Below, in pieces: positions 1-64,000 of a DNA stretch of 64,000 nucleotides. Within the stretch, counting starts at the first letter, position 1; each line of letters opens with the position of its first letter. The notes beneath the pieces were generated by a model, which saw only the letters and a program-made list of their open reading frames with translations, was not told the origin of the DNA and ran no database searches. The translations under genes were made by a program, and so were the position numbers. Where the stretch lies: the NCBI RefSeq assembly GCF_038811545.1, contig NZ_CP133319.1:2571516-2635515 (forward strand). Reading direction: 5' to 3'. This stretch comes from Rhodoligotrophos sp. CJ14 (GTDB taxonomy: Bacteria > Pseudomonadota > Alphaproteobacteria > Rhizobiales > Im1).

Positions 1-1727
1 TGGTCGAGATCAGGCTCCGGTACCGCAGCCAGCAGCGCGCGAGTATAGGGATGGCGCGCACGTTCCCGGAACCGCTCACGTGGGGCCTCCTCTACGATCA
101 TGCCGCGGCACATGACCAGTATACGCTCCGCGATATAGTCGACCACCGCGAGATTGTGGCTAATAAAAAGATAGGAAAGACCCAGCTTGTCTTGAAGATC
201 TTTGAGCAGGTTCAAGATCTGCGCCTGAACAGACACATCGAGCGCCGAGACCGGCTCATCGCAAATCAAAAGATCCGGCTTCAGGGCCAATGCGCGAGCA
301 ATCCCGATGCGCTGGCGCTGCCCTCCCGAGAAGGAGTGCGGATACCGCCCGAGAAAGCGCGGATCGAGGCCCACGAGCTGCATCAATTCCTTGGCGATCT
401 CACGCCGCTGGCGGGATGTGCCGATGTCGTGGATGACCAGCGGCTCGGTGATGAGGTCCAGCACGGTCATGCGCGGATTGAGCGATGAGAACGGGTCCTG
501 AAAGACCACCTGAACCGCGCGGCGATAGGCGTTGAGATCAGAGCCTTCAAGCTCCGGCACGTCGCGCATATGGCCGCCGAGCCTGAACTTCACCTGCCCC
601 GCGTCAGGGCTCGCCGCCCGCACGATGATCTTGGCAGTCGTGGTCTTGCCACAGCCGGATTCACCCACGAGCCCCACCGATTCGCCGGAATGGATGGTGA
701 AGCTCACATCCCGCAGCGCCAGCATTTCCTGCGTACCCCGCGGCTTGAACATGCTGCCCTTTCGCAGTGTGAAAGCCTTGCGCAAGCCATTAACCTGCAG
801 CAGGGGCGCTCCCGTCTGCATGGCCTCGCGGCATTCCGCGAAATAGCCGCCGGCCACCGGCTCCACCTCGCGAATGGCCCTTAGCCGTTCGCCCGGTTCC
901 ATATCGAAGCGAGGCACCGCATTCAGCAGCGCCTTGAGATAGGGGTGCTGAGGATCACGGAAGATCGCCTCGGTGGTTCCGGCTTCGACGATACGGCCGC
1001 GGTAGAGCACCACCACTTCGTCCGCCAGATTGGCGACGATGCCGAGATCATGAGTGATCATCAGCACCGCCATATGGAACTCTTGCTGAAGATCTTTGAT
1101 CAGCTTGAGGATCTGCGCCTGCACCGTCACATCGAGCGCAGTGGTCGGCTCGTCCGCGATCAGCAGCGCCGGCTGGCAGACCAGCGCCATGGCGATCATC
1201 GCCCGCTGACGCATGCCGCCTGATAGCTCGAAGGGATAGGTGTCGACCCCACGCTCGGGATCAACAAAGCCGACCAGCTTCAGCATGCGCGCGGTGGCGG
1301 CGCGTGCCTCCTGGCGGGATGATCCCATATGCAGTCTGTGCGCCTCGCCGATCTGATCACCGATCGTATGCAGGGGCGAGAGCGATGCCATGGGCTCCTG
1401 AAAGATGATCGAGATCCGGCCGCCGCGAATATTGCGCATCTGGTCCGAATCTGCCCCGAGCCGTACGAGATCGACCTCCGCCTTGCCAGTGCCGGCGAGC
1501 TTGGGATCGCGGAGGATCATGGACCCGCCGGTGATCTTGGCAACCCGCGGCAGGATTCGCAGAATGGCCTGGCTGATCACCGTCTTTCCGGATCCGGATT
1601 CGCCAACCAGCGCGACGGTTTTCCCATGCGGAACCTCGAAAGAGACCCCGTCGACCGCTCTCACCCTGCCGGCCATGGTTTGAAAGTCGATAACCAGATT
1701 GTTGATCGAGAGCAGTGCCGGGCTCAT
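1..1727 (-). CDS. Peptide ABC transporter, fused double ATP-binding subunit (partial, 3' end outside window)
   Basis: Two complete ABC ATPase modules lie in one chain, as in YejF or GsiA. Reading from ATG at 1727, module 1 has Walker A GESGSGKS (about residues 42-49), an LSGGM signature, Walker B LLIADEPT and an oligopeptide-type [12 protein letters not shown] tail. Module 2 has [29 protein letters not shown] and a second [15 protein letters not shown] tail. The frame is still open at base 1, with about 575 residues visible. It should energise import of peptides or similar solutes at the inner membrane. Its ATG overlaps the stop of the upstream PH-like gene in an ATGA, so it may be translated as the last visible gene of the glycosyltransferase operon. 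Its permeases and binding protein would lie outside the window. Confidence 0.9.
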
Positions 1728-2341
1728 GCGGTCGTCCCACCGGGGAGGGTGATACCCAATGCCCGTGCATTCATCATCGTCGCGGCATTCAGTCCCACGC
1801 GGTTGCGCAAGGCCGCATTGAGCGCATGTTGCACCGCCGGCATGAAGGCTGGATGCTCGTGATCAAGGGTGATCCGCTTGCGCCCTGAGCGCAGAACCAG
1901 GCTCATCCACCCATTTTCCCTGTCGCGTCTCGTTGAGAAATATCGGAGGGAAACCCCATCGGTCTCGCGCCAGGCGATCTGCTTGCGCAAGGGTTCCGAA
2001 ATCCTGATCTCCTCCTCGCTGATAGTGATGACGCTCATATGACGGCTGACCGCACGGACAGCATAACAGGCAAAAACTGCGCCTATGCCGCAGAGAACAG
2101 CGAGGCCGATCACGCCAGGCCTCGTGATCACCGCCAGAAACACAACCGTCGCCAGCCCGGCAGCCGCACGCGCGATCATGGCCAGGAATAGCGAGATCGG
2201 TTGCCGAAAGACTTGCTCACGTACCGGTGTTACAGAGGAGCGCTCAGCCGCGCTCGAGCTGCTCTCTACCTCTAATGCCGGCATCTTGCTCCGACTTCTT
2301 TCCGGGCTGGCGGAATGCTGGCCCTCCGTCATCTTCCTCAT
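1724..2341 (-). CDS. Membrane protein with PH-like domain, function unknown
   Basis: The 205-residue protein has a Ser-rich hydrophilic N-terminus of about 50 residues, then two adjacent hydrophobic segments (about residues 50-95). A beta-rich region follows, reading like the bacterial PH-like domains found after paired membrane helices (ITISEEEIRISEPLRKQIAW, then WMSLVLRSGRKRITL). No catalytic motif is visible. It sits between the NTPase gene (43-base gap) and the double ABC ATPase (ATGA overlap). No clear Shine-Dalgarno precedes the ATG at 2341; ATG 2332 is an alternative. The family assignment is tentative. Confidence 0.7.
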   Translation of the reverse strand: MRKMTEGQHSASPERSRSKMPALEVESSSSAAERSSVTPVREQVFRQPISLFLAMIARAAAGLATVVFLAVITRPGVIGLAVLCGIGAVFACYAVRAVSRHMSVITISEEEIRISEPLRKQIAWRETDGVSLRYFSTRRDRENGWMSLVLRSGRKRITLDHEHPAFMPAVQHALNAALRNRVGLNAATMMNARALGITLPGGTTA

Positions 2342-2384
2342 ACCCGGCGCGCCGGATCAAGATGCATTTCATGAAGCCCCCTTG

Positions 2385-2930
2385 TCAGGGTTGCTTGAGG
2401 TGGGATTTCAGGAAAGAAAGCCTTTCCTGAACTGGCGCCAGTGGAAGCTCGACCAAGCTATATCCGCACGCGCTATAGACGGCCACCATCGCCTCGAAAG
2501 TGCGGCAGGCCTCCTCGAATGACTGCTTGCGCTCGCGATCTTGCGTGAAGATCTCCGCCCAAGGCGGTGCGATGAATACTGTCGGATTGTACCGAAAATG
2601 CCGAGCGGCCTCGTGAAAATGCGATGGGATTGGCCGGTTGAGCAGGCGGAGATAGCCAATGGCGTCCGGCACACCCCGGTCGAAGATGACGGGACCCGCC
2701 ATGCTCTGCGCCATCCGATAGGAGCGCATTTCCCAGATCAGCATCGCTTCTGCGAACAGTTCAGGATCTTTCCATGGCAGAGCCGGACCATCGATCATCA
2801 TCTGGTCTTGGATGATAGCCCGCCCTGCTTCGATGGAACGTGCATAGCCCTGCGCTTGAAGCGCATCGATGAGGCTTGTCTTGCCCGAGCCGGGGCCGCC
2901 GGTAACGACGATGAACCGGTCAGCCGCCAT
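2385..2930 (-). CDS. P-loop NTPase (AAA_28-like predicted ATPase/kinase)
   Basis: The protein of about 181 residues opens with a beta strand and a textbook Walker A (VVTGGPGSGKTSL, residues 7-19), followed by a nucleoside-kinase-like fold with VIFDRGVPD in the position of a Walker B/lid region. This resembles the small AAA_28 predicted ATPases that often act as nucleotide or small-molecule kinases. ATG 2930 gives an 11-base overlap with the deacetylase gene. An in-frame start at 2981 would add 17 residues before the P-loop and is less likely. It is part of the glycosyltransferase operon. The substrate is unknown. Confidence 0.8.
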   Translation of the reverse strand: MAADRFIVVTGGPGSGKTSLIDALQAQGYARSIEAGRAIIQDQMMIDGPALPWKDPELFAEAMLIWEMRSYRMAQSMAGPVIFDRGVPDAIGYLRLLNRPIPSHFHEAARHFRYNPTVFIAPPWAEIFTQDRERKQSFEEACRTFEAMVAVYSACGYSLVELPLAPVQERLSFLKSHLKQP

Positions 2931-3672
2931 TGAAAAGGTCCCGTCCGGAATGCCAGGTGACCCGGCCCTGCATTGCCTCAATCAAACCCTCGAGAAAATT
3001 CCAGGCGCGCTCATCATGCACTGCGTGATGGGTGAGAAGGCCGACTGGGGCTTCCCGATCTGTCAGTCGCCGCGACCGCAACTCAACCGCAAGCGCTGCG
3101 CCGAGATCCCCCGGCGACCGGCCACATCGCTCTCGCCAGTCTATCAGGTCTATATGCGTATTGATTTCAACGAGGTCCGCATTCTCGAACCTGGCTTTGC
3201 CGAACGTGGAGATGGCACGATAGCCCTGCCCGCGTAAAAGCGAGATCAGATCCGAGCGCACCCGGTTCCAGGGCGGCACCAGGACCGGCAGCATTCGGTC
3301 GGGGAAGGCATCGCCGAGCATGTCGAGCGCCCTTGCCGTATCCCTCGCCACAGCCGCAAGCGGCCGGGCCTCACCAAGCTCCGCCTTCTTCGTATCCGGC
3401 CCTTCGTGATTCTCATGGGCGAGCCCATGGACGAGCAGGTCAACCATCTCTGGCGGGTGATCGAAAATCGCGCCGCAGAGCGATGGTTCCATCTTCCCCG
3501 GCACGACCGCCAGACACAGGGGAACGCTCTGTTCGGCACAGAGCGCCATCAAATGCCGCAATTCTGGTCTGTCCCGAACGGCATCATCATCCCGGATCCA
3601 CAGGCGTGGCACCCATCCCGAGCGATCCCAGTGCTCGAGCTCGCGCAAGAGCTGTGTGAACACGTCGCTCAA
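2920..3672 (-). CDS. Polysaccharide-deacetylase-like protein (carbohydrate esterase 4 fold)
   Basis: This 250-residue protein shows the order of motifs expected of NodB-fold deacetylases: an Asp cluster WIRDDDA (about residues 25-31), a His motif HGLAHENH (about 82-89), a PPWNR loop (about 132) and a late LLTHHAVHD segment. These would supply the metal-binding Asp-His-His and catalytic residues for removing acyl groups from an amino sugar. No signal peptide is seen, so a cytoplasmic glycan intermediate is the likely substrate. The start is TTG 3672, supported by a GGAG 8 bases upstream; it overlaps the upstream glycosyltransferase stop. Confidence 0.8.
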   Translation of the reverse strand: MSDVFTQLLRELEHWDRSGWVPRLWIRDDDAVRDRPELRHLMALCAEQSVPLCLAVVPGKMEPSLCGAIFDHPPEMVDLLVHGLAHENHEGPDTKKAELGEARPLAAVARDTARALDMLGDAFPDRMLPVLVPPWNRVRSDLISLLRGQGYRAISTFGKARFENADLVEINTHIDLIDWRERCGRSPGDLGAALAVELRSRRLTDREAPVGLLTHHAVHDERAWNFLEGLIEAMQGRVTWHSGRDLFNGG

Positions 3673-4841
3673 GTGACCGGCTCCACCAGCATCTGTTTGA
3701 TGATGGCCGCCGAACGCCTCGCACCATCGAGGCTCGGCCGAGGCGTCGACAGCACATTGAGCATCAAGGCATCATCGATTGCGCGCGCAAGCCGTAATGG
3801 GGTCAGTTCGCCGGGATCTACTGCGAAAGCCAGTCCCTTCTCCTCCAGGATCTTCGCCCGCAGCGGCTGCTCGATTTCACCGCCCGCAGGCCCTCGGTAG
3901 GGCACGAGAACAGCCGGCACGCGCGCCTGCAGGATATCGACGCAAGTGTTGTAGCCGGCCTGGGAGATCGACAGCCGCGCGCGTTTGAGGAGCTCTGGGA
4001 AATCTGGACGAGCTGGTTCCACGATCACACCGGGATCATTTGCCCCCTTGATGGCAGCCAGTTCTCCGGCCGGCATATTGTGCCCGATCAGGAAACGCCA
4101 TGTCAGCCCTGCCGCCGCAGAGAGCGAACGCGCAGCAGCAGCGGCCACCAACAGCTCACGCCCTACTGCACCGCCCCCAGCCGACACGATGACCTCATTC
4201 AACCCGTCCTTGCCGCCGGACTGGCGCGAACGGCCAGCCCTCATGTAGCCGGTATATCTGATACGATCGGCAAACTCGGCAACGAGCGGCAATGAGCGTT
4301 CGACAGGCACGAGATTGGGATCGCCATGCACGAGGATCGCATCATAATCGGCGATGAGCCGGCGCACCGAGGCGATCTTTTGCGCGTTCGAGGGAGGCTG
4401 TAAAATGTCCCGAACCGAGCAAACGATCTTCGGCCGCAAGTCCCGCCCTTCAGCGGTTGCGAGTACGAGCAGCCCGTCTAGCTCGTCCGCAAAGCGGCGC
4501 CGCCCAAAGGGGTAAAGCTCCGTGATGATCATCGCGGGTCTGAGCACGCGATAGAGGTTGAGCAGCGCTTCTGCGCGACGGCGGAAGAGATCCTCCCCCG
4601 CCTCGCGTCCCGCTTCGTCGATCAGATTGGTATAGCCGTTATCGCCGCTGCGGATTGCGGGCAGCTGCTTCAGCACCACACCTTTCGGTACGGGCGCCGG
4701 AACTGGCACGCCGCCCGAGGCAACCACCGGACGAAGGCCTGCCTGGGCCAGCGCCCCGGCCAGAACCATGGCCCGTTGATAGTGACCGATGCCGAGCACA
4801 TGGGTCACCCAGATCAGGATCGGGCGCTCTTCGGCCTTCAC
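3669..4841 (-). CDS. Glycosyltransferase, MurG-like/COG4671 type (GT-B fold)
   Basis: This 390-residue GT-B protein has an N-terminal GIGHYQRAMVLAGAL motif (Gly-His loop typical of MurG-like and COG4671 predicted glycosyltransferases). Its C-terminal donor-site segment is SQAGYNTCVDILQARVPAVL followed by an acidic EIEQ. It is paralogous to the 434-residue enzyme at 7178-8482. It probably moves a nucleotide-activated sugar onto a glycan or lipid acceptor. The start is GTG 4841 with GGGAG upstream, overlapping the stop of the preceding GT4 gene. Sugar and acceptor cannot be read from sequence. Confidence 0.85.
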   Translation of the reverse strand: MKAEERPILIWVTHVLGIGHYQRAMVLAGALAQAGLRPVVASGGVPVPAPVPKGVVLKQLPAIRSGDNGYTNLIDEAGREAGEDLFRRRAEALLNLYRVLRPAMIITELYPFGRRRFADELDGLLVLATAEGRDLRPKIVCSVRDILQPPSNAQKIASVRRLIADYDAILVHGDPNLVPVERSLPLVAEFADRIRYTGYMRAGRSRQSGGKDGLNEVIVSAGGGAVGRELLVAAAAARSLSAAAGLTWRFLIGHNMPAGELAAIKGANDPGVIVEPARPDFPELLKRARLSISQAGYNTCVDILQARVPAVLVPYRGPAGGEIEQPLRAKILEEKGLAFAVDPGELTPLRLARAIDDALMLNVLSTPRPSLDGARRSAAIIKQMLVEPVT

Positions 4842-5917
4842 GTCAATGCTCCCGCGACGATCTCGACCGCATGCTGCAACGTGCGGCTGCCCCGCACGAA
4901 CTCTTCGGCCGCAGCTCCCATCTGCTCGCGTCTTTCCCGGTTGACGATCAGCTCGGTGATCATTCTCGCATAGTCATCTGCATCGCATGGCGCACCCAGC
5001 ATGCCCGTAACCCCGTCAACCACCACGGCGGGCACCCCGCGAATGCGCTGGGCCACAACCGGCAGCCCCATGGCCTGCGCTTCCAGATAGGCCAGCCCAT
5101 AGGCCTCCCCGCATCCGGGCCAGGCATAAAGGTCCGCATTTGAGTAAACCTCTGCCATCTGCTCAACGGGCAACTCGCCTGTGAATGTAACGCGATCGCC
5201 GAGAAACCCAAGCATCGTCTCGACCACTTTGCGCTCCGGCCCGTCACCCACGATCACCAGCGAGAAAGGCAGTTCCTTGATCAAAAACAGGGCTTTTGCG
5301 AGCATACGGTAACTGGCGAGCTTATCGCCTGCCCGCATCATTGCCACTGAGAGAAGCCGCGGGACGGCATTGGCCATGCGGGGTACTGCTGGCCGCGGCA
5401 AATGCGTGGTGTCGATGAAGGGCGGGAGATCAACGAGCGATCCGCAACGCGCCACCGGCGCGATGCCCTCGCGATCGCCCGCCGTGAAGCAGAGGTTCAC
5501 CTTGGCCAGTTCGAGGCCCCTCCGAACTTGCGCCTGAGCCTCGGCGAATGGTCCTTGCTCCCGCTTGCGGGCATAAGAGGCTTCGCTGGTCACATAGGGA
5601 ATGCCGAGGGCCCCGGCGATCCTCACCCCCAACCAGTCGGGCGCCTTGTAATAGGGATGATAGGTGAACCACAGGTCGGGTCGGCCATTACGCTCGAACT
5701 GAGCGAGCAGCTCTTCGGCAATGCGTTCACCCTCTTGCCGCACGCGCCGTTGGGCGTCGGCCTCGCCTGTCGGCTCGAAGCTCGAGAAGCGGCTCGCCAG
5801 AGAAACCTCATGACCCGCAGCCTTGAGCACGCTCATCAGCTGCCGTGCCATCTGCCGGTCGCCCGAGGGCACGGAATGCTCCGGATGCTTAAGCGGAGCA
5901 TAGAATGCGATGCGCAT
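4838..5917 (-). CDS. Glycosyltransferase family 4 protein
   Basis: At 359 residues this is typical of GT4. The N-terminus MRIAFYAPLKHPEHSVPSGD holds an acceptor-side loop and SGDRQMARQL motif. The donor domain has LVIVGDGPERK and the EX7E region in EAYGLAYLEAQAMGLPVVA, the nucleotide-sugar-binding hallmark of GT4. The preceding GT4 stop (5918-5920) abuts this ATG with no gap, and the next gene overlaps by 4 bases, so the genes are probably translated from one message. It should be a retaining transferase acting at the cytoplasmic face of the membrane. Confidence 0.9.
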   Translation of the reverse strand: MRIAFYAPLKHPEHSVPSGDRQMARQLMSVLKAAGHEVSLASRFSSFEPTGEADAQRRVRQEGERIAEELLAQFERNGRPDLWFTYHPYYKAPDWLGVRIAGALGIPYVTSEASYARKREQGPFAEAQAQVRRGLELAKVNLCFTAGDREGIAPVARCGSLVDLPPFIDTTHLPRPAVPRMANAVPRLLSVAMMRAGDKLASYRMLAKALFLIKELPFSLVIVGDGPERKVVETMLGFLGDRVTFTGELPVEQMAEVYSNADLYAWPGCGEAYGLAYLEAQAMGLPVVAQRIRGVPAVVVDGVTGMLGAPCDADDYARMITELIVNRERREQMGAAAEEFVRGSRTLQHAVEIVAGALT

Positions 5918-7165
5918 CTAGGGCGTGCCGATGCCGAACCGTGCCGCCAAACTGCGAATGCATGTATCCCTTGAGAATGATGTCACCAGCCTGTCCCTTG
6001 CCGCCATTCCTAAGGAGAAGCGCAACTCCGGATCCTTGGCAAGCCGCGCAATCGCGGCCGCCAGGGCATCGGCATTGCCGGGCGGCACGAGCACGCCGGT
6101 TTTGCTATCGGTCACGAATTCGGGGATGGCCGAGATATTGGTCGACACGCAGCAGAGCGCTTGTGATGCCGCCTCCATCAGCACGTTCGGCAGACCGTCC
6201 CGATCACCTGACCCATCGATCTGGCTGGCCAGCACAAACAGATCCCCCCAGCCCAGCAGATCGATCACATCGTTTTGCGGCCGCGCACCCCGCCATTCGA
6301 TCTTATCCGAAAGGCCCAGATCGTCTGCCTGCCGCTTGAGCGCTGCCGATAACTCACCGCCCCCGATATGGACGAAACGCCAGTGCAACCCGCTCGGCAG
6401 ACGGCCCAGCGCCTCCAGCAGCACGCGATATCCCTTCTTAGGGACGGCACGGCCGACCGACACGATTCTTACGGGATTGGCGGGGTCATCGCCGCATCGC
6501 CCGCCCTCGCGCGAGGGGGGTATTGGAAAGCGGCCAAGATCGAGCCCGTGATAGCACAGAAACAGCTTCTCGGCATCGCCCTCTGGCGCCAGCGATTTGA
6601 GATGCGCGATATTATAGGCTGTACATGTGCTGCCCCAGGCCGCATCGGCGATCTTTTCCGCCTTTTCCCAGGGTTGAATTGTCCAGATATCCTTGGCATG
6701 AGCGGAAAAGCTCCAAGGCAGCCGCCGCATGATCGCTGCATAACGTGCAACCGAAGACGGTGTATGCAGAAAGTGGCTGTAGATATGCGAGATTTCCTCA
6801 GGCATTTCGCTTGCGAGCACCACCGCCTGACCAAACCGCCGGCCGCGGTTGAAATCGCGCTCTCGCCACCAATCCTTCAGAAACACCTTCAGGGCTGAGA
6901 AGAAACCCGGCAGGACCATCGACCGTATGAGTCCCCACATCACCCGAAGGGGATCATCCACGAGATATTCGGGCAGATAGTTCACCTCTGCCGTGATCTC
7001 GTCATGGATCGGGTGACGCGCATCGTCGGTCGGGTGGCGCAGTGACCAAAGCTGCAGGCGCAAGCCGAGCTGCTCGAGCGCATGCAGCTCCTGGGCAATG
7101 AAGGTTTCGGACAGGCGCGGATAACCCTTGAGCACCACTGCGATGGTGCCGTCAATCTCCGTCAT
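5918..7165 (-). CDS. Glycosyltransferase family 4 protein (colanic-acid/EPS type)
   Basis: This is a 415-residue GT4 enzyme. The N-terminus carries the KGYPRLSETFIAQELHALE motif common in exopolysaccharide glycosyltransferases. The C-terminal domain has VGRAVPKKGYRVLLEAL, then GDRDGLPNVLMEAASQA, the EX7E-type donor site. The preceding gene ends 12 bases away. It probably extends an exported glycan; the donor sugar is unknown. Confidence 0.9.
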   Translation of the reverse strand: MTEIDGTIAVVLKGYPRLSETFIAQELHALEQLGLRLQLWSLRHPTDDARHPIHDEITAEVNYLPEYLVDDPLRVMWGLIRSMVLPGFFSALKVFLKDWWRERDFNRGRRFGQAVVLASEMPEEISHIYSHFLHTPSSVARYAAIMRRLPWSFSAHAKDIWTIQPWEKAEKIADAAWGSTCTAYNIAHLKSLAPEGDAEKLFLCYHGLDLGRFPIPPSREGGRCGDDPANPVRIVSVGRAVPKKGYRVLLEALGRLPSGLHWRFVHIGGGELSAALKRQADDLGLSDKIEWRGARPQNDVIDLLGWGDLFVLASQIDGSGDRDGLPNVLMEAASQALCCVSTNISAIPEFVTDSKTGVLVPPGNADALAAAIARLAKDPELRFSLGMAARDRLVTSFSRDTCIRSLAARFGIGTP

Positions 7166-7177
7166 GGACCCGGCCCG

Positions 7178-8482
7178 CTACCCAGCAGCGCTAAGCCGCT
7201 GCAGTCCGTCGCCGGCCGTGTCGGGATTGGATCCAGAACCGCAGAACGGACCGTCTGAACCTCGAACAGAATCGCCATACCGTCCATTGATCCAGGGGGT
7301 TACCTGAGCATTCACGCTCTCCAGCCCTGCCATGAGGTCGGGCAGCATGCGGGCCGATGGCGGGGGCTGGTCCGCCAGCGCACCGAGAGCCTCGGCCATG
7401 GCATCAATATCGGCCACATAGTTTCCCACTGAATCGGTCCCCAGCAGCATGCGTGCGAGCCCCAATGCCTCCGCGCGGCTTGCCCTGATCAGCTGCTCCT
7501 GGCGCGGATGCGTGCGCGGCACGATCAATGCCGGCTTGTCATAGGTGAGCACCTCGCAAAAGGTATTGTACCCGCCCATGCAGACAACCGCTCGGGCGCG
7601 CTGGACCAGATGCTCGACCTGATTGTGGAAGACCATCACCTCCACATCCCGCAGCTTTTCGGCACGCTCATGGAAGGCCTCGCGCTGCTCCAATGGCATA
7701 AACGGCCCAAGCACGATCAGCGCCGGCCAAGGCAGATCGCGCCTGGCTTCGTAGGTTTGCAGGATCCAGTCGACCAGCTCTGCCCCATCGCCACCGCCGC
7801 CGGTCATCACCAGGAGAAAGTCTTGCTCGGTAATCGATGGCCAATGGTGATTGGCGGCCGTCTTGGCCAGGGCCCGTGGCAGATAACCGGTATAGACGAT
7901 TTTCTCGCGAACCGACTCGCTCACCTTCAGCCCGGTGAGCGGCTCATAGAGTGCGCGATGTCCATAGACCCAAATCTCGTCATAGGTGGCCTCGATCGTC
8001 TGCATCGCCCGCTTACGTCGCCATTCCTTGCGCAGAACCTTGGGCTCGTCGAGAACATCCCGCAAGCCCAGGACGATCCGTGCTCCGCGCGTCTTGAGGA
8101 GATCGAGCGCTCCGGCGAACTCTCCATGCAATCCGCTCGGTTCCTTGTCGACGATGACCAGATCGGGGTCGAAGACCTCCGCCGTTCGCTCGATGATCGC
8201 GCGCCGCAAACCGATCGTCTCGTTGATATCGATATGCAGGTTGAGAGCGGTGTAATTGCCATTGCGCAGCTTGATCACGCCCGGCACCCGGACGAAATCG
8301 ACCCTGGAGCGAAAATCAAACGCGCCGATGATGGGCGAGCCGGTCACGATCAGAGCGGAAAGCCTCTTATGGCGCTCGACGAGGCTATGGGCGATGGTCA
8401 TCGATCGCCTGAGATGACCGAGACCAAAGGTGTCGTGGCTATATAGCAAGATCTTGGCGCCGTCGCGCCTGCCGCGAGCCAT
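7178..8482 (-). CDS. Glycosyltransferase, COG4671/MurG-like; first gene of the operon
   Basis: This 434-residue GT-B protein has the SHDTFGLGHLRRSMTIAHSL N-terminal Gly-His-Leu-Arg-Arg loop and the donor-site signature VCMGGYNTFCEVLTYDKPAL followed by PRTHPRQEQ. It matches the COG4671 predicted glycosyltransferases and is a paralogue of the gene at 3669-4841. It is the most upstream gene of a minus-strand operon reaching at least to base 1. Its promoter should lie in 8483-8840, shared with the divergent radical SAM gene. The C-terminal 40 residues look poorly conserved. Confidence 0.88.
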   Translation of the reverse strand: MARGRRDGAKILLYSHDTFGLGHLRRSMTIAHSLVERHKRLSALIVTGSPIIGAFDFRSRVDFVRVPGVIKLRNGNYTALNLHIDINETIGLRRAIIERTAEVFDPDLVIVDKEPSGLHGEFAGALDLLKTRGARIVLGLRDVLDEPKVLRKEWRRKRAMQTIEATYDEIWVYGHRALYEPLTGLKVSESVREKIVYTGYLPRALAKTAANHHWPSITEQDFLLVMTGGGGDGAELVDWILQTYEARRDLPWPALIVLGPFMPLEQREAFHERAEKLRDVEVMVFHNQVEHLVQRARAVVCMGGYNTFCEVLTYDKPALIVPRTHPRQEQLIRASRAEALGLARMLLGTDSVGNYVADIDAMAEALGALADQPPPSARMLPDLMAGLESVNAQVTPWINGRYGDSVRGSDGPFCGSGSNPDTAGDGLQRLSAAG

Positions 8483-8840
8483 TCTCCGGTCCCCTCATCC
8501 GCTATTCCGGATCGTTCCCGCATCACCCACGGCGAGGATCCGCTGTCGCCCAAGCATCATCCCTAGCACGAGACTGCCATATCTGAGAACCGGCATTTGG
8601 CGCGAACTTGGTAACGACAAGATGGCGTTTCCTTGACACAAGCCTGCTCGACAGTGCTCACGATGCGGTGCATTGTTTCTCGGCATTTCGTTGATTAGAT
8701 CGGCTTTGAGAATTGAGCTTCTATGCTGGACAGTCGGCCGACTTTTCGAGCGCTCGTCGGAGTGCCTGAGGTGTTCGGCTGAGACCGGTGAAGCGCATGC
8801 GCAACAGTTGAGCAGTCACCGCTGACATTAAGGATCGCGA
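8483..8840. promoter_or_regulatory. Divergent intergenic control region between glycosyltransferase and radical SAM operons
   Basis: This gap of 358 bases holds no convincing gene. It must contain the promoters of both divergent operons. A perfect TTGACA lies at 8633-8638 on the plus strand, but no good -10 box is found 16-18 bases after it. AAGGA precedes the radical SAM ATG at normal distance. Individual promoters cannot be assigned with confidence. Confidence 0.45.
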
Positions 8841-9848
8841 ATGGCCACCAGCCACACCCTTGAGGCTCATCTTCCCCTGAAGGCGCGGGTTTCGCGCCTT
8901 TTCGCGCATATGCTGCCCCTATCTTACTTCAAGAAGCCGCCGACCATCATCGTGGTCGACGTCACCAATTCCTGCAATCTGCGCTGCCCCGTTTGCCCCG
9001 TCACCATCGCGATGACGCGCAAACGTGGGCTTATGAAGCTCGATCTGTTCAAAGCGATCGTCGATGACTTCAAGAAGATGAAGGAAAAGCCGGCGATGTA
9101 TTTCAACTTCTCCGGCGAGCCGACACTTAATCCCGCATTGCCCGATTTTGTTGCTTATGCGCACCAGAATGGCCACGACACCTTCCTTTCGACCAATGCG
9201 ACCAAGCTTTCCCAAGACATGGCCGAGCGCCTGATCACCGCCGGCCTTGGGCGCGTCTATCTGTGCATGGATGGCTTTTCCAAGGAGGCGCAGGAAAGCT
9301 ATCGGGTGAACTCCAGCTTCGAGGAGGTGAAGGCGAATATCGAGATGTTCTTGTCCACGCGGCGCAAGCTTAAGGTCAAGAATCCCAAATGCGTTTTGCA
9401 AACCCTGCTGACCGGCTATTCCGAACATCAAATGGAGGATATCCGCAGCTGGGCCGAAGACATTGGCTTTGATCAGATTCGCTTCAAGACGTTCAGCATC
9501 GGCTCCTATACGACTGAACAGGAGAAGCAGGAATTCAGCCGCTTTCTTCCTACCCGTGAAGACCTTCGGCGCCATCCGACCGGAATACAGCGCGCCACCT
9601 GTACCGCCCCGCTCCATCAGACCGTCGTCTTCTGGAATGGCGATCTAGGTCTTTGCTGCATTGATTATGACCAGATGGTCCAGTTGCCCAATATTGGCGA
9701 GGGCGGTTTCCTCAGGGCTTATTTATCGGACGAGGCAGCCCGTGCACGCAGGAAGGGATACTTGAAGCAATTCGATATTTGTAAAGGATGTTCTTATTCG
9801 AATGCAGAAAATATGGGTATGAAGATTGACCTGAGACAGCCGATATGA
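8841..9848 (+). CDS. Radical SAM protein with SPASM-like Cys-rich C-terminus
   Basis: The 335-residue protein has the radical SAM cluster motif CNLRCPVC (Cys 45, 49, 52; CxxxCxxC) after strand VVDVTN, and the GEPT SAM-binding motif in FNFSGEPTLNP. The C-terminal third carries further cysteines (ATCTAP, LGLCCID, ICKGC), as in SPASM or twitch domains that hold auxiliary Fe-S clusters. Such proteins modify peptides, sugars or other small molecules by radical chemistry; the substrate here is not evident. AAGGA precedes the ATG. It leads a plus-strand operon with the ABC-like and cNMP-binding genes and is divergent from the glycosyltransferases, which suggests a shared pathway. Confidence 0.88.
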   Translation: MATSHTLEAHLPLKARVSRLFAHMLPLSYFKKPPTIIVVDVTNSCNLRCPVCPVTIAMTRKRGLMKLDLFKAIVDDFKKMKEKPAMYFNFSGEPTLNPALPDFVAYAHQNGHDTFLSTNATKLSQDMAERLITAGLGRVYLCMDGFSKEAQESYRVNSSFEEVKANIEMFLSTRRKLKVKNPKCVLQTLLTGYSEHQMEDIRSWAEDIGFDQIRFKTFSIGSYTTEQEKQEFSRFLPTREDLRRHPTGIQRATCTAPLHQTVVFWNGDLGLCCIDYDQMVQLPNIGEGGFLRAYLSDEAARARRKGYLKQFDICKGCSYSNAENMGMKIDLRQPI

Positions 9849-9913
9849 TGAGCCTGTGAGGCTACTCTGAGTGCGGATTGTGGGGGACGCTCCGGAGCCA
9901 TCATATTACTGAC

Positions 9914-10012
9914 ATGGCCGCCGGCCCGACTGGCCGTATAATGTTTGTGGCACTGTTCGAGCGCGAGCTCCTGTGCGGCGCAAGCTGCACTGGAGATGCG
10001 CTTCGGGATTAA
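9914..10012 (+). CDS. Possible small peptide ORF, 32 codons, tail-to-head with the ABC-like gene
   Basis: An ATG at 9914 opens a 32-codon frame ending in TAA at 10010-10012, directly in front of the GTG (10013) and ATG (10016) of the next gene. The peptide is hydrophobic in its middle and holds a CGASC motif near the C-terminus. Its Shine-Dalgarno is weak (GGAG at an excessive distance). A TATAAT string at 9937-9942 inside it could instead be part of a promoter. It may be a leader ORF for translational coupling, a radical SAM substrate, or chance. Confidence 0.25.
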   Translation: MAAGPTGRIMFVALFERELLCGASCTGDALRD

Positions 10013-10015
10013 GTG

Positions 10016-12739
10016 ATGGAAAGCAATTTATTTTGGTATATTTGGAATCACACCAAGAAACAGCAGATCTGGATCCTGGCGATCATTCTGCTGTCGATGC
10101 CTGTCTATTTCGTTTCGCTCGACCTTCCCAAGCAGATCGTCAATGGCCCGATCACGGGCGAGGGCTTTGAAGCCGCAAACGCGACAGCCCGGTTTCTGAG
10201 GCTCGCCTTTGGCCTGCCGCAGTTTCTCGGTGGCGGCGAAGTTGAGCTCTTTTCCGGCTTCGAGCTCAACAGGATGGGCATGCTCATTGCCCTCTCGCTG
10301 ACCTTCCTCGCGCTGGTCTGCATCAACGGCGCGTTCAAATTCTACATCAACACATATAAAGGCCGCCTCGGCGAGCGGATGTTGCGTCGGCTCCGCTATG
10401 ACCTCGTCGACCGGGTGATGCGCTTCCCCCTCAGCCATTTCCGCCGGATCAAGGCGCCGGAAGTGGCCACTATGATCAAGGACGAGGTGGAGCCGATGGG
10501 AGGCTTCATCGGCGATGCATTCGTCCAGCCGGTCTTTCTCGGTGGGCAGGCCTTGACCGCGCTTGCCTTCATCCTGGCGCAGAATTTCTGGCTTGGCATG
10601 ATCGCCTTTGCTGTTGTGGCAGTACAGGCTTACATCATCCCACGCCTGAGGCGCCGGCTGCTGGTTCTGTCCAAGCAGCGCCAGATCACTGCTCGGGCTT
10701 TGGCCGGCCGCGTCGGCGAAATTGTGGAGGGGGTCGCCGACGTTCACCTCAATGACGCGTCGAACCGCGAGCGGGCAGACATCTCCAACCGGCTCGGTGA
10801 AATCTTCTTCATCCGCTACGAGCTCTATCAGAGGAAGTTTGCGGTCAAATGGCTGAATAACTTTCTCGCGCAGCTCACACCCTTCATGTTCTACCTGATC
10901 GGTGGCTATTTCGCCTTGCGCGGCTCATTGGATATTGGCCAGCTGGTTGCGGTGATCGGCGCGTATAAGGATCTCCCGACACCCATCAAGGAACTGATCG
11001 ACTGGGATCAGCAGCGCCTTGATGTACAGGTGAAGTACAATCAGGTGATCGAGCAGTTCTGTCCGGACAATATGCTCGATCCCAAGCTGCAGCTCCCGCC
11101 CGAGGGGCCCATTCCCCATATCGAGACCGCTCTGGCCTTGGCGAGTGTGAGCGTCATCGACGAGACCGGCGCGCGGTTGCTCGAGTCCACCTCCCTCACC
11201 CTCCAGCCGCAGGAGCGCGTCGCTGCCATCGGGCCGATCAATAGCGGCGCCGAAACCGTGGCAGAGGTGTTTGCCCGGTTGACGCCGCCGACCAGCGGTC
11301 GGGCGACGATCGATGGCAAGCCGCTCGAGGAGCTGCCTGAGGCCTTCACGGGGCGTCGCATCGGTTACGTGGGTCCCGATGCTTATTTCCCCCATGCGTC
11401 TATCCGGGAAGTCCTCCTTTACGGCATATGCCATGTGCCGCTCCGCGGACAGCCCAAGACGGCAGAGACGAGGGTCCCGCCGGATATACTTGCGGCCGAG
11501 GCCCTTGCCTCCGGCAACACCACCATGGATGTGAATGCCGACTGGGTCGATTACGAGAGTGCCGGTCTCACCGGGCCGGAGGCGCTCACGCCCCGGTTCA
11601 TGGAAGTGCTGATGATGGTCGATCTGCACGCGGACATGTTCGATCTGGGCCTGCGGTCGACCATCGATCCCCAAACCTCGCCGGAGATCATGAGCCAGGC
11701 ACTGGAGGCACGCTCCCATCTGCGCCGCATGCTGTCGGAGCCTCCTCTGAACCAGCTGGTCGAGATATTCGATCCCGACCGCTATAACTTTCAGGCGACC
11801 GTTGCCGAGAACCTGCTGTTCGGTACGGCCCTCGACGATACCTTCGCGATCCGAAATCTGCCGACCAACGCCTATATGCACGAGGTCCTGCAGGACCAGG
11901 CGCTTGAGGACAATCTCGTCGAGATGGGCCGCGAGATCGCCGAAACAGTCACCGATCTGTTTGCAGGGCTGGCCCCTGATCATCCCTTCTTCGAGCAGCT
12001 CAGCCTGATGACTGCCGAGGAAATTCCAGAATATAAGGCGATCTTGGCCCGGCTCAGTTCCGGCGGCGCCACGGCCAGAGATGACCGGGCGATGCTGCTC
12101 AAGCTCGCGCTGGGCTATATCGAGCCGCGCCATCGCTTGGGCCTGCTTGATGATGCTCTCGCGAGGCGCCTGGTGGAGGCGCGCAAAGCCTTCCGTGCGG
12201 GCTTGCCGAGCGATCTCGCCGGGTCTGTCGCGTTCTATGAGCCTGACAAATACAACATCGCCTCGAACCTGCTCGACAATGTGCTGTTCGGTCGTATCGC
12301 ATACGGCATAGCCGATGGGCCACGCCGTGTGCGCGAGGCCATGCGCCGGGTCTTCGATCAACTGGGCATGGAGCATGCCATCATCGAGGCCGGGCTCAAC
12401 TTCAACGTGGGCTCGGGCGGCAAGCGGCTTTCTGCCTCGCAACGGCAGAAACTGGCACTTGCCCGTGTTCTGATGAAGCGTGTCGATTTCCTGATCGTGA
12501 ACCGCGCATTGTCAGCCTTGGATAGCCGCAACTATGCGGAAATCGTTCAGCGGGTCCTCGCCGCGGCGAAGGAAGACGGCGACAGAGGATTCGGGCTGTT
12601 CTGGGTATTGAACACGCCCGATCTCGCCCAGCTATTCGATCGTACACTTACTTTCGATCAGGGCCGGCTGGTCGCCGATAGTCTCGCTGATCGTGGCTCT
12701 GATCGCGATAGTCCTCGGCAAAGGGTCGCCGCATCATGA
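10016..12739 (+). CDS. ABC-exporter-like protein with degenerate ATPase domain and large insertion
   Basis: This 907-residue protein has an N-terminal ABC-exporter membrane domain (hydrophobic segments near residues 20-38, 88-106, 165-208 and 283-300) and then one nucleotide-binding domain lacking its catalytic residues. Walker A reads GPINSGAET (406-414, no Lys). Walker B reads FLIVNR (825-830, Asp-Glu replaced by Asn-Arg). The Q-loop Gln and H-loop His are also absent (YVGPDA; NTPD). The signature LSASQRQ (805-811) and D-loop SALD remain. About 320 residues are inserted between Q-loop and signature and contain two Q-loop-like repeats. ATG 10016 follows a GTG at 10013. It probably works as a membrane scaffold, channel or sensor rather than an ATP-driven pump. 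Confidence 0.85.
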   Translation: MESNLFWYIWNHTKKQQIWILAIILLSMPVYFVSLDLPKQIVNGPITGEGFEAANATARFLRLAFGLPQFLGGGEVELFSGFELNRMGMLIALSLTFLALVCINGAFKFYINTYKGRLGERMLRRLRYDLVDRVMRFPLSHFRRIKAPEVATMIKDEVEPMGGFIGDAFVQPVFLGGQALTALAFILAQNFWLGMIAFAVVAVQAYIIPRLRRRLLVLSKQRQITARALAGRVGEIVEGVADVHLNDASNRERADISNRLGEIFFIRYELYQRKFAVKWLNNFLAQLTPFMFYLIGGYFALRGSLDIGQLVAVIGAYKDLPTPIKELIDWDQQRLDVQVKYNQVIEQFCPDNMLDPKLQLPPEGPIPHIETALALASVSVIDETGARLLESTSLTLQPQERVAAIGPINSGAETVAEVFARLTPPTSGRATIDGKPLEELPEAFTGRRIGYVGPDAYFPHASIREVLLYGICHVPLRGQPKTAETRVPPDILAAEALASGNTTMDVNADWVDYESAGLTGPEALTPRFMEVLMMVDLHADMFDLGLRSTIDPQTSPEIMSQALEARSHLRRMLSEPPLNQLVEIFDPDRYNFQATVAENLLFGTALDDTFAIRNLPTNAYMHEVLQDQALEDNLVEMGREIAETVTDLFAGLAPDHPFFEQLSLMTAEEIPEYKAILARLSSGGATARDDRAMLLKLALGYIEPRHRLGLLDDALARRLVEARKAFRAGLPSDLAGSVAFYEPDKYNIASNLLDNVLFGRIAYGIADGPRRVREAMRRVFDQLGMEHAIIEAGLNFNVGSGGKRLSASQRQKLALARVLMKRVDFLIVNRALSALDSRNYAEIVQRVLAAAKEDGDRGFGLFWVLNTPDLAQLFDRTLTFDQGRLVADSLADRGSDRDSPRQRVAAS

Positions 12740-12762
12740 CGTCATCGGAGGAGAAGTACGGC

Positions 12763-13227
12763 ATGACTTCCCTAAAGGATGAGGTGGACGCGCTTCGGCG
12801 CATTCCTCTGTTCGCAAACGTCTCTCCTCAGAAACTCAAGCTTCTGGCCTTCACGTCCGAGCGTATGTCCTTCGAGCCCGGCCAGGAGCTTTTTCATCAG
12901 GGCGATATCGGTGATGCGGCCTATGTCATCATCGCCGGATCCGCTGAGATTCTCGTAGATACACCCGATGGCCAGCTCGCCGTCGCCGAGGTCAGCGAAA
13001 ACGACTTCATCGGCGAGATTGCCATCCTGTGCGAGGTGCCGCGGACCGCAACCGTGCGTGCCGTCAATCGCCTCGAAACGCTCAAGATCATGAAGGAGCA
13101 CTTTCTCCGCATGGTCGCTGAATTTCCGGAAATGGCCGTCGAGATCATGCGTGAGCTGGCCAATCGTCTTCATCGAACAACCATGGAGTTGACCGAAGCG
13201 CGCCAACATCGGCGCAACGGTACTTGA
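12763..13227 (+). CDS. Cyclic-nucleotide-binding-domain protein (Crp-like effector domain only)
   Basis: This protein of about 154 residues is a single cNMP-binding beta-barrel: FANVSPQKLKLLAFTSERMS helix, FEPGQELFHQGD, AYVIIAGSAEIL, then the phosphate-binding cassette FIGEIAILCEVPRTATVRAV. No DNA-binding helix-turn-helix follows, so it is probably a protein-level regulator. A strong GGAGGAG lies 9 bases before ATG 12763. An in-frame ATG at 12736 overlaps the ABC-like gene's TGA and would add 9 residues. The tight coupling suggests it gates or anchors the ATPase-dead membrane protein. Confidence 0.85.
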   Translation: MTSLKDEVDALRRIPLFANVSPQKLKLLAFTSERMSFEPGQELFHQGDIGDAAYVIIAGSAEILVDTPDGQLAVAEVSENDFIGEIAILCEVPRTATVRAVNRLETLKIMKEHFLRMVAEFPEMAVEIMRELANRLHRTTMELTEARQHRRNGT

Positions 13228-13299
13228 TAAGCTTCGCCCTGGGGAGGGTGGGAAGCAGTAGTAAGATCGCCTTTATGGCGTGGCGTACAGGAGTAATCT

Positions 13300-14070
13300 A
13301 TGCGAATGCTGGCGGGGGTGTTTGCACTATTTATTCTCATCGGCGCTGATGGGCGCGGATTTGCCCAGCAATCAGATCTGGTCATAGGAACCGAAGGGTC
13401 ATACCCACCCTTCAACTTCACTGATGCGAGCGGGAATCTCCAGGGCTTCGATATCGACATCGCCAAAGCGCTCTGCGTGAAGCTGCAGGCAAATTGCCGG
13501 TTCGTTGCGCAGGACTGGGAAGGCCTCATTCCAGCACTTCTTTCGAAGAAGATCGATGCCATCGTCGCATCAATGTCGATCACGGAAGAGCGGATGAAGG
13601 TCGTCGCCTTCACCCAGCGCTATTACCGAACGCCCGCACGCTTCGTTGCGCCGAAATCCTCCCATATCACCGATACGTCACCCGACGGCCTCGCCGGCAA
13701 AAGTCTTGGCGCCCAGTCCTCCACGATCCATGCCAAATATCTGGAGGAACACTACCAGGAATCGACCATCAAGCTCTATGGATCCCATGATACGGCGATG
13801 CTGGATCTTGCAGCCGGCCGCATTGATGCTGTGCTCGTTCAGTCCACAGCCGTCTATGACTGGCTGAACAAGACACCGGAGGGCGCCTGCTGCGAGTTCG
13901 TTGGCGAGCCCCTGAGTGATCCGGCCTATTTTGGCTTGGGCGCCGGCATCGCCGTTCGCAAGGAAGACGAGGCGCTTCGCGAGCAATTGAATCAGGCAAT
14001 CGACGCGATCCGGGCTGACGGCACCTATCAGCAGATCAATGCAAAATACTTTCCCTTCTCGATCTATTGA
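13300..14070 (+). CDS. Amino-acid ABC transporter substrate-binding protein (family 3), orphan
   Basis: This 256-residue periplasmic protein has an N-terminal signal peptide (hydrophobic run, cleavage near residue 22 before QQ) and the family 3 fold of His/Arg/Lys/Orn-binding proteins: VIGTEGSYPPFNFTDASG, GFDIDIAKALC, MSITEERMKVVAFT. AGGAG lies 6 bases before the ATG, and a small CGCC/GGCG hairpin sits just upstream. No permease or ATPase gene adjoins it, so it must use distant partners or act as a sensor ligand carrier. It is convergent with the patatin gene. Confidence 0.88.
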   Translation: MRMLAGVFALFILIGADGRGFAQQSDLVIGTEGSYPPFNFTDASGNLQGFDIDIAKALCVKLQANCRFVAQDWEGLIPALLSKKIDAIVASMSITEERMKVVAFTQRYYRTPARFVAPKSSHITDTSPDGLAGKSLGAQSSTIHAKYLEEHYQESTIKLYGSHDTAMLDLAAGRIDAVLVQSTAVYDWLNKTPEGACCEFVGEPLSDPAYFGLGAGIAVRKEDEALREQLNQAIDAIRADGTYQQINAKYFPFSIY

Positions 14071-14141
14071 TCGGAAAGACCGAAGATCGGTCACCCGCGC
14101 GCAACGGCAATCGAAACCGCGCGGTGGCACTTGCCTGCCCG

Positions 14142-15344
14142 TCACCGCAGCCCGGCCGAGCTAAATCCCAATGCCGGTGGCATCCGCAGCCATTGGAGAT
14201 TGCTGTTACCCATCGCATAGCCGCGGCTGTAAAGCGCCTGCATATAGTGCACATCGAAATCGTCGGTGGAGGTTGCAGCAAAATCGTCTGGAACTGCCAC
14301 CATCCGGAACTCGAGCCGATTGGCCTCGGAGAGGGCAAAGAGCCGGAACAGGTCGCCGGTTCCATGAGCCTTGGTGAGCGTTGAGATCGACCGCTCGATA
14401 ATGGGCAGCAGGCTGAGCTTCGTCGCCGACCATTCCGGCCCGAGCTTACCGTTGTGAATGACGTAGAGGCGACGGGGAATGTGCCGTTTCGTGCTGCTCG
14501 CCTTCATGAACAAGGCGGGAAATACGAAGACATCTTCCGTCACCGAGCCGTCCACATGCATCTCGTCATAGAGCACGCCATCAACGGTCACCTCGATCTC
14601 CACGGGTGGAAAAATGCCCGGGATGGAAGCCGATGCCAGCAGGACTGATCTGAACAGGTCCAGCCGGTCTGGTGCGCCACTGCTCGCAATAGCCCCCATG
14701 TCCCAGATCACCGGTCTCTGCGCATCGAGATTTGTTGTCGCCACGAAAAACCGGCGCCCGCGCATATGCTCAGCCGCAACCTCGTCCAGATAATCCTCGT
14801 CAATTGCCTGCACGATCAGATTGGCAAGGGGGGTATCATCGGCGAGCGACGTCCCACCGAGCAGCGCGCTGAGCAGACCGCGCCGCCGCATGATGTGGCT
14901 TCCGCCATACTGCGTATAGAGCGCCGTCAGCTCCGCATCGCGGGAGGGCCCGAGAAATGCCATCGCGCCGATCAAAGCGCCTGTGCTCACTCCCGTGACC
15001 ACCTCGAACTCGGGCCGTGTGCCGCGTGCGCTCCAGCCCGCGAGCAAACCGGCACCGAATGCGCCATTCTCACCGCCGCCGGAGATGGCGAGGAAATCGA
15101 GCTGCCGCGGCTGCCGTCCCGTTCGGCGATATTCCGCCGCTCTATGCGCCGCTTGCAATGTGAGTGCTGCATCCGACGGATCGGGGATCGCATCTCCCCA
15201 GAACCGAATGTGTTCATAGCCCACCGGCTCGGCAACATCCACCTGAGCCATCGGAACCGGATCACGCGCATGGAACGATGCGCAGGACGCCAGGCCCACC
15301 GACAAGAGTACGGCGGCCCCAGCTTTAAGCAAGCTGGATCTCAT
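14142..15344 (-). CDS. Patatin-like phospholipase, predicted lipoprotein
   Basis: The 400-residue protein begins with a lipoprotein signal peptide ending in a lipobox (VGLASC, Cys 21). The patatin catalytic set follows: the oxyanion loop SGGGENGAFGAG, nucleophile elbow GVSTG (Ser in GxSxG) and the Asp of HVDGSVTED. It should be a Ser-Asp dyad lipid acyl hydrolase anchored to a membrane on the periplasmic side. It is monocistronic, convergent with the binding-protein gene and divergent from the gamma-glutamyltransferase gene. The substrate is unknown. Confidence 0.88.
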   Translation of the reverse strand: MRSSLLKAGAAVLLSVGLASCASFHARDPVPMAQVDVAEPVGYEHIRFWGDAIPDPSDAALTLQAAHRAAEYRRTGRQPRQLDFLAISGGGENGAFGAGLLAGWSARGTRPEFEVVTGVSTGALIGAMAFLGPSRDAELTALYTQYGGSHIMRRRGLLSALLGGTSLADDTPLANLIVQAIDEDYLDEVAAEHMRGRRFFVATTNLDAQRPVIWDMGAIASSGAPDRLDLFRSVLLASASIPGIFPPVEIEVTVDGVLYDEMHVDGSVTEDVFVFPALFMKASSTKRHIPRRLYVIHNGKLGPEWSATKLSLLPIIERSISTLTKAHGTGDLFRLFALSEANRLEFRMVAVPDDFAATSTDDFDVHYMQALYSRGYAMGNSNLQWLRMPPALGFSSAGLR

Positions 15345-15541
15345 GGTGTGGATAGGACCCTGTGAACTTGTTTCGGGTATCTATCACTTTATACACTTTT
15401 TCGTTGCAAATCTCGCCCTTGCATGTCAATTCCCGCGCTTCGCCGATGGTCGTGCCAGAAAAGCCGCAGGTCTCCTTCGGTCCCTTGCGAGATGCCGTGA
15501 GCCGCTGTAGTCCAGTCTTAAGAGAGGCTGATGCAGGTGGT

Positions 15542-17269
15542 GTGGTGAGGACGGAAGCACAGCGGGACGAGCAGAACTGGCGGACAGGCGCGGGCGTAGA
15601 TTTCCTGTGCGAGAAAAGCCCCGCCCAGGGCACGGCTGGTATGGTCGTCACCAATCACGGGCTTGCCTCCGCGGCTGGCGCGGAGATGCTGGCTGCTGGT
15701 GGCAATGCGGTCGATGCCGCCATCGCTGCACTCTTCACCCTCACCGTGGTCGAGCCGATGATGGTGGGCATATTTGGCGGCGGCATGGCCCATATCCGCA
15801 TGGCGGATGGTCGCCATCTCGTCCTTGATGGCTTGAGCGCCGCTCCCATGGCCGCGAGGCCCGAGATGTATCGGCCAGTGTCCGACCGCATGCCGCATTA
15901 CATGGAGACTGTGGGCCGCGAGAACATGCTGGGCCCGAAATCGGTCGCAACCCCTGGCACCTTGCGCGGCTGGTGCGACGCACTCGTCCGCTTCGGCCGA
16001 CTGTCGCTTGCCGATGTCATGGAGCCCGCTATCCGGCATGCCCGGCGCGGCTTCACGGTGACCCCATACCTCGCCAATTGCATTAAGGAAGCTGCGGCGG
16101 ATCTTGCTCTCGATGCCGAGATTGCGCGGCTATACGTGCCAGATGGCTCGCCGGTCCCCCCAGGCCACCGTCTGGTGATGACGGACTATGCCGAAACACT
16201 GTCGGTGATTGCCGAGGAAGGCCCCGAGGTCTTCTACGGCGGCAGCCTTGGCCGCATCATCACCGATTACATGGCACGCACTGGAGGTCTGGTCAGCGCG
16301 GCCGATCTCGAAGCGGTGAAGACGATCGAGCGCACGCCCGTATATGGCACCTATCGCGGCTATGACGTCTATGGGCCACCCCCGCCCTCTGCCGGCGGCG
16401 TCCACGTGCTCCAGATGCTGAATATTCTCGAGGGTTATGATCTGGCCGGGCTCGGCTTTGGCTCCGTTGAAACCATGCACCTGCTCGGTGAGGTCCTCAA
16501 GATCGCCTTTGCTGATCGGGCGGCCGCCACGGCTGATCCGGCCTTTGTCGATGTTCCGGTTGCGCAGCTGATTGCCAAAGCTTATGCGGACGACCGTCGC
16601 GCCAAGATCGATGCGATGGCGACCCGTAATTGGGGGCCCGGTGTCATCTCAGCGGAATCCGCCAACACCACCCATGTTACCGTGGCCGATGCCGATGGCA
16701 ACATCGTCGCCAGCACCCAGACCATCAACAGCCTGTTCGGCGCCCGTTTCATGATCCCAGGCACCGGGATCATCCCCAACAATTATATGTCCCTCTTCGA
16801 CCCGCACCCTGGACACGCCCTGTCCATTGCGCCGGGCAAGCGGGTCACCACCTCAATGGCGCCAACGGTTGTGCTGCGCGAGGGCAAGCCGGCCTTTGCC
16901 TTGGGTTTGCCGGGTGGGTTGCGTATCTTCGGCTCCGCGATGCAGGCGATCGTCAATCTGATCGACCACCGCATGACACTGCAGGAAGCGGTCGAGGCAC
17001 CACGCCTGTGGACGCAAGGTCAGGAGCTGGAGGTTGAAGAAGCCTTTCCGACACCGGCCCGTGAGGCACTCGCAGCCCGCGGCTGGACCGTGCTTCCCGT
17101 TCCGCATGTGGGCGGCGGCATGACCGCCATTGCATTCAACCCGAATGGCAGCACCACCGGTGCCGCCTGCTGGCGCGCAGATGGTGTAGCGATCGGCATG
17201 GGCGGCGGCAATGCGCGTGCAGGCACCCGCTTCTGGCCCGATGCACCGCCCGCCGCTGAGACACGCTAG
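15542..17269 (+). CDS. Gamma-glutamyltransferase family protein
   Basis: An N-terminal nucleophile hydrolase of about 575 residues. It has the large-subunit start AGMVVTNHGLASAAGAEML and GGNAVDAAIAALF. The autoprocessing site with catalytic Thr is in ANTTHVTVADADGNIVAS, followed by the small-subunit lid region and a Gly-rich GLPGGLRIFGS. Such enzymes cleave gamma-glutamyl bonds, for example of glutathione. The start is uncertain: GTG 15542 is used here, GTG 15362 would add 60 residues, and neither gives a clear signal peptide. It is convergent, 6 bases apart, with the carbamoylase-like gene. Confidence 0.85.
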   Translation: MVRTEAQRDEQNWRTGAGVDFLCEKSPAQGTAGMVVTNHGLASAAGAEMLAAGGNAVDAAIAALFTLTVVEPMMVGIFGGGMAHIRMADGRHLVLDGLSAAPMAARPEMYRPVSDRMPHYMETVGRENMLGPKSVATPGTLRGWCDALVRFGRLSLADVMEPAIRHARRGFTVTPYLANCIKEAAADLALDAEIARLYVPDGSPVPPGHRLVMTDYAETLSVIAEEGPEVFYGGSLGRIITDYMARTGGLVSAADLEAVKTIERTPVYGTYRGYDVYGPPPPSAGGVHVLQMLNILEGYDLAGLGFGSVETMHLLGEVLKIAFADRAAATADPAFVDVPVAQLIAKAYADDRRAKIDAMATRNWGPGVISAESANTTHVTVADADGNIVASTQTINSLFGARFMIPGTGIIPNNYMSLFDPHPGHALSIAPGKRVTTSMAPTVVLREGKPAFALGLPGGLRIFGSAMQAIVNLIDHRMTLQEAVEAPRLWTQGQELEVEEAFPTPAREALAARGWTVLPVPHVGGGMTAIAFNPNGSTTGAACWRADGVAIGMGGGNARAGTRFWPDAPPAAETR

Positions 17270-17275
17270 CCTATT

Positions 17276-18505
17276 CTAGCTCGCCAGCCTCAGCGCCATG
17301 TTCAGAAGCACGTCCGCTCCGGCCGCACACTGGGCTGGAGTACTGTATTCCGTCTCATTGTGAGAGATGCCGGTCTCGCTCGGCACGAAGATGAGCGCGG
17401 TCGGGCAGAGCCTCATCATCGGAACCGCATCGTGGCTGGCCACGGTCAGGATGTCCCGATGGGTCAAGCCCAGCTGATCGGCGGTCTCTCTCACGAGACC
17501 GGTCATCCTCGCGTCCATCTCCACCGGGCCGAACTCAAAATATTGCTCGAGCGTTATGGTGACGCCCCGCTCTTGCTCGACCTTGCGGCACGCCGCCCGC
17601 AGCTCGGCTTCCATCTGCACCGCCTCTTCCGGGTCGCGATGGCGCACATCGCAGCTTAGCCGCACCTCCGCCGGAATTACCCCGCGCACATTGGGATAGA
17701 TCTCGATATGCGGTGCATTCGATCGCCCATCCCGCCCGCGCGACCGGCCGATCCGATCGATTTCCAGCGTGAGCGCCGCCGCTCCCACCATGGCATCGCT
17801 GCGCTGTTCCATCAGGGTCGGGCCCACATGCGCGGCCTGTCCCTTCACCGTTGCCACGAAATAGAGCGCCTTGAACGAGCCCGTGACAACGCCGATCTGC
17901 TCGCCCCCTTCCTTGAGCAGCGGTCCCTGCTCCACATGAAGCTCGAGGTAAGTGCCAACCTTGCGGCCCCCCACCGGACTGCTTCCGGCATAGCCAATGC
18001 GCTCGAGCGCCTCACCAACGGTCACGCCGGACGGATCTTGCCGCGACAGCGCGAAATCCAACGCAATATCGCCAACAAAGACCGACGAGCCGAGGGTCAT
18101 TGGCGAGAACCGCGCCCCCTCCTCATTGGTCCAGCACACAAGCTCGATCGGCGCGCGCGTTGCAACCTGCTGATCATTCAGCCGCCTGATCATCTCGAGC
18201 CCGGCAATCACGCCCAGAATGCCGTCGAATTTCCCGCCCGTCGGCACAGTGTCGAGATGGCTGCCCACCATAACCGGTGCGGCCTGGGGATCGCTGCCTT
18301 CACGGCGGGCGAAAATATTGCCGAGCCTGTCCACGGTGACGCTGCAGCCGGCCTCCTTGGCCCAACGGCACAGAAGATGCCGTGCCTCTCCATCCTCGGC
18401 CGTGAGTGCAAGCCGCCGTGAGCCGCCAGCAGCAGTCTCACCAATGCGGCCGATCTCCATGAGCGCCGACCACAGGCGGTCGCTATCCACGCGCAAGCTA
18501 TTCAC
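17276..18505 (-). CDS. N-carbamoyl-L-amino-acid hydrolase / allantoate amidohydrolase family (M20)
   Basis: The 409-residue protein matches the hydantoinase/carbamoylase branch of M20 metallopeptidases: VGSHLDTVPTGGKFDGILGV (metal His and Asp), CWTNEEGARFSP (Glu-Glu pair) and ELHVEQGPLL (late metal ligand and dimer contact), with SHDAVPM near the end. It would hydrolyse N-carbamoyl amino acids or ureido compounds to the amino acid, CO2 and ammonia. The start is GTG 18505 with an AGGA-type ribosome site. It is the last gene of the operon starting at 25938, 6 bases after the ArgE/DapE-like gene. Confidence 0.9.
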   Translation of the reverse strand: MNSLRVDSDRLWSALMEIGRIGETAAGGSRRLALTAEDGEARHLLCRWAKEAGCSVTVDRLGNIFARREGSDPQAAPVMVGSHLDTVPTGGKFDGILGVIAGLEMIRRLNDQQVATRAPIELVCWTNEEGARFSPMTLGSSVFVGDIALDFALSRQDPSGVTVGEALERIGYAGSSPVGGRKVGTYLELHVEQGPLLKEGGEQIGVVTGSFKALYFVATVKGQAAHVGPTLMEQRSDAMVGAAALTLEIDRIGRSRGRDGRSNAPHIEIYPNVRGVIPAEVRLSCDVRHRDPEEAVQMEAELRAACRKVEQERGVTITLEQYFEFGPVEMDARMTGLVRETADQLGLTHRDILTVASHDAVPMMRLCPTALIFVPSETGISHNETEYSTPAQCAAGADVLLNMALRLAS

Positions 18506-18511
18506 TTGGCT

Positions 18512-19801
18512 CTATCCTCTCTCTACGCCGCACCACTCGGCCAGGAACAGCGCCATCGTTTTGGTCACTGCCCTGACGGACTCGAGGTCGACCCGCTCGT
18601 CGAACCCGTGCGGCCGCTCACAGATCGGACCGTAAACCAGGCCAGGCGTGTTCTGGTAGAGGCCAAAGAAGCGAGCGTCGGTGGCAGCAGAGGTCACCAC
18701 GTCCTCGAGCTTCTGATCGAACACGGCATAGTGGCTGTCGGCGAGCACCGCCTCCGGCACCGCCGCATTCTCCAGAACGTATCCCTCCGCCATATGGCCG
18801 TGATACTCGACCCGTGGCGGATTATTGGAGAGATAGGGATCGCTCAGCGCCGCCTTACGAATACAGGCCTCGATCTCGTTGCGAATATCCGCAAGCTTGG
18901 CTCCCGGCAGCACGCCGACGCGGACATTGAGGGTTGCCGTGGCGGGCACGCTGGACGTCCATTCGCCGCCCGAGATCTCTCCGAGATTGACGCGGATCGG
19001 ATGCGGATGATCCTTATAGACGGGGTGGTCGACCTTGCGCGCGTTCCAGACGTCTTCCAGCGCCTTGATATGCGGCCATAGGCTCAGCGCCTTCTCGATC
19101 GCATTGGCGCCCACATTGTTGAACCCGGCGGAAGCATGTTGCGGATCGCCGTCGACATGCACGCGGAACCAGATCAATCCCACTTCTGCCCGCATGAGCT
19201 TCGGCTCCAGCGGCTCGGGAACGAAGGCACAGTCGGCGCGATAGCCCCTTTGCAGACAGGCGAGCGTGCCATTGCCCGTGCATTCCTCCTCGACCACCGA
19301 TTGGAAGTGGATCGGCGCCGTGGGCATGAAGCCGGCCGCCCGCACCGCATCGAAAGCAAACAGCGTGCCCGCAAGCCCCGCTTTCATGTCACCGGCGCCA
19401 CGGCCATACATCCACTTGCCCTCGATACGCGGCTCGAAGGGCGGCGTCGTCCAGCGCTCCCATGGACCCGTCGGCACCACATCCACATGACCATTGAAGA
19501 TCAGCGAGCGGCCCTTGCGGGTCTTCGGCCGGTATGTGCCGACGACATTGAAGGAATTCTCGTAAGAGATCGCCACCGGCGCGAAACCCGGCATATCCTT
19601 GATGTCGTCCACATTGATCCGCCAATGATCCACATCGAAGCCACGCTTGGCCATGGCATCGGCCATGAAATCCTGCATGGTGTGCTCCTGGCCTCGCAAC
19701 GAGGGAATGCGCACCATGTCCTGCGTGAAGCGGATCTGGTCATCGAATGCCGCATCGACCGCATCCGTGATGGCTTTGGCAACGTCCTTGTCGAGCATGC
19801 C
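18512..19801 (-). CDS. ArgE/DapE family deacylase (M20 peptidase), copy 1
   Basis: This protein of about 429 residues has M20 motifs NGHVDVVPTGP (metal His, Asp), YGRGAGDMKAG (bridging Asp) and VVEEECTGNGT (catalytic and metal Glu). It should remove an acyl group from an N-acylated amino acid or dipeptide. ATG 19801 is chosen because AAAGGAG lies 6 bases upstream; the earlier in-frame ATG overlaps that site. It is clearly paralogous to the gene at 24646-25938, and the two flank a branched-chain-type ABC importer, which points to import and deacylation of one substrate class. Confidence 0.9.
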   Translation of the reverse strand, partial: GMLDKDVAKAITDAVDAAFDDQIRFTQDMVRIPSLRGQEHTMQDFMADAMAKRGFDVDHWRINVDDIKDMPGFAPVAISYENSFNVVGTYRPKTRKGRSLIFNGHVDVVPTGPWERWTTPPFEPRIEGKWMYGRGAGDMKAGLAGTLFAFDAVRAAGFMPTAPIHFQSVVEEECTGNGTLACLQRGYRADCAFVPEPLEPKLMRAEVGLIWFRVHVDGDPQHASAGFNNVGANAIEKALSLWPHIKALEDVWNARKVDHPVYKDHPHPIRVNLGEISGGEWTSSVPATATLNVRVGVLPGAKLADIRNEIEACIRKAALSDPYLSNNPPRVEYHGHMAEGYVLENAAVPEAVLADSHYAVFDQKLEDVVTSAATDARFFGLYQNTPGLVYGPICERPHGFDERVDLESVRAVTKTMALFLAEWCGVERG

Positions 19802-19822
19802 TGCTCCTTTCACTTTACGAGT

Positions 19823-20812
19823 TCACTGCGACCGGGTGCCGAACCGCTTCATCACCAGCGGACCGAGCGTCGCAAGGCCCCTGGGCAGGAACATCACGAT
19901 CAGAATGATGATCGCGCCATAGACCAGCAGGCGGTAATTATCGAGATCGCGCAACAGCTCGACGGTGACCGTGAGGATCAGCGCGCCGATCAGCGGCCCG
20001 CTCAGCGTGCCAAGCCCGCCCACCAGCGCCATGGCGATGATGAGGATCATGAGATCGACACCCACCGCGGCCGATGGGGTGAGGATGCCGATGTAATGGG
20101 CATAGAAGGCACCGGCCAACCCGACGAGAAAAGCGCTGACCCCGAACACCAGCAGCTTCTGCTTGGTGAGGTTGACCCCGAGGCTCTCGGCTGCGTCCTC
20201 GGCATCGCGCATGGCAACCATTGACAGCCCGGTTTTTGAGCGCATCAGCAGGGTGATCACCGCCGTGGACGCGATGAGCAGGATCAGCACGAGATAGTAG
20301 TACGGCACCTTATCGGCGGGTGTGAATGCCACCTTGCCGAGCCCGGGCAGAGTGAAGCCGGTGAAGGCGGGAATGCCCCAGAGCCCAAGCTCACCCCGGG
20401 TGATCGACTGGAGGTTGGAAATGACGATGCGCACGATCTCCGCAAAGCCAAGCGTCACGATCGCCACATGCGGCATGGATTTGATGCGCAGAATGGGCAA
20501 GCCGATGAACAGGCCCGCAACGGTCGCCGCCAAGGCCGCAATCCACACTGTGAGCCAGGGGCTCAAACCCGCATTGATGCTGATCAGGGCTGAGACATAG
20601 GCGCCGATGCCAAAAAAGGCATGATGGCCGAACGTCTTGAGGCCTGCAAAGCCGGTGACCAGGTTCCAGGCCGAAGCGAAGATGCCGAAGATCATCGACA
20701 GGATCAGGACGTGCAGCAGATAGCTGTCGCGGGTGAGGAGCGGGATCACCGCCATAATGGCAATCGCGGCAACGATCAGTGCCCAATGCTGCGGTTTCAG
20801 CGGAAGAAACAT
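19823..20812 (-). CDS. Branched-chain amino acid-type ABC transporter permease (LivM family)
   Basis: The 329-residue protein has about nine hydrophobic segments and LivM hallmarks: NLVTGFAGLKTFGHHAFFGIGAY near the N-terminus, the GLSMVAMRDAEDAAESLGVN cytoplasmic loop (EAA-like ATPase contact) and GGLGTLSGPLIGA. It forms the inner-membrane channel with the LivH homologue encoded just upstream. It is followed after 21 bases by the M20 deacylase gene. Confidence 0.93.
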   Translation of the reverse strand: MFLPLKPQHWALIVAAIAIMAVIPLLTRDSYLLHVLILSMIFGIFASAWNLVTGFAGLKTFGHHAFFGIGAYVSALISINAGLSPWLTVWIAALAATVAGLFIGLPILRIKSMPHVAIVTLGFAEIVRIVISNLQSITRGELGLWGIPAFTGFTLPGLGKVAFTPADKVPYYYLVLILLIASTAVITLLMRSKTGLSMVAMRDAEDAAESLGVNLTKQKLLVFGVSAFLVGLAGAFYAHYIGILTPSAAVGVDLMILIIAMALVGGLGTLSGPLIGALILTVTVELLRDLDNYRLLVYGAIIILIVMFLPRGLATLGPLVMKRFGTRSQ

Positions 20813-20858
20813 GCTTATCTCCGGTCAGCCAGCTGGGTCTGTGCGGCAAGGCGGGTCA

Positions 20859-21734
20859 TCACGAGGGCTTCTTTCCAAACAGGCCCCAGGGCCGCCACCA
20901 GATCACGCCGATCATCAGGGCGAAGGCGATCACATCGCGCCATTCCGAGGAAGTGAGCTGCACACCGATCGCTTCCACCACCCCGAGGATGAGGCCACCG
21001 GCGATGGCACCGGGGAAGCTGCCGAGACCGCCGAGGATGACGACCACGAAGCCTTTGAGCAGGATCGGCATGCCGCTCCATGGATTGATCGCATAGATCG
21101 GCGCCAGCATGGCCGCAGCAATGGCGCCGAGGGCCGCCGCGATTCCGAAGGTGATGAGATAGATCCGCTGGGCGGGGATCCCCACGACCGCCGCTGCGTC
21201 TCGATCCTGTGACGTTGCTCGAATGGCCCAACCAAGCCGAGTGCGCTTCAGGACATAGGTCATGATGCCGATCGTCAGCAGGGCTACGCCGAAAATGAGC
21301 AGACGCTGCACCGGCAGACGGATACCGGCGAACTCTACGATGCCCGACAGGTAATAGGGCACGCTCTGGAACTGCTCGCCGAACAGCAGCAGCGCCGCAT
21401 TCTGCAGGAAGATCGAAAGTCCCAGAGTTGCGGCAATGGTCGAGAAGGCCCATCCCTCTTTCGGCAAGAGGTAATGGATCGTCAGCCGCTGGACGAGCGC
21501 GCCCAGAATGAACGTGGCCACAATCGCCAGCGGTATGGCGAGATAGGATGGCACCCCATAGGTGACCACCAGGAAGAAGACGAAGTAGCCACCCAGCATA
21601 TAGAACTCGCCATGGGCGAGGTTCAGCACCCGCATGGTGCCATAGATCAAGGCGATGCCGCTGCCGATCAGGGCATACATCGAGCCTATGATCAGGCCAT
21701 TGATGACCTGCTCAAGGAAGATCGCGTAATTCAA
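20859..21734 (-). CDS. Branched-chain amino acid-type ABC transporter permease (LivH family)
   Basis: At 291 residues this is typical of LivH. The N-terminus LEQVINGLIIGSMYALIGSG, then TMRVLNLAHGEFYMLGGYF, a Gly/Ala-rich loop AIRATSQDRDAAAVVGI and a final VVILGGLGSFPGAIAGGLIL are family hallmarks. The start is TTG 21734 with GAGAGG upstream. It pairs with the LivM homologue to form the membrane channel of the first importer. Confidence 0.93.
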   Translation of the reverse strand: MNYAIFLEQVINGLIIGSMYALIGSGIALIYGTMRVLNLAHGEFYMLGGYFVFFLVVTYGVPSYLAIPLAIVATFILGALVQRLTIHYLLPKEGWAFSTIAATLGLSIFLQNAALLLFGEQFQSVPYYLSGIVEFAGIRLPVQRLLIFGVALLTIGIMTYVLKRTRLGWAIRATSQDRDAAAVVGIPAQRIYLITFGIAAALGAIAAAMLAPIYAINPWSGMPILLKGFVVVILGGLGSFPGAIAGGLILGVVEAIGVQLTSSEWRDVIAFALMIGVIWWRPWGLFGKKPS

Positions 21735-21797
21735 GTCCCTCTCCCTTGCCCCTGGTTCGCCCCGATCCCCACGCGAGCCGTTGCGCTCCCCGCAAGC

Positions 21798-22517
21798 TCA
21801 TGCGCCGAGATAGACACGGCGGATCACGTCGGAATGGATCATCTCTTCCCCGGTGCCCGCCAGCACAACCCGGCCGCCTTCGAGCAGATAGCCCCGATGC
21901 GACAGCCCGAAGGAGAGCTGCACGTTCTGCTCGTTGAAGATGACCGCGATACCTTCCTGATTGATGCGCCGGATGATCTCGGCGATCTGCTTCACGATCC
22001 GCGGGGACAAGCCGAGATAAGGCTCATCCATCAACAAGAGGCGTGGCCGTGCCATCAGGCTGCGGGCGATCGCCACCATCTGCTGCTCGCCCCCGCTCAT
22101 CTTGCCCGCGATCTGATCGCGCCGCTCCGCCAGGATGGGAAACAGGCTCTCGACCCATTCCAGCCTGCTGCGCGTATCCTTGTTGACGCTGCGATGATAG
22201 GCGCCGAGCAGCACATTCTCGCGCACCGTCATATCGCCGAACAGTCGCCGCCGCTCGAGAACCATGGAAATGCCCAGGCTCACCATCTCATGGGTCGGCA
22301 CCTTGGTGAGATCACGGCCCTCGAATAGCACTTTGCCCGACCGGATAGGAGCGAGGCCCATAATGGCCTTGAGCACCGTGCTCTTGCCCGAACCGTTCGG
22401 ACCGAGAACAGCGACGACCTCCTTCTGGCCGACGCTCATCGAAACATCCCACAGCACCTGATAATCGCCATAGAGGACGTTCAGGTTGTCCACCTGCAGC
22501 ATTGGGGTATCAGCCAT
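21798..22517 (-). CDS. Branched-chain amino acid-type ABC transporter ATPase (LivF family)
   Basis: This 239-residue ABC ATPase has Walker A GPNGSGKST, signature MSGGEQQMVAIARSLM, Walker B LLLMDEPYLGLSP and the short C-terminus typical of LivF. It energises the importer together with the LivG homologue; the two genes overlap by 8 bases. Confidence 0.94.
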   Translation of the reverse strand: MADTPMLQVDNLNVLYGDYQVLWDVSMSVGQKEVVAVLGPNGSGKSTVLKAIMGLAPIRSGKVLFEGRDLTKVPTHEMVSLGISMVLERRRLFGDMTVRENVLLGAYHRSVNKDTRSRLEWVESLFPILAERRDQIAGKMSGGEQQMVAIARSLMARPRLLLMDEPYLGLSPRIVKQIAEIIRRINQEGIAVIFNEQNVQLSFGLSHRGYLLEGGRVVLAGTGEEMIHSDVIRRVYLGA

Positions 22518-23253
22518 GCTCGGTGGCCTCCCCTAGATAGAGATCGATCACTTCGGGGTGCTGAGCAATTTCCGCAGGGGTCCCCTCGGCCATGCGTATC
22601 CCCCGGTTCATGAAGATGGCGCGGTCGGCCAGCTCGTTGATCACACGCATATTGTGCTCGATGATGACCAGGGTCAGCCCTTCGCTGCGCAGCCGCTTCA
22701 CCAGATCGATGAGCCCCGGAATGCTCTTCTGATCAACGCCGCCAGTCACCTCGTCCAGCAGCAGCAGCTTCGGCCGGGTCGCCATGGCGCGCGCCATTTC
22801 GAGGCGTTTACGCTGCCCCGTGCTCAGCCCCTTGGCCAGCACATCCGCCCGGTCCGCGAGTCCGACCATTTCCACATAGCGCCGCGCATCGGCCCTTGCC
22901 TCCGCCATGGTGCTGTTATGGGCAAGCGCCCCCACCATGACATTTTCCTCCACCGTCAGCTCGTGAAATGGCTGGGTAATCTGAAATGTGCGCGCAACGC
23001 CCGCGCGGCAGCGCCCATCCGGTTTGAGGCCGGTAATATCCTGGCCATTGAAGATGATCTTGCCGCTATTGGGCGAATGCACCCCGGCAATCACATGGAA
23101 GGTCGTGGTCTTGCCCGCGCCGTTCGGCCCCATCAGCGCAAGGATCTCGCCGGGCTGGACCGTAAGCGACAGATTATCGATCGCGACGATGCCGCCAAAG
23201 GACATCGTGATGCCGTCGACCTTGAGAAGAGGATCCGGCGCCGGGCTCGGCAT
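22510..23253 (-). CDS. Branched-chain amino acid-type ABC transporter ATPase (LivG family)
   Basis: This 247-residue ATPase has Walker [10 protein letters not shown], the LivG-type GVARTFQ segment before the helical domain, signature LSTGQRKRLEMARAMA, and Walker B LLLLDEVTGGVDQ. In Walker B the usual DEP is DEV and the signature reads LSTGQ. It lies after the substrate-binding-protein gene, separated by 92 bases that contain a strong hairpin (23306-23338). Confidence 0.93.
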   Translation of the reverse strand: MPSPAPDPLLKVDGITMSFGGIVAIDNLSLTVQPGEILALMGPNGAGKTTTFHVIAGVHSPNSGKIIFNGQDITGLKPDGRCRAGVARTFQITQPFHELTVEENVMVGALAHNSTMAEARADARRYVEMVGLADRADVLAKGLSTGQRKRLEMARAMATRPKLLLLDEVTGGVDQKSIPGLIDLVKRLRSEGLTLVIIEHNMRVINELADRAIFMNRGIRMAEGTPAEIAQHPEVIDLYLGEATEHG

Positions 23254-23305
23254 AGGTTCGGGACTCCGAGTTTGGCAATCGAACGAATAGACGTGCGGCG
23301 GGAGA

Positions 23306-23338
23306 GCTGCCCCGCGTTCCCCACGAACGCGGGACAGC
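23306..23338 (-). terminator. Strong stem-loop between substrate-binding-protein and LivG genes
   Basis: CCCGCGTTC (23311-23319) and GAACGCGGG (23325-23333) form a perfect 9-base-pair stem around a 5-base loop. GCTG/CAGC extend it after one mismatch. No T-run follows, so it is more likely an RNA stabiliser or partial attenuator that raises binding-protein expression over downstream genes than a full terminator. Confidence 0.7.
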
Positions 23339-23345
23339 CAGGATA

Positions 23346-24581
23346 TTACTCGACCGGCTTGAAGGTCGAGGTGGCGGTCGTCTCCGGCCAGATCACCTGG
23401 CTTACACCGTTCTGGATCTGCGCCATCGGCACCGGCAGATACTCGGCGCCGACCTTTGGCGTGTGATTGGCGGTATCATAGACATAGCGCGCAATCACGC
23501 AGGGGAAGTCAGTTTTGGCAAAGGCTTCCGAGATCTTGGCGGGCTCGATTGATCCAGCTGCCTTGATGTTGTTCAGCAGCACGCCCATTTCGCAGAAGCC
23601 TTGCGCATGGTCGCCATTGCCGTCAACCCCGGCCAGCCCCTTGAACATTTCCGCGAATTCCTTGTGCTTCGGATTGTTCGTGGGGTCGAAGAACAACGGC
23701 GTCCACAGAAGCCCGTTCGCCGCATCGCCCGCACCCGGCAGGAACTCCGGACGGATCGGATAATAGACCGCCAGGTGCAGCGACTTCAGGCCCTGTTCCT
23801 TGATCTGCTTGACGAGCGCAATGCCGGAATTGACGGACGTAAAGATCGAAACCAGCACATCCGGCTCATCGCCACGCAGCTTGGAGAGCTGCGGGTAGAA
23901 ATCCGCGTGCCCGAGCGGCACGGTCTCGCTCGACGACACCGTCCAGCCCGCCTCCTTATAGAGCGGCTCGGTATATTCGACATTCGACTTCCCGTAGTCG
24001 GTATCCTCGACGATGAACGCGATCTTCTTGTTCTTCGGCGTGAAGCTGCCCTTCTTGATCAGATCATTGACGGTCTCGAACAGCGTCTGCGCATAGGCAT
24101 CGCTGTTGAAGCTCGACTTCCAGAAATTGGCGAAGCGCTCGGGGTCGCTCTGGATCTTCTTGGCGATCTCGATCGAGACGGGCTGTCCGCTCATCATGAA
24201 TTTGCCGAAGCTTGGCGCAACTTCCATGATGGCCAGGGTGACCGAGCTCGAGATCGTGTCGCCGACCAGGATATCGACATTGTCGCGCGTCAACAGCTTC
24301 TGAGCGGCGCTCACGCCGACTTCGGGACGCGAGGCGCTGTCCTCGAAGATGAGCTTGACCTCTCGCTTTTCGCCCTCGATCTCGATGCCGCCTTCCTTGT
24401 TCACCTGTGTGGCTGCGGCCTCATAGGCCTGGCGCATGGAGATGCCGGAATTGGCGGCAGGGCCGCTCAGCGGCCCAATGACGCCGATGGTGATCTCGGC
24501 CGCTGATGCTGACGTTGCAAAAGCAGTACCGCCAAGCGCAGCCGCCACGGCGAAACTCAACAAATGGCGTTTCAGTCCCAT
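23346..24581 (-). CDS. Branched-chain amino acid-type ABC transporter substrate-binding protein
   Basis: This 411-residue periplasmic protein has a clear signal peptide (hydrophobic run to ATSASAAE, cleavage near residue 28). The mature part opens with ITIGVIGPLSGPAANSGI and contains NKEGGIEIEGEKREVKLIFE, typical of Peripla_BP_6 (LivJ/LivK-like, amide- and urea-binding) proteins. GGGGAG precedes the ATG. It is the second gene of the 25938-17276 operon. The ligand cannot be read; the flanking deacylases and carbamoylase suggest an N-substituted amino acid. Confidence 0.92.
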   Translation of the reverse strand: MGLKRHLLSFAVAAALGGTAFATSASAAEITIGVIGPLSGPAANSGISMRQAYEAAATQVNKEGGIEIEGEKREVKLIFEDSASRPEVGVSAAQKLLTRDNVDILVGDTISSSVTLAIMEVAPSFGKFMMSGQPVSIEIAKKIQSDPERFANFWKSSFNSDAYAQTLFETVNDLIKKGSFTPKNKKIAFIVEDTDYGKSNVEYTEPLYKEAGWTVSSSETVPLGHADFYPQLSKLRGDEPDVLVSIFTSVNSGIALVKQIKEQGLKSLHLAVYYPIRPEFLPGAGDAANGLLWTPLFFDPTNNPKHKEFAEMFKGLAGVDGNGDHAQGFCEMGVLLNNIKAAGSIEPAKISEAFAKTDFPCVIARYVYDTANHTPKVGAEYLPVPMAQIQNGVSQVIWPETTATSTFKPVE

Positions 24582-24645
24582 CGATATCTCCCCTGTTCCC
24601 TCTTCCTCGATTCAGACCTGAACGAATGCCCGCAGCCTGCGGTGC

Positions 24646-25938
24646 TTATGCCCCCACGAGAGGCTCAGTGCCGCACCACTCGGCGATGAACAGCGCCATG
24701 GCGGTGGTGATACGCTTCACCGACGAGATGCTGACGCACTCATCGAACCCGTGGATGTTCCGGGATACGGGGCCATAGCACAAGGCTGGAATTTGGTCGT
24801 AGAGCGCATAGACCCTGGTGTCGAGATAGGCTGGCGTTGTGAGCGTCTCGAGAGGTTTGCCTACGGCTGCCTCATGCGCATTGGCAAGGACTTGCTCGGC
24901 TTCCGAGCCCGGCTTCAGCACATAGCCTTCCGTATGGAAGCCGTTGAAGGTGACCTTCGGCGGCATGTTTGACAGGAATGGATCTTGCCGCGCGAAATTC
25001 GCAACACGCTCACTGATCTCCCGCGCCGCGCTGGCCGCATCCACTCCGGGATAGATCGCGATACGGCAATCGATCCGGCACCAGCAGGGCACGGATGAGG
25101 CCCAGTCGCCCCCTTCGATCTTGCCGATATTCAGATTGATCGGGTGCGGATCATCTTTGAAATGCTCGTAATTGGCCTTGCGGTGGTTCCAGTCCTGCTC
25201 GAGCTTCCGCAATTCGCCGACCACCCGGTAGGCCGCGTCGATCGCATTGGCGCCGGCGCCCATCTCGCGCACATGCACAGGCAGACCGCGCACCTCGACC
25301 TGGAACCAGATCACGCCCGCATTGGCGCGCACCAGTTTCTCATCCTCAGGCTCGGGAATCAGCACCGCATCCGCCTTATAGCCGCGAAGATGCGTCATCA
25401 GCGCCCCGTTGCCCGTCGATTCCTCCTCGACGACCGACTGCACATAGACCGTGGCGGCAGGCTGCAGCCCGATGCGCCGTAAGGCATCCAGAGCAAACAC
25501 ATTGGCAGCCGCGCCGGCCTTCATGTCGCCCGAGCCACGACCATACATCCAGTCGCCGACGATCTCGCCGCCATAGGGCCCGTGCTGCCACATGGATTCC
25601 GGTCCGGTTGGGACCACGTCGAGATGCGATTGGAGAATGAGAGATCGGCCCTTTTCCTCGCGCGGGTAATGAATGCCCACAACGATCGGCGCAGTCGAAT
25701 GCTGCTCGGACCAGGGCGACCCGCCGGGATGGCGCTCGATCGCCTCCTGGTCCATCGGGAACCGGTCCATGACAAAGCCGCGCCTGTGCAGCTCCCGGAA
25801 CGTGAAATCCTGAACCGTGTGCTCGGCGCCGCGGACGGAGGGAAACGAGACCAACTTCTGTGTATAGGCCAGCTGGTCCGCAAACCCCTGTTCCACGGAC
25901 TCAACAATCGCACGGCGCATGTCTGGAGCAAGCGTCAT
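24646..25938 (-). CDS. ArgE/DapE family deacylase (M20 peptidase), copy 2
   Basis: A protein of about 430 residues with M20 motifs QSHLDVVPTGP, YGRGSGDMKAG and VVEEESTGNGA. It aligns along its length with the 18512-19801 protein, including the shared C-terminal FIAEWCG, so they are paralogues. ATG 25938 has GAGGGTG upstream; an in-frame ATG at 26037 would place the N-terminus on top of the IclR operator and is rejected. It is the first gene of the eight-gene operon, under the promoter at 25999-26027. Confidence 0.9.
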   Translation of the reverse strand: MTLAPDMRRAIVESVEQGFADQLAYTQKLVSFPSVRGAEHTVQDFTFRELHRRGFVMDRFPMDQEAIERHPGGSPWSEQHSTAPIVVGIHYPREEKGRSLILQSHLDVVPTGPESMWQHGPYGGEIVGDWMYGRGSGDMKAGAAANVFALDALRRIGLQPAATVYVQSVVEEESTGNGALMTHLRGYKADAVLIPEPEDEKLVRANAGVIWFQVEVRGLPVHVREMGAGANAIDAAYRVVGELRKLEQDWNHRKANYEHFKDDPHPINLNIGKIEGGDWASSVPCWCRIDCRIAIYPGVDAASAAREISERVANFARQDPFLSNMPPKVTFNGFHTEGYVLKPGSEAEQVLANAHEAAVGKPLETLTTPAYLDTRVYALYDQIPALCYGPVSRNIHGFDECVSISSVKRITTAMALFIAEWCGTEPLVGA

Positions 25939-25998
25939 CGGTTCACCCTCATCCGATTGCGGCCCCCTCGTGACCGCGATGTAAGCATTGCTTCTCCG

Positions 25999-26027
25999 GG
26001 TATGAAAGGTCTTTTCGAGAGTGTCAA
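25999..26027 (-). promoter_or_regulatory. Sigma70-type promoter of the deacylase/importer operon
   Basis: On the minus strand a perfect TTGACA (-35, bases 26022-26027) is followed after exactly 17 bases by CATACC (-10, bases 25999-26004). The -35 box is inside the operator palindrome 26020-26038, so a bound regulator would block polymerase. The -10 match is weak (3 of 6). Confidence 0.55.
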
Positions 26028-26038
26028 GAAATGACACT
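26020..26038. promoter_or_regulatory. Operator-like palindrome 1 for the divergent IclR regulator
   Basis: AGTGTCAAGAAATGACACT is a perfect inverted repeat (7-base arms, 5-base centre) in the 129-base gap between the IclR gene and the operon it probably controls. IclR-family proteins bind such short palindromes as dimers or tetramers. It overlaps the operon's -35 box. Confidence 0.65.
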
Positions 26039-26040
26039 AT

Positions 26041-26057
26041 GGGTCACACAATGACAC
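26041..26057. promoter_or_regulatory. Operator-like site 2 for the divergent IclR regulator
   Basis: GGGTCACACAATGACAC repeats the layout of site 1 (6-base arms, 5-base centre; 13 of 17 bases identical to its core) with its centre 20 bases away, about two helical turns. It ends 10 bases before the IclR ATG, so it could also mediate autoregulation. Confidence 0.6.
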
Positions 26058-26067
26058 GAAACTGAAC

Positions 26068-26877
26068 ATGCGTGCAGCACAAGCCGGTAACGACACAAGG
26101 TTAAGGCCCCGGCCCGGCGTGCCGATCGTGCGCTCGGTTGAGCGTGCGGCCGCGATTTTGCGCGCCTTCTCGCCCGGTGAGACGCACCTGTCTCTGGCGG
26201 AGCTTTCCCGTCGAACCCAGCTCGACAAGAGCACCACGCGCCGGTTGCTCCACACATTGTCTGTTGTCGAGCTGGTCGAATATCATGAGAGAGAGCAGGC
26301 TTATGCGCTGGCGCCCGGCGTGCTCATGCTCGTGCCGGCCGTGAATTATGGCCGCGATCTGAGGGACGTCGCCGAACCCGTGCTCGCCCGGCTCACTGAG
26401 ATCACCGGGGCCACCGCCTTCCTCTGGTCCTTCTTCGGGTCACATGCAATGTGCCTTGACCGAGTAAAGGCACGCGACCTTCATATCGACGCGCCATGGT
26501 CTGCAATCGGTACGCGCATTTCGCTCAATTGCGCGGGCGGCCCGCGCGTCATACTCGCTCACCTCTCCGCGCAGGAGCGCCTCGAAATCTTGCAGCAAGC
26601 TCTGCCGAAGCACACCCCGTTCACCCAGACCGATCCCGCGGAGCTCGAGGCCGCCGCGAATCTCATCCGGCAACGGGGCTGGGAGCTCGCGATCGATGAT
26701 TACATCGTTGGTCTCGCGGGTTTGGGAGTGCCGGTCTTTGATCGAACCGGCAGGTTCGTCGCGAGCATCAGCATCACCACCCTGACGCCGAGCCTGCCTC
26801 TGGAGAATGGTGAGCCACGTCATCTCCGCGCCATGCTGGATGCGGCCGCCGAGATCGGCGTGCGTTTGCAGCCATGA
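26068..26877 (+). CDS. IclR family transcriptional regulator
   Basis: The 269-residue protein has an N-terminal winged helix (IVRSVERAAAILRAF, LSLAELSRRTQLDKSTTRRL) and an IclR ligand-binding domain (GSHAMCLDRVKA; WELAIDDYIVGLAGLGVPVF). It probably senses an amino-acid derivative and controls the divergent deacylase/importer operon through the two sites at 26020-26057. No Shine-Dalgarno is visible before ATG 26068, so a leaderless message or a later start is possible. Its stop overlaps the DMT transporter start (ATGA). Confidence 0.92.
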   Translation: MRAAQAGNDTRLRPRPGVPIVRSVERAAAILRAFSPGETHLSLAELSRRTQLDKSTTRRLLHTLSVVELVEYHEREQAYALAPGVLMLVPAVNYGRDLRDVAEPVLARLTEITGATAFLWSFFGSHAMCLDRVKARDLHIDAPWSAIGTRISLNCAGGPRVILAHLSAQERLEILQQALPKHTPFTQTDPAELEAAANLIRQRGWELAIDDYIVGLAGLGVPVFDRTGRFVASISITTLTPSLPLENGEPRHLRAMLDAAAEIGVRLQP

Positions 26878-27773
26878 AGCTCACCACCACGGCCCGGCCG
26901 CTTCATCTCGCCGGCGTGCTGCTGCTGGCCAGCATGTGGGGACTGAATTGGCCTGCAGTGAAGATCGCGCTCAATGAGATCTCGCCTTGGACCTTACGGG
27001 CCATAGGCCTCACTTGCGCTGGCATCGTCCTCGCCGTCGCCGCCCTTATCCGAGGCAACAGGCTGTCGGTTTCGCGTCGCGAGGTCGGGCCGCTGATCCT
27101 CGCCGGCATGCTGACCATTGCCGGGTTCAACCTGTTCCTTGCCTTTGCCCAGCTCATGACCTCCACCTCGCGCGCGGTGATCGTGACCTTCACCATGCCG
27201 GTCTGGACCGTGATCTTCGCCCGGCTGTTCTTGGCCGAGCCACTGGATCGTCAGCGCATGACGGGCATTTGCCTGGGCCTTGCGGGGCTGGCAGCGCTCT
27301 CATGGCCGCTGATCGCATCCGGCGGGTTCAGCATTGGCCTCATCTATGCACTATGCGCCGGCCTTTGCTGGGCTCTGGGCAGCGTGGTGACCAAGAAATG
27401 GCCCGTGGATGCGGCGCCACTCACCGTGGCCACCTGGCAGCTCCTCACCGGTGCGGTCTGCGCCATTGGCGGCATGCTGCTCTTCGAGGGAATCCCCGTC
27501 TATCACGGCCTTGCCGAGAGCACGACCTTGGCGCTCCTCTACCACGTCATCGTGGCCCTTGCGATCGCCTACCTGTTGTGGTTCGCGATCCTGCCGCATG
27601 TGCCTTTGGGCATTGCGAGCCTCGGGACCCTGCTGGTGCCCGCGATCGGTGTTCTCGGCGCCACCATTCTGCTCGACGAGCGCCCCACAACCATGGATTA
27701 TATCGGCCTCTGCCTGATCACTTTGGCAGCCTTGAGTATCCTGCTTCCAACCGGGCGCAGACGTACAGAATAG
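26874..27773 (+). CDS. DMT superfamily transporter (EamA family)
   Basis: The 299-residue protein has ten predicted hydrophobic helices in two EamA repeats (LLASMWGLNWPAVKIAL at the start; ALCAGLCWALGSVVTKKWP beginning the second half). EamA proteins usually export amino acids or metabolites. Coupling to the IclR gene by an ATGA overlap suggests relief of amino-acid overload during catabolism; that role is inferred. Confidence 0.9.
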   Translation: MKLTTTARPLHLAGVLLLASMWGLNWPAVKIALNEISPWTLRAIGLTCAGIVLAVAALIRGNRLSVSRREVGPLILAGMLTIAGFNLFLAFAQLMTSTSRAVIVTFTMPVWTVIFARLFLAEPLDRQRMTGICLGLAGLAALSWPLIASGGFSIGLIYALCAGLCWALGSVVTKKWPVDAAPLTVATWQLLTGAVCAIGGMLLFEGIPVYHGLAESTTLALLYHVIVALAIAYLLWFAILPHVPLGIASLGTLLVPAIGVLGATILLDERPTTMDYIGLCLITLAALSILLPTGRRRTE

Positions 27774-27876
27774 AAACCTTGTGCCCCGCGGTCTATTCCC
27801 CGAAAGGGTCAATGGACAGTCGCAGGATATCGGAGCGACACTCCGCTCTTCACACTGACACAAGGGAGGGATAGCC

Positions 27877-29472
27877 ATGCGAATGCCCCGATTGCGAGAC
27901 TTCCTTTCGGCGATGGTATTCGTGGCCGGATTATCGGTGCCGGCACTCGCAGCCACCCCGGCCGACACGCTGGTCCAAGCCTGGCAGTTCGACGACATCA
28001 TCACCTTGGACCCGGCGGAAATCTTCGAGCTTTCCGGGGCAGAGGTCGCCGGCAACAGCTATGAGCGCCTGATCGGCTACGACATCAATGACGTCTCCAA
28101 GCTGCACGGTGTCGTTGCGGAAAGCTGGTCCGTGTCCGAGGACGGCAAGACCGTCACCTTCAAGATTCGCGAGGGGCGGAAATTTGCCTCCGGCAATCCC
28201 CTGACCGCCAATGATGTCGCCTATTCCCTTCAGCGCGCGGTGCTCCTCGATAAGTCACCCGCCTTCATCATCACCCAGTTTGGCATCACCAAGGAGAATG
28301 TGAAGGACAAGATCAAGGCGACCGGTGATTACGAAGTCGTCTTCTCCATGGACAAGCCCTACGCCATCAGCTTCGTCCTTTACTGCATGACAGCGACCGT
28401 CGCCTCCGTGGTCGACAGCAAGCTGCTCATGGAAAACGAGAAGGATGGCGACTTCGGCCATGAGTGGCTGAGGACTCATTACGCCGGCTCGGGTCCCTTC
28501 AAGATCCGCGACTGGCGCGCCAACGAAGTGATCGTGATGGAGCGCAATGACAATTACGGCGGAGACAAGCCGGCGCTCGCTCGCGCGATCTACCGGCATA
28601 TTCCCGAAACCGCAACCCAACGCCTGCTGCTCGAAAAGGGCGATGTGGATGTTGCCCGCAATCTTGGCCCGGAAGAGATCGAAGCGGTCTCGGCCAATGA
28701 TCAGATCCAGCTCCAGAGGGCTGCAAAAGGCACGCTCTATTATTTCAGCCTCAATCAGAAGAACGAGATTCTGGCCAAGCCGCAGGTGCGCGAGGCCATG
28801 AAATATCTGGTCGACTATGATGCGATTGCCGACACCATCATGAAGAACCTGGGCGAGAAGCATCAGGCTTTCCTGCCCAAGGGCTTCCTTGGTGCGGTGA
28901 ATGACACGCCCTACAAGCTCGATGTCGAGAAGGCCAAGGCGCTGCTTGCCGAAGCGGGCCATCCCGAGGGCTTCAACATCACCATGGATGTCCGCTCGAC
29001 CCAGCCGATCGCCGGCATGGCCGAAGCCATTCAGCAAAATCTTGCACAAGGCGGGATCAAGATGGAGATCATCCCCGGCGATGGTAAGCAGACGCTGACG
29101 AAATACCGTGCCCGCCAGCATGATCTCTATATCGGACAATGGGGTGCCGACTATCAGGATCCCCATACCAATGCGCAGACCTTTGCCTCCAATCCCGACA
29201 ATTCGGACGAGGGTCCGTCCAAGACCCTCGCCTGGCGCAACGCTTGGGACACGCCTGAGCTGAACAAGCAGGTGGACGCCGCAATTCTCGAAAGCGACAC
29301 GGCCAAGCGCGCCAAGATGTATGAGGACATGCAGAAGGAGGTCATGGAGACCGGACCCTTCGTGATCATGTTCCAGCAGATCGAGGTGGCTGCCCTCTCG
29401 AAAAACGTGAAGAATTTCGTGCTTGGACCGTCATTTGACACCAATATCGTCGCGGGCGTGAGCAAAGACTGA
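27877..29472 (+). CDS. Peptide ABC transporter substrate-binding protein (family 5)
   Basis: This 531-residue periplasmic protein has a signal peptide cleaved near residue 26 (VPALAA). The family 5 signature AESWSVSEDGKTVTFKIREG is followed by FASGNPLTANDVAYSLQRAV, and the C-terminal domain has YNIGQW-like LYIGQWGADYQDPHTN. It delivers peptides or similar ligands to the permeases encoded next. GGGAGGG precedes the ATG. It heads the peptide importer operon 27877-33130. Confidence 0.92.
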   Translation: MRMPRLRDFLSAMVFVAGLSVPALAATPADTLVQAWQFDDIITLDPAEIFELSGAEVAGNSYERLIGYDINDVSKLHGVVAESWSVSEDGKTVTFKIREGRKFASGNPLTANDVAYSLQRAVLLDKSPAFIITQFGITKENVKDKIKATGDYEVVFSMDKPYAISFVLYCMTATVASVVDSKLLMENEKDGDFGHEWLRTHYAGSGPFKIRDWRANEVIVMERNDNYGGDKPALARAIYRHIPETATQRLLLEKGDVDVARNLGPEEIEAVSANDQIQLQRAAKGTLYYFSLNQKNEILAKPQVREAMKYLVDYDAIADTIMKNLGEKHQAFLPKGFLGAVNDTPYKLDVEKAKALLAEAGHPEGFNITMDVRSTQPIAGMAEAIQQNLAQGGIKMEIIPGDGKQTLTKYRARQHDLYIGQWGADYQDPHTNAQTFASNPDNSDEGPSKTLAWRNAWDTPELNKQVDAAILESDTAKRAKMYEDMQKEVMETGPFVIMFQQIEVAALSKNVKNFVLGPSFDTNIVAGVSKD

Positions 29473-29474
29473 CC

Positions 29475-30581
29475 TTGGTTATTGAGCCGACAGGAACTGG
29501 CGCGGTCTCCGAAACGGCGGCTGGGTTTCGTCGAGAGGACCGGGCCAAGGGCTCCAGCCTGGTGCTTGCCACCGGGCTGACGCTCGTGCGCTTTCTCCTG
29601 ATGCTGGCCGTCACCCTTGTGGGGCTGTTGGCCATGACCTTCGTGATCGGAAGGCTCGTGCCGATCGATCCTGTGCTCGCGGTCGTGGGCGATCGTGCCC
29701 CGCCGCAAGTCTATGCGCGGGTGCGTCAGGAACTCGGCCTCGACCTTCCGCTCATCCAGCAGTTCTGGATCTACTGCAAGCAGGCGATCACCGGTGATTT
29801 CGGACGCTCGGTGCTCACCTCCAATCCGGTGCTCGAGGATATCGGCCGTTATTTCCCGGCAACCATCGAGCTCGCGACTTTGGGCACCCTCATCGGAACG
29901 ATCATTGGCGTGCCGCTCGGCGTCTTTGCCGCCGTTCGCGCGGGCAGCCTCCTCGATCAGATCGTGCGGGTGATCGGGCTCGTCGGCTATTCTGTGCCGA
30001 TTTTCTGGCTCGGGCTCATGGCGCTGCTGCTTTTCTATGCCAAGCTCGGCTGGGTTGCAGGTCCCGGCCGGCTTGATATCGCCTATGATTATCTCGTCAC
30101 CCCGGTCACCGGCATGTTGCTGGTCGACAGTCTGCTCCAGGGCGAGATCGACGTGTTCTGGAACGCGGTTTCGCACATTATTCTGCCTGCGAGCCTGCTT
30201 GGCTATTTTTCGCTGGCCTATATCAGCCGCATGACGCGCTCCTTCATGCTGAACGAGCTCACCCAGGAATATGTGACGACCGCCCGGGTCAAGGGCCTGT
30301 CTGAATCGCGCGTTGTGTGGCGCCATGCCTTGCGCAATGCTGCGGTGCCCCTGGTCACGGTCATCGTGCTCTCCTACGCCACATTGCTCGAGGGTTCGGT
30401 GCTGACGGAAACCGTCTTCGCCTGGCCGGGGCTCGGCGCCTATCTCACCAATTCCCTGCAAAATGCCGACATGAATGCCGTGCTCGGCGCCACGCTCATC
30501 ATCGGCGTCACCTTTGTCGGCCTTAATGTCGTGTCTGACCTGCTCTATCGGCTGCTCGATCCGAGGACGCGCACGCCATGA
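29475..30581 (+). CDS. Peptide ABC transporter permease (DppB type)
   Basis: The 368-residue frame encodes six hydrophobic helices, a DppB-type N-terminus (TLVRFLLMLAVTLVGLLAMT), RQELGLDLPLIQQFW and the EAA loop TTARVKGLSESRVVWRHALR. The outermost start is TTG 29475, 2 bases after the binding-protein stop and without a clear ribosome site. GTG 29562 would remove 29 residues and fit the family better. It forms the channel with the DppC-type subunit. Confidence 0.9.
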   Translation: MVIEPTGTGAVSETAAGFRREDRAKGSSLVLATGLTLVRFLLMLAVTLVGLLAMTFVIGRLVPIDPVLAVVGDRAPPQVYARVRQELGLDLPLIQQFWIYCKQAITGDFGRSVLTSNPVLEDIGRYFPATIELATLGTLIGTIIGVPLGVFAAVRAGSLLDQIVRVIGLVGYSVPIFWLGLMALLLFYAKLGWVAGPGRLDIAYDYLVTPVTGMLLVDSLLQGEIDVFWNAVSHIILPASLLGYFSLAYISRMTRSFMLNELTQEYVTTARVKGLSESRVVWRHALRNAAVPLVTVIVLSYATLLEGSVLTETVFAWPGLGAYLTNSLQNADMNAVLGATLIIGVTFVGLNVVSDLLYRLLDPRTRTP

Positions 30582-31510
30582 CCGATGCAACCCGCCCCAG
30601 CTCTGCCGGCAGCTGGAAGGAATGGCTGCTGACCCCCGAGCCCCAGTCCCGCGGACAGGCCCGCCTTGGCCGCTTCTATGTCGCCTGGCGCAGCTTCATC
30701 GGCAATCCGCTTGCGGTCCTCGGGCTCGTTATCGTGCTGATGCTGGTCATCGTCGCCATCTTCGCGGATGTGCTGGCGACCCATTCCCCAACCATAGGCG
30801 GTGATTTGCGAACCCAGCGGCTGCTGCCGCCCAGCGCCGAATTCTGGCTCGGCACCGATGATCAGGCGCGCGATATCTATTCCCGCATCATTTACGGCTC
30901 GCGCCTCACCCTCATGGTGGTTGCGCTCGTCACGGTCATTGCCATGCCGGTCGGCCTGTTCTTCGGCACGATCGCCGGCTATTTCGGTGGCTGGATCGAT
31001 GCGGCCTTCATGCGCCTCACCGACATCTTCCTGGCCTTTCCCCGCCTGGTGCTGGCGCTGGCCTTCGTGGCGGCCTTGGGGCCCGGCATCGAGAATGCCA
31101 TCATTGCGATCGCCATCACCATCTGGCCGCCTTATGCAAGGCTCGCCCGCGCCGAGACACTCACCATTCGCAACAGCGATTTCATTCACGCGGTTCGGCT
31201 GCAGGGCGGCTCCGCACCGCGAATCATCCTCAAGCATGTGGTTCCCCTGTGCATGTCCTCGGTGATCGTGCGGGTCACGCTCGATATGGCAGGCATCATT
31301 CTCACCGCCGCCGGCCTCGGATTCCTGGGGCTTGGCGCCCAGCCGCCCTCGCCGGAATGGGGCGCCATGATCGCCTCTGGCCGTCGCTTCATCATGGACC
31401 AATGGTGGGTTGCGGCCATGCCGGGCTTTGCCATCTTCATCGTCAGCCTCGGCTTCAACCTGCTGGGTGATGGGCTGCGCGATGTTCTCGATCCGAAGGC
31501 TGCCCGATGA
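30578..31510 (+). CDS. Peptide ABC transporter permease (DppC type)
   Basis: The 310-residue protein has an N-terminal extension then AWRSFIGNPLAVLGLVIVL, the DppC/OppC hallmark FWLGTDDQARDIYSRIIYGS, and an EAA loop FIHAVRLQGGSAPRIILKHV. It overlaps both neighbours by 4 bases (ATGA), indicating translational coupling across the importer operon. Confidence 0.93.
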   Translation: MTDATRPSSAGSWKEWLLTPEPQSRGQARLGRFYVAWRSFIGNPLAVLGLVIVLMLVIVAIFADVLATHSPTIGGDLRTQRLLPPSAEFWLGTDDQARDIYSRIIYGSRLTLMVVALVTVIAMPVGLFFGTIAGYFGGWIDAAFMRLTDIFLAFPRLVLALAFVAALGPGIENAIIAIAITIWPPYARLARAETLTIRNSDFIHAVRLQGGSAPRIILKHVVPLCMSSVIVRVTLDMAGIILTAAGLGFLGLGAQPPSPEWGAMIASGRRFIMDQWWVAAMPGFAIFIVSLGFNLLGDGLRDVLDPKAAR

Positions 31511-32349
31511 GCCAGAGCCCTCTCTTGACGATCGAGGACCTGCGCGTGCGCTTCCACTTGCGCCGCGGAATAGTGGAGGCGGTGCGAGGCGTCTCCTTCA
31601 CACTCGGCCGCGAACGGCTTGGAATTGTCGGTGAATCCGGCTCCGGCAAGTCACAGACCGGCCGCGCCATTCTCGGCCTCACCCGGCCACCGGGCGAAGT
31701 CACGGCGAAAACGCTGAACTTCGACGGCACCGATCTCTTGACCGCATCGCCCCGCCAGCTCCGCGCCCTGCGCGGCAGCCGTATGACCATGGTCATGCAG
31801 GACCCGAAATATTCGCTCAACCCGGTCATGACCGTTGAACGCCAGATGGTCGAGGCCTACCGCGCCCATAACCGCAGAGCGAGCCGGTCGGAGGCGCTGG
31901 AGCGTTCTGCCGCCATGCTCGCCGCGGTGAAGCTGCATAACCCAACCCGGGTGATGTCGCTTTATCCGCATGAGCTGTCGGGCGGCATGGGCCAACGGGT
32001 CATGATCGCCATGATGCTGATCACCGACCCTGATCTCCTGATCGCGGACGAGCCCACCTCAGCGCTCGATGTCACCACCCAGCTCGAGGTGCTGCGTATT
32101 CTCGATGAGCTCGTCTCCGAGCGCGGCATGGGACTGATCTTCATCAGCCACGACTTGGAACTGGTGGCCTCCTTCTGCGATCGCGTTCTCGTCATGTATG
32201 CGGGCAAGGTGGTGGAGAGCCTGCCCTCGGGCGACCTGCACGCCGCTCAGCATCCCTATACGCGCGGCCTCATGGGCTGCCTGCCCAAGCTCACCGGTGA
32301 TCGTCATCCGCTCCCCGTTCTCTCGCGTGATCCCGCATGGGCGCAATGA
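31507..32349 (+). CDS. Peptide ABC transporter ATP-binding protein (DppD type)
   Basis: The 280-residue ATPase has Walker [12 protein letters not shown], signature [15 protein letters not shown], Walker [13 protein letters not shown] and a truncated oligopeptide tail [14 protein letters not shown]. It is one of two non-identical ATPases of this importer. Note LSGGMGQR where LSGGMRQR is usual. Confidence 0.93.
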
Positions 32350-32350
32350 C

Positions 32351-33130
32351 ATGAATGCGCTCCTTGACATCGATCATCTCGGCGTCACCTTCGGCTCAGG
32401 CGCTCAGCGGTTCACCGCGGTCGATGATGTGAGCTTTTCGCTTCAGGCCGGCGAATCGCTGGGCCTGGTTGGCGAGTCGGGCTCAGGCAAATCTACAGTG
32501 CTGCGCGCGATCACCGGGCTGAACCCGATCTCGCAAGGGGCGATCCGTATCGAAGGCAAGCCCCTGGGCACCGGGCGCGACATGAGCTTCTTCCGCATGG
32601 TGCAGATGGTCTTCCAGGATCCCTATGCCTCGCTTCACCCACGCCACACCGTGGACCAGATCCTCTCCGAGCCGCTCTCGATCCACCGGATCAGGAACAC
32701 CGCGGACCGTATCGTGACCGCATTGAAGGAAGTTGGTCTTGGGCCAGGGTTCCGGTTTCGCTATCCCCACCAGCTCTCCGGTGGCCAGCGCCAGCGAGTT
32801 GCCATCGCACGCGCATTGATTCTGCGGCCGCGGCTCATCCTGTTGGACGAGCCGACTTCGGCGCTCGATGCATCCGTGCAGGCGGAAATCCTCAATCTGC
32901 TGGAAGAGCTGCGAGCCCAGCATGGCCTCACTTATGTCTTGGTGAGCCATGATCTTGCTGTTGTCGCACATCTGTGCGAACGGATCATCGTTATGCGGCA
33001 CGGGTCGATCATCGAGCAGACCTCGGCGGCGGCCCTTCGGCGCGGCGATGTTGCAAGCGACTATACCCGCGAGATGCTGCAGGCCGAGCATGGCTTCGTG
33101 CGGCGTCCCAAACCCGCCGCTGCGCAATGA
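32351..33130 (+). CDS. Peptide ABC transporter ATP-binding protein (DppF type)
   Basis: A 259-residue ATPase with Walker [24 protein letters not shown], signature LSGGQRQRVAIARAL and Walker [16 protein letters not shown] 32351 starts one base after the DppD-type stop; a longer upstream frame would overlap that gene and adds nothing conserved. It completes the SBP-B-C-D-F importer. Confidence 0.93.
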   Translation: MNALLDIDHLGVTFGSGAQRFTAVDDVSFSLQAGESLGLVGESGSGKSTVLRAITGLNPISQGAIRIEGKPLGTGRDMSFFRMVQMVFQDPYASLHPRHTVDQILSEPLSIHRIRNTADRIVTALKEVGLGPGFRFRYPHQLSGGQRQRVAIARALILRPRLILLDEPTSALDASVQAEILNLLEELRAQHGLTYVLVSHDLAVVAHLCERIIVMRHGSIIEQTSAAALRRGDVASDYTREMLQAEHGFVRRPKPAAAQ

Positions 33131-33145
33131 GCAGGAGATCTAATC

Positions 33146-33754
33146 ATGAGCGATGAAATCGTCTTCTATCACAACCCACGCTCACGCGCCCTGATCGTTC
33201 ATTGGATGCTGGAGGAGGTCGGCGCCAAATATCGCACGGTCACTCTCGACCTTCAGAAAGGCGAGCAGCGGAACCCGGATTATCTCGCCATCAACCCCAT
33301 GGGCAAGGTGCCCGCCATTGTTCACCGCGGCAATGTGATCACCGAGACGCCCGCGATCATCGCATATCTCGCCGATGCCTTCCCGGATGCCGGTCTTGCC
33401 CCGGCCTTGGATGATCCCGCGCGCGGCCCTTACTATCGCTGGCTCTTCTTCGGCGGCAGCTGCTTCGAGCCGGCTCTCCTGGACAAGATGATGAAGCGGC
33501 CGCCGGTAGAGCCCGCTGGGATGACCGGCCACGGCACTTACGAAGACGTGCTGACCGCCATCAAGATCGCCCTGACCCCAGGACCTTATATCTTGGGCGA
33601 GCGTTTCTCTGCCGCCGATGTCTATATCGGCTCAGAGCTCGGCTGGGCCATGAAGTTTGGCGCCCCGGGGCTCGAAAGCGAGCCCGTCATCACCGATTAT
33701 GTGGGACGCATGGCCAGCCGGCCGGCCTTTGCCCGCACCGTCGGGCAGACCTGA
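33146..33754 (+). CDS. Glutathione S-transferase family protein
   Basis: The 202-residue protein has an N-terminal thioredoxin-like domain (FYHNPRSRALIVHWMLEEVG; NPMGKVPAIVHRGNVITETP with the cis-Pro and glutathione-contacting Glu-Thr) and an all-helical C-terminal domain (FSAADVYIGSELGW). It lies 15 bases after the peptide importer. Together with the gamma-glutamyltransferase at 15542 this hints at glutathione or gamma-glutamyl peptide metabolism, though that link is inference. Confidence 0.9.
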   Translation: MSDEIVFYHNPRSRALIVHWMLEEVGAKYRTVTLDLQKGEQRNPDYLAINPMGKVPAIVHRGNVITETPAIIAYLADAFPDAGLAPALDDPARGPYYRWLFFGGSCFEPALLDKMMKRPPVEPAGMTGHGTYEDVLTAIKIALTPGPYILGERFSAADVYIGSELGWAMKFGAPGLESEPVITDYVGRMASRPAFARTVGQT

Positions 33755-33761
33755 CGCAGCG

Positions 33762-34151
33762 TTACTGGACGATCGCCCGTATGATCGCCAGCCCGGCAAA
33801 CAGGGCGGCGATCGATAGCACCACCGAGCCCAGCACATAGACCGCCGCTATCGCCAGATCACCCCGCTCATAAAGCAGGGACGCATCCAACGCGAAGGCA
33901 GAGAAGGTTGTGAAGCCGCCGAGAACGCCCGTCATCAGGCAGAGGCGCAGCCATTGCGGCGCCTCTGTGTTGAACGCGAACAGGCCGGCAATCAGCCCCA
34001 TGATGAAGCACCCGGCGATGTTGACGGCCATCGTCCCTGCGGGAAAGCCAGGACCGATCAGATGCAGCGCGGCCCGGTTAACCCCATGACGCGCGGCACT
34101 GCCTACGCCACCGCCGATGAACACCACAAGATAAGGCCAAAGCGATTGCAT
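33762..34151 (-). CDS. crcB: Fluoride ion channel CrcB
   Basis: A protein of about 129 residues with four hydrophobic helices. It has CrcB/Fluc motifs GGGVGSAARHGVNR near the N-terminus, GTMAVNIAGCFIMGL (pore Asn) and the helix break GVLGGFTTFSAFALD, which supplies fluoride-coordinating residues. ATG 34151 matches the family length; an earlier in-frame start at 34211 adds a non-conserved 20-residue tail. It is convergent with the GST gene (7 bases between). No fluoride riboswitch is seen upstream. Confidence 0.92.
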   Translation of the reverse strand: MQSLWPYLVVFIGGGVGSAARHGVNRAALHLIGPGFPAGTMAVNIAGCFIMGLIAGLFAFNTEAPQWLRLCLMTGVLGGFTTFSAFALDASLLYERGDLAIAAVYVLGSVVLSIAALFAGLAIIRAIVQ

Positions 34152-34270
34152 GAAGTAAATCTCGCGATCTCGTTTTCTGGGCTCAATCCGCCAAAGTTGG
34201 CGCGCACCCACATATTTCTGCTAATGAACATGGAAAAGCGTCGCAACCAACCCGGTGAGAGTTCCGTATC

Positions 34271-35815
34271 ATGACGGCCGCCATGAAGATGCCCCTCGCA
34301 AGTGAAGTCGAGAAATTGCTGTCGAGCCTCGGTGTGACCACCAATCGCAGCGCCGAAGGCGGCCTCGAGGTCCGCACACCCATCACCGGTGAGGTGATTG
34401 CCAGCGTGCCCGAGGCCGATGCCGCGGAAGCGCGCGGCGCCATCGAGCAGGCCCGCACCGCCTTCCTCACCTGGCGGAATGTGCCGGCGCCCCAGCGCGG
34501 TGAGCTGATCCGGCTGTTCGGCGAGGAGCTTCGCGCCCACAAGAACGAGCTCGGCAAGCTGGTCTCGATCGAGGTGGGCAAGATCACCTCCGAGGGTCTT
34601 GGCGAAGTCCAGGAGATGATCGACATCTGCGATTTCGCTGTCGGCCTGTCGCGCCAGCTTTACGGGCTCACCATCGCGACGGAGCGGGGCGAGCACCGGA
34701 TGATGGAGACATGGCATCCGCTTGGGGTGGTCGGGATCATCTCGGCGTTCAACTTCCCGGTCGCCGTCTGGTCATGGAATGCAGCGCTCGCCATCGTGTG
34801 CGGCAATAGCATCGTGTGGAAACCATCGGAAAAGACACCGCTCACGGCATTGGCCAGCAAGGCCCTATTCGACCGTGCTGCCCGACGCTTTGCTGAAAAA
34901 GTGAGCCCTGTGCCGGATGGTTTGTTCGGCCTGCTTATCGGTGGCCGCGAGATCGGCGAAATCCTGGTGGATGATCATCGTGTGCCGCTGGTCTCGGCCA
35001 CCGGCTCGACGGCCATGGGCCGGACGGTGGCACCGCGCCTTGCCCAGCGCTTGGCGCGGGCCATCCTCGAGCTTGGCGGCAATAATGCCGCGATCGTCTG
35101 CCCTTCGGCGGATCTTGATCTGACACTTCGCGCTGTCGCTTTCGCGGCCATGGGCACAGCCGGCCAGCGTTGCACCACCTTGCGCCGGCTTTTCGTCCAC
35201 CGCAGCGTCTATGACCAGCTGGTGCCGCGTCTGGCCAAGGCCTACAGCTCCGTCAAGGTTGGCAACCCGATGGAGCCTGGAACGCTGGTCGGACCGCTCA
35301 TCGACGAACGCGCCTATGCCAATATGCAGAAGGCGCTCGAGTCCGCCCGGGCTCTGGGCGGCAAGGTCACCGGAGGCGAGCGTGTCAACGAAGCTGACGC
35401 GCCTCATGCCTATTACACGCGGCCGGCTCTGGTGGAAATGCCGGGACAGGTGGGCCCGGTCGAGCAGGAGACCTTCGCGCCAATCCTCTATGCGATCGCC
35501 TATGACGATTTCGAAGAAGCCCTCGCGCTCCACAACGCGGTGCCCCAGGGTCTCTCGTCATCGATCTTCACCAATGATCTGCGCGAGGCCGAGCTGTTCC
35601 TCTCAGCACGCGGCTCCGACTGTGGCATCGCCAATGTGAATATCGGTCCCTCCGGAGCTGAGATTGGCGGCGCCTTCGGAGGCGAGAAGGATACGGGCGG
35701 CGGTCGCGAATCCGGGTCTGACGCGTGGAAGGCCTATATGCGGCGCGCAACCAACACCATCAATTACGGCCGCACCTTGCCGCTCGCCCAGGGGGTCAAG
35801 TTCGACATCGAGTGA
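34271..35815 (+). CDS. Aldehyde dehydrogenase, ALDH7 family (alpha-aminoadipic semialdehyde / piperideine-6-carboxylate dehydrogenase type)
   Basis: The 514-residue protein has NAD-site FNFPVAVWSWN, general-base Glu in LELGGNNAAIV, nucleophile Cys in GTAGQRCTTLRRL and the ALDH7-specific tail GGAFGGEKDTGGGRESGSD. ALDH7 enzymes oxidise alpha-aminoadipic semialdehyde in lysine or pipecolate breakdown with NAD+. It is convergent with the agmatinase-type gene and stands alone on its strand. Confidence 0.9.
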   Translation: MTAAMKMPLASEVEKLLSSLGVTTNRSAEGGLEVRTPITGEVIASVPEADAAEARGAIEQARTAFLTWRNVPAPQRGELIRLFGEELRAHKNELGKLVSIEVGKITSEGLGEVQEMIDICDFAVGLSRQLYGLTIATERGEHRMMETWHPLGVVGIISAFNFPVAVWSWNAALAIVCGNSIVWKPSEKTPLTALASKALFDRAARRFAEKVSPVPDGLFGLLIGGREIGEILVDDHRVPLVSATGSTAMGRTVAPRLAQRLARAILELGGNNAAIVCPSADLDLTLRAVAFAAMGTAGQRCTTLRRLFVHRSVYDQLVPRLAKAYSSVKVGNPMEPGTLVGPLIDERAYANMQKALESARALGGKVTGGERVNEADAPHAYYTRPALVEMPGQVGPVEQETFAPILYAIAYDDFEEALALHNAVPQGLSSSIFTNDLREAELFLSARGSDCGIANVNIGPSGAEIGGAFGGEKDTGGGRESGSDAWKAYMRRATNTINYGRTLPLAQGVKFDIE

Positions 35816-35827
35816 GCGCCGAGCCGT

Positions 35828-36808
35828 TTATCGCTTCGGCAGCAGGCGCTTGGATACGCCATAGAGCAGGCTCAAGACCAGCGAGGCTCCGGTCACGCCG
35901 GTGATGTTCTGCGGATCAAAAGGTGGGGAGATCTCGACGATGTCCCCACCTACGAATTTCGGATGTTCCGCAATGCGGCGCAGGCCAAGCTGCAGGTCGC
36001 GTGCATCGAGCCCAAACGGGTTGGGTGCCGCGGTGCCGGGTGCCTGCGACTGGTCGATGCAATCGATATCCACGGATACATAGAGGCCATCGGCATCCTG
36101 CCCGGCAATGTCCAGCGCCTGCTGGATGACTGCCTTCATGCCGCGCTCGCGCACCTCGAGCGCCGAGATGACCGTGATCCCCATCTCATGGGCATAGTCG
36201 TCGAACTCCGGCGCATTGGCGAATTCCCCGAGCCCTATCTGCACGAGATTGCGCCCCTTGAGCAATGTGCCGGGCAGTTCGAGCGTCTTGCGGAATGGCA
36301 CACCGCTCGATTCGGCCCCAAGATGCGCCTTGCGCAGATCGTGATGCGCATCGAAATGGATGACGCCCAGCCGCTTGTCCGGCCCCAATGCCTCCATGAC
36401 CCCGCGAAGATTGGGAAATGAGATGGAATGATCACCGCCCAATACGATCGGGATAATGCCTCGCGCGACCAGCTGCCGGACTGTGTCGGCAATCCGTGAG
36501 AAGGTGCCCTGCATGTCCGTGATCACCACCTGCACGTCGCCAATATCGGCCGCTCTCAGCGCGGTCATCGCCCTGCGGTCGCGGCTCGAATAGGTGGTGA
36601 AATACATAAGCCCTTGTCGCACCGCGTTCGGCCCCTGCCGGGAGCCGGCGCGGACCACGGATGCGCCGTCATAGGGTACGCCGATAATGGCACAGTCGAG
36701 ATCGAGCGAGCCATTCCACGTAAGCCACGCGCCGGCGCGATGCTCGGCGACGTCACCCTTCATGGTATTCACCACGAGGCCGGGCGGCAGAAGCTTGAGA
36801 TCAGTCAT
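35828..36808 (-). CDS. speB: Agmatinase-family ureohydrolase
   Basis: The 326-residue protein has the ureohydrolase manganese motifs GGDHSISFP, HFDAHHDL and SVDIDCIDQSQAPGTAAPN, plus the substrate-gating GVPYDGASVVRAGSRQGPNA of agmatinases. It would cleave agmatine, or a related guanidino compound such as guanidinobutyrate, to amine and urea. GGGGGAG precedes the ATG. It lies 64 bases after the LivF gene of the second importer and may be co-transcribed. The exact substrate, and therefore the symbol, is tentative. Confidence 0.85.
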   Translation of the reverse strand: MTDLKLLPPGLVVNTMKGDVAEHRAGAWLTWNGSLDLDCAIIGVPYDGASVVRAGSRQGPNAVRQGLMYFTTYSSRDRRAMTALRAADIGDVQVVITDMQGTFSRIADTVRQLVARGIIPIVLGGDHSISFPNLRGVMEALGPDKRLGVIHFDAHHDLRKAHLGAESSGVPFRKTLELPGTLLKGRNLVQIGLGEFANAPEFDDYAHEMGITVISALEVRERGMKAVIQQALDIAGQDADGLYVSVDIDCIDQSQAPGTAAPNPFGLDARDLQLGLRRIAEHPKFVGGDIVEISPPFDPQNITGVTGASLVLSLLYGVSKRLLPKR

Positions 36809-36872
36809 GGTATGCTCCCCCTGTTATTGAGGGCAGCATAGCCAATATTCCGGAGATTTGGGAAGTGGTGAC

Positions 36873-37664
36873 CTAACCGAGCCAGCGCTTGCGCCGGCGG
36901 TAATGCTTCACCTCTCGATAGCTCTTGCGCTCGCCCTCCATGGTGAGGCCGAGATAGAACTCACGCACATCTTCGTTCGTCTTGAGGTCGCTCGCTGCGC
37001 CCTCAAGCACAATGCGCCCATTCTCCATGACATATCCGTAATCGGCGATGTCGAGCGCCACCCGCGTGTTCTGCTCGACGATGAGCAGCGTCATCCCGGA
37101 TGCCTTGAGGCTGCGCAACAGAGCAAAGACCTCTTCCACCATGAGTGGCGCAAGACCGAGCGAGGGCTCGTCGATCATGATCAGCTTGGGGTTGGCCATC
37201 ATGGCCCGCCCGATCACCACCATCTGCTGCTCACCCCCGGAGAGATAGCCGGCGATCCGATTCTTGAGCGCCGCCAGCCGGCCAATCCGGTCGTAGACTT
37301 CCTCCAGCCTCTGGCGCACCGCGCGGCCAGACGGCTCCATATGGCCGCCCACCAGCAGGTTCTGCTCGGTCGTCAAATGCCGGAGCACCCGCCGACCCTC
37401 CATGATATGCACAAGCCCGCGCTTGACGATGTCGGCCGCATCGGCCCGTTCGATCCTCTCGCCCTCGAAACTGATGGTGCCGCCGGTCACATCCCCATCT
37501 TCCATGGTGATGACCCGGGAAATCGCCTTGAGCGTCGTGCTCTTGCCGGCGCCATTGCCGCCGAGCAGGGCCACGCACTGTCCCTGGCCAACGGTGAGCG
37601 AGATGCCCTTCACCGCGAGAATGACGTCACTATAGATGACTTCGACATTCGTGAGTTCAAGCAC
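36873..37664 (-). CDS. Branched-chain amino acid-type ABC transporter ATPase (LivF family), second importer
   Basis: The 263-residue ATPase has Walker A GGNGAGKSTTLKAIS, signature LSGGEQQMVVIGRAMM, Walker B LIMIDEPSLGLAP. It has a C-terminal extension of about 25 basic residues (YREVKHYRRRKRWLG) beyond usual LivF, a tail common in importers that travel with acyl-CoA synthetases. The start is GTG 37664 with GGAG upstream. A hairpin (37691-37714) separates it from the binding-protein gene. Confidence 0.92.
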   Translation of the reverse strand: MLELTNVEVIYSDVILAVKGISLTVGQGQCVALLGGNGAGKSTTLKAISRVITMEDGDVTGGTISFEGERIERADAADIVKRGLVHIMEGRRVLRHLTTEQNLLVGGHMEPSGRAVRQRLEEVYDRIGRLAALKNRIAGYLSGGEQQMVVIGRAMMANPKLIMIDEPSLGLAPLMVEEVFALLRSLKASGMTLLIVEQNTRVALDIADYGYVMENGRIVLEGAASDLKTNEDVREFYLGLTMEGERKSYREVKHYRRRKRWLG

Positions 37665-37690
37665 GGTCGGTCTCCAGCCCAGGCCAAGGT

Positions 37691-37714
37691 GGCGGGCCGC
37701 ATGAGCCGCCCGCC
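37691..37714 (-). terminator. Stem-loop between substrate-binding-protein and LivF genes
   Basis: GGCGGGC (37691-37697) and GCCCGCC (37708-37714) form a 7-base-pair GC stem with a 10-base loop in the 63-base gap after the binding-protein gene. No T-run follows. As in the first importer, it may protect the upstream message and lower ATPase expression. Confidence 0.55.
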
Positions 37715-37727
37715 GCTGTTTGGTGCC

Positions 37728-38957
37728 TCACCACTTGTTCAGGTCGGGAACCGGAACCTTCTCGGCCGCGATCACGTATTTGCCGTCCTCGATCGTGGCG
37801 ATGGTCGCCGTCAGGCCCGTGGGTGGGAATGGTGCCTCATTGGTGAATTTGAGGTCCGGCAGCACGCCAAAGGTTGCGGACGAGGGAATCGGGCTGTTGA
37901 GCATTGCCTGACGCACTGCCTCGCCGGTCACCTTATCGGCGCCGGCCTGCTTTGCCGCCGCCTCAATGGCGCGCAGCGCAACCAGCGTCTGTGCGAGCCC
38001 CATGACCGCCGACACGTTCCAGTCCGCCTGCAGCCCGTATTTGTCTTTGAGCATGTTGAAGAACTTGTGCGGCTCGGTCTCCGTATCGGTCGGAACTGCC
38101 ATGCCGTAGACTTCATAATCCCCATTGAGCTGAGAGAGATCGCCGATGGCGTCCGCCGAAGTCAACAGCCCGTTATGCGAGCTCATTAGGATCGGCACAT
38201 TCTTGCCGAGCGTCTGGAGCGCACGCTTTGCCGCCACCACGGCCGCCGTATTGGTCTGAATGACGAGCGCTTCCACACCGTTACGCACCAGGCGGTTGAT
38301 TTGCGTGGTCAGATCAGTCGGCTGGATCTCGGTGAACACCACCTCGACCACTTCGACCTTGTCCGGATTATCCTTCGCATATTTGGCGAGGCCGCTATGG
38401 ATATCGACATAGGCGGGCGCTGCTTCGGAGGAGATGATGCCCACCTTCAGCGGGCCGTCACCGCCCCGCTTCTCGCGCAGCCAGTTGCAGAATGCCGCCG
38501 ATTCATGGCTATAGGTCGGTCGGGGATTGAATACCCAGGGATCGGGCTTCCAGACATAGCCATAGCTGGCGGTCGCCATGATCATCGGCACCTTGTCGCC
38601 AGGCAAGCGGTTCTGCAGGGCGGCAACGTCGGGGCCACCGACGCCCAGCACAACGACGGGGTTGATCTCGGCCTTGATCCCCGGCCACAGGCTTGCGACC
38701 TGGGCCACATCATAGCGATGGTCATAATCCTTGATGTTGATTTGGACGCCCAGATCCTTGCCCACTTCGGCATTCCACCATTGGATGGCCGCCGAACGGG
38801 TATTGGTCCAGTCCTTCATGATGTCGGCATAGGGGCCGGTGAAATCTGCCATGCCGGCAACATTGTAGGTGGTCTGAGCCTGCGCCGACCAGATCGATGA
38901 AAAGAGGCCGGCTGCAGCGACGGCCGCGGCGGCCGTTATTCGTAAGCTGTGCTTCAT
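37728..38957 (-). CDS. Branched-chain amino acid-type ABC transporter substrate-binding protein, second importer
   Basis: This 409-residue periplasmic protein has a signal peptide (AAAAVAAAGLFSSIWSAQAQ, cleavage near residue 27). The mature start is TYNVAGMADFTGPYADIMKD, and WWNAEVGKDLGVQINIKDYD matches the Peripla_BP_6 group that serves importers linked to CoA ligases. The ligand may be a carboxylic acid rather than an amino acid, judging from the neighbouring acyl-CoA synthetase. Confidence 0.9.
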   Translation of the reverse strand: MKHSLRITAAAAVAAAGLFSSIWSAQAQTTYNVAGMADFTGPYADIMKDWTNTRSAAIQWWNAEVGKDLGVQINIKDYDHRYDVAQVASLWPGIKAEINPVVVLGVGGPDVAALQNRLPGDKVPMIMATASYGYVWKPDPWVFNPRPTYSHESAAFCNWLREKRGGDGPLKVGIISSEAAPAYVDIHSGLAKYAKDNPDKVEVVEVVFTEIQPTDLTTQINRLVRNGVEALVIQTNTAAVVAAKRALQTLGKNVPILMSSHNGLLTSADAIGDLSQLNGDYEVYGMAVPTDTETEPHKFFNMLKDKYGLQADWNVSAVMGLAQTLVALRAIEAAAKQAGADKVTGEAVRQAMLNSPIPSSATFGVLPDLKFTNEAPFPPTGLTATIATIEDGKYVIAAEKVPVPDLNKW

Positions 38958-39012
38958 TCGCGTTTCTTCCTCCCGTATCCACCCTTGTTGCAGGTACTGT
39001 TCTTGAAGGCCG

Positions 39013-40065
39013 CTAATAGGGGAACGGCCACAGCCGGTATGAGCGCTTGATGATCGACCAGCGGTGCATGAGGCCGCGCGGCTCGAAAATGAGGAAGGCC
39101 GCGATCACACCCCCGAGGAAGATGTTCATGGTGGCGAAGACGAGCTCACCACCAAGCGCCGGAAAGATCTGCACAAGATTGGGGCCGAGGGTGACCAACG
39201 TCTCCTGGGCCGCCTTGATCACCACGACCCCGACCAGCGCCCCGACGATCGAGCCCATACCGCCTACGATGATCATGGCGATGAACCAGATCGAGTGAAA
39301 CAGGGTGAACTGGTCAACCGCCACGAAGCGCACGTAATAGGCCCAGAGCGCGCCACCGACGCCCGCGTAGAAGGCACCGATGAGGAACGCGACCGCCTTG
39401 GTCTTCACCACATTGATGCCCATCATGCCCGAGGCCACGTCGTCATCGCGCACCGCCACGAAGGCGCGCCCATGCCAGCCCCGCACGATGCCGAAGGCGC
39501 CATAGGTCATGATGATCGCCACCACCAGGCAGAGGTAATAGAGCGAGCGGTCCGTATCGAACACGAAGCCGAACAGTTGCGCCGGTTGGAGCGAGATGCC
39601 ATTGGAGCCGCCGACCCAGCTGGTCGGCAGGTTCAGCACGAGGAAATGGAACAGGCTCTGCGCGGCAATCGTGGTCAGCGCGAGATAGAAGCCTTTGATG
39701 CGGAGCGCCGACAGGCCGAAAATGAAGCCGAACAAGGCGGAAGAAGCACCACCCAGGGGAATGGCGAGCCAGAAGGGCAGGCCCAGCTTGGAGGCTAGAA
39801 TGCCGGTCGTATAGGCCCCAACCCCCATGAAGGCCGCCTGGCCGAGATTGATCTGCCCTGCATAGCCCGTATTGATCTGGAGACCGATCACCACCACCGC
39901 GGTGATCAGCATCACATTGGCAACCGCCACGACCCGCGGGCCCACCAGATAGGGCAAGGCGAACAGCAGCACGAGGAACAGGGCGAGCGCGATCCACTGC
40001 CCGCGCGTGCGGATGAGCGCCTCGTCGCGCGCGAAACTGGTGGCAAAGACGCCGGCGGGATCCAT
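39013..40065 (-). CDS. Branched-chain amino acid-type ABC transporter permease (LivM family), second importer
   Basis: The 350-residue membrane protein has LivM motifs LQINTGYAGQINLGQAAFMG, GWHGRAFVAVRDDDVASGMM (ATPase-contact loop) and IVGGMGSIVGALVGVVV. It is preceded one base away by the LivH gene, with which it forms the translocation channel. Confidence 0.93.
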   Translation of the reverse strand: MDPAGVFATSFARDEALIRTRGQWIALALFLVLLFALPYLVGPRVVAVANVMLITAVVVIGLQINTGYAGQINLGQAAFMGVGAYTTGILASKLGLPFWLAIPLGGASSALFGFIFGLSALRIKGFYLALTTIAAQSLFHFLVLNLPTSWVGGSNGISLQPAQLFGFVFDTDRSLYYLCLVVAIIMTYGAFGIVRGWHGRAFVAVRDDDVASGMMGINVVKTKAVAFLIGAFYAGVGGALWAYYVRFVAVDQFTLFHSIWFIAMIIVGGMGSIVGALVGVVVIKAAQETLVTLGPNLVQIFPALGGELVFATMNIFLGGVIAAFLIFEPRGLMHRWSIIKRSYRLWPFPY

Positions 40066-40066
40066 T

Positions 40067-40954
40067 TCAAACCCTTTCGATCGTCTTCCAGCCGAACATG
40101 CCCGTCGGCCGGATGAACAGAATGGCGAGCATGATCACGAAGGGCACCACCGTGCCGAAGGACGCGCCGATGACCGGGTCCACATAGGCGGTCACCAGGC
40201 CCTGAATGATCCCGACGATGATGCCGGCCAGCAGCACGCCGGCGATGGACTCGAACCCGGCGAGCAGAGCGACCGGCAGAGCGGTCATGCCGATCTCGGA
40301 AGCAAGGAAGTTCAGCGACTTGCCGCTGAGATAGATCACAGCTCCAAGCGTCGAGAGCAACGCCCCAAGGATCCAGGCGAAGGCGATCGATCGCTTGACG
40401 GAGATGCCGAGCGAGACCGCCACCTGATGGTCCTCGGCAACCGCGGTCATGCGAAGGCCGGTCCGGGTCCTGTTGAAGAAATAGGAGAGCCCCAGCCCGA
40501 CAATGACGGTGATGATGCCGCCGATCGCGAGGGCCCGCGGAATGAGCACATCGCCGATGAAGATCGGCTGCAGCGGAAACACGATCGGGAAGGGCCGCAC
40601 CTGGGGTCCGAACAAGACCAGGATGAGGCCGCGCATGAGAATGAGGAGACCGATGGTCACCATGACCATGGCGAAGACCGACTCACCCACCAGCCGGGAG
40701 AAGAAAATCCGCTCGATCAGCAGGCCGAAAGCCGCGGCGGCGAGGAAGGCCAGAGGAATGCCGATCCACATCGGCAGGCCGATATCGACGATCATCCACC
40801 AGACGATGAATCCGCCGAAGACGACGAGCTCGCCTTGCGCGAAATTGAAGACCTTCGAGGCGCGGTAGATGACCACGAATCCCATGGCGATGAGCGCGTA
40901 AAGCAGCCCGACCAATGCGCCGGTGATCAGATAGGTGAGGAAATCGACCATCAT
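40067..40954 (-). CDS. Branched-chain amino acid-type ABC transporter permease (LivH family), second importer
   Basis: The 295-residue membrane protein has FLTYLITGALVGLLYALIAM, SKVFNFAQGELVVFGGF, the contact loop RMTAVAEDHQVAVSLGISV and LLAGFESIAGVLLAGIIVG. The ATG at 40954 overlaps the acyl-CoA synthetase stop, so transport and activation genes are translationally linked. Confidence 0.93.
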   Translation of the reverse strand: MMVDFLTYLITGALVGLLYALIAMGFVVIYRASKVFNFAQGELVVFGGFIVWWMIVDIGLPMWIGIPLAFLAAAAFGLLIERIFFSRLVGESVFAMVMVTIGLLILMRGLILVLFGPQVRPFPIVFPLQPIFIGDVLIPRALAIGGIITVIVGLGLSYFFNRTRTGLRMTAVAEDHQVAVSLGISVKRSIAFAWILGALLSTLGAVIYLSGKSLNFLASEIGMTALPVALLAGFESIAGVLLAGIIVGIIQGLVTAYVDPVIGASFGTVVPFVIMLAILFIRPTGMFGWKTIERV

Positions 40955-42915
40955 TCGGCAGCTTCCGTGGCAAGAGGCGCGCGGGCGCGGGTTGCGTCTT
41001 CATCCACATCGTGAATGGCAACGCTCGCAACCAAGGTGCTGCGCCGCCCGTCTTGATAGGTTACGGGGACCTCGATGCGCACGCTCGGCGCCCCGCTATA
41101 GATGCCATCGATCAGCGTCTTATAGCGCTGCTCCAAGAACTCGCGCCTCAGCTTGCGCGTGCGCGTGAGCTCGCCCTCGTCCGGATCGAGCTCCTTGGGG
41201 AAATTGGCGAAACGCCGGACCCGAGAGCTTTCGGGCAGGAACTGATTGACCCGCTTGATCTCATCGCGGATGAGCGCGGCCACTTCCGGCTTCTGTGAAA
41301 GATCGGTGAAGGTGGAAAAGCCGATATTGCGGTCTTCTGCCCAACGCGAGACCACGCCCATGTCGATATTGATCAGCGCTCCAATGAAATCGCGCGTCTC
41401 ATCGCCGAGCGTCATGATGTCCTTGATGAACGGACTGAAGCGCAGCCGCGTCTCGATGAACTGTGGCGGGAAGCTCTCGCCCGAGCGCAGTTTGCGCAGA
41501 TCATCGACGCGCTCGAGGAAGACGAGCTCGCCACTGTCGGTTTGCGAAACCGCATCCCCCGTCTGATACCAGCCATCGACCATCCGCTCGGCCGACTTCT
41601 CCGGCAGCCGGTAATAGCCTTGGAAGAAGCTGCCGCCGCGCAGCAAAAGCTCGCCGCGCTCGGAGACCTTCCAGCTCAGGGCCTCGCCCGCCTCGGGATG
41701 GGATGTGAGCCAATGGCCGACCGTTTCGAGATTATAGCGCTCGCCCTGATGAATGGTGACGATGCCCATCTCGGTCGTGCCGTAGAGATTGCGCAGGGGC
41801 ACACCGATCGCGTGGAACAGGCGGAACACATCCGGCGCCATGGTCGAACCGCCGCTGAGCGCGACCTTCGCCCGCGTCAGCCCCAGCTTGTCGCGCAAGG
41901 GCCTGAGCACGAGCATCTCCGCCAGGGGAAATGCGAGCTTGGCGCTCAGCGGGACGGGCTTTCCTTCAAGGCGCGCGACATTCACCTGGCGGCCGACCTC
42001 CACCCCCCAATGATAGAGCTTGCGCCGGATGGGCCCGGCATCGAGCATCCGCGCCTGCAGAGTGGCTGCAAGACTCTCCCATTGCCTCGGTGCGAAGACC
42101 AGGGCCTCCACCGCCAGCTCGCGAATATTGTTCAGAACCTCTTCCGGGGATTCCGGGAAATTCACCACCATCGGCAGCACGAGCCCCAGCGTGATCCCGA
42201 AAACCTGCTCCGTCGCCCAGGCCGGCGCAATATAGGTGAGGTATTCCGTGCCGGGTTGGAGGCCTGCGCCGGTGATGATCCGATAGGCGTTGTCGACGAG
42301 ATAGCGGTGGGTGAGGATCACGCCCTTGGGCTTGCCGGTCGTGCCCGAGGTATAGGACAGCACCGCGATATCATCGACCCGGCCCGCATCCACCAATGAC
42401 TGGAACAGGTCAGGCTTTGCCACATGGGCGGATTTGCCTTCGGCCTCAAGGGCTTCAAAGGTCATCAGGCCCTTGTCCCGATAGGACCACATGCCGGTAT
42501 CATCCCAATAGATGATCCGGCGCAGGGCTGGCACGCGCGGCAGCACCGCGAGCCCCTTATCCACCTGCTCCTGATCCTGGGCGATAAGATAGACCGCCTC
42601 GCTGTCATTCAGGAGGTAATCGATTTCATCGGCGGTCAGGTCGGGATAAAGGCAGACCACCTTGCCGCCGGCTGCCAGGGCCGCGAACTCGGTCCAGAAG
42701 GCCTCGGGCTCGTTCTCGCCGAGAATGGCAACGGTTTCCCCTCGCTTGAGGCCGATCGCATTCAGCCCGAGCGCCACGTTGCGCACATGCGCCAGCACGT
42801 CTGCGAATGAATATTCCCGCCAAATGCCCCGATACTTATGGCGCTCGACCAGCCGGCCGGGATCAGCGATAGCCTTGTCCACGAGAAGCTGCGGCAAGGT
42901 GCGCATGGGGAGCAT
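40951..42915 (-). CDS. Long-chain acyl-CoA synthetase (AMP-binding), embedded in importer operon
   Basis: The 654-residue ANL enzyme has the AMP-binding P-loop LSYTSGTTGKPKGVILTHRY, LYGTTEMG adenine motif, the hinge YYRLPEKSAERMVDGWYQTGD and a late Lys-bearing C-terminal domain. It activates a carboxylate to its CoA thioester with ATP. Its place between LivG and LivH genes, overlapping both by 1-4 bases, suggests the imported acid is activated on entry. A C-terminal insert of about 60 residues (TLIDGIYSGAPSVRIEVPVT) is characteristic of this importer-associated group. Confidence 0.92.
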   Translation of the reverse strand: MLPMRTLPQLLVDKAIADPGRLVERHKYRGIWREYSFADVLAHVRNVALGLNAIGLKRGETVAILGENEPEAFWTEFAALAAGGKVVCLYPDLTADEIDYLLNDSEAVYLIAQDQEQVDKGLAVLPRVPALRRIIYWDDTGMWSYRDKGLMTFEALEAEGKSAHVAKPDLFQSLVDAGRVDDIAVLSYTSGTTGKPKGVILTHRYLVDNAYRIITGAGLQPGTEYLTYIAPAWATEQVFGITLGLVLPMVVNFPESPEEVLNNIRELAVEALVFAPRQWESLAATLQARMLDAGPIRRKLYHWGVEVGRQVNVARLEGKPVPLSAKLAFPLAEMLVLRPLRDKLGLTRAKVALSGGSTMAPDVFRLFHAIGVPLRNLYGTTEMGIVTIHQGERYNLETVGHWLTSHPEAGEALSWKVSERGELLLRGGSFFQGYYRLPEKSAERMVDGWYQTGDAVSQTDSGELVFLERVDDLRKLRSGESFPPQFIETRLRFSPFIKDIMTLGDETRDFIGALINIDMGVVSRWAEDRNIGFSTFTDLSQKPEVAALIRDEIKRVNQFLPESSRVRRFANFPKELDPDEGELTRTRKLRREFLEQRYKTLIDGIYSGAPSVRIEVPVTYQDGRRSTLVASVAIHDVDEDATRARAPLATEAAE

Positions 42916-43799
42916 CAGCGCGTCTCCTCGCCCAGATAGGCCTTCAGCACCGCCGGATCGCGCTGAACCTCGGCTGGCGTCCCCTCCGCGATCTTCTTGC
43001 CGAAATCGAGCACCGCGATCCGGTCCGCCAGATCCATGACCACGCCCATATCGTGCTCGACCAGCACCACCGGGATCTTGCGGGCCTCGCGCACGTCAAG
43101 GATGAACCGTGCGAGGTCTTCCTTCTCCTCGGTGTTCATGCCCGCCATCGGCTCGTCCATGAGCAGGATCTTCGGCTCCTGCGCGAGCGCACGGCCCAGA
43201 TCCACCCGCTTGCGCAAGCCATATCCGAGGCTGCCGACAGGCTGATGCCGGATGGATTCGATTTCGAGGAACTCGATGATCTCCTCCACCACCTCGCGGT
43301 GGCGGATCTCTTCCTCCTTCGCCCAGCCCACATGCAGGAAAGCTTGCAGAACAGAGGTCTTCATATGGATGTGCCGGCCGACCTTGATATTGTCGATAAC
43401 GGACATGCCGGAGAAGATATGCGTGCCCTGAAAGGTCCGCGCGAGCCCGGAGCGGGCAATGCTATGCACGCTCTTGCCCGCGAAGCTCTCGCCCGCGAAG
43501 CTCTCGCCCGCGAAATGGATCGTGCCCTGCTGTGGCCGATAAAAACCGCTCAGGCAGTTCATCAGGGAGGTCTTGCCGGCGCCATTCGGCCCGATGACCG
43601 CAACCAGCTCATCCCGCCCAATCGCAATCGACACATTGTCGAGCGCCACGATGCCACCGAAGCGCAGCGTTATTGCATCAGCCCGCAGGAGGGGAGAGCG
43701 GTCTTCCTCAACACGCGCCAAGCGTGGGGAAGCACTCGGCATTTTTTCGGCCGCAACATCACGCGCGGCCTGCCGGCCGCTGATCGCAGCGCTTTCCAT
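42915..43799 (-). CDS. Branched-chain amino acid-type ABC transporter ATPase (LivG family), second importer
   Basis: A 294-residue ATPase with an N-terminal extension of about 35 residues, Walker [36 protein letters not shown] signature and Walker B ILLMDEPMAGMN. The segment before LARTFQG carries a triplicated FAGES/FAGKS pentapeptide made by a 15-base tandem repeat (43470-43514). ATG 43799 has GGGAGGA 5 bases upstream; GTG 43811 is an alternative. It is the first gene of the operon running to at least 36873. Confidence 0.92.
   Translation of the reverse strand: MESAAISGRQAARDVAAEKMPSASPRLARVEEDRSPLLRADAITLRFGGIVALDNVSIAIGRDELVAVIGPNGAGKTSLMNCLSGFYRPQQGTIHFAGESFAGESFAGKSVHSIARSGLARTFQGTHIFSGMSVIDNIKVGRHIHMKTSVLQAFLHVGWAKEEEIRHREVVEEIIEFLEIESIRHQPVGSLGYGLRKRVDLGRALAQEPKILLMDEPMAGMNTEEKEDLARFILDVREARKIPVVLVEHDMGVVMDLADRIAVLDFGKKIAEGTPAEVQRDPAVLKAYLGEETR
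43470..43514. repeat. In-frame 15-bp tandem triplication inside LivG gene
   Basis: Three consecutive copies of GCTCTCGCCCGCGAA (one T/C mismatch in the first copy at 43475) encode FAGES, FAGES, FAGKS on the minus strand. The frame is intact. The repeat adds about 10 residues to a surface loop of the ATPase helical region. Confidence 0.95.
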
Positions 43800-43877
43800 G
43801 TTTCCTCCCACCAGACCCCGGGATCTTCGCTGAACGAGATCCTCTTTTCCCTATGAGCAGTGGTGTCTCATTGACCT

Positions 43878-43906
43878 ATTAGAAGCAGGTTTTACTCGGT
43901 AGTCAA
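43878..43906 (-). promoter_or_regulatory. Sigma70-type promoter of the LivG / acyl-CoA synthetase operon
   Basis: On the minus strand TTGACT (-35, bases 43901-43906) and TCTAAT (-10, bases 43878-43883) are separated by exactly 17 bases; both match 5 of 6 consensus positions. The promoter lies about 80 bases before ATG 43799, and its -35 box overlaps the operator-like site 43891-43908. Confidence 0.65.
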
Positions 43907-43908
43907 AT
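43891..43908. promoter_or_regulatory. Candidate TetR operator A (importer operon)
   Basis: On the minus strand ATTTGACTACCGAGTAAA shares ATTTGACT, then CG, GT and A at the same spacing, with the site at 47633-47650 in front of the CoA-transferase gene. It is an imperfect palindrome (TTnACT...AGTnAA) and overlaps the -35 box. The local TetR protein (44859-45539) is the obvious candidate binder. Confidence 0.45.
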
Positions 43909-44051
43909 CCATAGTTGCTTAGCAAGACAGAGATTTGCCGTTACGTCACCTTTCTCGCCAGGAAGGCACAGTTTTGAACGAAACGTGATCCCACATGACC
44001 CAATTGACGCATCATAAATTCTGGTGGGCAGAGCCAGACGGGAGGAGTCCG

Positions 44052-44858
44052 GTGCGGATCTTGAATGTCTTTGCTATGACCGTCGGCCTCATCGCCGGCT
44101 TGTGTTTCACCGCAGCAGACGCGCAGCCGGTGAGCAGCTGCCTTGCAGTTGCCGACAGATCTCTTCCCATTCGGACCATTGCGCTTAAGGCCGCGTCCTT
44201 GGCGCAGGATGAGGTGAGAATCACCTTCACCGGTCATGCGACCTTCCTCATTGAAAGCGCCGGTGGCGTGGTGGTCGCCACCGACTATGCCGGCTATCTC
44301 CCCGATGGCGTCATCCCGACGGTTGCGACCATGAACCGTGCCCATCGGACCCATTATACCGATACGCCCTCACCGGAGATCGCCCATATCCTGCGCGGCT
44401 GGAGCATCGATGGCACACCCGCGCGCCATCACGTGACAGTGGGCGATATGGTGATCCGCAATGTCACCACCGATATTCGCGATTGGTCCGGCGGCCGCAT
44501 TCCCGACGGCAATTCGATTTTCATCTTCGAAGTGGGTGGGCTGTGCATTGGCCATCTCGGACACCTTCATCACACGCTGGGCCCCGATCGCATCGCACAG
44601 ATTGGCCGGCTTGACGTGGTCATGGTGCCGGTTGACGGCTCCTATACGATGGACCAGGCCTCCATGGTCGAGGTGCTCAGGGCCCTGCGAGCCCAGCTTG
44701 TCATACCGATGCATTATTTTGGCCCGGATACGCTTGCGCGGTTCCTCGGCCAGATGAAGGGTGAATTCGCGGTCGAGACCAGCGCGAGCCCTACGGTGGT
44801 TGTCTCGATGAAGAGCTTGCCGGATGAACCGACTGTCCTCGTTCTGCCCGGCCATTGA
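44052..44858 (+). CDS. Exported metallo-beta-lactamase-fold protein with altered metal motif
   Basis: This protein of about 268 residues has a signal peptide (hydrophobic run ending FTAADAQ) and an MBL-fold layout like UlaG/Lactamase_B_3: ITFTGHATFLIESAGG, a central loop, IGHLGHLHH and VIPMHYFGPDT. The usual HxHxDH metal loop is replaced by AHRTHYTD, so metal binding may differ. GTG 44052 is chosen because GGGAGGAG lies just upstream and it begins the signal peptide; an earlier ATG at 43995 is in frame. Its stop abuts the TetR stop with no gap. Confidence 0.75.
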   Translation: MRILNVFAMTVGLIAGLCFTAADAQPVSSCLAVADRSLPIRTIALKAASLAQDEVRITFTGHATFLIESAGGVVVATDYAGYLPDGVIPTVATMNRAHRTHYTDTPSPEIAHILRGWSIDGTPARHHVTVGDMVIRNVTTDIRDWSGGRIPDGNSIFIFEVGGLCIGHLGHLHHTLGPDRIAQIGRLDVVMVPVDGSYTMDQASMVEVLRALRAQLVIPMHYFGPDTLARFLGQMKGEFAVETSASPTVVVSMKSLPDEPTVLVLPGH

Positions 44859-45539
44859 TTATTCGGCGCGGATGCCCTTTTCCAAAAGGTCGGAGAAGGC
44901 CGCCGCCAGCGCTTCGCCCGAATGCTCGCCCTGGGGCTGAAACCACCTGGTCAGCCAGTTTGCTGCACCCATGAAGAAGAAGACGGTCAGCTTGGGGTCG
45001 ACCTGCCGCAGGCTACCATCGGCAACCCCCTCCCCGATCAGCTGGCGGAAGCGCTGATCGAACTCGTCACGCCGCTTCACCACCCGCTCCCGGTTATCTG
45101 CCTCCAGCGCATTCACCTCGGAGAGCACCGCGCAGGACCCGATCTCGCTGGTGAGAAGCTCGAGGTAACGGCGCGCCAGCAGTACGACCTTTTCGCGACC
45201 GGTCCGGCCATTCTCCAGCGCATAGGCCAGCGCCTGATCCCCGAAATCCAGGGCCATCATATGGCACTCGTACAGGATCTCCTGCTTGTTGGAGACATAG
45301 TAGTAAAGCGCCGCCTTGGTCACCCCCAGCGTCCGCGCGACATCCACCAATGAGGTCTGGTGGTAGCCTCGCGCGCTGAACGCTCGCGCCGCCTCGCGCA
45401 GCAAGGCCGTGCGCTTCAGCGCGAATTGCTCGTCCCGGCTCAGGACGACGTTTTTCCAGGCACCGCTGTGCCGGCCGCGACGTGATGCCAGCGGCTGCCC
45501 TTCCCGCTTGAGACCGACGGTTTTCCTTCGCGTGGTCAT
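44859..45539 (-). CDS. TetR family transcriptional regulator
   Basis: The 226-residue protein has a basic N-terminal extension of about 40 residues, then the TetR helix-turn-helix (ALLREAARAFSARGYHQTSL, VARTLGVTKAALYYYVSNKQ) and a helical ligand domain with a TetR_C-type end FFMGAANWLTRWF. It resembles regulators of acyl-CoA catabolic genes. It lies between the importer/CoA-ligase operon and the beta-oxidation genes. The 10-base string ACTCACGGGT upstream of its ATG also occurs in the 47633-47650 site. Confidence 0.9.
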   Translation of the reverse strand: MTTRRKTVGLKREGQPLASRRGRHSGAWKNVVLSRDEQFALKRTALLREAARAFSARGYHQTSLVDVARTLGVTKAALYYYVSNKQEILYECHMMALDFGDQALAYALENGRTGREKVVLLARRYLELLTSEIGSCAVLSEVNALEADNRERVVKRRDEFDQRFRQLIGEGVADGSLRQVDPKLTVFFFMGAANWLTRWFQPQGEHSGEALAAAFSDLLEKGIRAE

Positions 45540-45542
45540 CGC

Positions 45543-45552
45543 ACCCGTGAGT
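45543..45552 (-). promoter_or_regulatory. Partial match to candidate TetR operator, upstream of the tetR gene
   Basis: Read on the minus strand these bases are ACTCACGGGT, identical to the core of site 47633-47650. They lie a few bases before the TetR ATG, where binding would block translation start or transcription. The outer half-site is not conserved, so this is weak evidence for autoregulation. Confidence 0.3.
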
Positions 45553-45602
45553 TTCGTTGCGCGGGATCATGGTGCCCGGCGATCTGCATTTTGCCACAGC
45601 CT

Positions 45603-46769
45603 CTAGAGATTTCGCGAGATGATCAGCTTCTGAATATCGCTCGTCCCTTCATAGATCTTGCACACGCGCACGTCACGATAGAAGCGTTCGACAGGGAAGC
45701 CGGAGGTGTAACCATAACCTCCGTGAATCTGCAACGCATCCGAACACACACGCTCCGCCATCTCCGAGGCGAACAGCTTTGCCGCGGCCGCTTCCTTCAT
45801 GCAGGGAATGCCCGCTTCGATCATTCGCGCCGCGTGCAGGTAATACTGCCGAGCAATATCGACCTGGGCTGCCATTTCGGCCAGGCGGAAGCTCACCGCC
45901 TGTAATTTGGTGAGCGGAGCGCCATAGGCCTGGCGCTCTCGCGCATAGGCGACCGCCGCATCCAGCGCCGCCTGGGCAATACCAACCGCCTGGGCAGCAA
46001 TCGCGACCCGCCCGTCCGAGAGCAGGCCAAGCGCGACGCGATAACCATTCCCCACTCCGCCCAGCGCATTTTCGGCGGCAACCCGCACATCGCGAAGCAC
46101 GATCTGAGCGGTATGGGCCGTATGCTGGCCGAGCTTGTCTTCAACCCGCGCCACCTCCACTCCGGGTGCGCGCGGATCAACGATGAAGGTCGTGAAGCCC
46201 TGCTTTCCAGCCTCCCGGTCCGTCACCGCAAGCACAAGCGTGATCCCGGCCTCAGAGCCGTTGGAGACGAACTGCTTGGTGCCATTGATGATGAAGTGAT
46301 CACCTTCTCGACGCGCGCTGGTGCGGAAAGCAGCGGTGTCAGAGCCCGCATGCGGCTCCGTCAGCATCACCGCCCCGATATGCTCGCCCCGGGTCATCGC
46401 CGGAAGATAGCGGTGCCGCTGCTCCTCCGTCCCATGCTGCGCAAGCGGATAGGTCGCACCGAGATTATGCACATGCACGATGGTGCCGAGGCCGCCATCG
46501 GCGCGCGACAGCTCTTCCATCACCAGACAATAGCCGACAAAGCCAATATCGGAGCCACCATAGGCCTCCGGCACCAGCATGCCCATGAAGCCGAGATCGG
46601 CCACTGCTTTGAGCTCTTCGTGTGGCCAGGCCGATGATTTATCCCGCGCTGCCGCCGTGGGCGCGATGACCTCGCGGGCAACCTGCCGCGCGGCCTGCTT
46701 GATCAGGACCTGCTGCTCGGTCAGGCCGAAATCATCGCGCGACACATCCGCTCTGGTTTGAACATTCAT
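45603..46769 (-). CDS. Acyl-CoA dehydrogenase
   Basis: A 388-residue flavoenzyme with MLTEPHAGSDTAAFRTSA (FAD and substrate loop), NGTKQFVSNGSEA, an AIAAQAVGIAQAALDAAVAY helix, LQIHGGYGYTSGFPVERFYRD and the catalytic-base position KIYEGTSDIQKLIISR (Glu of YEGTS). It introduces the alpha-beta double bond into an acyl-CoA. ATG 46769 has GGGGGAGG 5 bases upstream; the earlier ATG overlaps that site. It follows the enoyl-CoA hydratase gene by 42 bases. Confidence 0.93.
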   Translation of the reverse strand: MNVQTRADVSRDDFGLTEQQVLIKQAARQVAREVIAPTAAARDKSSAWPHEELKAVADLGFMGMLVPEAYGGSDIGFVGYCLVMEELSRADGGLGTIVHVHNLGATYPLAQHGTEEQRHRYLPAMTRGEHIGAVMLTEPHAGSDTAAFRTSARREGDHFIINGTKQFVSNGSEAGITLVLAVTDREAGKQGFTTFIVDPRAPGVEVARVEDKLGQHTAHTAQIVLRDVRVAAENALGGVGNGYRVALGLLSDGRVAIAAQAVGIAQAALDAAVAYARERQAYGAPLTKLQAVSFRLAEMAAQVDIARQYYLHAARMIEAGIPCMKEAAAAKLFASEMAERVCSDALQIHGGYGYTSGFPVERFYRDVRVCKIYEGTSDIQKLIISRNL

Positions 46770-46811
46770 GGGATCCTCCCCCTGCATTCAGCGGGAATAA
46801 TGGCGGCGTTG

Positions 46812-47600
46812 TCAGCGCCCGATGAAACGCGGCTTGCGCTTTTCCTGAAACGCGGCAAGCCCCTCGTTCATGTCATGGCTGGTGGCGTGAACCTCACCGG
46901 CAATCAACTCGAGCCGCAGGGCCGTCGCGCTGGGCTGCTCGAGCCCGTCATCGACCAGCGCCTTCATTCGCCGCAGCACCAGCGAGCTCTTGGTCGCCAT
47001 CTTCGCGATCAGCCTCTCCGCGGCCGGGATCAGATCCTCATCCTCGACCACCTCGTTCACCAGCCCACAGGTGACCAGCTCCTCGGCCGGCACGAATTCA
47101 CCGGTATAAAGCAGGTATTTGGCGCGGGTCGGGCCGATCTTTCGGGGCAGGCGGACCGAGCCGCCGCCACCCGGCAAGAGGCCGTAATTGGCATGGGCAT
47201 CGCCAAGCTTGGCCGAACGGGCGGCAATCACCAGATCACAGCACAGCACGAGCTCGAGCCCGCCGGCGAGCGCCATGCCGTTCACCGCCGCGATGACCGG
47301 CCGGGGAAAACGCTCCAGCCGCTCCATCGTCCCGATCACCTGACTGAGGAAATCGTGCATCTTGCCGGAATCGCCGCCCACTTCACCGCGCAGATATTTG
47401 AGATCCGCGCCCGCTGAGAAGGCTCTGCCGGTGCCCGTGAGAACCACCGCCTTGACCTCGGGGTCATGCTCGACCTTATCCAGGGCTCCATTGATTCCGG
47501 TCAACACCGCCGGGCTCAGCGCATTCATGGCATCCGGTCTGTTGAGCCTGAGCCACAAGGCGCCCTTGCGGACGTCCGATACCACCACCTGTTCCGACAT
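46812..47600 (-). CDS. Enoyl-CoA hydratase/isomerase family protein
   Basis: The 262-residue crotonase-fold protein has GTGRAFSAGADLKYL (oxyanion hole 1), AAVNGMALAGGLELVLCCDL (oxyanion hole 2), GLLPGGGGSVRLPRKIG and a C-terminal FQEKRKPRFIGR typical of hydratases. It would hydrate the enoyl-CoA made by the adjacent dehydrogenase. It is divergent from the CoA-transferase gene across a 130-base control region. Confidence 0.93.
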   Translation of the reverse strand: MSEQVVVSDVRKGALWLRLNRPDAMNALSPAVLTGINGALDKVEHDPEVKAVVLTGTGRAFSAGADLKYLRGEVGGDSGKMHDFLSQVIGTMERLERFPRPVIAAVNGMALAGGLELVLCCDLVIAARSAKLGDAHANYGLLPGGGGSVRLPRKIGPTRAKYLLYTGEFVPAEELVTCGLVNEVVEDEDLIPAAERLIAKMATKSSLVLRRMKALVDDGLEQPSATALRLELIAGEVHATSHDMNEGLAAFQEKRKPRFIGR

Positions 47601-47632
47601 CTCGTTTCCTTCCCGATCCGCTGCCCAGTCCT

Positions 47633-47663
47633 ATTTGACTCACGGGTCAGTTCGCTGTTTACT
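47633..47663 (+). promoter_or_regulatory. Candidate TetR operator B with overlapping promoter (CoA-transferase / hydratase divergent region)
   Basis: ATTTGACTCACGGGTCAG (47633-47650) is an imperfect palindrome (TGACnC..GnGTCA) matching operator A at 43891-43908. Its TTGACT (47635-47640) could serve as -35, with TTTACT (47658-47663) 17 bases later as a weak -10 for the plus-strand genes. It lies between the divergent hydratase and CoA-transferase genes, so one bound regulator could control both. Confidence 0.45.
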
Positions 47664-47730
47664 AAGTTACACTGTAGACCCAAAGATAAAATACGCAAGG
47701 CATCAGCCTCGCACCACGAGGGCAGGAAGA

Positions 47731-48855
47731 ATGGGAGCGCTTCTCACCGGAATCCGGGTCGTAAGCCTTGCCGAGCAATATCCCGGACCTTATGCGACCT
47801 TGCTGCTGGGCGATCTCGGCGCCGATGTGATCCAGGTCGAGCGGCCGGGAAGTGGTGATCCTGCACGGCAGTTTCCCGAATTCTACGCCGCGATCAACCG
47901 CGGCAAGCGATCGGTCTGCCTGGACCTCAAGTTGGAAGACGGCAAGCTGGCGCTGCGCGAGCTCATCAAGACCGCCGACATATTGCTCGAAGGCTTTCGC
48001 CCCGGCACGATGCAGCGATTGGGCTTTGGGCCGGAGGATGTTGCGCGCATCAACCCGCGCATAGTCTATATCTCGATCTCCGGTTTCGGCCAGACCGGGC
48101 CTTATCGCGACCGGCCTGCTCATGACATCTCCTACCAGGCGATTGCCGGCCTCATGTTCCGCGATGCGCGCGCCGGGCGCACCAGCGGCGGCGGCGAGCT
48201 TGCGATAGGTGATCTGTCCTCCGGCATGTTCGCGGCGCTCGCGGGTCTTGCCGGCATTGTCAGCCGCGCGACCACCGGCAAGGGCACCTATATCGATGTC
48301 TCCATGACCGACGGGCTCGTTTCGTGGATGTCGGTATTCCTGAGCCCCGTCCTCAATGGCGCCCGGCCCGATGAGATCGGCGATGAGCCGGCCTATGGCA
48401 GTTTCGCGTGTGCGGACGGCAAGCTCCTGTCGCTCTCTATTGCCCATGAGGACTGGTTCTGGCAGCCGTTCTGCCGGACTGTTGGCCTCGAGGCCTATGC
48501 TGCCTATGCCCGGCCGCAACGGGTAGCCGAAAACCGCCACCTTGCGAGCCTCATCGCCGAGCGCCTTGCCTCCCGCACCCGTGCCGAATGGGGCGAGGCA
48601 TTCGATCGCGCCGGAATTCCCTGGAGCCCGGTGAATGATCTCGAAGAAGTGGTGCGCGATCCTCATTTCACCGAACGGGGCATGTTCACGAGCATCACGG
48701 AGGATGACGGCAGCGAGCGTCGCTATGTGGCGCAGCCGTTGATTGTGGAAGGCCGTCATCCCGGTCCGAGCCGTGGTGTGCCACCGCTTGGTGCACATAC
48801 CAACGAGGTCCTCGAGAGCCTGTTCGCGTCCAAGCCGATTTCCGGAAGGAGCTGA
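47731..48855 (+). CDS. CaiB/BaiF family CoA-transferase (class III)
   Basis: The 374-residue protein has family hallmarks: GIRVVSLAEQYPGPYATLLL, LGDLGADVIQVERPGSGD, NRGKRSVCLDLK, LLEGFRPGTMQRLGFG and the probable catalytic Asp 161 in IGDLSSGMFAALAG. It moves CoA between carboxylates and can thus activate an acid without ATP. ATG 47731 follows GGCAGGAAGA; upstream in-frame extensions run antisense through the hydratase gene and are rejected. It begins the CoA-transferase/thiolase/SDR operon. Confidence 0.92.
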   Translation: MGALLTGIRVVSLAEQYPGPYATLLLGDLGADVIQVERPGSGDPARQFPEFYAAINRGKRSVCLDLKLEDGKLALRELIKTADILLEGFRPGTMQRLGFGPEDVARINPRIVYISISGFGQTGPYRDRPAHDISYQAIAGLMFRDARAGRTSGGGELAIGDLSSGMFAALAGLAGIVSRATTGKGTYIDVSMTDGLVSWMSVFLSPVLNGARPDEIGDEPAYGSFACADGKLLSLSIAHEDWFWQPFCRTVGLEAYAAYARPQRVAENRHLASLIAERLASRTRAEWGEAFDRAGIPWSPVNDLEEVVRDPHFTERGMFTSITEDDGSERRYVAQPLIVEGRHPGPSRGVPPLGAHTNEVLESLFASKPISGRS

Positions 48856-48859
48856 GCTT

Positions 48860-50101
48860 ATGGAGACCGTCTACATCGTCGGCGTCGGCATGACGCCCTT
48901 CGGCCGCATGCTGGATATCGATATCAAGACCTTGACGCGCCAGGCCGTCACCGCTGCGCTGGCGGATGCGGGCATCGAGCCCTCCGCCATCGAGGCGGCC
49001 TTCTTCGCCAATGCCGCACAAGGGCACATGGAAAAGCAGCATATGGTTCGCGGCGAGATCGCGCTGCGGGCGATGGGGCTCAGCGGCATTCCCGTTGTGA
49101 ATGTCGAGAATGCCTGTGCCAGCGGCGCCACAGCGGTGAACCTGGCCGTCACCCAGATCAAGGCCGGCGAGCATGATGTGGTACTCGCCATCGGCGCCGA
49201 AAAGCTGTTCTCCAGGGACAGGGCGCTGATGTTCGGCTCATTCGACGGCGCCTGGGATGTGGCCGAAAGTGAGCGCATTCGAGCCCGCCTGATGGAGCTT
49301 GGTGAAGGCGTGGATCCGCCCGGGGGCACCACCTCGGACAAGCCCTATAGCGTGTTCATGGATGTCTATGCCGCCTTTTCGCGGTTCCACATGAAGACCT
49401 TCGGCACCACGCAGCGCCAGATCGCGGCGGTTTCCGCCAAGAACCACCAGCATTCGGTTCATAACCCGCTCTCGCAATTTCGCGAGGCCTATACGGTCGA
49501 TGAGGTGCTCGCGGCACCGCCCATCACCTATCCCCTCACCTTGCCCATGTGCTCGCCCATCTCTGATGGCGCTGCCGCCGCCATTCTGATGAGCGAGGCC
49601 GGTCTCAAGCGCTATGGCATCGACAAGTCCCGTGCCGTGAAGATCTTGGCCTCGGTGATCCAGACCGGGAGTGACCGCGAGCCCTCGCAGGTCGACCGCC
49701 ACATCACCGCCCTTGCTGGGCGCCGAGCCTATGAGAAGGCGGGCATCGGCCCTGAAGATGTGTCGGTCGCCGAGGTGCATGACGCGACCGCCATGGGCGA
49801 GATCATTCAAATCGAGAATCTCGGCTTCTGCCCCTTCGGCGAGGGAGGGCCGACTGCAGAACGTGGTGAAACCAAGATCGGTGGTCGTATCCCTGTGAAC
49901 CCGTCGGGCGGCCTCGAATCGAAGGGCCACCCGGTCGGCGCCACCGGTATAGGCCAGATCCACGAGCTGGTGAGCCAGCTGCGCGGTGAGGCAGGACCCC
50001 GTCAAGTCGATGGCGCCCGCATCGCGGTCGCGGAGAATGGCGGTGGGCTGCAAGGCATCGAGGAAGCCGTCGCCTGTATCACCATACTGGGCAAGAGCTG
50101 A
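48860..50101 (+). CDS. Thiolase family protein (SCP-x-like acyl-CoA thiolase)
   Basis: A 413-residue thiolase-fold protein with nucleophile Cys 86 in VENACASGATAVNL, EVHDATAMGE and SKGHPVGATGIGQ (catalytic His). The C-terminal catalytic Cys of classical thiolases is absent (AENGGGLQG), as in the SCP-x/lipid-transfer thiolase-like group. It may cleave or condense 3-ketoacyl-CoA, or act on a branched substrate. ATG 48860 has GAAGGAG upstream and lies 4 bases after the CoA-transferase stop. Confidence 0.9.
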   Translation: METVYIVGVGMTPFGRMLDIDIKTLTRQAVTAALADAGIEPSAIEAAFFANAAQGHMEKQHMVRGEIALRAMGLSGIPVVNVENACASGATAVNLAVTQIKAGEHDVVLAIGAEKLFSRDRALMFGSFDGAWDVAESERIRARLMELGEGVDPPGGTTSDKPYSVFMDVYAAFSRFHMKTFGTTQRQIAAVSAKNHQHSVHNPLSQFREAYTVDEVLAAPPITYPLTLPMCSPISDGAAAAILMSEAGLKRYGIDKSRAVKILASVIQTGSDREPSQVDRHITALAGRRAYEKAGIGPEDVSVAEVHDATAMGEIIQIENLGFCPFGEGGPTAERGETKIGGRIPVNPSGGLESKGHPVGATGIGQIHELVSQLRGEAGPRQVDGARIAVAENGGGLQGIEEAVACITILGKS

Positions 50102-50110
50102 GGAGGACCC

Positions 50111-50887
50111 ATGAACCTCAAGGACAAGGTTGCCGTCGTTACCGGCGCAGGATCCGGACTGGGCCGCGCCTCAGCCCGCGCCCTCGCCGAAGCCGGCAGC
50201 CGTATCGCAGCCTTCGATCTTAGCGCCGAACGGCTCGAGGCTCTGAAGCAGGAGCTCGGCACCAAGGTCTTTACCGCGATGGTGGATGTTGCCGATGATG
50301 GCAGTGTCAAAGCCGGCATCGACGGCGCCCTTGAGGCCTTTGGCGCCATTCACATCGCCGTCAATTGTGCCGGAGTTGCGGATGCCGCCAAGACAGTCTC
50401 GCGCGGTGAGCCCTTTCCGCTCGCCACGTGGAACAAGGTGATCGGCATCAATCTCACCGGCACCTTCAACGTCATTCGCTGGGCTGCCCTCGCCATGACC
50501 CGCAATGCGCCCGATGGGGGCGAGAAGGGCGAGCGCGGGGTGATCATCAACACCTCCTCCGGCGCCGCCACCCAGGGCCAGATTGGGCAAGCCGCCTATA
50601 GCGCCAGCAAAGCCGGCGTGATGGGCCTCACCCTGCCCGTTGCCCGCGACCTCGCGCAGCACCGTATCAGGGTCGTCTCGATAGCGCCCGGCCTGTTCGA
50701 TACCGCCATGGTCGCCGGCATGCCGGACACGGTCAGCCAGTCCATCATCGACCGGATGATCCTCTTCCCTGACCGCATGGGTCGCCCGGAGGAATTTGCG
50801 GCCCTCGTCCGCCATATCGCCGAGAACAGCTACATCAATGCGACCACGCTCGACATAGACGCGGGCGCGCGCATGCATCCTAAATAA
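50111..50887 (+). CDS. Short-chain dehydrogenase (3-hydroxyacyl-CoA dehydrogenase type 2-like)
   Basis: The 258-residue Rossmann protein has TGAGSGLGRASARAL (NAD site), NCAGVADAAKT, and the Ser-Tyr-Lys triad in INTSSGAATQGQIGQ and AAYSASKAGV. The insert PDGGEKGERGVIIN is typical of HSD10-like 3-hydroxyacyl-CoA dehydrogenases. It would oxidise the hydroxyacyl-CoA made by the hydratase, completing a beta-oxidation set. GAGGA precedes the ATG, 9 bases after the thiolase stop. Confidence 0.92.
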   Translation: MNLKDKVAVVTGAGSGLGRASARALAEAGSRIAAFDLSAERLEALKQELGTKVFTAMVDVADDGSVKAGIDGALEAFGAIHIAVNCAGVADAAKTVSRGEPFPLATWNKVIGINLTGTFNVIRWAALAMTRNAPDGGEKGERGVIINTSSGAATQGQIGQAAYSASKAGVMGLTLPVARDLAQHRIRVVSIAPGLFDTAMVAGMPDTVSQSIIDRMILFPDRMGRPEEFAALVRHIAENSYINATTLDIDAGARMHPK

Positions 50888-50924
50888 GGGACGGGCTTGC
50901 GGATTTGCAGTTCCGGCTGGCGGG

Positions 50925-50962
50925 CCTCATCCAAAGGGCATGACGGAACGGACGGGATGAGG
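50925..50962 (+). terminator. Possible stem-loop after the SDR gene
   Basis: CCTCATCC (50925-50932) and GGATGAGG (50955-50962) form a perfect 8-base-pair stem with a 22-base loop, 37 bases after the SDR stop. No T-run follows and the loop is long, so terminator function is uncertain; it does sit at an operon boundary. Confidence 0.35.
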
Positions 50963-51036
50963 TAGATCTACGGCCCTCTCCGGCCAGGGCTTTGATCCTG
51001 GTCTAAGCCGTCGATCGTGCCTGATGCCCCGAGACC

Positions 51037-51956
<920 letters not shown>

Positions 51957-51960
<4 letters not shown>

Positions 51961-52718
51961 ACCTGACCGCAGTTGCAGCGATCTACAAATTCGAGATGGC
52001 GCGGACCTTCCGCACCCTGCTTCAGAGCGTCGTCTCGCCGGTGATTTCGACCTCGCTCTATTTCGTGGTGTTCGGTGCCGCGATCGGATCTCACATTCCG
52101 CAGGTCGAAGGTGTGACCTATGGGGCCTTCATCGTGCCGGGCCTCATCATGCTGTCGCTGCTTACCCAGAGCATCGCGAACGCGTCTTTCGGCATCTATT
52201 TCCCGAAATTCACCGGCACCATTTTCGAGCTGCTCTCGGCGCCTGTTTCCTATTTCGAAGCGGTGCTCGGCTATGTCGGAGCGGCGGCAACCAAATCCAT
52301 GGCGATCGGGCTGATCATTCTCGCGACCGCCCATCTGTTTGTGCCTATCCATATCGCGCATCCCTTCTGGATGCTTGCTTTCCTGGTGCTGATTGCTGTC
52401 ACGTTCAGTCTGTTCGGCTTCATCATCGGCATTTGGGCCGACAATTTTGAGAAGCTTCAGCTCATCCCCCTTCTCGTGGTCACCCCGCTCACCTTTCTGG
52501 GCGGCAGCTTCTATTCGATTTCCATGCTGCCGAAGGAATGGCAGACCATCGCCCTGTTCAACCCGGTGGTCTATCTCGTCAGCGGATTTCGCTGGAGCTT
52601 CTTCGAAGTCGCCGATGTGCAGGTCGGCATCAGCCTCGGCATGACACTGCTCTTCCTTGTCCTGTGCCTGACCGTGATCTGGTGGATCTTCAAGACGGGC
52701 TACCGTCTCAGGTCCTGA
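51957..52718 (+). CDS. ABC-2 type transporter permease (YadH-like)
   Basis: The 253-residue protein has six hydrophobic segments, with [19 protein letters not shown], an [20 protein letters not shown] loop and [15 protein letters not shown], the ABC-2 permease signature. It overlaps the ATPase gene by ATGA. The pair forms a simple exporter at the inner membrane. Confidence 0.92.
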
Positions 52719-52767
52719 TGCGCTAAAGCGAGAAGCACACCGCCAAACAACGCAGAAAGCAGCGTTC

Positions 52768-53682
52768 ATGAGCACATCCGTCACCGAGCACGTCTCTCGC
52801 GAGGTCCAGGCCCATATCCTGTCCGAGGCGCTGCCCTTCATGCAGCGCTATGCCGGGCAGACGGTTGTGGTGAAATATGGCGGTCATGCCATGGGCGATG
52901 ACACGCTCGCACGCCAGTTCGCGCGAGACATCGTGCAGCTCAAGCTGAGCGGCATCAACCCCATTGTCGTCCACGGCGGCGGCCCGCAGATCGGCAAGAT
53001 GCTCGACCGGCTACAAATTGCATCGAGCTTCCAGGATGGCTTGCGCATAACCGATCAGGCCACTGTCGAGATTGTCGAGATGGTCCTTGCCGGCTCCATC
53101 AACAAGCAGGTGGTGGCGAGCATCCAGCAGGAAGGTGGCCGCGCAATCGGCATTTCGGGCAAAGACGGCAATCTGCTTTTGGCCCGGCGCCTCACCCGCA
53201 CCAAGCGCGATCCCGATTCCAACATCGAGAAGATTATTGATCTCGGCTTTGTCGGTGAGCCCGAGACGGTCAATCCCGAGATCCTCAGCACCATCGCGGC
53301 CAGCTCGGCCATTCCCGTCATCGCCCCGATCGGCACCTCGCTCTCGGGCGAAACCTTCAATGTGAATGCCGATACCTTTGCCGGCGCCATCGCCGTTGCC
53401 ATGCAGGCCAAGCGGCTGCTGCTGCTGACCGATGTGGAAGGCGTGCTGGACCAGAACAAGAAGCTCATCCGCGAGCTGACGCTTGATCAGGCCCATAAGC
53501 TCATTCACGACGGGACCGCCTCAGGCGGCATGATCCCCAAGATCGAGACCTGCGTCTCGGTGGTGGAGAAAGGCGTCGAGGGCGCGGTCATTCTCGATGG
53601 CCGCGTGCCTCACATCGTGCTTCTGGAGCTCTTTACCCCTTATGGAGTTGGCACGCGCATCAGCCGCACGGCAGAGGAATGA
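52768..53682 (+). CDS. argB: Acetylglutamate kinase
   Basis: The 304-residue amino-acid kinase has [11 protein letters not shown] (ATP site Lys), [15 protein letters not shown] (substrate loop), [17 protein letters not shown] and [14 protein letters not shown] with [11 protein letters not shown]. It phosphorylates N-acetylglutamate in arginine synthesis. Its N-terminal helix (about 30 residues before VVKYGG) fits the hexameric arginine-inhibited type. It is followed by the HAD gene 7 bases later, the usual order in Hyphomicrobiales. Confidence 0.97.
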
Positions 53683-53689
53683 GGCCCCA

Positions 53690-54412
53690 ATGAACCAGAT
53701 CAGCGGCCGCCGCGGCTTCGATCACGTCGATACCTGGATCTTCGATCTCGACAATACGCTCTACCCGGCGAGCTGCAGGCTCTTCGATCAGATCGATGTC
53801 AAGATGGCCACCTTCATCATGGATTTCCTCAAGGTGGACCACGCAGAGGCCCGCCGCATTCAGAAGGGGTTTCTTTACGAGCACGGCACCACTCTGCGCG
53901 GGCTCATGCTGGAACATGGGGTAAAGCCGGAGGATTTCCTCTCCTTCGTGCATGATATCGACCATTCGGCGGTGGTTGCTGACGAGGCGCTCTGCGCTGC
54001 CCTGACGCGCCTGCCCGGCCGCAAATATATCTTCACAAATGGCACGGTCGCACATGCGGAGAGGGTGATGGCGCGCATCGGCATTGGCGGCTGCTTCGAT
54101 GACATTTTCGACATCGAAGCTGCAGGCTATCTGCCCAAGCCCAATATCGAGAGCTACCGCTTGATGCTCGAGCGGCACGGCATCGAGGCGCCCCGCTCGG
54201 CGATGTTTGAGGACATTTCTCGCAATCTGGAGCCTTGCCATCGGCTCGGCATGACGACAGTGCTGGTGACCTCGCCCGATAATGACGATAGCGCAGCGAT
54301 CGCCTCGCACTCCGGCCACGGCCCGGAAGCTGCGCATATCGATTACATAACGGATGATCTGCCCGCCTTCATCGAGAGGCTCACCCTCAAGGCAAGCCCT
54401 GTCACATCATGA
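53690..54412 (+). CDS. Pyrimidine 5'-nucleotidase (HAD superfamily, SSM1-like)
   Basis: The 240-residue HAD protein has motif I TWIFDLDNTLYPASC (nucleophile and acid Asp), motif II FTNGT, Lys in YLPKPNIESYR and motif IV MFEDISRNLEPC, matching the SSM1-like pyrimidine 5'-nucleotidases. It would dephosphorylate nucleoside monophosphates. ATG 53690 follows the argB stop by 7 bases. Its 3' end overlaps by 11 bases with the convergent RTX-like gene. Confidence 0.9.
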   Translation: MNQISGRRGFDHVDTWIFDLDNTLYPASCRLFDQIDVKMATFIMDFLKVDHAEARRIQKGFLYEHGTTLRGLMLEHGVKPEDFLSFVHDIDHSAVVADEALCAALTRLPGRKYIFTNGTVAHAERVMARIGIGGCFDDIFDIEAAGYLPKPNIESYRLMLERHGIEAPRSAMFEDISRNLEPCHRLGMTTVLVTSPDNDDSAAIASHSGHGPEAAHIDYITDDLPAFIERLTLKASPVTS

Positions 54413-55103
54413 AGTCATTGTGGTCGGGCAGCTGAAATTGGATATCGGTCTTCTGCAGATCGTGCCTATTGACCAGAAGCGCGAAGTCAGCCCGCCCATC
54501 ATTGTCTTCGTCGAGACTGACCTCGGACCAGCCGCAATCGCGCTTGGTGATCTTTAGGCGCTCGCACAAATCCCTGTTTTGCGTGGCGATGACGATCTTG
54601 TCCTCGGCCCGATCGAACCCGTAGAGATCGGTTTGTCGCGCATCGCCCGAGGGGGACTTATTCGCCCAGTTCTTCAGGTCATAGAAGAAAACATCCTTTC
54701 CGCTGTTTCCGACGGCCGAATCGCCAGGACCCGCATAGATTTCGGTGCCATTCTCACCCGCTTTGAGAATATTGCGCTGCCCATTCCCAATCACGATTTT
54801 GGTTTCCGGACCGGCATCGACATTCTCGACCGGCGGATCGGACGAGATCTTCTGAGGCCCTGGATTGGTCAGCACCATCGTTTGCCGGGAAAGATCGACC
54901 TCCGTGATGCCTCGGGTCTCCGAGATATCCAGCGTCACCTCGCTATAGCCGGATTTTGACTTCTCCTTGGCCCCCCGGATCGTCGCCACCCCGTCGAATG
55001 GTTTCGACAATATACGCCACTCCGCCTCGCGGGGGGCAACGCTGGACTTGCACGCAGAATTACAACCTTGCCGTCCCACCGACTGTTCATCATATCTTAT
55101 CAT
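54402..55103 (-). CDS. Orphan protein with RTX/serralysin-C-like calcium-binding module
   Basis: The 233-residue protein has no recognised enzymatic domain. The middle holds RTX-like Gly/Asp turns (VIGNGQRNILKAGENGT, IYAGPGDSAVGNSGKD), then a strand pair (FDRAEDKIVIA). The C-terminal DEDNDGRADFALLV followed by LQKTDIQF resembles the calcium-binding end of M10 serralysin-type type I secretion substrates. No N-terminal signal peptide is seen, consistent with type I secretion, but no secretion genes are nearby. ATG 55103 has no strong ribosome site. It overlaps the HAD gene end-to-end. Confidence 0.6.
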   Translation of the reverse strand: MIRYDEQSVGRQGCNSACKSSVAPREAEWRILSKPFDGVATIRGAKEKSKSGYSEVTLDISETRGITEVDLSRQTMVLTNPGPQKISSDPPVENVDAGPETKIVIGNGQRNILKAGENGTEIYAGPGDSAVGNSGKDVFFYDLKNWANKSPSGDARQTDLYGFDRAEDKIVIATQNRDLCERLKITKRDCGWSEVSLDEDNDGRADFALLVNRHDLQKTDIQFQLPDHNDFMM

Positions 55104-55311
55104 CCCGTCCGCCCTGCAATAGCCTTATGAAAAATTCGGCGCGCTTTGCACCTCTTCTTTCTTGCCTCATGAAAATGCTTTGATGTTGAACGGGTCTGGA
55201 TTGCGTGAGCACCGTCCCATGGCCGCTTTGCGAAGAATACCTCGCATCGCGCCGAGCTTAACGCGCCAGACGAGCCTCAGGTTGTCACGACCGGACCGCT
55301 TCCGCTGCCAG

Positions 55312-55339
55312 TTGACAGGCGGCCTTTGCCTAGTACTGT
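55312..55339 (+). promoter_or_regulatory. Sigma70-type promoter of dapD-dapE
   Basis: A perfect TTGACA (55312-55317) is followed after 16 bases by TACTGT (55334-55339), about 31 bases before the dapD ATG. The rest of the 267-base gap (55104-55370) holds no gene I can support. Confidence 0.5.
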
Positions 55340-55370
55340 GCGGCCCGTGACCAGTAACTGCGGAGCCATC

Positions 55371-56213
55371 ATGGACCACGATCGCATCAGGACCATCATC
55401 GAAGAGGCCTTCGAACAGCGCGATACGGTCACTGCCAGCACGACCGGCGAGGTTCGCGCGGCAGTTGATTCTGCACTCGATCTGCTCGATGCCGGTGTGC
55501 TCCGCGTAGCCTCTCCCGGCCCGGATGGCTGGACTGTCCACGAATGGCTCAAGAAGGCGGTGTTGCTGTCTTTTCGGCTGAACGACATGACCCCGATTGC
55601 CGGCGGGCCCGGCGCCGCCTCTTGGTGGGACAAGGTGCCCTCCAAGTTCAATGGCTGGGGCGAGCAGGAATTCCGGATGGCCGGCTTTCGTGCTGTTCCC
55701 AATTGTATCGTCAGGCGCTCGGCCTTCATCGCCCCGGGCGTCGTGCTGATGCCCTCTTTCGTCAATTTGGGCGCCTATGTCGACACGGGCACGATGATTG
55801 ACACCTGGGCGACCGTGGGCTCCTGCGCCCAGATCGGCAAGAACTGCCATATCTCAGGCGGGGCCGGCATTGGCGGTGTTCTCGAACCGCTGCAGGCATC
55901 CCCCGTGATCATCGAGGACAATTGCTTCATTGGCGCCCGTTCGGAAGTCGCCGAAGGGGTCATCGTCGGCGAGGGCTCCGTCCTGTCTATGGGCGTGTTC
56001 CTCGGCGCATCCACCAAGATCATTGACCGCGAGAGCGGCGAGACCTTTATGGGTAAGGTTCCGCCTTACTCCGTCGTGGTGCCAGGCAGCCTTGGCGGCA
56101 AGCCCCTGCCCGACGGCACGGCGGGTCCGGGCCTTTACTGCGCGGTGATCGTGAAGCGGGTTGACGAGCGCACCCGCTCCAAGACCTCCATCAATGAACT
56201 CTTGAGAACCTGA
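55371..56213 (+). CDS. dapD: 2,3,4,5-tetrahydropyridine-2,6-dicarboxylate N-succinyltransferase
   Basis: The 280-residue left-handed beta-helix acyltransferase has hexapeptide repeats from [20 protein letters not shown] through [20 protein letters not shown], the DapD signature [14 protein letters not shown] and C-terminal [18 protein letters not shown]. It transfers succinyl from succinyl-CoA in the lysine/diaminopimelate pathway. ATG 55371 suits the family length. dapE starts 5 bases after its stop. Confidence 0.97.
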
Positions 56214-56218
56214 TTACC

Positions 56219-57376
56219 GTGTTCGACCCGGTCGCCTTTCTGCAGACACTGATCCGCGAGCGTTCGGTCACGCCGGACAGCACCGGTGCGCTGGACAGGG
56301 TGGAGAAGGCGCTCACCTGCATCGGCTTCAGCTGCTGGCGGCTGCCCTTTCAGTCGCCCGGCATGCCGGTGGTCGACAATCTCTTTGCTCGGATCGGCCA
56401 TGCGAGCCCCCACTTCTGCTTTGCCGGCCATGTGGATGTGGTGCCACCTGGCGATGTGAGCCGATGGTCGCACCCGCCCTTCGCCGGAGAGATCAAGGAT
56501 GGCGTCCTCTACGGGCGCGGCGCCGTCGATATGAAGGGGTCGGTTGCGGCCTTCTGTGCGGCAACGGCCGCATTCATCCGCGAACACGGGGCAGCCTTTG
56601 GGGGCTCGATCAGTTTTCTGATCACCGGCGACGAGGAAGGCCCTGCCCTCGACGGCACGGTAAAGGTGCTGGAGTGGATGACGGCCAACGGCCATAGACC
56701 GGATGCTTGTCTGGTGGGCGAGCCAAGCTGCAGCGAGCGAATAGGCGATACCATAAAGATTGGCCGGCGCGGCAGCCTGAACGCCCGGCTCACCGTCATC
56801 GGCAAACAGGGTCATGCCGCCTATCCGCACAAGGCCGACAACCCCATCCCGAAGCTCGTGCGCATGCTCGACCGCTTGGCAAGCGAGGCGCTCGATCAGG
56901 GCAATGCCTATTTCGAGCCGTCCACCCTGGCGATCACCTCGGTTGATGTGGGCAATCCCGCCGAGAATGTCATTCCGGATCGCGCGAGCGCGCGCTTCAA
57001 CATCCGATTCAACAACGAGCACAGCCAGGAGAGCCTCGAGCGCTGGATCAACGGCCATTGCCGGGCTGTCATAGCCGAAATGGGCGGAGACTACACCCTG
57101 TCGCTCTCCAGCAATGCCGACAGTTTCGTCACCGCGCGCGGGCCGCTGGTCGATGTGGTGGCGGGTGCTGTCCGCGAGGTGACCGGGCTTGAACCGGCGC
57201 TCACCACCGGTGGTGGCACCTCCGATGCCCGCTTCATAAAGAACCACTGCCCGGTTGTCGAGTTTGGCCCGCTGAACGCGACCATTCACCAGACCGACGA
57301 ATGCATACCGATTGCCGATTTGCAGGCGACGAAAGATATCTATTTGCGGATCCTCGAACGCTATTTCGGTCGCTGA
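56219..57376 (+). CDS. dapE: Succinyl-diaminopimelate desuccinylase
   Basis: The 385-residue M20 metallopeptidase has FAGHVDVVPPGD (zinc His, Asp), YGRGAVDMKGSVAAF (bridging Asp), TGDEEGPALDGT (catalytic and metal Glu) and a final zinc-ligand segment ECIPIADLQ. It releases diaminopimelate and succinate in lysine and cell-wall precursor synthesis. The start is GTG 56219, coupled to dapD. It is well separated in sequence from the two ArgE/DapE-like deacylases upstream in the window. Confidence 0.96.
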   Translation: MFDPVAFLQTLIRERSVTPDSTGALDRVEKALTCIGFSCWRLPFQSPGMPVVDNLFARIGHASPHFCFAGHVDVVPPGDVSRWSHPPFAGEIKDGVLYGRGAVDMKGSVAAFCAATAAFIREHGAAFGGSISFLITGDEEGPALDGTVKVLEWMTANGHRPDACLVGEPSCSERIGDTIKIGRRGSLNARLTVIGKQGHAAYPHKADNPIPKLVRMLDRLASEALDQGNAYFEPSTLAITSVDVGNPAENVIPDRASARFNIRFNNEHSQESLERWINGHCRAVIAEMGGDYTLSLSSNADSFVTARGPLVDVVAGAVREVTGLEPALTTGGGTSDARFIKNHCPVVEFGPLNATIHQTDECIPIADLQATKDIYLRILERYFGR

Positions 57377-57403
57377 GCGGTCAATGGCAGGACGTCAGCA
57401 GGG

Positions 57404-57955
57404 ATGATCTCGTCGGAAGAGTTCTCCGCCGCCATGCGCGGCACTTGGCGGCTTCTCAATCGTGATGCAGGCGGTTACGCTGACTTCAACCTGTCATACG
57501 AAGGGCTCAAGAACTCGTTCACCTCTGTCCTGATCGTCGCGCCCGTCTATCTGTTCATTGTCGCGACCAGCAATTCGCTGACCAGCCCGCCCATCCCGGT
57601 CGCCTATGGGCGGGAGCTCATCGCCCTTCTGTTCGAATGGGCTGTCTTTGTGGCTCTCGCGGTCCTCGCTGGGCGGATGCTTGGCCGAACCAGCCAGCTC
57701 GTGCCTTTCCTGATTGCCTATAACTGGTCGTCGGTCTTCATCGTCTTTGCCATGGTGCCGCCGGCCCTGTTGAGCCGCTATGGCCTCATCACCTCCGGCG
57801 GGCTCTTGACGGCAGGGGTGGTCGTCACCCTCATCGCCCTTTATTTCCGCTGGTATATTGCTCGCACCGGTCTTCGAACGACCGGCAGCATCGCCTTTGC
57901 GCTTGTCGTCGCCGACGTGGCCATCAGCCTCATGGCGGAAGTCCTGATCCGCTGA
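57404..57955 (+). CDS. Small integral membrane protein, function unknown
   Basis: The 183-residue protein has about five hydrophobic helices (near residues 40-56, 75-92, 98-115, 122-148 and 160-180) after an amphipathic N-terminus (WRLLNRDAGGYADFNLS). It resembles uncharacterised YIP1-like or DUF-type membrane proteins of alphaproteobacteria. It follows dapE by 27 bases, so it is probably co-transcribed. No function can be given. Confidence 0.75.
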   Translation: MISSEEFSAAMRGTWRLLNRDAGGYADFNLSYEGLKNSFTSVLIVAPVYLFIVATSNSLTSPPIPVAYGRELIALLFEWAVFVALAVLAGRMLGRTSQLVPFLIAYNWSSVFIVFAMVPPALLSRYGLITSGGLLTAGVVVTLIALYFRWYIARTGLRTTGSIAFALVVADVAISLMAEVLIR

Positions 57956-57956
57956 T

Positions 57957-57986
57957 CCGCGGCGCTTTCGAGCCAGACGGCCGCGG
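57957..57986. terminator. Possible bidirectional terminator hairpin
   Basis: CCGCGGC (57957-57963) and GCCGCGG (57980-57986) form a perfect 7-base-pair GC stem with a 16-base loop in the 38-base gap between the convergent membrane-protein and truA genes. No T-run is present on either strand. Confidence 0.4.
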
Positions 57987-57993
57987 TCAGCAC

Positions 57994-58740
57994 TCAGTCG
58001 TCTGAATAATCGACCTTGGTAAGGTAGAGCCCCCAGGGTGGCGCCACTGTGCCACAGGCTGAGCGATCCTTCGCCTCGAGCGCTGCCGCCATGTCTTCGG
58101 GCATCCAGCTGCCTTCTCCCACCAGCTTCAGGCTCCCGACCATCGAGCGGACCTGATTGTGCAGGAATGAACGGGCATTGGTGGTGATCTCGATCAGATC
58201 GCCAGTACGGGTGACGGCGAGCATATCCAATGTCTTGACGGGGGATGTGGACTGGCAATGGGCGGATCGGAAAGTCGTGAAATCGTGCTTGCCCAGCAGA
58301 AACTGAGCCCCGGCATTCATCGCCGCCACATTTAGCGGTCGCGCCACATGCCAGGCCCTGTCGCGCTCGAGCACCAGCGGGCTGCGGCGGTTGACGATCC
58401 TGTAGACATAATGCCGACGCACCGCGGAGAAGCGGGCGTGAAAATCATCCGGCACGGTTTCTACCGCAAGTACCGCGATCGGTGCCGGCCGCAAATGAAA
58501 ATTGAGCCCACCGCGCAACCGTTCCTCGAGCCATGGGCGCTCAAGATCGACATGGGCGACTTGGCCAGATGCATGGACACCCGCATCGGTACGACCCGCC
58601 CCAAAAACAGCGACCTGCTCCCCGCACATCTTCAGGATCGCCTGCTCGAGAGCATCCTGGATGGTGGGCGCATTGGCCTGCCTTTGCCAACCGCCGAAAA
58701 CCGTTCCGTCATATTCGATTGTAAGCTTGTATCGCGGCAT
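57994..58740 (-). CDS. truA: tRNA pseudouridine(38-40) synthase
   Basis: The 248-residue protein begins [18 protein letters not shown] and carries the catalytic Asp in [17 protein letters not shown], plus [16 protein letters not shown] and [12 protein letters not shown], all TruA hallmarks. It isomerises uridines 38-40 in the tRNA anticodon arm. ATG 58740 has GAGGAG upstream; a start at 58836 would add 32 non-conserved residues. It is divergent from mmcB by 101 bases. Confidence 0.96.
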
Positions 58741-58841
58741 GGCTCCTCGCTTGTGCCTTCCTGCGATACACGCGATTTTGCGGTTAGTCACGACCGAGCG
58801 CATGACTTGCCGATGCCCGCCAGAGTCGGTAACCATAAGCC

Positions 58842-59333
58842 ATGAGCCAACCAGCCTTTGCCCCAGACCTTTGGCCGCTTGCCGATGGCCGTCAATCGGA
58901 AACGGCCGCCCATGTTCAACGCGGCGTCTGCCGCCTGCTGCGGGCTGTGGGCTTTGCCGCGCTCACCGAACTGCCCCTTGCCTCCGGCCGCCGCGCCGAC
59001 ATCATGGCGGTGAATGAGCGCGGCGACATCTGGATCATCGAGATCAAGTCGAGCATCACAGATTTTCGCGCCGACCAGAAATGGCCGGAATATTGGGACT
59101 ATTGCGATCGGCTGTATTTCGCGATTCCCCCGACCATGGCGCCAGAGATCATGCCGATCGAGGCGGGTCTCATCATCGCTGATCAGTTCGGCGCGGAGAT
59201 CATGCGCGATATCGGCGATATCAGGCTATCGGCGGCGCGGCGCAAGGCCGCCACTTTGCGATTTGCCCGTGCTGCCGCCCTGCGCCTGCATAACCTGCGC
59301 GATCCACTCTCCAACGCGGCCGAATGTTCATAG
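58842..59333 (+). CDS. mmcB: MmcB family DNA repair protein
   Basis: The 163-residue protein has a PD-(D/E)xK-nuclease-like core: [17 protein letters not shown] (Asp) and [20 protein letters not shown] (ExK), then [15 protein letters not shown], matching MmcB, known in Caulobacter as a DNA-damage-related protein. It probably binds or cleaves damaged DNA; direct biochemistry is not implied by the sequence. It is convergent with the penicillin-binding-protein gene (18 bases between). Confidence 0.87.
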
Positions 59334-59351
59334 GACAGACGGCCGCCGGCC

Positions 59352-61580
59352 CTACCGTCGCTCCAACTGCCGGTATTCCTGCCAGTTCCTTTGATTGACG
59401 GCGCGCGGGTTCCAACCGTTATCCTCGCCCGCAACACTCGGCGCCATACGCCGTGCGGGCGGTGGTGGCGCAGATGGTTCGGGATAGGCGCGCGCCGGTC
59501 GACTGCCGAACAGGCCCTCGAAGAATTGCACGATGCTCGTGCCCACATTGGGCCTCTCCCGCTGCGCCACATAGGGCTCGCGGCCATAATACTCATCATA
59601 GGGCGCAGGCTCCGGCGCATGCCTCGGCGCACCGGGAAGTGGTAGGGCTGGCATGCCACGATGGGCATCGACCATCACATCCTTCCAGATGGCGGCGGGA
59701 AGCCCGCTGCCGGTCGCCTTCTTGGTCGGCGTGCCGTCGTCGTTGCCAACCCACACGCCGGCCACCAGATGCGCGGTATAGCCGACAAACCAGGCATCGC
59801 GGAAATTCTGGCTGGTGCCAGTCTTACCCGCGGCATCCTGACCATCCAGCATCGCGCGCTTGGCCGTTCCATCGTGAATGGCCGTGCGCAGCATGTCGTT
59901 CATCTCGCCCACCGCCATGGGATCGATCACCTGCTGCGCCTGAGCTGGAGCACGCTCATAGAGCAACTCGCCGCTCTTCGTCCTGATCCGCTCGATCACG
60001 AAGGGAATTGCCCGCGAGCCACCATTGGCAAAGGCAGCAAAGGCACCGGTGAGCTCCAACAGCGACACCTCGGACGTGCCAAGCCCGATCGAGGCATTGG
60101 GCTCGAGCTTGGATTCGATCCCGAGCCGATGCGCTGTCTCGATCACCGTTTCCGGTCCAACCTGCACGGCAAGCTTTGCTGCAATCGTATTGAGCGAATG
60201 CGCAAGCGCCGTCCGCAAGGTGACAGGCCCGTAGTATTTTCGCGAGTAGTTCTCCGGCGCCCAGTTCCCGAACCGCACCGGCTCATCCACCAGCACGGTG
60301 TCCGGGTTGAAGCCATGTTCCATGGCCGCGAGATAGACGAAGGGCTTGAAGGCAGAGCCCGGCTGGCGCTTTGACTTGACCGCACGGTTATACTGGCTCT
60401 TGCTATAGGAGCGCCCGCCGATCATTGCCTTAACGGCACCGGTTGCATCCATCACCACCATCGCGGCCTGTTGCGCTTTCTGGGCGGCACCTTCCTTGGC
60501 CAAGTGCTTGCGCACGGCGGCCTCTGCATCCGATTGGATGTCGCTATCGATGGTGGTCTCGACGATAAGGCTTTCCTTGTATTCGCCGATGAGGTTTGGA
60601 ACCATTTCAGCGATCCAATCCGCCACATAACGGCTCGCCGGCAATTCGGTCGGCCCGACCACTTCCGCCGGGTTGTTGATGGCCTTCTGCCCTTGCTCGC
60701 GGGTGATGTAGTTCTCCTCAACCATCGCATTGAGCACAACATAGGCCCGCTCTTCCGCTGCCTTTGGCCGGCTGATCGGGTTGTATGTGGCCGGCGCCTT
60801 CAGAAGCCCTGCCAGGATGGCCGCTTCGGCAAGCGTGAGATCCCGGGCGGACTTGCCGAAATAGTGCTTGGCGGCTGCCTCAATGCCATAGGCACCGCCG
60901 CCGAAATAGACCCGGTTGAGATAGAGCTGGAGGATTTCCTCCTTGGAGAAGCTATGTTCGAGCCAAAGAGCGAGAACAGCCTCCTGGACCTTGCGCTCGA
61001 TCGTGCGCTCCGGCTTCAGGAAAAGGTTCTTGGCAAGCTGCTGGGTGAGAGTGGAGCCACCCTGCACCACACCGCCCGACCGAAAATTCGTGATGGCTGC
61101 ACGGACAAGGCCGATCGGGTCAACGCCGAAATGGCTGAAGAAGCGCCGGTCCTCAATCGCCATGACCGCCTGGGGCACATAGGGCGGCAGCTCGTCGTAG
61201 CGGATATCATCCCCGGTAAATGAGCCGCGCTCCACCAGGACCTGGCCATCATCCGCAAGGAGGACCATGCCTGGTTCGCGATCCGGAATCTTGAACAGAG
61301 TGTCGTTCGGTAGCGCCAGTAGCGCGTAGGCCAACACACCGACGACGGCGATGAAGCCCCAGATGCCAAGCGTCAGGGTCCAGTAAACCGACCGAAGCAG
61401 CCATGAGCGCTTTTTGCGTGCCGGCTTGCCGCTCGCCCGCTTGCCGCGCCGCCTGGTGCGCGGTTCCTCAGGCTCGAGAGAGCTCTGACGCGGCGTGCGA
61501 GCATCCGATTGAAACAATCTCGGCTCGCGGGCGTGGCTCCCGTCAGTGTCGGCATTGGACCGCGATCGAAATAGACCCAT
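59352..61580 (-). CDS. Class A penicillin-binding protein (PBP1A family)
   Basis: A bifunctional cell-wall synthase of about 742 residues. It has a basic N-terminus, one membrane anchor (about residues 61-90), the GT51 glycosyltransferase domain (MAIEDRRFFSHFGVD, GGSTLTQQLAKNLFL) and the transpeptidase domain with SxxK in RQPGSAFKPF, SLN and KTGTSQ. A Pro-rich C-terminal tail ends the protein. ATG 61580 is preferred; GTG 61610 would add 10 residues. The upstream gap (61581-61751) contains an AT-rich stretch that may be its promoter. Confidence 0.94.
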   Translation of the reverse strand: MGLFRSRSNADTDGSHAREPRLFQSDARTPRQSSLEPEEPRTRRRGKRASGKPARKKRSWLLRSVYWTLTLGIWGFIAVVGVLAYALLALPNDTLFKIPDREPGMVLLADDGQVLVERGSFTGDDIRYDELPPYVPQAVMAIEDRRFFSHFGVDPIGLVRAAITNFRSGGVVQGGSTLTQQLAKNLFLKPERTIERKVQEAVLALWLEHSFSKEEILQLYLNRVYFGGGAYGIEAAAKHYFGKSARDLTLAEAAILAGLLKAPATYNPISRPKAAEERAYVVLNAMVEENYITREQGQKAINNPAEVVGPTELPASRYVADWIAEMVPNLIGEYKESLIVETTIDSDIQSDAEAAVRKHLAKEGAAQKAQQAAMVVMDATGAVKAMIGGRSYSKSQYNRAVKSKRQPGSAFKPFVYLAAMEHGFNPDTVLVDEPVRFGNWAPENYSRKYYGPVTLRTALAHSLNTIAAKLAVQVGPETVIETAHRLGIESKLEPNASIGLGTSEVSLLELTGAFAAFANGGSRAIPFVIERIRTKSGELLYERAPAQAQQVIDPMAVGEMNDMLRTAIHDGTAKRAMLDGQDAAGKTGTSQNFRDAWFVGYTAHLVAGVWVGNDDGTPTKKATGSGLPAAIWKDVMVDAHRGMPALPLPGAPRHAPEPAPYDEYYGREPYVAQRERPNVGTSIVQFFEGLFGSRPARAYPEPSAPPPPARRMAPSVAGEDNGWNPRAVNQRNWQEYRQLERR

Positions 61581-61751
61581 GGATTTAGCTGAACTCGCCC
61601 GCCTGACCACCAGTGTAGGACCAGGCTTTTAACTCAAACCTAATTTTAATCGCCCGCAAGCTGGCCATGAATCGTGACCGATTGATGACCCGGCTTAGCG
61701 CCGACATGATCCTGCCCGCAGGAGATCTGCTTCGCTAACCCTGAGATCACC

Positions 61752-62648
61752 TTAGTGTTGCGCCCCGCGGGTAGCTTTGACCTGACGCTCGCGATAGAAT
61801 AGATAGATTCCGCTCGCAATGACAGTCGCGCCCCCGGCCACCGTCCAGAGATCTGGCAGATCTCCGAATACGACATAGCCGATGAGAACCATCATCACGA
61901 TTTGGCTATAGGAGAAGGGCGCCAGGACCGCAGCCGGCGCCAGGCGATGGGCGACAATCAGCAATTGGTGGCCGACCGCTCCGAAGGCGCCGACGAGCAT
62001 CATCAACAGCCAGCCCGCAAGATCGGGCATAACCCAGACCGTCGGCATGGCGGGCAGGAGTGCTGCAGTGCCCACCGCTGCCGTATAGAACATTGTGGTC
62101 AGCGCGCTGTCATACGCGGCGATCTTCCGTGTCGCCAGCTGATAGAGCGCGGTGAACAGGGCGGAGGTCACCGAAATCAGCGCCGCCGGCTGAAAGCCGC
62201 TCATGCCCGGCCGCACGATGATGAGAACCCCGATAAACCCCACCAACACCGCCATCCAGCGCCTTGGGCCGACCTTTTCGCCAAGCAGCGGCACCGAGAG
62301 GGCGCACACCCATAGCGGATTGGAGAAGGCGATCGAGGCTGTTTCCGCGAGCTGAAGATAGCGCAGGGCCAGGAAGTTGCAGACCGTGGATCCAGCGAGC
62401 AGGAGACCGCGGATGATCTGAAGCTTCAAATTACGGGCGCGGACATGCGCCAGCGCATCCATCCAGAGGAGATAGCCCACCGCAAAAATGAGGGCGAAGG
62501 CATAGCGGGCGAACGCAACTTGAGCGAATGGATAGCTCGCGCCCAGATATTTTGCCGTGGCATCAAGGCCCGAGAACAGCATGTATGCGCTGGCCATCAG
62601 GGTTATGCCGCGAATATGGGATGCGGATTCGGTTACGGCGAGGGACAT
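61752..62648 (-). CDS. DMT superfamily transporter (EamA family)
   Basis: The 298-residue protein has ten hydrophobic helices in two EamA repeats (ASAYMLFSGLDATAKYLGAS; LISVTSALFTALYQLATRKI) with LAETASIAFSNPLWV typical of RhaT/EamA exporters. ATG 62648 is chosen; an in-frame TTG lies at 62657. It follows the BetI-like regulator gene on the same strand, which may control it. Confidence 0.9.
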   Translation of the reverse strand: MSLAVTESASHIRGITLMASAYMLFSGLDATAKYLGASYPFAQVAFARYAFALIFAVGYLLWMDALAHVRARNLKLQIIRGLLLAGSTVCNFLALRYLQLAETASIAFSNPLWVCALSVPLLGEKVGPRRWMAVLVGFIGVLIIVRPGMSGFQPAALISVTSALFTALYQLATRKIAAYDSALTTMFYTAAVGTAALLPAMPTVWVMPDLAGWLLMMLVGAFGAVGHQLLIVAHRLAPAAVLAPFSYSQIVMMVLIGYVVFGDLPDLWTVAGGATVIASGIYLFYRERQVKATRGAQH

Positions 62649-62698
62649 GACAGCCAAGAGTGAAAGGCGAGCGCAACCGCTCAGGGCGGGTTGGAATG

Positions 62699-63370
62699 TC
62701 AGGTGGCCTCGACCATGCCGCCGGCCAGCCCGTTCGCGTCGAAGTGCTTTGGAAAGACCTGGGCGAGCCAGGAGAAGGCTATGGAGCGGGCCTGCTCGCG
62801 CGTGAAGCTGCGAAAGCCGGTCAGCAGCTTGACCCAGAGCCCTTCGAGCAGAGCGTCCAGGCCACGCGCAACATGTAAGCTGTCCTGATCATACCCCGCG
62901 TCCCCAATGATCCGGGCGCAAAGGGTTTCGATCGCGTCCTGAAATGCCTCATCCACCGCACCCCAATGCTTAAGGTAGTCCGGACGAGCCTTGGCCTCTC
63001 CCCAAAAGGCATACCAGGCGGCGAGCTTGCGCCTCGTGCAAATCTTGCGATCAAAATCCACCTCGACGATCGCGGCAAGCTGCCGGGCGGGATCAGGACC
63101 CGCGCGATTGATCGCCGTCTGCCAGGCCTTGCGATACTCATCTGACAGATAACGCAAGGTTTCCAGAAGAAGCCGCTCCTTGCTATCAAAATGAGAATTG
63201 ACAATTCCCGCCGAGAAGCCCGCCCGCCGCGCAACCTCTGCGAGGGTCGTGTCCGAATAGCCCTTGCTGGCGAGCGTGTCGATAGTGGCTTCGATCAGCT
63301 GCTGACGCCGTATTTCCTTCTGCGCCTTCCGTGCGGCCGGCGCCGGTCTTACTCCCGGTAGGTCCGCCAT
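62699..63370 (-). CDS. TetR family regulator, BetI-like
   Basis: A protein of about 223 residues with a TetR helix-turn-helix much like BetI (RRQQLIEATIDTLASKGYSD; VARRAGFSAGIVNSHFDSKE; RYLSDEYRKAW). The C-terminal domain keeps BetI-type KLAAWYAFWGEAKARPDYL. BetI represses choline-to-betaine genes, but none are in the window. ATG 63370 is used; a TTG at 63388 overlaps the methyltransferase stop and would add 6 residues. Confidence 0.85.
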   Translation of the reverse strand: MADLPGVRPAPAARKAQKEIRRQQLIEATIDTLASKGYSDTTLAEVARRAGFSAGIVNSHFDSKERLLLETLRYLSDEYRKAWQTAINRAGPDPARQLAAIVEVDFDRKICTRRKLAAWYAFWGEAKARPDYLKHWGAVDEAFQDAIETLCARIIGDAGYDQDSLHVARGLDALLEGLWVKLLTGFRSFTREQARSIAFSWLAQVFPKHFDANGLAGGMVEAT

Positions 63371-63384
63371 AATCACTGGTCCGC

Positions 63385-64000
63385 TCAAGGTCTTCGAGCC
63401 CGAATATTGGTAAGCTGCGCTCCTCCCCGCTCGAGAACCGCCAGCTTCGCTTCCCAGATTTCTACCGCCCGGTCAATGTATTCCTTGCCATACGCCTTTG
63501 CGGCCTCGTCATAGATCGGCCCCTTCATCGAGGCGAGCTCATTCCGTGCGACCTGGACATACCAGTCATTCTGGTTGGCCAGTAACGCATCTGTGAAACC
63601 GGCATCCCTCAACAGGCCGCGGTAGCTTTCCGAGGAGGCATTCGCACCCAAGTGCTGGGCGAGACCCGCATCGGCCGATCCCTCGCCGGCTTCGTCGACC
63701 AGCAGATCGCTGGCCAGAAAGGTGCCGCCCGAGCGCAGCACCCGAAAGCTCTCACTGATGAGACCGCCCGCAGTTGGACCAAGGCCGAGGCCGTTGCCAT
63801 CATAGACGATATCGAACTGATCGGCGGCAAAGGGTAGGACGCCTGCTCCTGCCTCGAGGAATGTCAGTCGATCATCCAATCCAAGCGCTTGGGCTTTTGC
63901 CTGTGCCTTGGCCACAGCAGTGGCGTCCACATCAAGTCCGGTGACACGGCCGGCATGATGCCGTTCCACCAGGTAGAAAGCGATGGCAGCCGAGCCACGG
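63385..64000 (-). CDS. Class I SAM-dependent methyltransferase (partial, 5' end outside window)
   Basis: About 205 residues of a Rossmann methyltransferase are visible. The frame is open at base 64000. It contains GRVTGLDVDATAVAKAQAKA (motif I end, acidic ribose contact), GAGVLPFAADQFDIVYDGNG (motif II region) and ESFRVLRSGGTFLASDLLV (motif III). Substrate unknown. It precedes the BetI-like regulator with a 4-base overlap or a 15-base gap depending on the start. Confidence 0.82.
   Translation of the reverse strand, partial: RGSAAIAFYLVERHHAGRVTGLDVDATAVAKAQAKAQALGLDDRLTFLEAGAGVLPFAADQFDIVYDGNGLGLGPTAGGLISESFRVLRSGGTFLASDLLVDEAGEGSADAGLAQHLGANASSESYRGLLRDAGFTDALLANQNDWYVQVARNELASMKGPIYDEAAKAYGKEYIDRAVEIWEAKLAVLERGGAQLTNIRARRP

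Follow-up and report, generated by a model that had tools for sequence, protein, structure and literature searches.

Locus and Domain Architecture

The window analysed here, a stretch of 64,000 nucleotides from Rhodoligotrophos sp. CJ14 (contig NZ_CP133319.1), carries a gene for an ABC-exporter-like protein, predicted to be ATPase-dead, with a divergent glycosyltransferase cluster upstream and a gene for a cyclic-nucleotide-binding (CNB) protein directly downstream:

2920..3672, minus strand: conserved cluster protein, polysaccharide-deacetylase-like by eye (beside 51 of 101 loci; no Pfam match)
3669..4841, minus strand: GT28-C (MurG-like) glycosyltransferase (Pfam and neighbour counts)
4838..5917, minus strand: GT4 glycosyltransferase (Pfam and neighbour counts)
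5918..7165, minus strand: GT4 glycosyltransferase (Pfam and neighbour counts)
7178..8482, minus strand: GT28-C (MurG-like) glycosyltransferase, divergent from the ABC gene (PF04101; homologue of the Sinorhizobium meliloti gene counted as smb21265)
10013..12739, plus strand: putative ATPase-dead ABC-exporter-like protein (908 aa; start GTG 10013 or ATG 10016)
10013..11047, plus strand: membrane domain, residues 1-345 (Pfam ABC_membrane and model)
11123..11446, plus strand: first half of the NBD, residues 371-478 (Pfam and model)
12218..12688, plus strand: second half of the NBD, residues 736-892 (Pfam and model)
12736..13227, plus strand: Crp-like CNB protein (PF00027, 2.2e-20; its start shares 4 bases with the end of the ABC gene, at the stop codon)

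A Radical SAM/SPASM protein (8841-9848, plus strand) lies between the glycosyltransferases and the exporter and was found elsewhere only in one congener (L182), and an AAA_28 P-loop protein (2385-2981, minus strand) adjoins the glycosyltransferase cluster.

The ABC reading frame opens at GTG 10013 and reaches 12739 without an internal stop, and from the in-frame ATG at 10016 it counts 907 codons, as the original prediction had it. The exporter membrane domain claimed there is likewise borne out by Pfam, which places ABC_membrane (PF00664) at residues 91-315 (E 2.8e-15; 57.2 bits against a cut-off of 28). ABC_tran (PF00005) matches in two separate stretches, the best at 391-483 (2.4e-12 and 48 bits for the whole protein, cut-off 25). 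With an ABC_membrane domain and an ABC NBD fold, the protein belongs to the type IV fold ABC exporter superfamily, that of the MsbA-like exporters. An NCBIfam search (MsbA, CydCD, HlyB, ChvA, and others) gave no score above a curated cut-off, the top one being 130 bits against 602 (MsbA); the best alignments are MsbA-type, and since each of the 25 best exporter families scores far under its cut-off, the protein falls outside those 25. Its AlphaFold2 model (pLDDT 84, pTM 0.77) aligns to MsbA, TM287/288 and the ComA NBD; residues 368-907 cover 239 of the 239 residues of the Streptococcus mutans ComA NBD (rmsd 2.3, Z 28.4), so that in the model the NBD fold appears intact although the catalytic residues are not.

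A Degenerate ATPase Site across the Family

Sequence and homologue alignment locate the motifs of the nucleotide site as follows:

11231..11257, plus strand: degenerate Walker A GPINSGAET, residues 407-415
12428..12451, plus strand: signature-like LSASQRQK, residues 806-813
12488..12505, plus strand: degenerate Walker B FLIVNR, residues 826-831
12611..12613, plus strand: H-loop position, N867

In Walker A, Lys is replaced by Ala, Ser/Thr by Glu and the second Gly by Asn; in Walker B, Asp is replaced by Asn and Glu by Arg; P455 takes the place of the Q-loop Gln. The whole residue set of a functional ABC ATPase (Walker A Lys and Ser/Thr, Walker B Asp, catalytic Glu, Q-loop Gln, H-loop His) is thereby replaced, and LSASQRQ (806-812) and SALD (834-837) survive; the original motif calls were correct at all of these points. 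Among the ordinary exporters that this genome encodes, the four inspected all have LSGGQ together with a DE-type Walker B; the strict Walker A pattern is matched by three. The residues lost are those that hold Mg-ATP and cut it in ABC proteins, and from their replacement we infer that the window protein is without ATPase activity.

The family is widespread in Alphaproteobacteria. A protein search (E <= 1e-40) matched 132 of 385 sampled alphaproteobacterial genomes, about a third, and all four genomes of the organism's own family; 331 plasmid records match, for the most part rhizobial, and GTDB genomes hold at least 588 loci, of which a handful come from records with a beta- or gammaproteobacterial label. 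Outside the class, a wide phylum sample contained a single matching genome, which matched via the membrane domain alone. In the available portions of the literature on degenerate or cyclic-nucleotide-linked ABC exporters, we found no account of this family.

We counted ATPase hallmarks in 134 aligned homologues, the window protein included. Walker A Lys (K413) is kept in 56 and the catalytic Glu (E831) in 43, the H-loop His in 21; position 414 holds Ser/Thr in 12 and Glu/Asp in 108, and the Walker B Asp position (830) holds Asp in 16 and Asn in 102. No homologue has more than four of the seven hallmarks and 61 have none; close relatives with canonical Walker motifs, for which we searched, were not found among the 134. 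The degeneracy first described for this protein is therefore confirmed, but as a property of the whole family rather than of one member, and its recurrence argues against chance. On a tree built on residues 1-345 (membrane domain) alone, the minimum number of changes is 13 for Walker A Lys, 16 for Ser/Thr, 10 for Walker B Asp, 16 for the catalytic Glu, and 12 for the H-loop His. The idea that Ser/Thr of Walker A and Asp of Walker B were lost together, as a "charge swap", gained no support from the independent-pairs test, which had too few pairs and a median p of 1.

At least 20 of the 134 homologues read K-E/D-N-E and, because such relatives keep Walker A Lys and the catalytic Glu, nucleotide binding may persist outside the window lineage. 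Positions 414 (Glu/Asp) and 830 (Asn) are fairly conserved despite the drift of the hallmarks, and the site could therefore have taken on a new function. It could be argued from these residues that the Glu/Asp and the Asn form a replacement set for altered nucleotide binding, perhaps with slow cutting. Such a site is improbable, given that the window lineage has also exchanged Lys for Ala and the catalytic Glu for Arg, and that the hallmarks change repeatedly on the tree, down to none at all in the 61 homologues mentioned.

Residues 81-345 of the membrane domain are the best conserved part of the protein (mean 0.715, against 0.47-0.58 elsewhere), with 55 of 265 columns at or above 95%. Among four members of the organism's own family, Nei-Gojobori dN/dS is 0.09-0.22 for the whole protein, 0.05-0.16 for the membrane domain, and 0.05-0.30 for the second half of the NBD, rough values in that dS is near or past saturation. 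The total loss of catalytic motifs in the window copy might by itself point to a decaying pseudogene or an annotation artefact. Since relatives keep the frame open, dN/dS lies far below 1, there are invariant columns away from the motifs, and the exporter-CNB gene pair is conserved, we reject that explanation, in agreement with the original prediction, and put its chances at practically nil.

Two divergent groups border the family. A sister subfamily (L061, 2570-5119, plus strand; L176, 7701-10298, minus strand) has a strongly diverged membrane domain and the same repeat-expanded dead NBD, Walker A Lys being absent. Other relatives, of about 400-447 aa, consist of the membrane domain without an NBD (L170, 8537-9877, and L171, 7543-8781, minus strand; L172, 8001-9197, L173, 7531-8727, and L174, 6868-8091, plus strand) and lie near genes copper- or metal-related in appearance, by eye; one of these relatives has a weak SbmA_BacA Pfam match (0.003, below the cut-off). 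In part of the wider family, the NBD is therefore dispensable.

A Split, Repeat-Expanded NBD

The NBD is further set apart by a feature absent from the original prediction: it is split by an extra stretch of about 257 residues, placed between Q-loop and signature, and holds repeats of its own Q-loop region:

11360..11446, plus strand: Q-loop segment copy 1, residues 450-478, at the canonical Q-loop position with P455 (homologue alignment and profiles)
11447..12217, plus strand: NBD insertion, residues 479-735, mostly helical (Pfam, models, profile comparison)
11756..11830, plus strand: Q-loop-like segment copy 2, residues 582-606, LVEIFDPDRYNFQATVAENLLFG (N600 and F603 invariant)
12224..12298, plus strand: Q-loop-like segment copy 3, residues 738-762, SVAFYEPDKYNIASNLLDNVLFG (N756 and G760 invariant)

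In profile-profile comparison, segments 440-582, 574-738 and 730-835 match mutually (E 4e-13, 3e-7 and 2e-6; scores 77, 44 and 42); the maximum over 75 column-shuffled comparisons is 27, and elsewhere in the protein no score exceeds 17, barring one control that shares 11 residues with a segment. Each copy runs from a beta strand through a loop, a DNLLYG-type helix and a second strand to helices with a terminal GL or MG motif, and represents the Q-loop together with the first part of the helical subdomain. An AR..LR helix further on is common to copies 1 and 2 (E 3e-14) and does not detectably resemble the true signature helix; what follows in these two gives no detectable match to copy 3, where the true signature/Walker B region lies (scores 18.5 and 13), and triplication is therefore claimed for the Q-loop/helical part only. 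Folded alone, the insert yields a confident model (pLDDT 91), for which Foldseek returned no match at E <= 0.001; a PDB sequence search using the insert returned nothing significant. The top three VIA-align matches of the insert model are all the corresponding helical regions of ABC NBDs (CFTR 494-565, ComA 608-685, and AtAtm3; Z 4.4-4.7), weak on their own and supportive only, in agreement with the repeat.

A CNB Partner, Cyclases and Other Recurrent Neighbours

Neighbourhoods were compared at 101 loci, using as queries proteins of the window, of S. meliloti and of cluster representatives, such that unrelated neighbours are undercounted; short contigs depress all neighbour frequencies. As the 101 loci are phylogenetically clustered, many from Mesorhizobium, counts are also given for a nonredundant set of 70, from which exporters more than 80% alike were removed. 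A CNB homologue adjoins the exporter at 98 of the 101 loci and 68 of the 70, and in L057, L060/L175 and L059/L161/L162/L163, by handle three taxonomic families, it is fused to the exporter C-terminus. The association is thus genetic, resting on gene adjacency and fusions. The CNB protein of the window shows no DNA-binding domain above the Pfam cut-off. In the aligned CNB homologues the ligand (phosphate-binding) motif is intact as judged by sequence: G93 is found in 152 of 152, E94 in 135 with Asp in 16 more (either acid in 151 of 152), and R103 in 151 of 152.

Class III cyclases, sought with four different queries, are enriched near the exporter, occurring at 51 of the 101 loci and 28 of the 70. 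Some 1.6 would be expected in the same 1.18 Mb from the background of 1.34 per Mb (109 class III cyclases in about 81 Mb, genome-wide, of 21 relatives), and some 4.6 at the density that we take to hold for S. meliloti. They belong to several distinct families. In the sister genus (L180) exporter, CNB gene and a cyclase frame with a membrane part stand in a row; in the window no cyclase adjoins the exporter, and seven class III cyclases lie elsewhere in the genome. N-terminal membrane parts occur in the cyclases at L094 (15621-17378, plus strand) and L180 (10725-12515, plus strand), the former with a 2Fe-2S ferredoxin domain (Pfam) as well, a hint that the second messenger is under redox control. 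An MBL-fold hydrolase (L062, 706-1533, minus strand, and homologues), a candidate cyclic-nucleotide phosphodiesterase, is present at 42-43 of the 101 loci and 19 of the 70, mostly directly downstream of the CNB gene. DUF3095 (PF11294; L078, 17731-18876, plus strand, and homologues), a family of unknown function, lies near the CNB gene and cyclases at 32 of the 101 loci and 10 of the 70.

A CNB protein next to cyclases also calls to mind a Pycsar-like anti-phage effector, in which the cyclase product binds the CNB protein and opens the membrane protein, and both components do match PADLOC Pycsar models. Those matches are to generic CNB and class III cyclase domains, and a gene present in about a third of the alphaproteobacterial genomes sampled, whose glycosyltransferase neighbours are conserved, is unlike a mobile defence island; we hold a defence role to be highly improbable.

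No ABC exporter gene recurs beside the locus, where the recurring ABC genes resemble an oligopeptide-importer set, and family searches of the window neighbours (2385-13227) revealed no second exporter. This bears on the possibility that the protein is half of a heterodimer, with another cellular ABC exporter supplying the active ATP site, as in TM287/288 or TAP. Exporters with one degenerate site (TM287/288, TAP, MRP1, BmrCD) have substituted catalytic residues, as has the window protein, and are well known (review PMC7756269, in its available part); moreover, the genome encodes several canonical exporters. However, in TM287/288-type heterodimers one of the two sites is active, whereas no active partner is apparent here, and this arrangement seems quite improbable. 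Dimerization with an active partner, one of the roles originally put forward, thus finds no support; the other roles named then, channel, scaffold or receptor, look alike in sequence.

The Glycosyltransferase Cluster and Its S. meliloti Counterpart

The two GT4 and two GT28-C genes (3669-8482) recur at 40-45 of the 70 nonredundant loci (about 60%); about 37% of these loci are without the cluster nearby, some contigs being short. The S. meliloti genes are arranged as glycosyltransferases, methyltransferase, pseudo-ABC, CNB, FkbM, LacI. Two genes serve as anchors: smb21265, a glycosyltransferase gene which the available part of PMC10128002 gives as required for phazolicin resistance, and SM_b21272, a LacI-family regulator (PMC11387232). 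Counting genes between them, the pseudo-ABC gene would be SM_b21269 and the CNB gene SM_b21270. By position the locus falls within smb21252-smb21271, the cluster for the phazolicin-protecting polysaccharide (PPP), as delimited in the available parts of PMC10128002 and PMC11387232. PPP is an uncharacterised surface polysaccharide that, according to the same part of PMC10128002, requires nine genes of the interval from smb21252 to smb21271; Myxococcus predation induces seven of the nine (PMC10315480). The window and the PPP cluster share homologous glycosyltransferases beside pseudo-ABC and CNB genes in one region (PMC10128002, available part), and differ in that the window has the radical-SAM gene and no adjacent cyclase. 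In its accessible text, PMC10128002 does not mention the lost motifs of the ABC protein or the CNB gene.

A Model for Cyclic-Nucleotide Control

Taken together, the conserved CNB partner, the neighbouring cyclases and the clustered glycosyltransferase genes lead us to propose a second-messenger-controlled step in polysaccharide export. In our estimate there is about an even chance that the protein transports or gates a surface polysaccharide under cyclic-nucleotide control and independently of ATP. A fuller version, in which the family swapped ATP power for second-messenger control and the dead, repeat-enlarged NBD receives a CNB subunit that gates an ATP-independent polysaccharide transporter, is tentative and should be taken as possible rather than probable. 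Under this model a membrane protein of the type IV ABC-exporter fold, probably a homodimer, would no longer be driven by ATP hydrolysis; its NBD would keep the fold and would have grown into a larger docking module as its Q-loop/helical segment was duplicated in tandem. The Crp-like CNB protein, encoded by an overlapping gene or fused in some lineages, would bind this module. A class III cyclase, adjacent at many loci including that of the sister genus, would make cAMP or cGMP for the CNB protein to bind, whereupon the cytoplasmic module might be reshaped and the membrane domain opened, closed or permitted. The latter would move or gate an envelope glycan that the adjacent glycosyltransferases synthesise, presumably a PPP-type polysaccharide in S. 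meliloti. If there is transport, the proton gradient could power it, as it does SbmA, or else a gradient of the polymer.

Some known systems make parts of this model plausible. SbmA/BacA (SLiPT) proteins are proton-driven peptide transporters whose ABC-exporter-type membrane domain, a relative of those of ABC proteins, is not ATP-driven (PMC13316013), and MsbA without its NBD is described as active in drug transport but cannot replace MsbA in growth (PMC8660845). SLiPTs have neither NBD nor coupling helices, whereas the window protein has kept and enlarged its NBD; given that its model seems to retain short cytoplasmic coupling helices, which SbmA lacks, an SbmA-type mechanism is not directly indicated. 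From MsbA-like exporters, on the other hand, the family differs by the loss of catalytic residues, the NBD split by about 257 repeat-holding residues, and the constant CNB partner.

The most serious competitor is a receptor or regulator that moves no substrate: an envelope signal or lipid-linked glycan would be sensed by the membrane domain and relayed by the NBD-CNB complex. There are precedents: SUR (ABCC8/9) puts the ABC-exporter fold to regulatory use, binding MgADP/ATP and partnering with a K+ channel in the control of KATP channels, and FtsEX signals. SUR chains are among the structural matches of our model, and an enlarged, repeat-built NBD with lost catalytic residues, a constant CNB partner and several distinct cyclase families would suit a relay. 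Yet conservation is concentrated in the membrane domain, relatives exist that have this domain alone, and neither channel nor kinase recurs in the neighbourhoods as an output partner; nor, as compared with SUR, is MgADP/ATP binding or a K+ channel partner indicated. We therefore regard a purely sensory role as rather unlikely.

On present evidence, the annotation of the S. meliloti copy as "ABC transporter ATP-binding protein" is misleading. The existence of this orthologue makes the proposed cyclic-nucleotide-controlled transporter or gate testable in a common laboratory strain via an existing phenotype, phazolicin sensitivity. If the proposal is true, this would be an ABC exporter whose membrane-domain state is set by a cyclic nucleotide, not by ATP hydrolysis, and second-messenger signalling in rhizobia would be tied to envelope polysaccharide at the level of a protein complex.

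Follow-up and report, generated by a model that had tools for sequence, protein, structure and literature searches.

A putative double operator of an IclR-family regulator overlapping the presumed -35 box of a divergent deacylase/importer operon in Rhodoligotrophos sp. CJ14

Introduction

The stretch of 64,000 nucleotides from Rhodoligotrophos sp. CJ14 analysed here (the window) contains two similar palindromes, both within the gap that separates two divergent units, one beginning with an iclR-type gene and the other with a deacylase gene. This raises the question of whether the palindromes form an operator and, if so, which protein would bind it and which genes it would control. According to the part of Suvorova and Gelfand 2021 (PMC8222616) available to us, tandem palindromes 18-22 nt apart have been predicted for 94 IclR orthologous groups and are related to tetramer binding. 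The features concerned are as follows.

26020-26038, centre 26029, no strand: candidate operator palindrome 1, AGTGTCA-N5-TGACACT, AGTGTCAAGAAATGACACT, the one nearer the divergent deacylase gene
26041-26057, centre 26049, no strand: candidate operator palindrome 2, GGGTCA-N5-TGACAC, GGGTCACACAATGACAC
26022-26027, minus strand: TTGACA, presumed -35 box of the divergent deacylase/importer operon, inside palindrome 1
25999-26004, minus strand: CATACC, weak presumed -10 box, 17-bp spacer from TTGACA, 3/6 matches to TATAAT
26068-26877, plus strand: IclR-family regulator of 269 aa, presumed cognate protein (open reading frame; Pfam HTH_IclR and IclR_C above cut-off)
24646-25938, minus strand: ArgE/DapE-type M20 deacylase (NF005306), first gene of the divergent operon (open reading frame and family scan)
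19823-24581, minus strand: branched-chain-amino-acid-type ABC importer (binding protein, two ATPases, two permeases)
17276-19813, minus strand, as the operon: second NF005306-type deacylase and a hydantoinase/carbamoylase-family amidase
26874-33754, plus strand, downstream of iclR: EamA transporter, dipeptide-type ABC importer and glutathione S-transferase-like gene

Results and discussion

The initial annotation had described a perfect AGTGTCA-N5-TGACACT and a second palindromic copy with its centre 20 bases away. Letters and coordinates of both were found to be exact, and the centre-to-centre distance is indeed 20 bp. A single perfect 7-N5-7 palindrome is unremarkable here: 10 are seen in the window, with about 5.5 expected, and the core GTCA-N5-TGAC with at most one mismatch is not enriched (14 seen, 19.9 expected). 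The pair, unlike the single palindrome, is far beyond chance; at 23 or more of 24 positions and spacings of 18-22, base composition alone gives about 5e-8 expected pairs per 64 kb and 3.5e-6 per 4.8 Mb. The statement that the window holds no further good copies stands at a threshold of at least 10 of 12 consensus positions (the motif is strand-symmetric), but it passed over one exact core GTCA-N5-TGAC at 27250-27262, which lies inside the EamA transporter gene.

The adjacent protein was assigned to the IclR family by a Pfam scan, which gave 53.6 bits for HTH_IclR (cut-off 22) and 80.8 bits for IclR_C (cut-off 24). Its stretch LDK.T.RRLL.TL, which we take to be the recognition helix, is kept with small changes in 19 relatives. 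On the other side of the gap, the start of the deacylase was placed at ATG 25938 rather than at the listed GTG 26037 because the orthologue in G002 aligns from its residue 1, with an open frame of 430 aa. The binding protein of the branched-chain-type importer was identified by family scan and its other four subunits were named from sequence alone; the gene order of this importer is kept in relatives. The family scan of the genes downstream of iclR covered all but the second ATPase of the dipeptide-type importer, and co-transcription of these genes with iclR is possible. A gamma-glutamyltransferase gene (15362-17269) faces the end of the deacylase/importer operon and is possibly part of the same amino-acid salvage.

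Relatives of the regulator were collected by searches of different breadth. These covered three genomes of the genus; the order, where 6/397 genomes matched at E<=1e-60 with at most six candidates scored per genome; the window's family (three matches in four genomes); the family of G098 (one match in eight genomes); the family of G300 (11 matches in 248 genomes at E<=1e-55); and plasmids (four records at E<=1e-40). Across the class (385 genomes, E<=1e-55) the only genome with the regulator was the window's own, and a search for named close relatives gave one distant locus of 32% identity, which was left out. All places matched in those searches were read, apart from paralogues in the genus search, which were set aside. 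This gave 19 loci: the window, 14 from other genomes, two Acidiphilium plasmids and two Azospirillum plasmids. Five of them belong to a single genus (g124), the window's genus contributes three, and the plasmids form two near-identical pairs, so that the loci are not independent of one another. The regulators have 39-100% identity to that of the window.

The tandem pair was found upstream of the IclR gene in all 19 loci, with scores of 17-23 of 24 consensus positions, and so the motif does recur upstream of orthologous genes, the absence of which had been named beforehand as grounds for giving up the operator. Its spacing is 20 bp in 15 loci, 21 in two (L029, L038) and 19 in two (L025, L041). 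The left half-site of palindrome 1, GTGTCA, is invariant among the non-duplicate loci with 20-bp spacing (13/13). One half-site of the pair is missing in L025 and L041, and L038 is a weak case with a score of 17. In the rest of the same loci, only 10 of 1,714,580 position-by-spacing tests reach at least 17. A single second operator, present in both near-identical Acidiphilium plasmids, accounts for four of these ten (two scores of 21, plus 17 twice in an offset reading). Two more, at 18, are a second Azospirillum site between two divergent genes, and two belong to a further cluster in L035; the last two (17; L027, L036) look like chance.

Some of these background sites are worth describing in their own right. 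The second tandem operator of the Acidiphilium plasmids (L024:4669-4707 and L040:4670-4708) lies about 3.3 kb from the IclR gene, just upstream of a second M20-type gene, which is broken into two annotated fragments and has a symporter gene after it. In Azospirillum L025 and L041 the further pair has 19-bp spacing and separates an alpha/beta hydrolase gene from a divergent gene for an adenylate-forming enzyme, about 2.55 kb past the point where the IclR match begins; this suggests a second target in these relatives. L035 (G435) has a cluster of three half-conserved palindromes, stepped by 20 and 19 bp, that precedes the IclR match by about 90-130 bp; the conserved pair of this locus, at about -283, is farther from the regulator gene.

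The initial annotation had proposed a scan of the genome with the motif. With single palindromes and at most two mismatches, 45 sites were obtained, against 40 in a reversed control, so single sites carry no genome-wide signal. A sequence model made from ten operators (R1) gave one site in the own genome at E<=10, among the 150 of 849 first-look candidates scored. Across the order, it found 6/397 genomes at E<=0.01 with one site each, and these are exactly the six that encode the IclR orthologue; 15 first-look candidates were scored per genome, and five of the six matched genomes were in the training set. Because of this overlap and the small number of candidates, a hold-out model (R2) was made from eight operators, leaving out the window's genus, G098, G430 and G467, and was run on 16 chosen genomes. 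In the own genome, with 126/126 first-look candidates scored, the window's operator was the only place found (E=3.4e-5); a second, weaker match is the opposite strand of the same operator. R1 and R2 thus agree that the pair is present in one place of the genome. R2 also recovered the operators of G002, G098, G430 and G001, which are outside its training (E 1.5e-4 to 0.0027), and matched G467, the genome of L038, weakly (E=0.46). Its six remaining matches are in training-set genomes (G435, G444, G611, G405) or in genomes that share a genus with that set (G365, G492). Nothing was found by R2 in three genomes without an orthologue at the limits used (G092, G014, G180), and G404, which has no orthologue at E<=1e-55, gave one marginal match (E=0.60).

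Two single copies elsewhere in the genome were looked at. One, a perfect GTGTCA-N5-TGACAC at G000:C1:4152847-4152863 (L002:1501-1517), just upstream of a solute-binding-protein gene, was discounted because, of the two siblings, one has no such gene at a limit of E<=1e-60 and the other has the gene but lacks the palindrome. The second, at 3399524 (L004), has one mismatch; open reading frames are listed there.

The genome also encodes an IclR paralogue of 41% identity. A stretch closely resembling LDK.T.RRLL.TL is present in the paralogue and in its counterparts from G001 and G002, and upstream of each gene there is GTGTCAA and then, 19 bp on, a palindrome like ATTTCA-N5-TGAAAT (one base off in L010). 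In the own genome (L009, G000:C1:746055) the candidate operator reads GTGTCAA, followed at 19 bp by ATTTCATATAATGAAAT, and L010 and L011 hold its counterparts in the two sibling species. This palindrome resembles the WTT-11-AAW type in the available part of PMC8222616. Cross-binding between the regulator and its paralogue is possible.

The pair was then compared with the distribution of the deacylase, which is commoner than the regulator (42/397 genomes of the order at E<=1e-150). One deacylase locus was read in each of 30 of the 42 genomes. The pair is present in four (22-23 of 24), all of them adjoining an IclR orthologue, and absent from the 26 without an adjoining orthologue, which score 13-15. 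Two of those 26 genomes, G300 and G365, have regulator and pair more than 5 kb from the deacylase gene; for the other 24, absence of the regulator means no match at E<=1e-60 with at most six candidates scored per genome, and other IclR-type genes could lie near those deacylase loci. As the pair is missing at 26 of 30 deacylase loci, the operator follows the regulator rather than the deacylase. Together with the 19 of 19 loci above, this favours the initial annotation in reading the pair as the probable site of the neighbouring IclR regulator.

The genes beside the regulator are less constant. A close relative (at least 66%) of the first deacylase occurs in 13/19 IclR loci and only a distant second deacylase type in L029; no deacylase relative is within the stretch fetched for L035, L036, L037, L025 and L041. 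The branched-chain-type importer is found in six loci and the dipeptide-type in eight others, and the window has both. The Acidiphilium plasmids have an ATPase gene or a piece of one, plus a symporter. Neither the deacylase nor such an importer is beside the IclR gene in L035, where there are only distant ATPase matches 7-9 kb away, or in the Azospirillum loci, where the far end of the stretch carries an annotated ABC binding-protein gene. The neighbours that are conserved suggest that modified amino acids or peptides are taken up and hydrolysed. The evidence is evenly poised on whether the regulator and its four-half-site operator are a travelling module, with a nearly fixed two-turn spacing and embedded -35 box, that has been set before different uptake operons (with a branched-chain-type importer, a dipeptide-type importer, or the Acidiphilium cluster with its symporter).

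The overlap with a promoter was examined next. On the minus strand, TTGACA consists of the left half of palindrome 1 plus the following A. Of the promoter proposed in the initial annotation, a TTGACA with 17-base spacing to a -10 box inside palindrome 1, the TTGACA is perfect and does lie there; CATACC has only 3/6 matches and is outside the palindrome, and since a generic promoter scan also listed no promoter at the operator region, calling it a -10 box was generous. Exact TTGACA is present in 17/19 loci, the exceptions being L035 (ATGACA) and L038 (TTGACT). Among the 13 non-duplicate loci with 20-bp spacing, 12 have A directly after half-site 1, but at the equivalent position of half-site 3 all 13 have T or C. 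A -35 box therefore accounts for the A better than operator symmetry does. Over 16 non-duplicate loci and 32 spacings, the -10-like score peaks at 17 bp (mean 2.69 of 6), with 18 bp second (2.06).

The explanation that we consider best, and highly likely, is that the palindromes are one double operator of the adjacent IclR-family protein, controlling the deacylase/importer operon and the protein's own gene. Its comparative support lies in the pair itself, the nearly fixed spacing, the co-occurrence with the regulator and the kept TTGACA. For binding, the tetramer, repression and the class of ligand we infer the following. Each palindrome would take one IclR dimer, and with centres 20 bp apart the two dimers would lie on one side of the helix, as in a tetramer, which probably occupies the double operator. 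With the presumed -35 box under the operator and the iclR start codon 10 bp past its end, a single binding event could control both units: the bound dimers would mask the divergent operon's -35 box and lie immediately before iclR. It seems somewhat probable that the protein mainly represses the operon and its own gene, a view held with restraint because sites overlapping a -35 box could also serve an activator. A small molecule imported or made by the operon would release the protein; it may be an N-acyl or N-carbamoyl amino acid, a small peptide or the released amino acid.

That the same protein on the same operator activates the divergent operon while repressing itself, as proposed for some IclR-family regulators, is possible if rather unlikely. 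Activator-dependent promoters often lack a good -35 box, and here a perfect TTGACA is kept inside the operator at nearly all of the loci. By a hand estimate the two sites are centred at about -37 and -57 relative to the presumed start, positions that would suit an activator, as would the weak -10 box. There is also a precedent in BhcR of Paracoccus denitrificans, an IclR-type regulator divergent from the operon that it controls, which in the available part of PMC11323563 is proposed to repress itself and activate that operon; its predicted palindrome is upstream of the -35 box, and the operon differs from that of the window.

Far less probable is a different transcription factor, encoded elsewhere, as the protein that recognises the pair. 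The outer triplets of GTGTCA/TGACAC (GTG/CAC) do match none of the four group-1 IclR subgroups named in the available part of PMC8222616 (TGT, GTT, WTT, NGT). Against this, pair and IclR orthologue occur in the same six genomes of the order, the pair remains beside the IclR gene where the target operon is a different one, and it is missing from the deacylase loci without an adjoining IclR gene. It is hardly credible that the repeat is due to chance or is a structural element, for instance a terminator, that plays no part in regulation, since the pair, however common perfect 7-N5-7 palindromes are in the window, is conserved over large divergence. Readings as a terminator and as a structured RNA were dropped: positions 25850-26150 contain nothing terminator-like, and 15000-35000 gave no Rfam match at the gathering score.

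On its sequence, the double operator proposed here for the IclR-family protein fits the known tandem IclR operator class. As with the tandem sites in the available part of PMC8222616, two palindromes lie near the regulator gene with the core YCR...YGR (TCA...TGA in the window). The window spacing, and the 19-21 bp of all 19 loci, are within the 18-22 nt given there, and the site is conserved upstream of orthologous regulators, in the 19 loci and with the hold-out model. Against its group-1 consensus, GKTYCRYW3-4RYGRAMC, the core and the 17-bp length fit, and the outer GTG is in no named subgroup; the orthologous group may already be listed in its supplementary tables. The PcaU, PobR and HmgR sites described there have a half-site repeated in phase beside a palindrome, whereas the window has four half-sites; the Azospirillum relatives are like PcaU, PobR and HmgR, with a half-site and then a palindrome 19 bp on.

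The protein scored below the cut-offs for the PcaR/PcaU/PobR subfamily TIGR02431 (120.9 bits, cut-off 284.75) and for BhcR NF045644 (97.6 bits, cut-off 350). TtgV is reportedly an IclR-family protein with an operator and function different from those of the window. The window protein matches it in sequence (entries 2xrn and 2xro, TtgV and operator complex; E=8.8e-10), and TtgV is cited for tetramer binding in the part of PMC8222616 available. Among the open-licence papers listed, supplements apart, none on the regulator or on the motif with IclR was found, which does not prove that none exists.

Conclusions

The general picture of IclR regulation is unchanged by this locus, which would be an ordinary kind of bacterial switch. 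It does offer a clean example of a putative operator sharing bases with a -35 box. For the organism, the analysis provides a putative operator that is well supported by cross-species comparison, and a small predicted regulon, for a regulator of what would be amino-acid or peptide scavenging.
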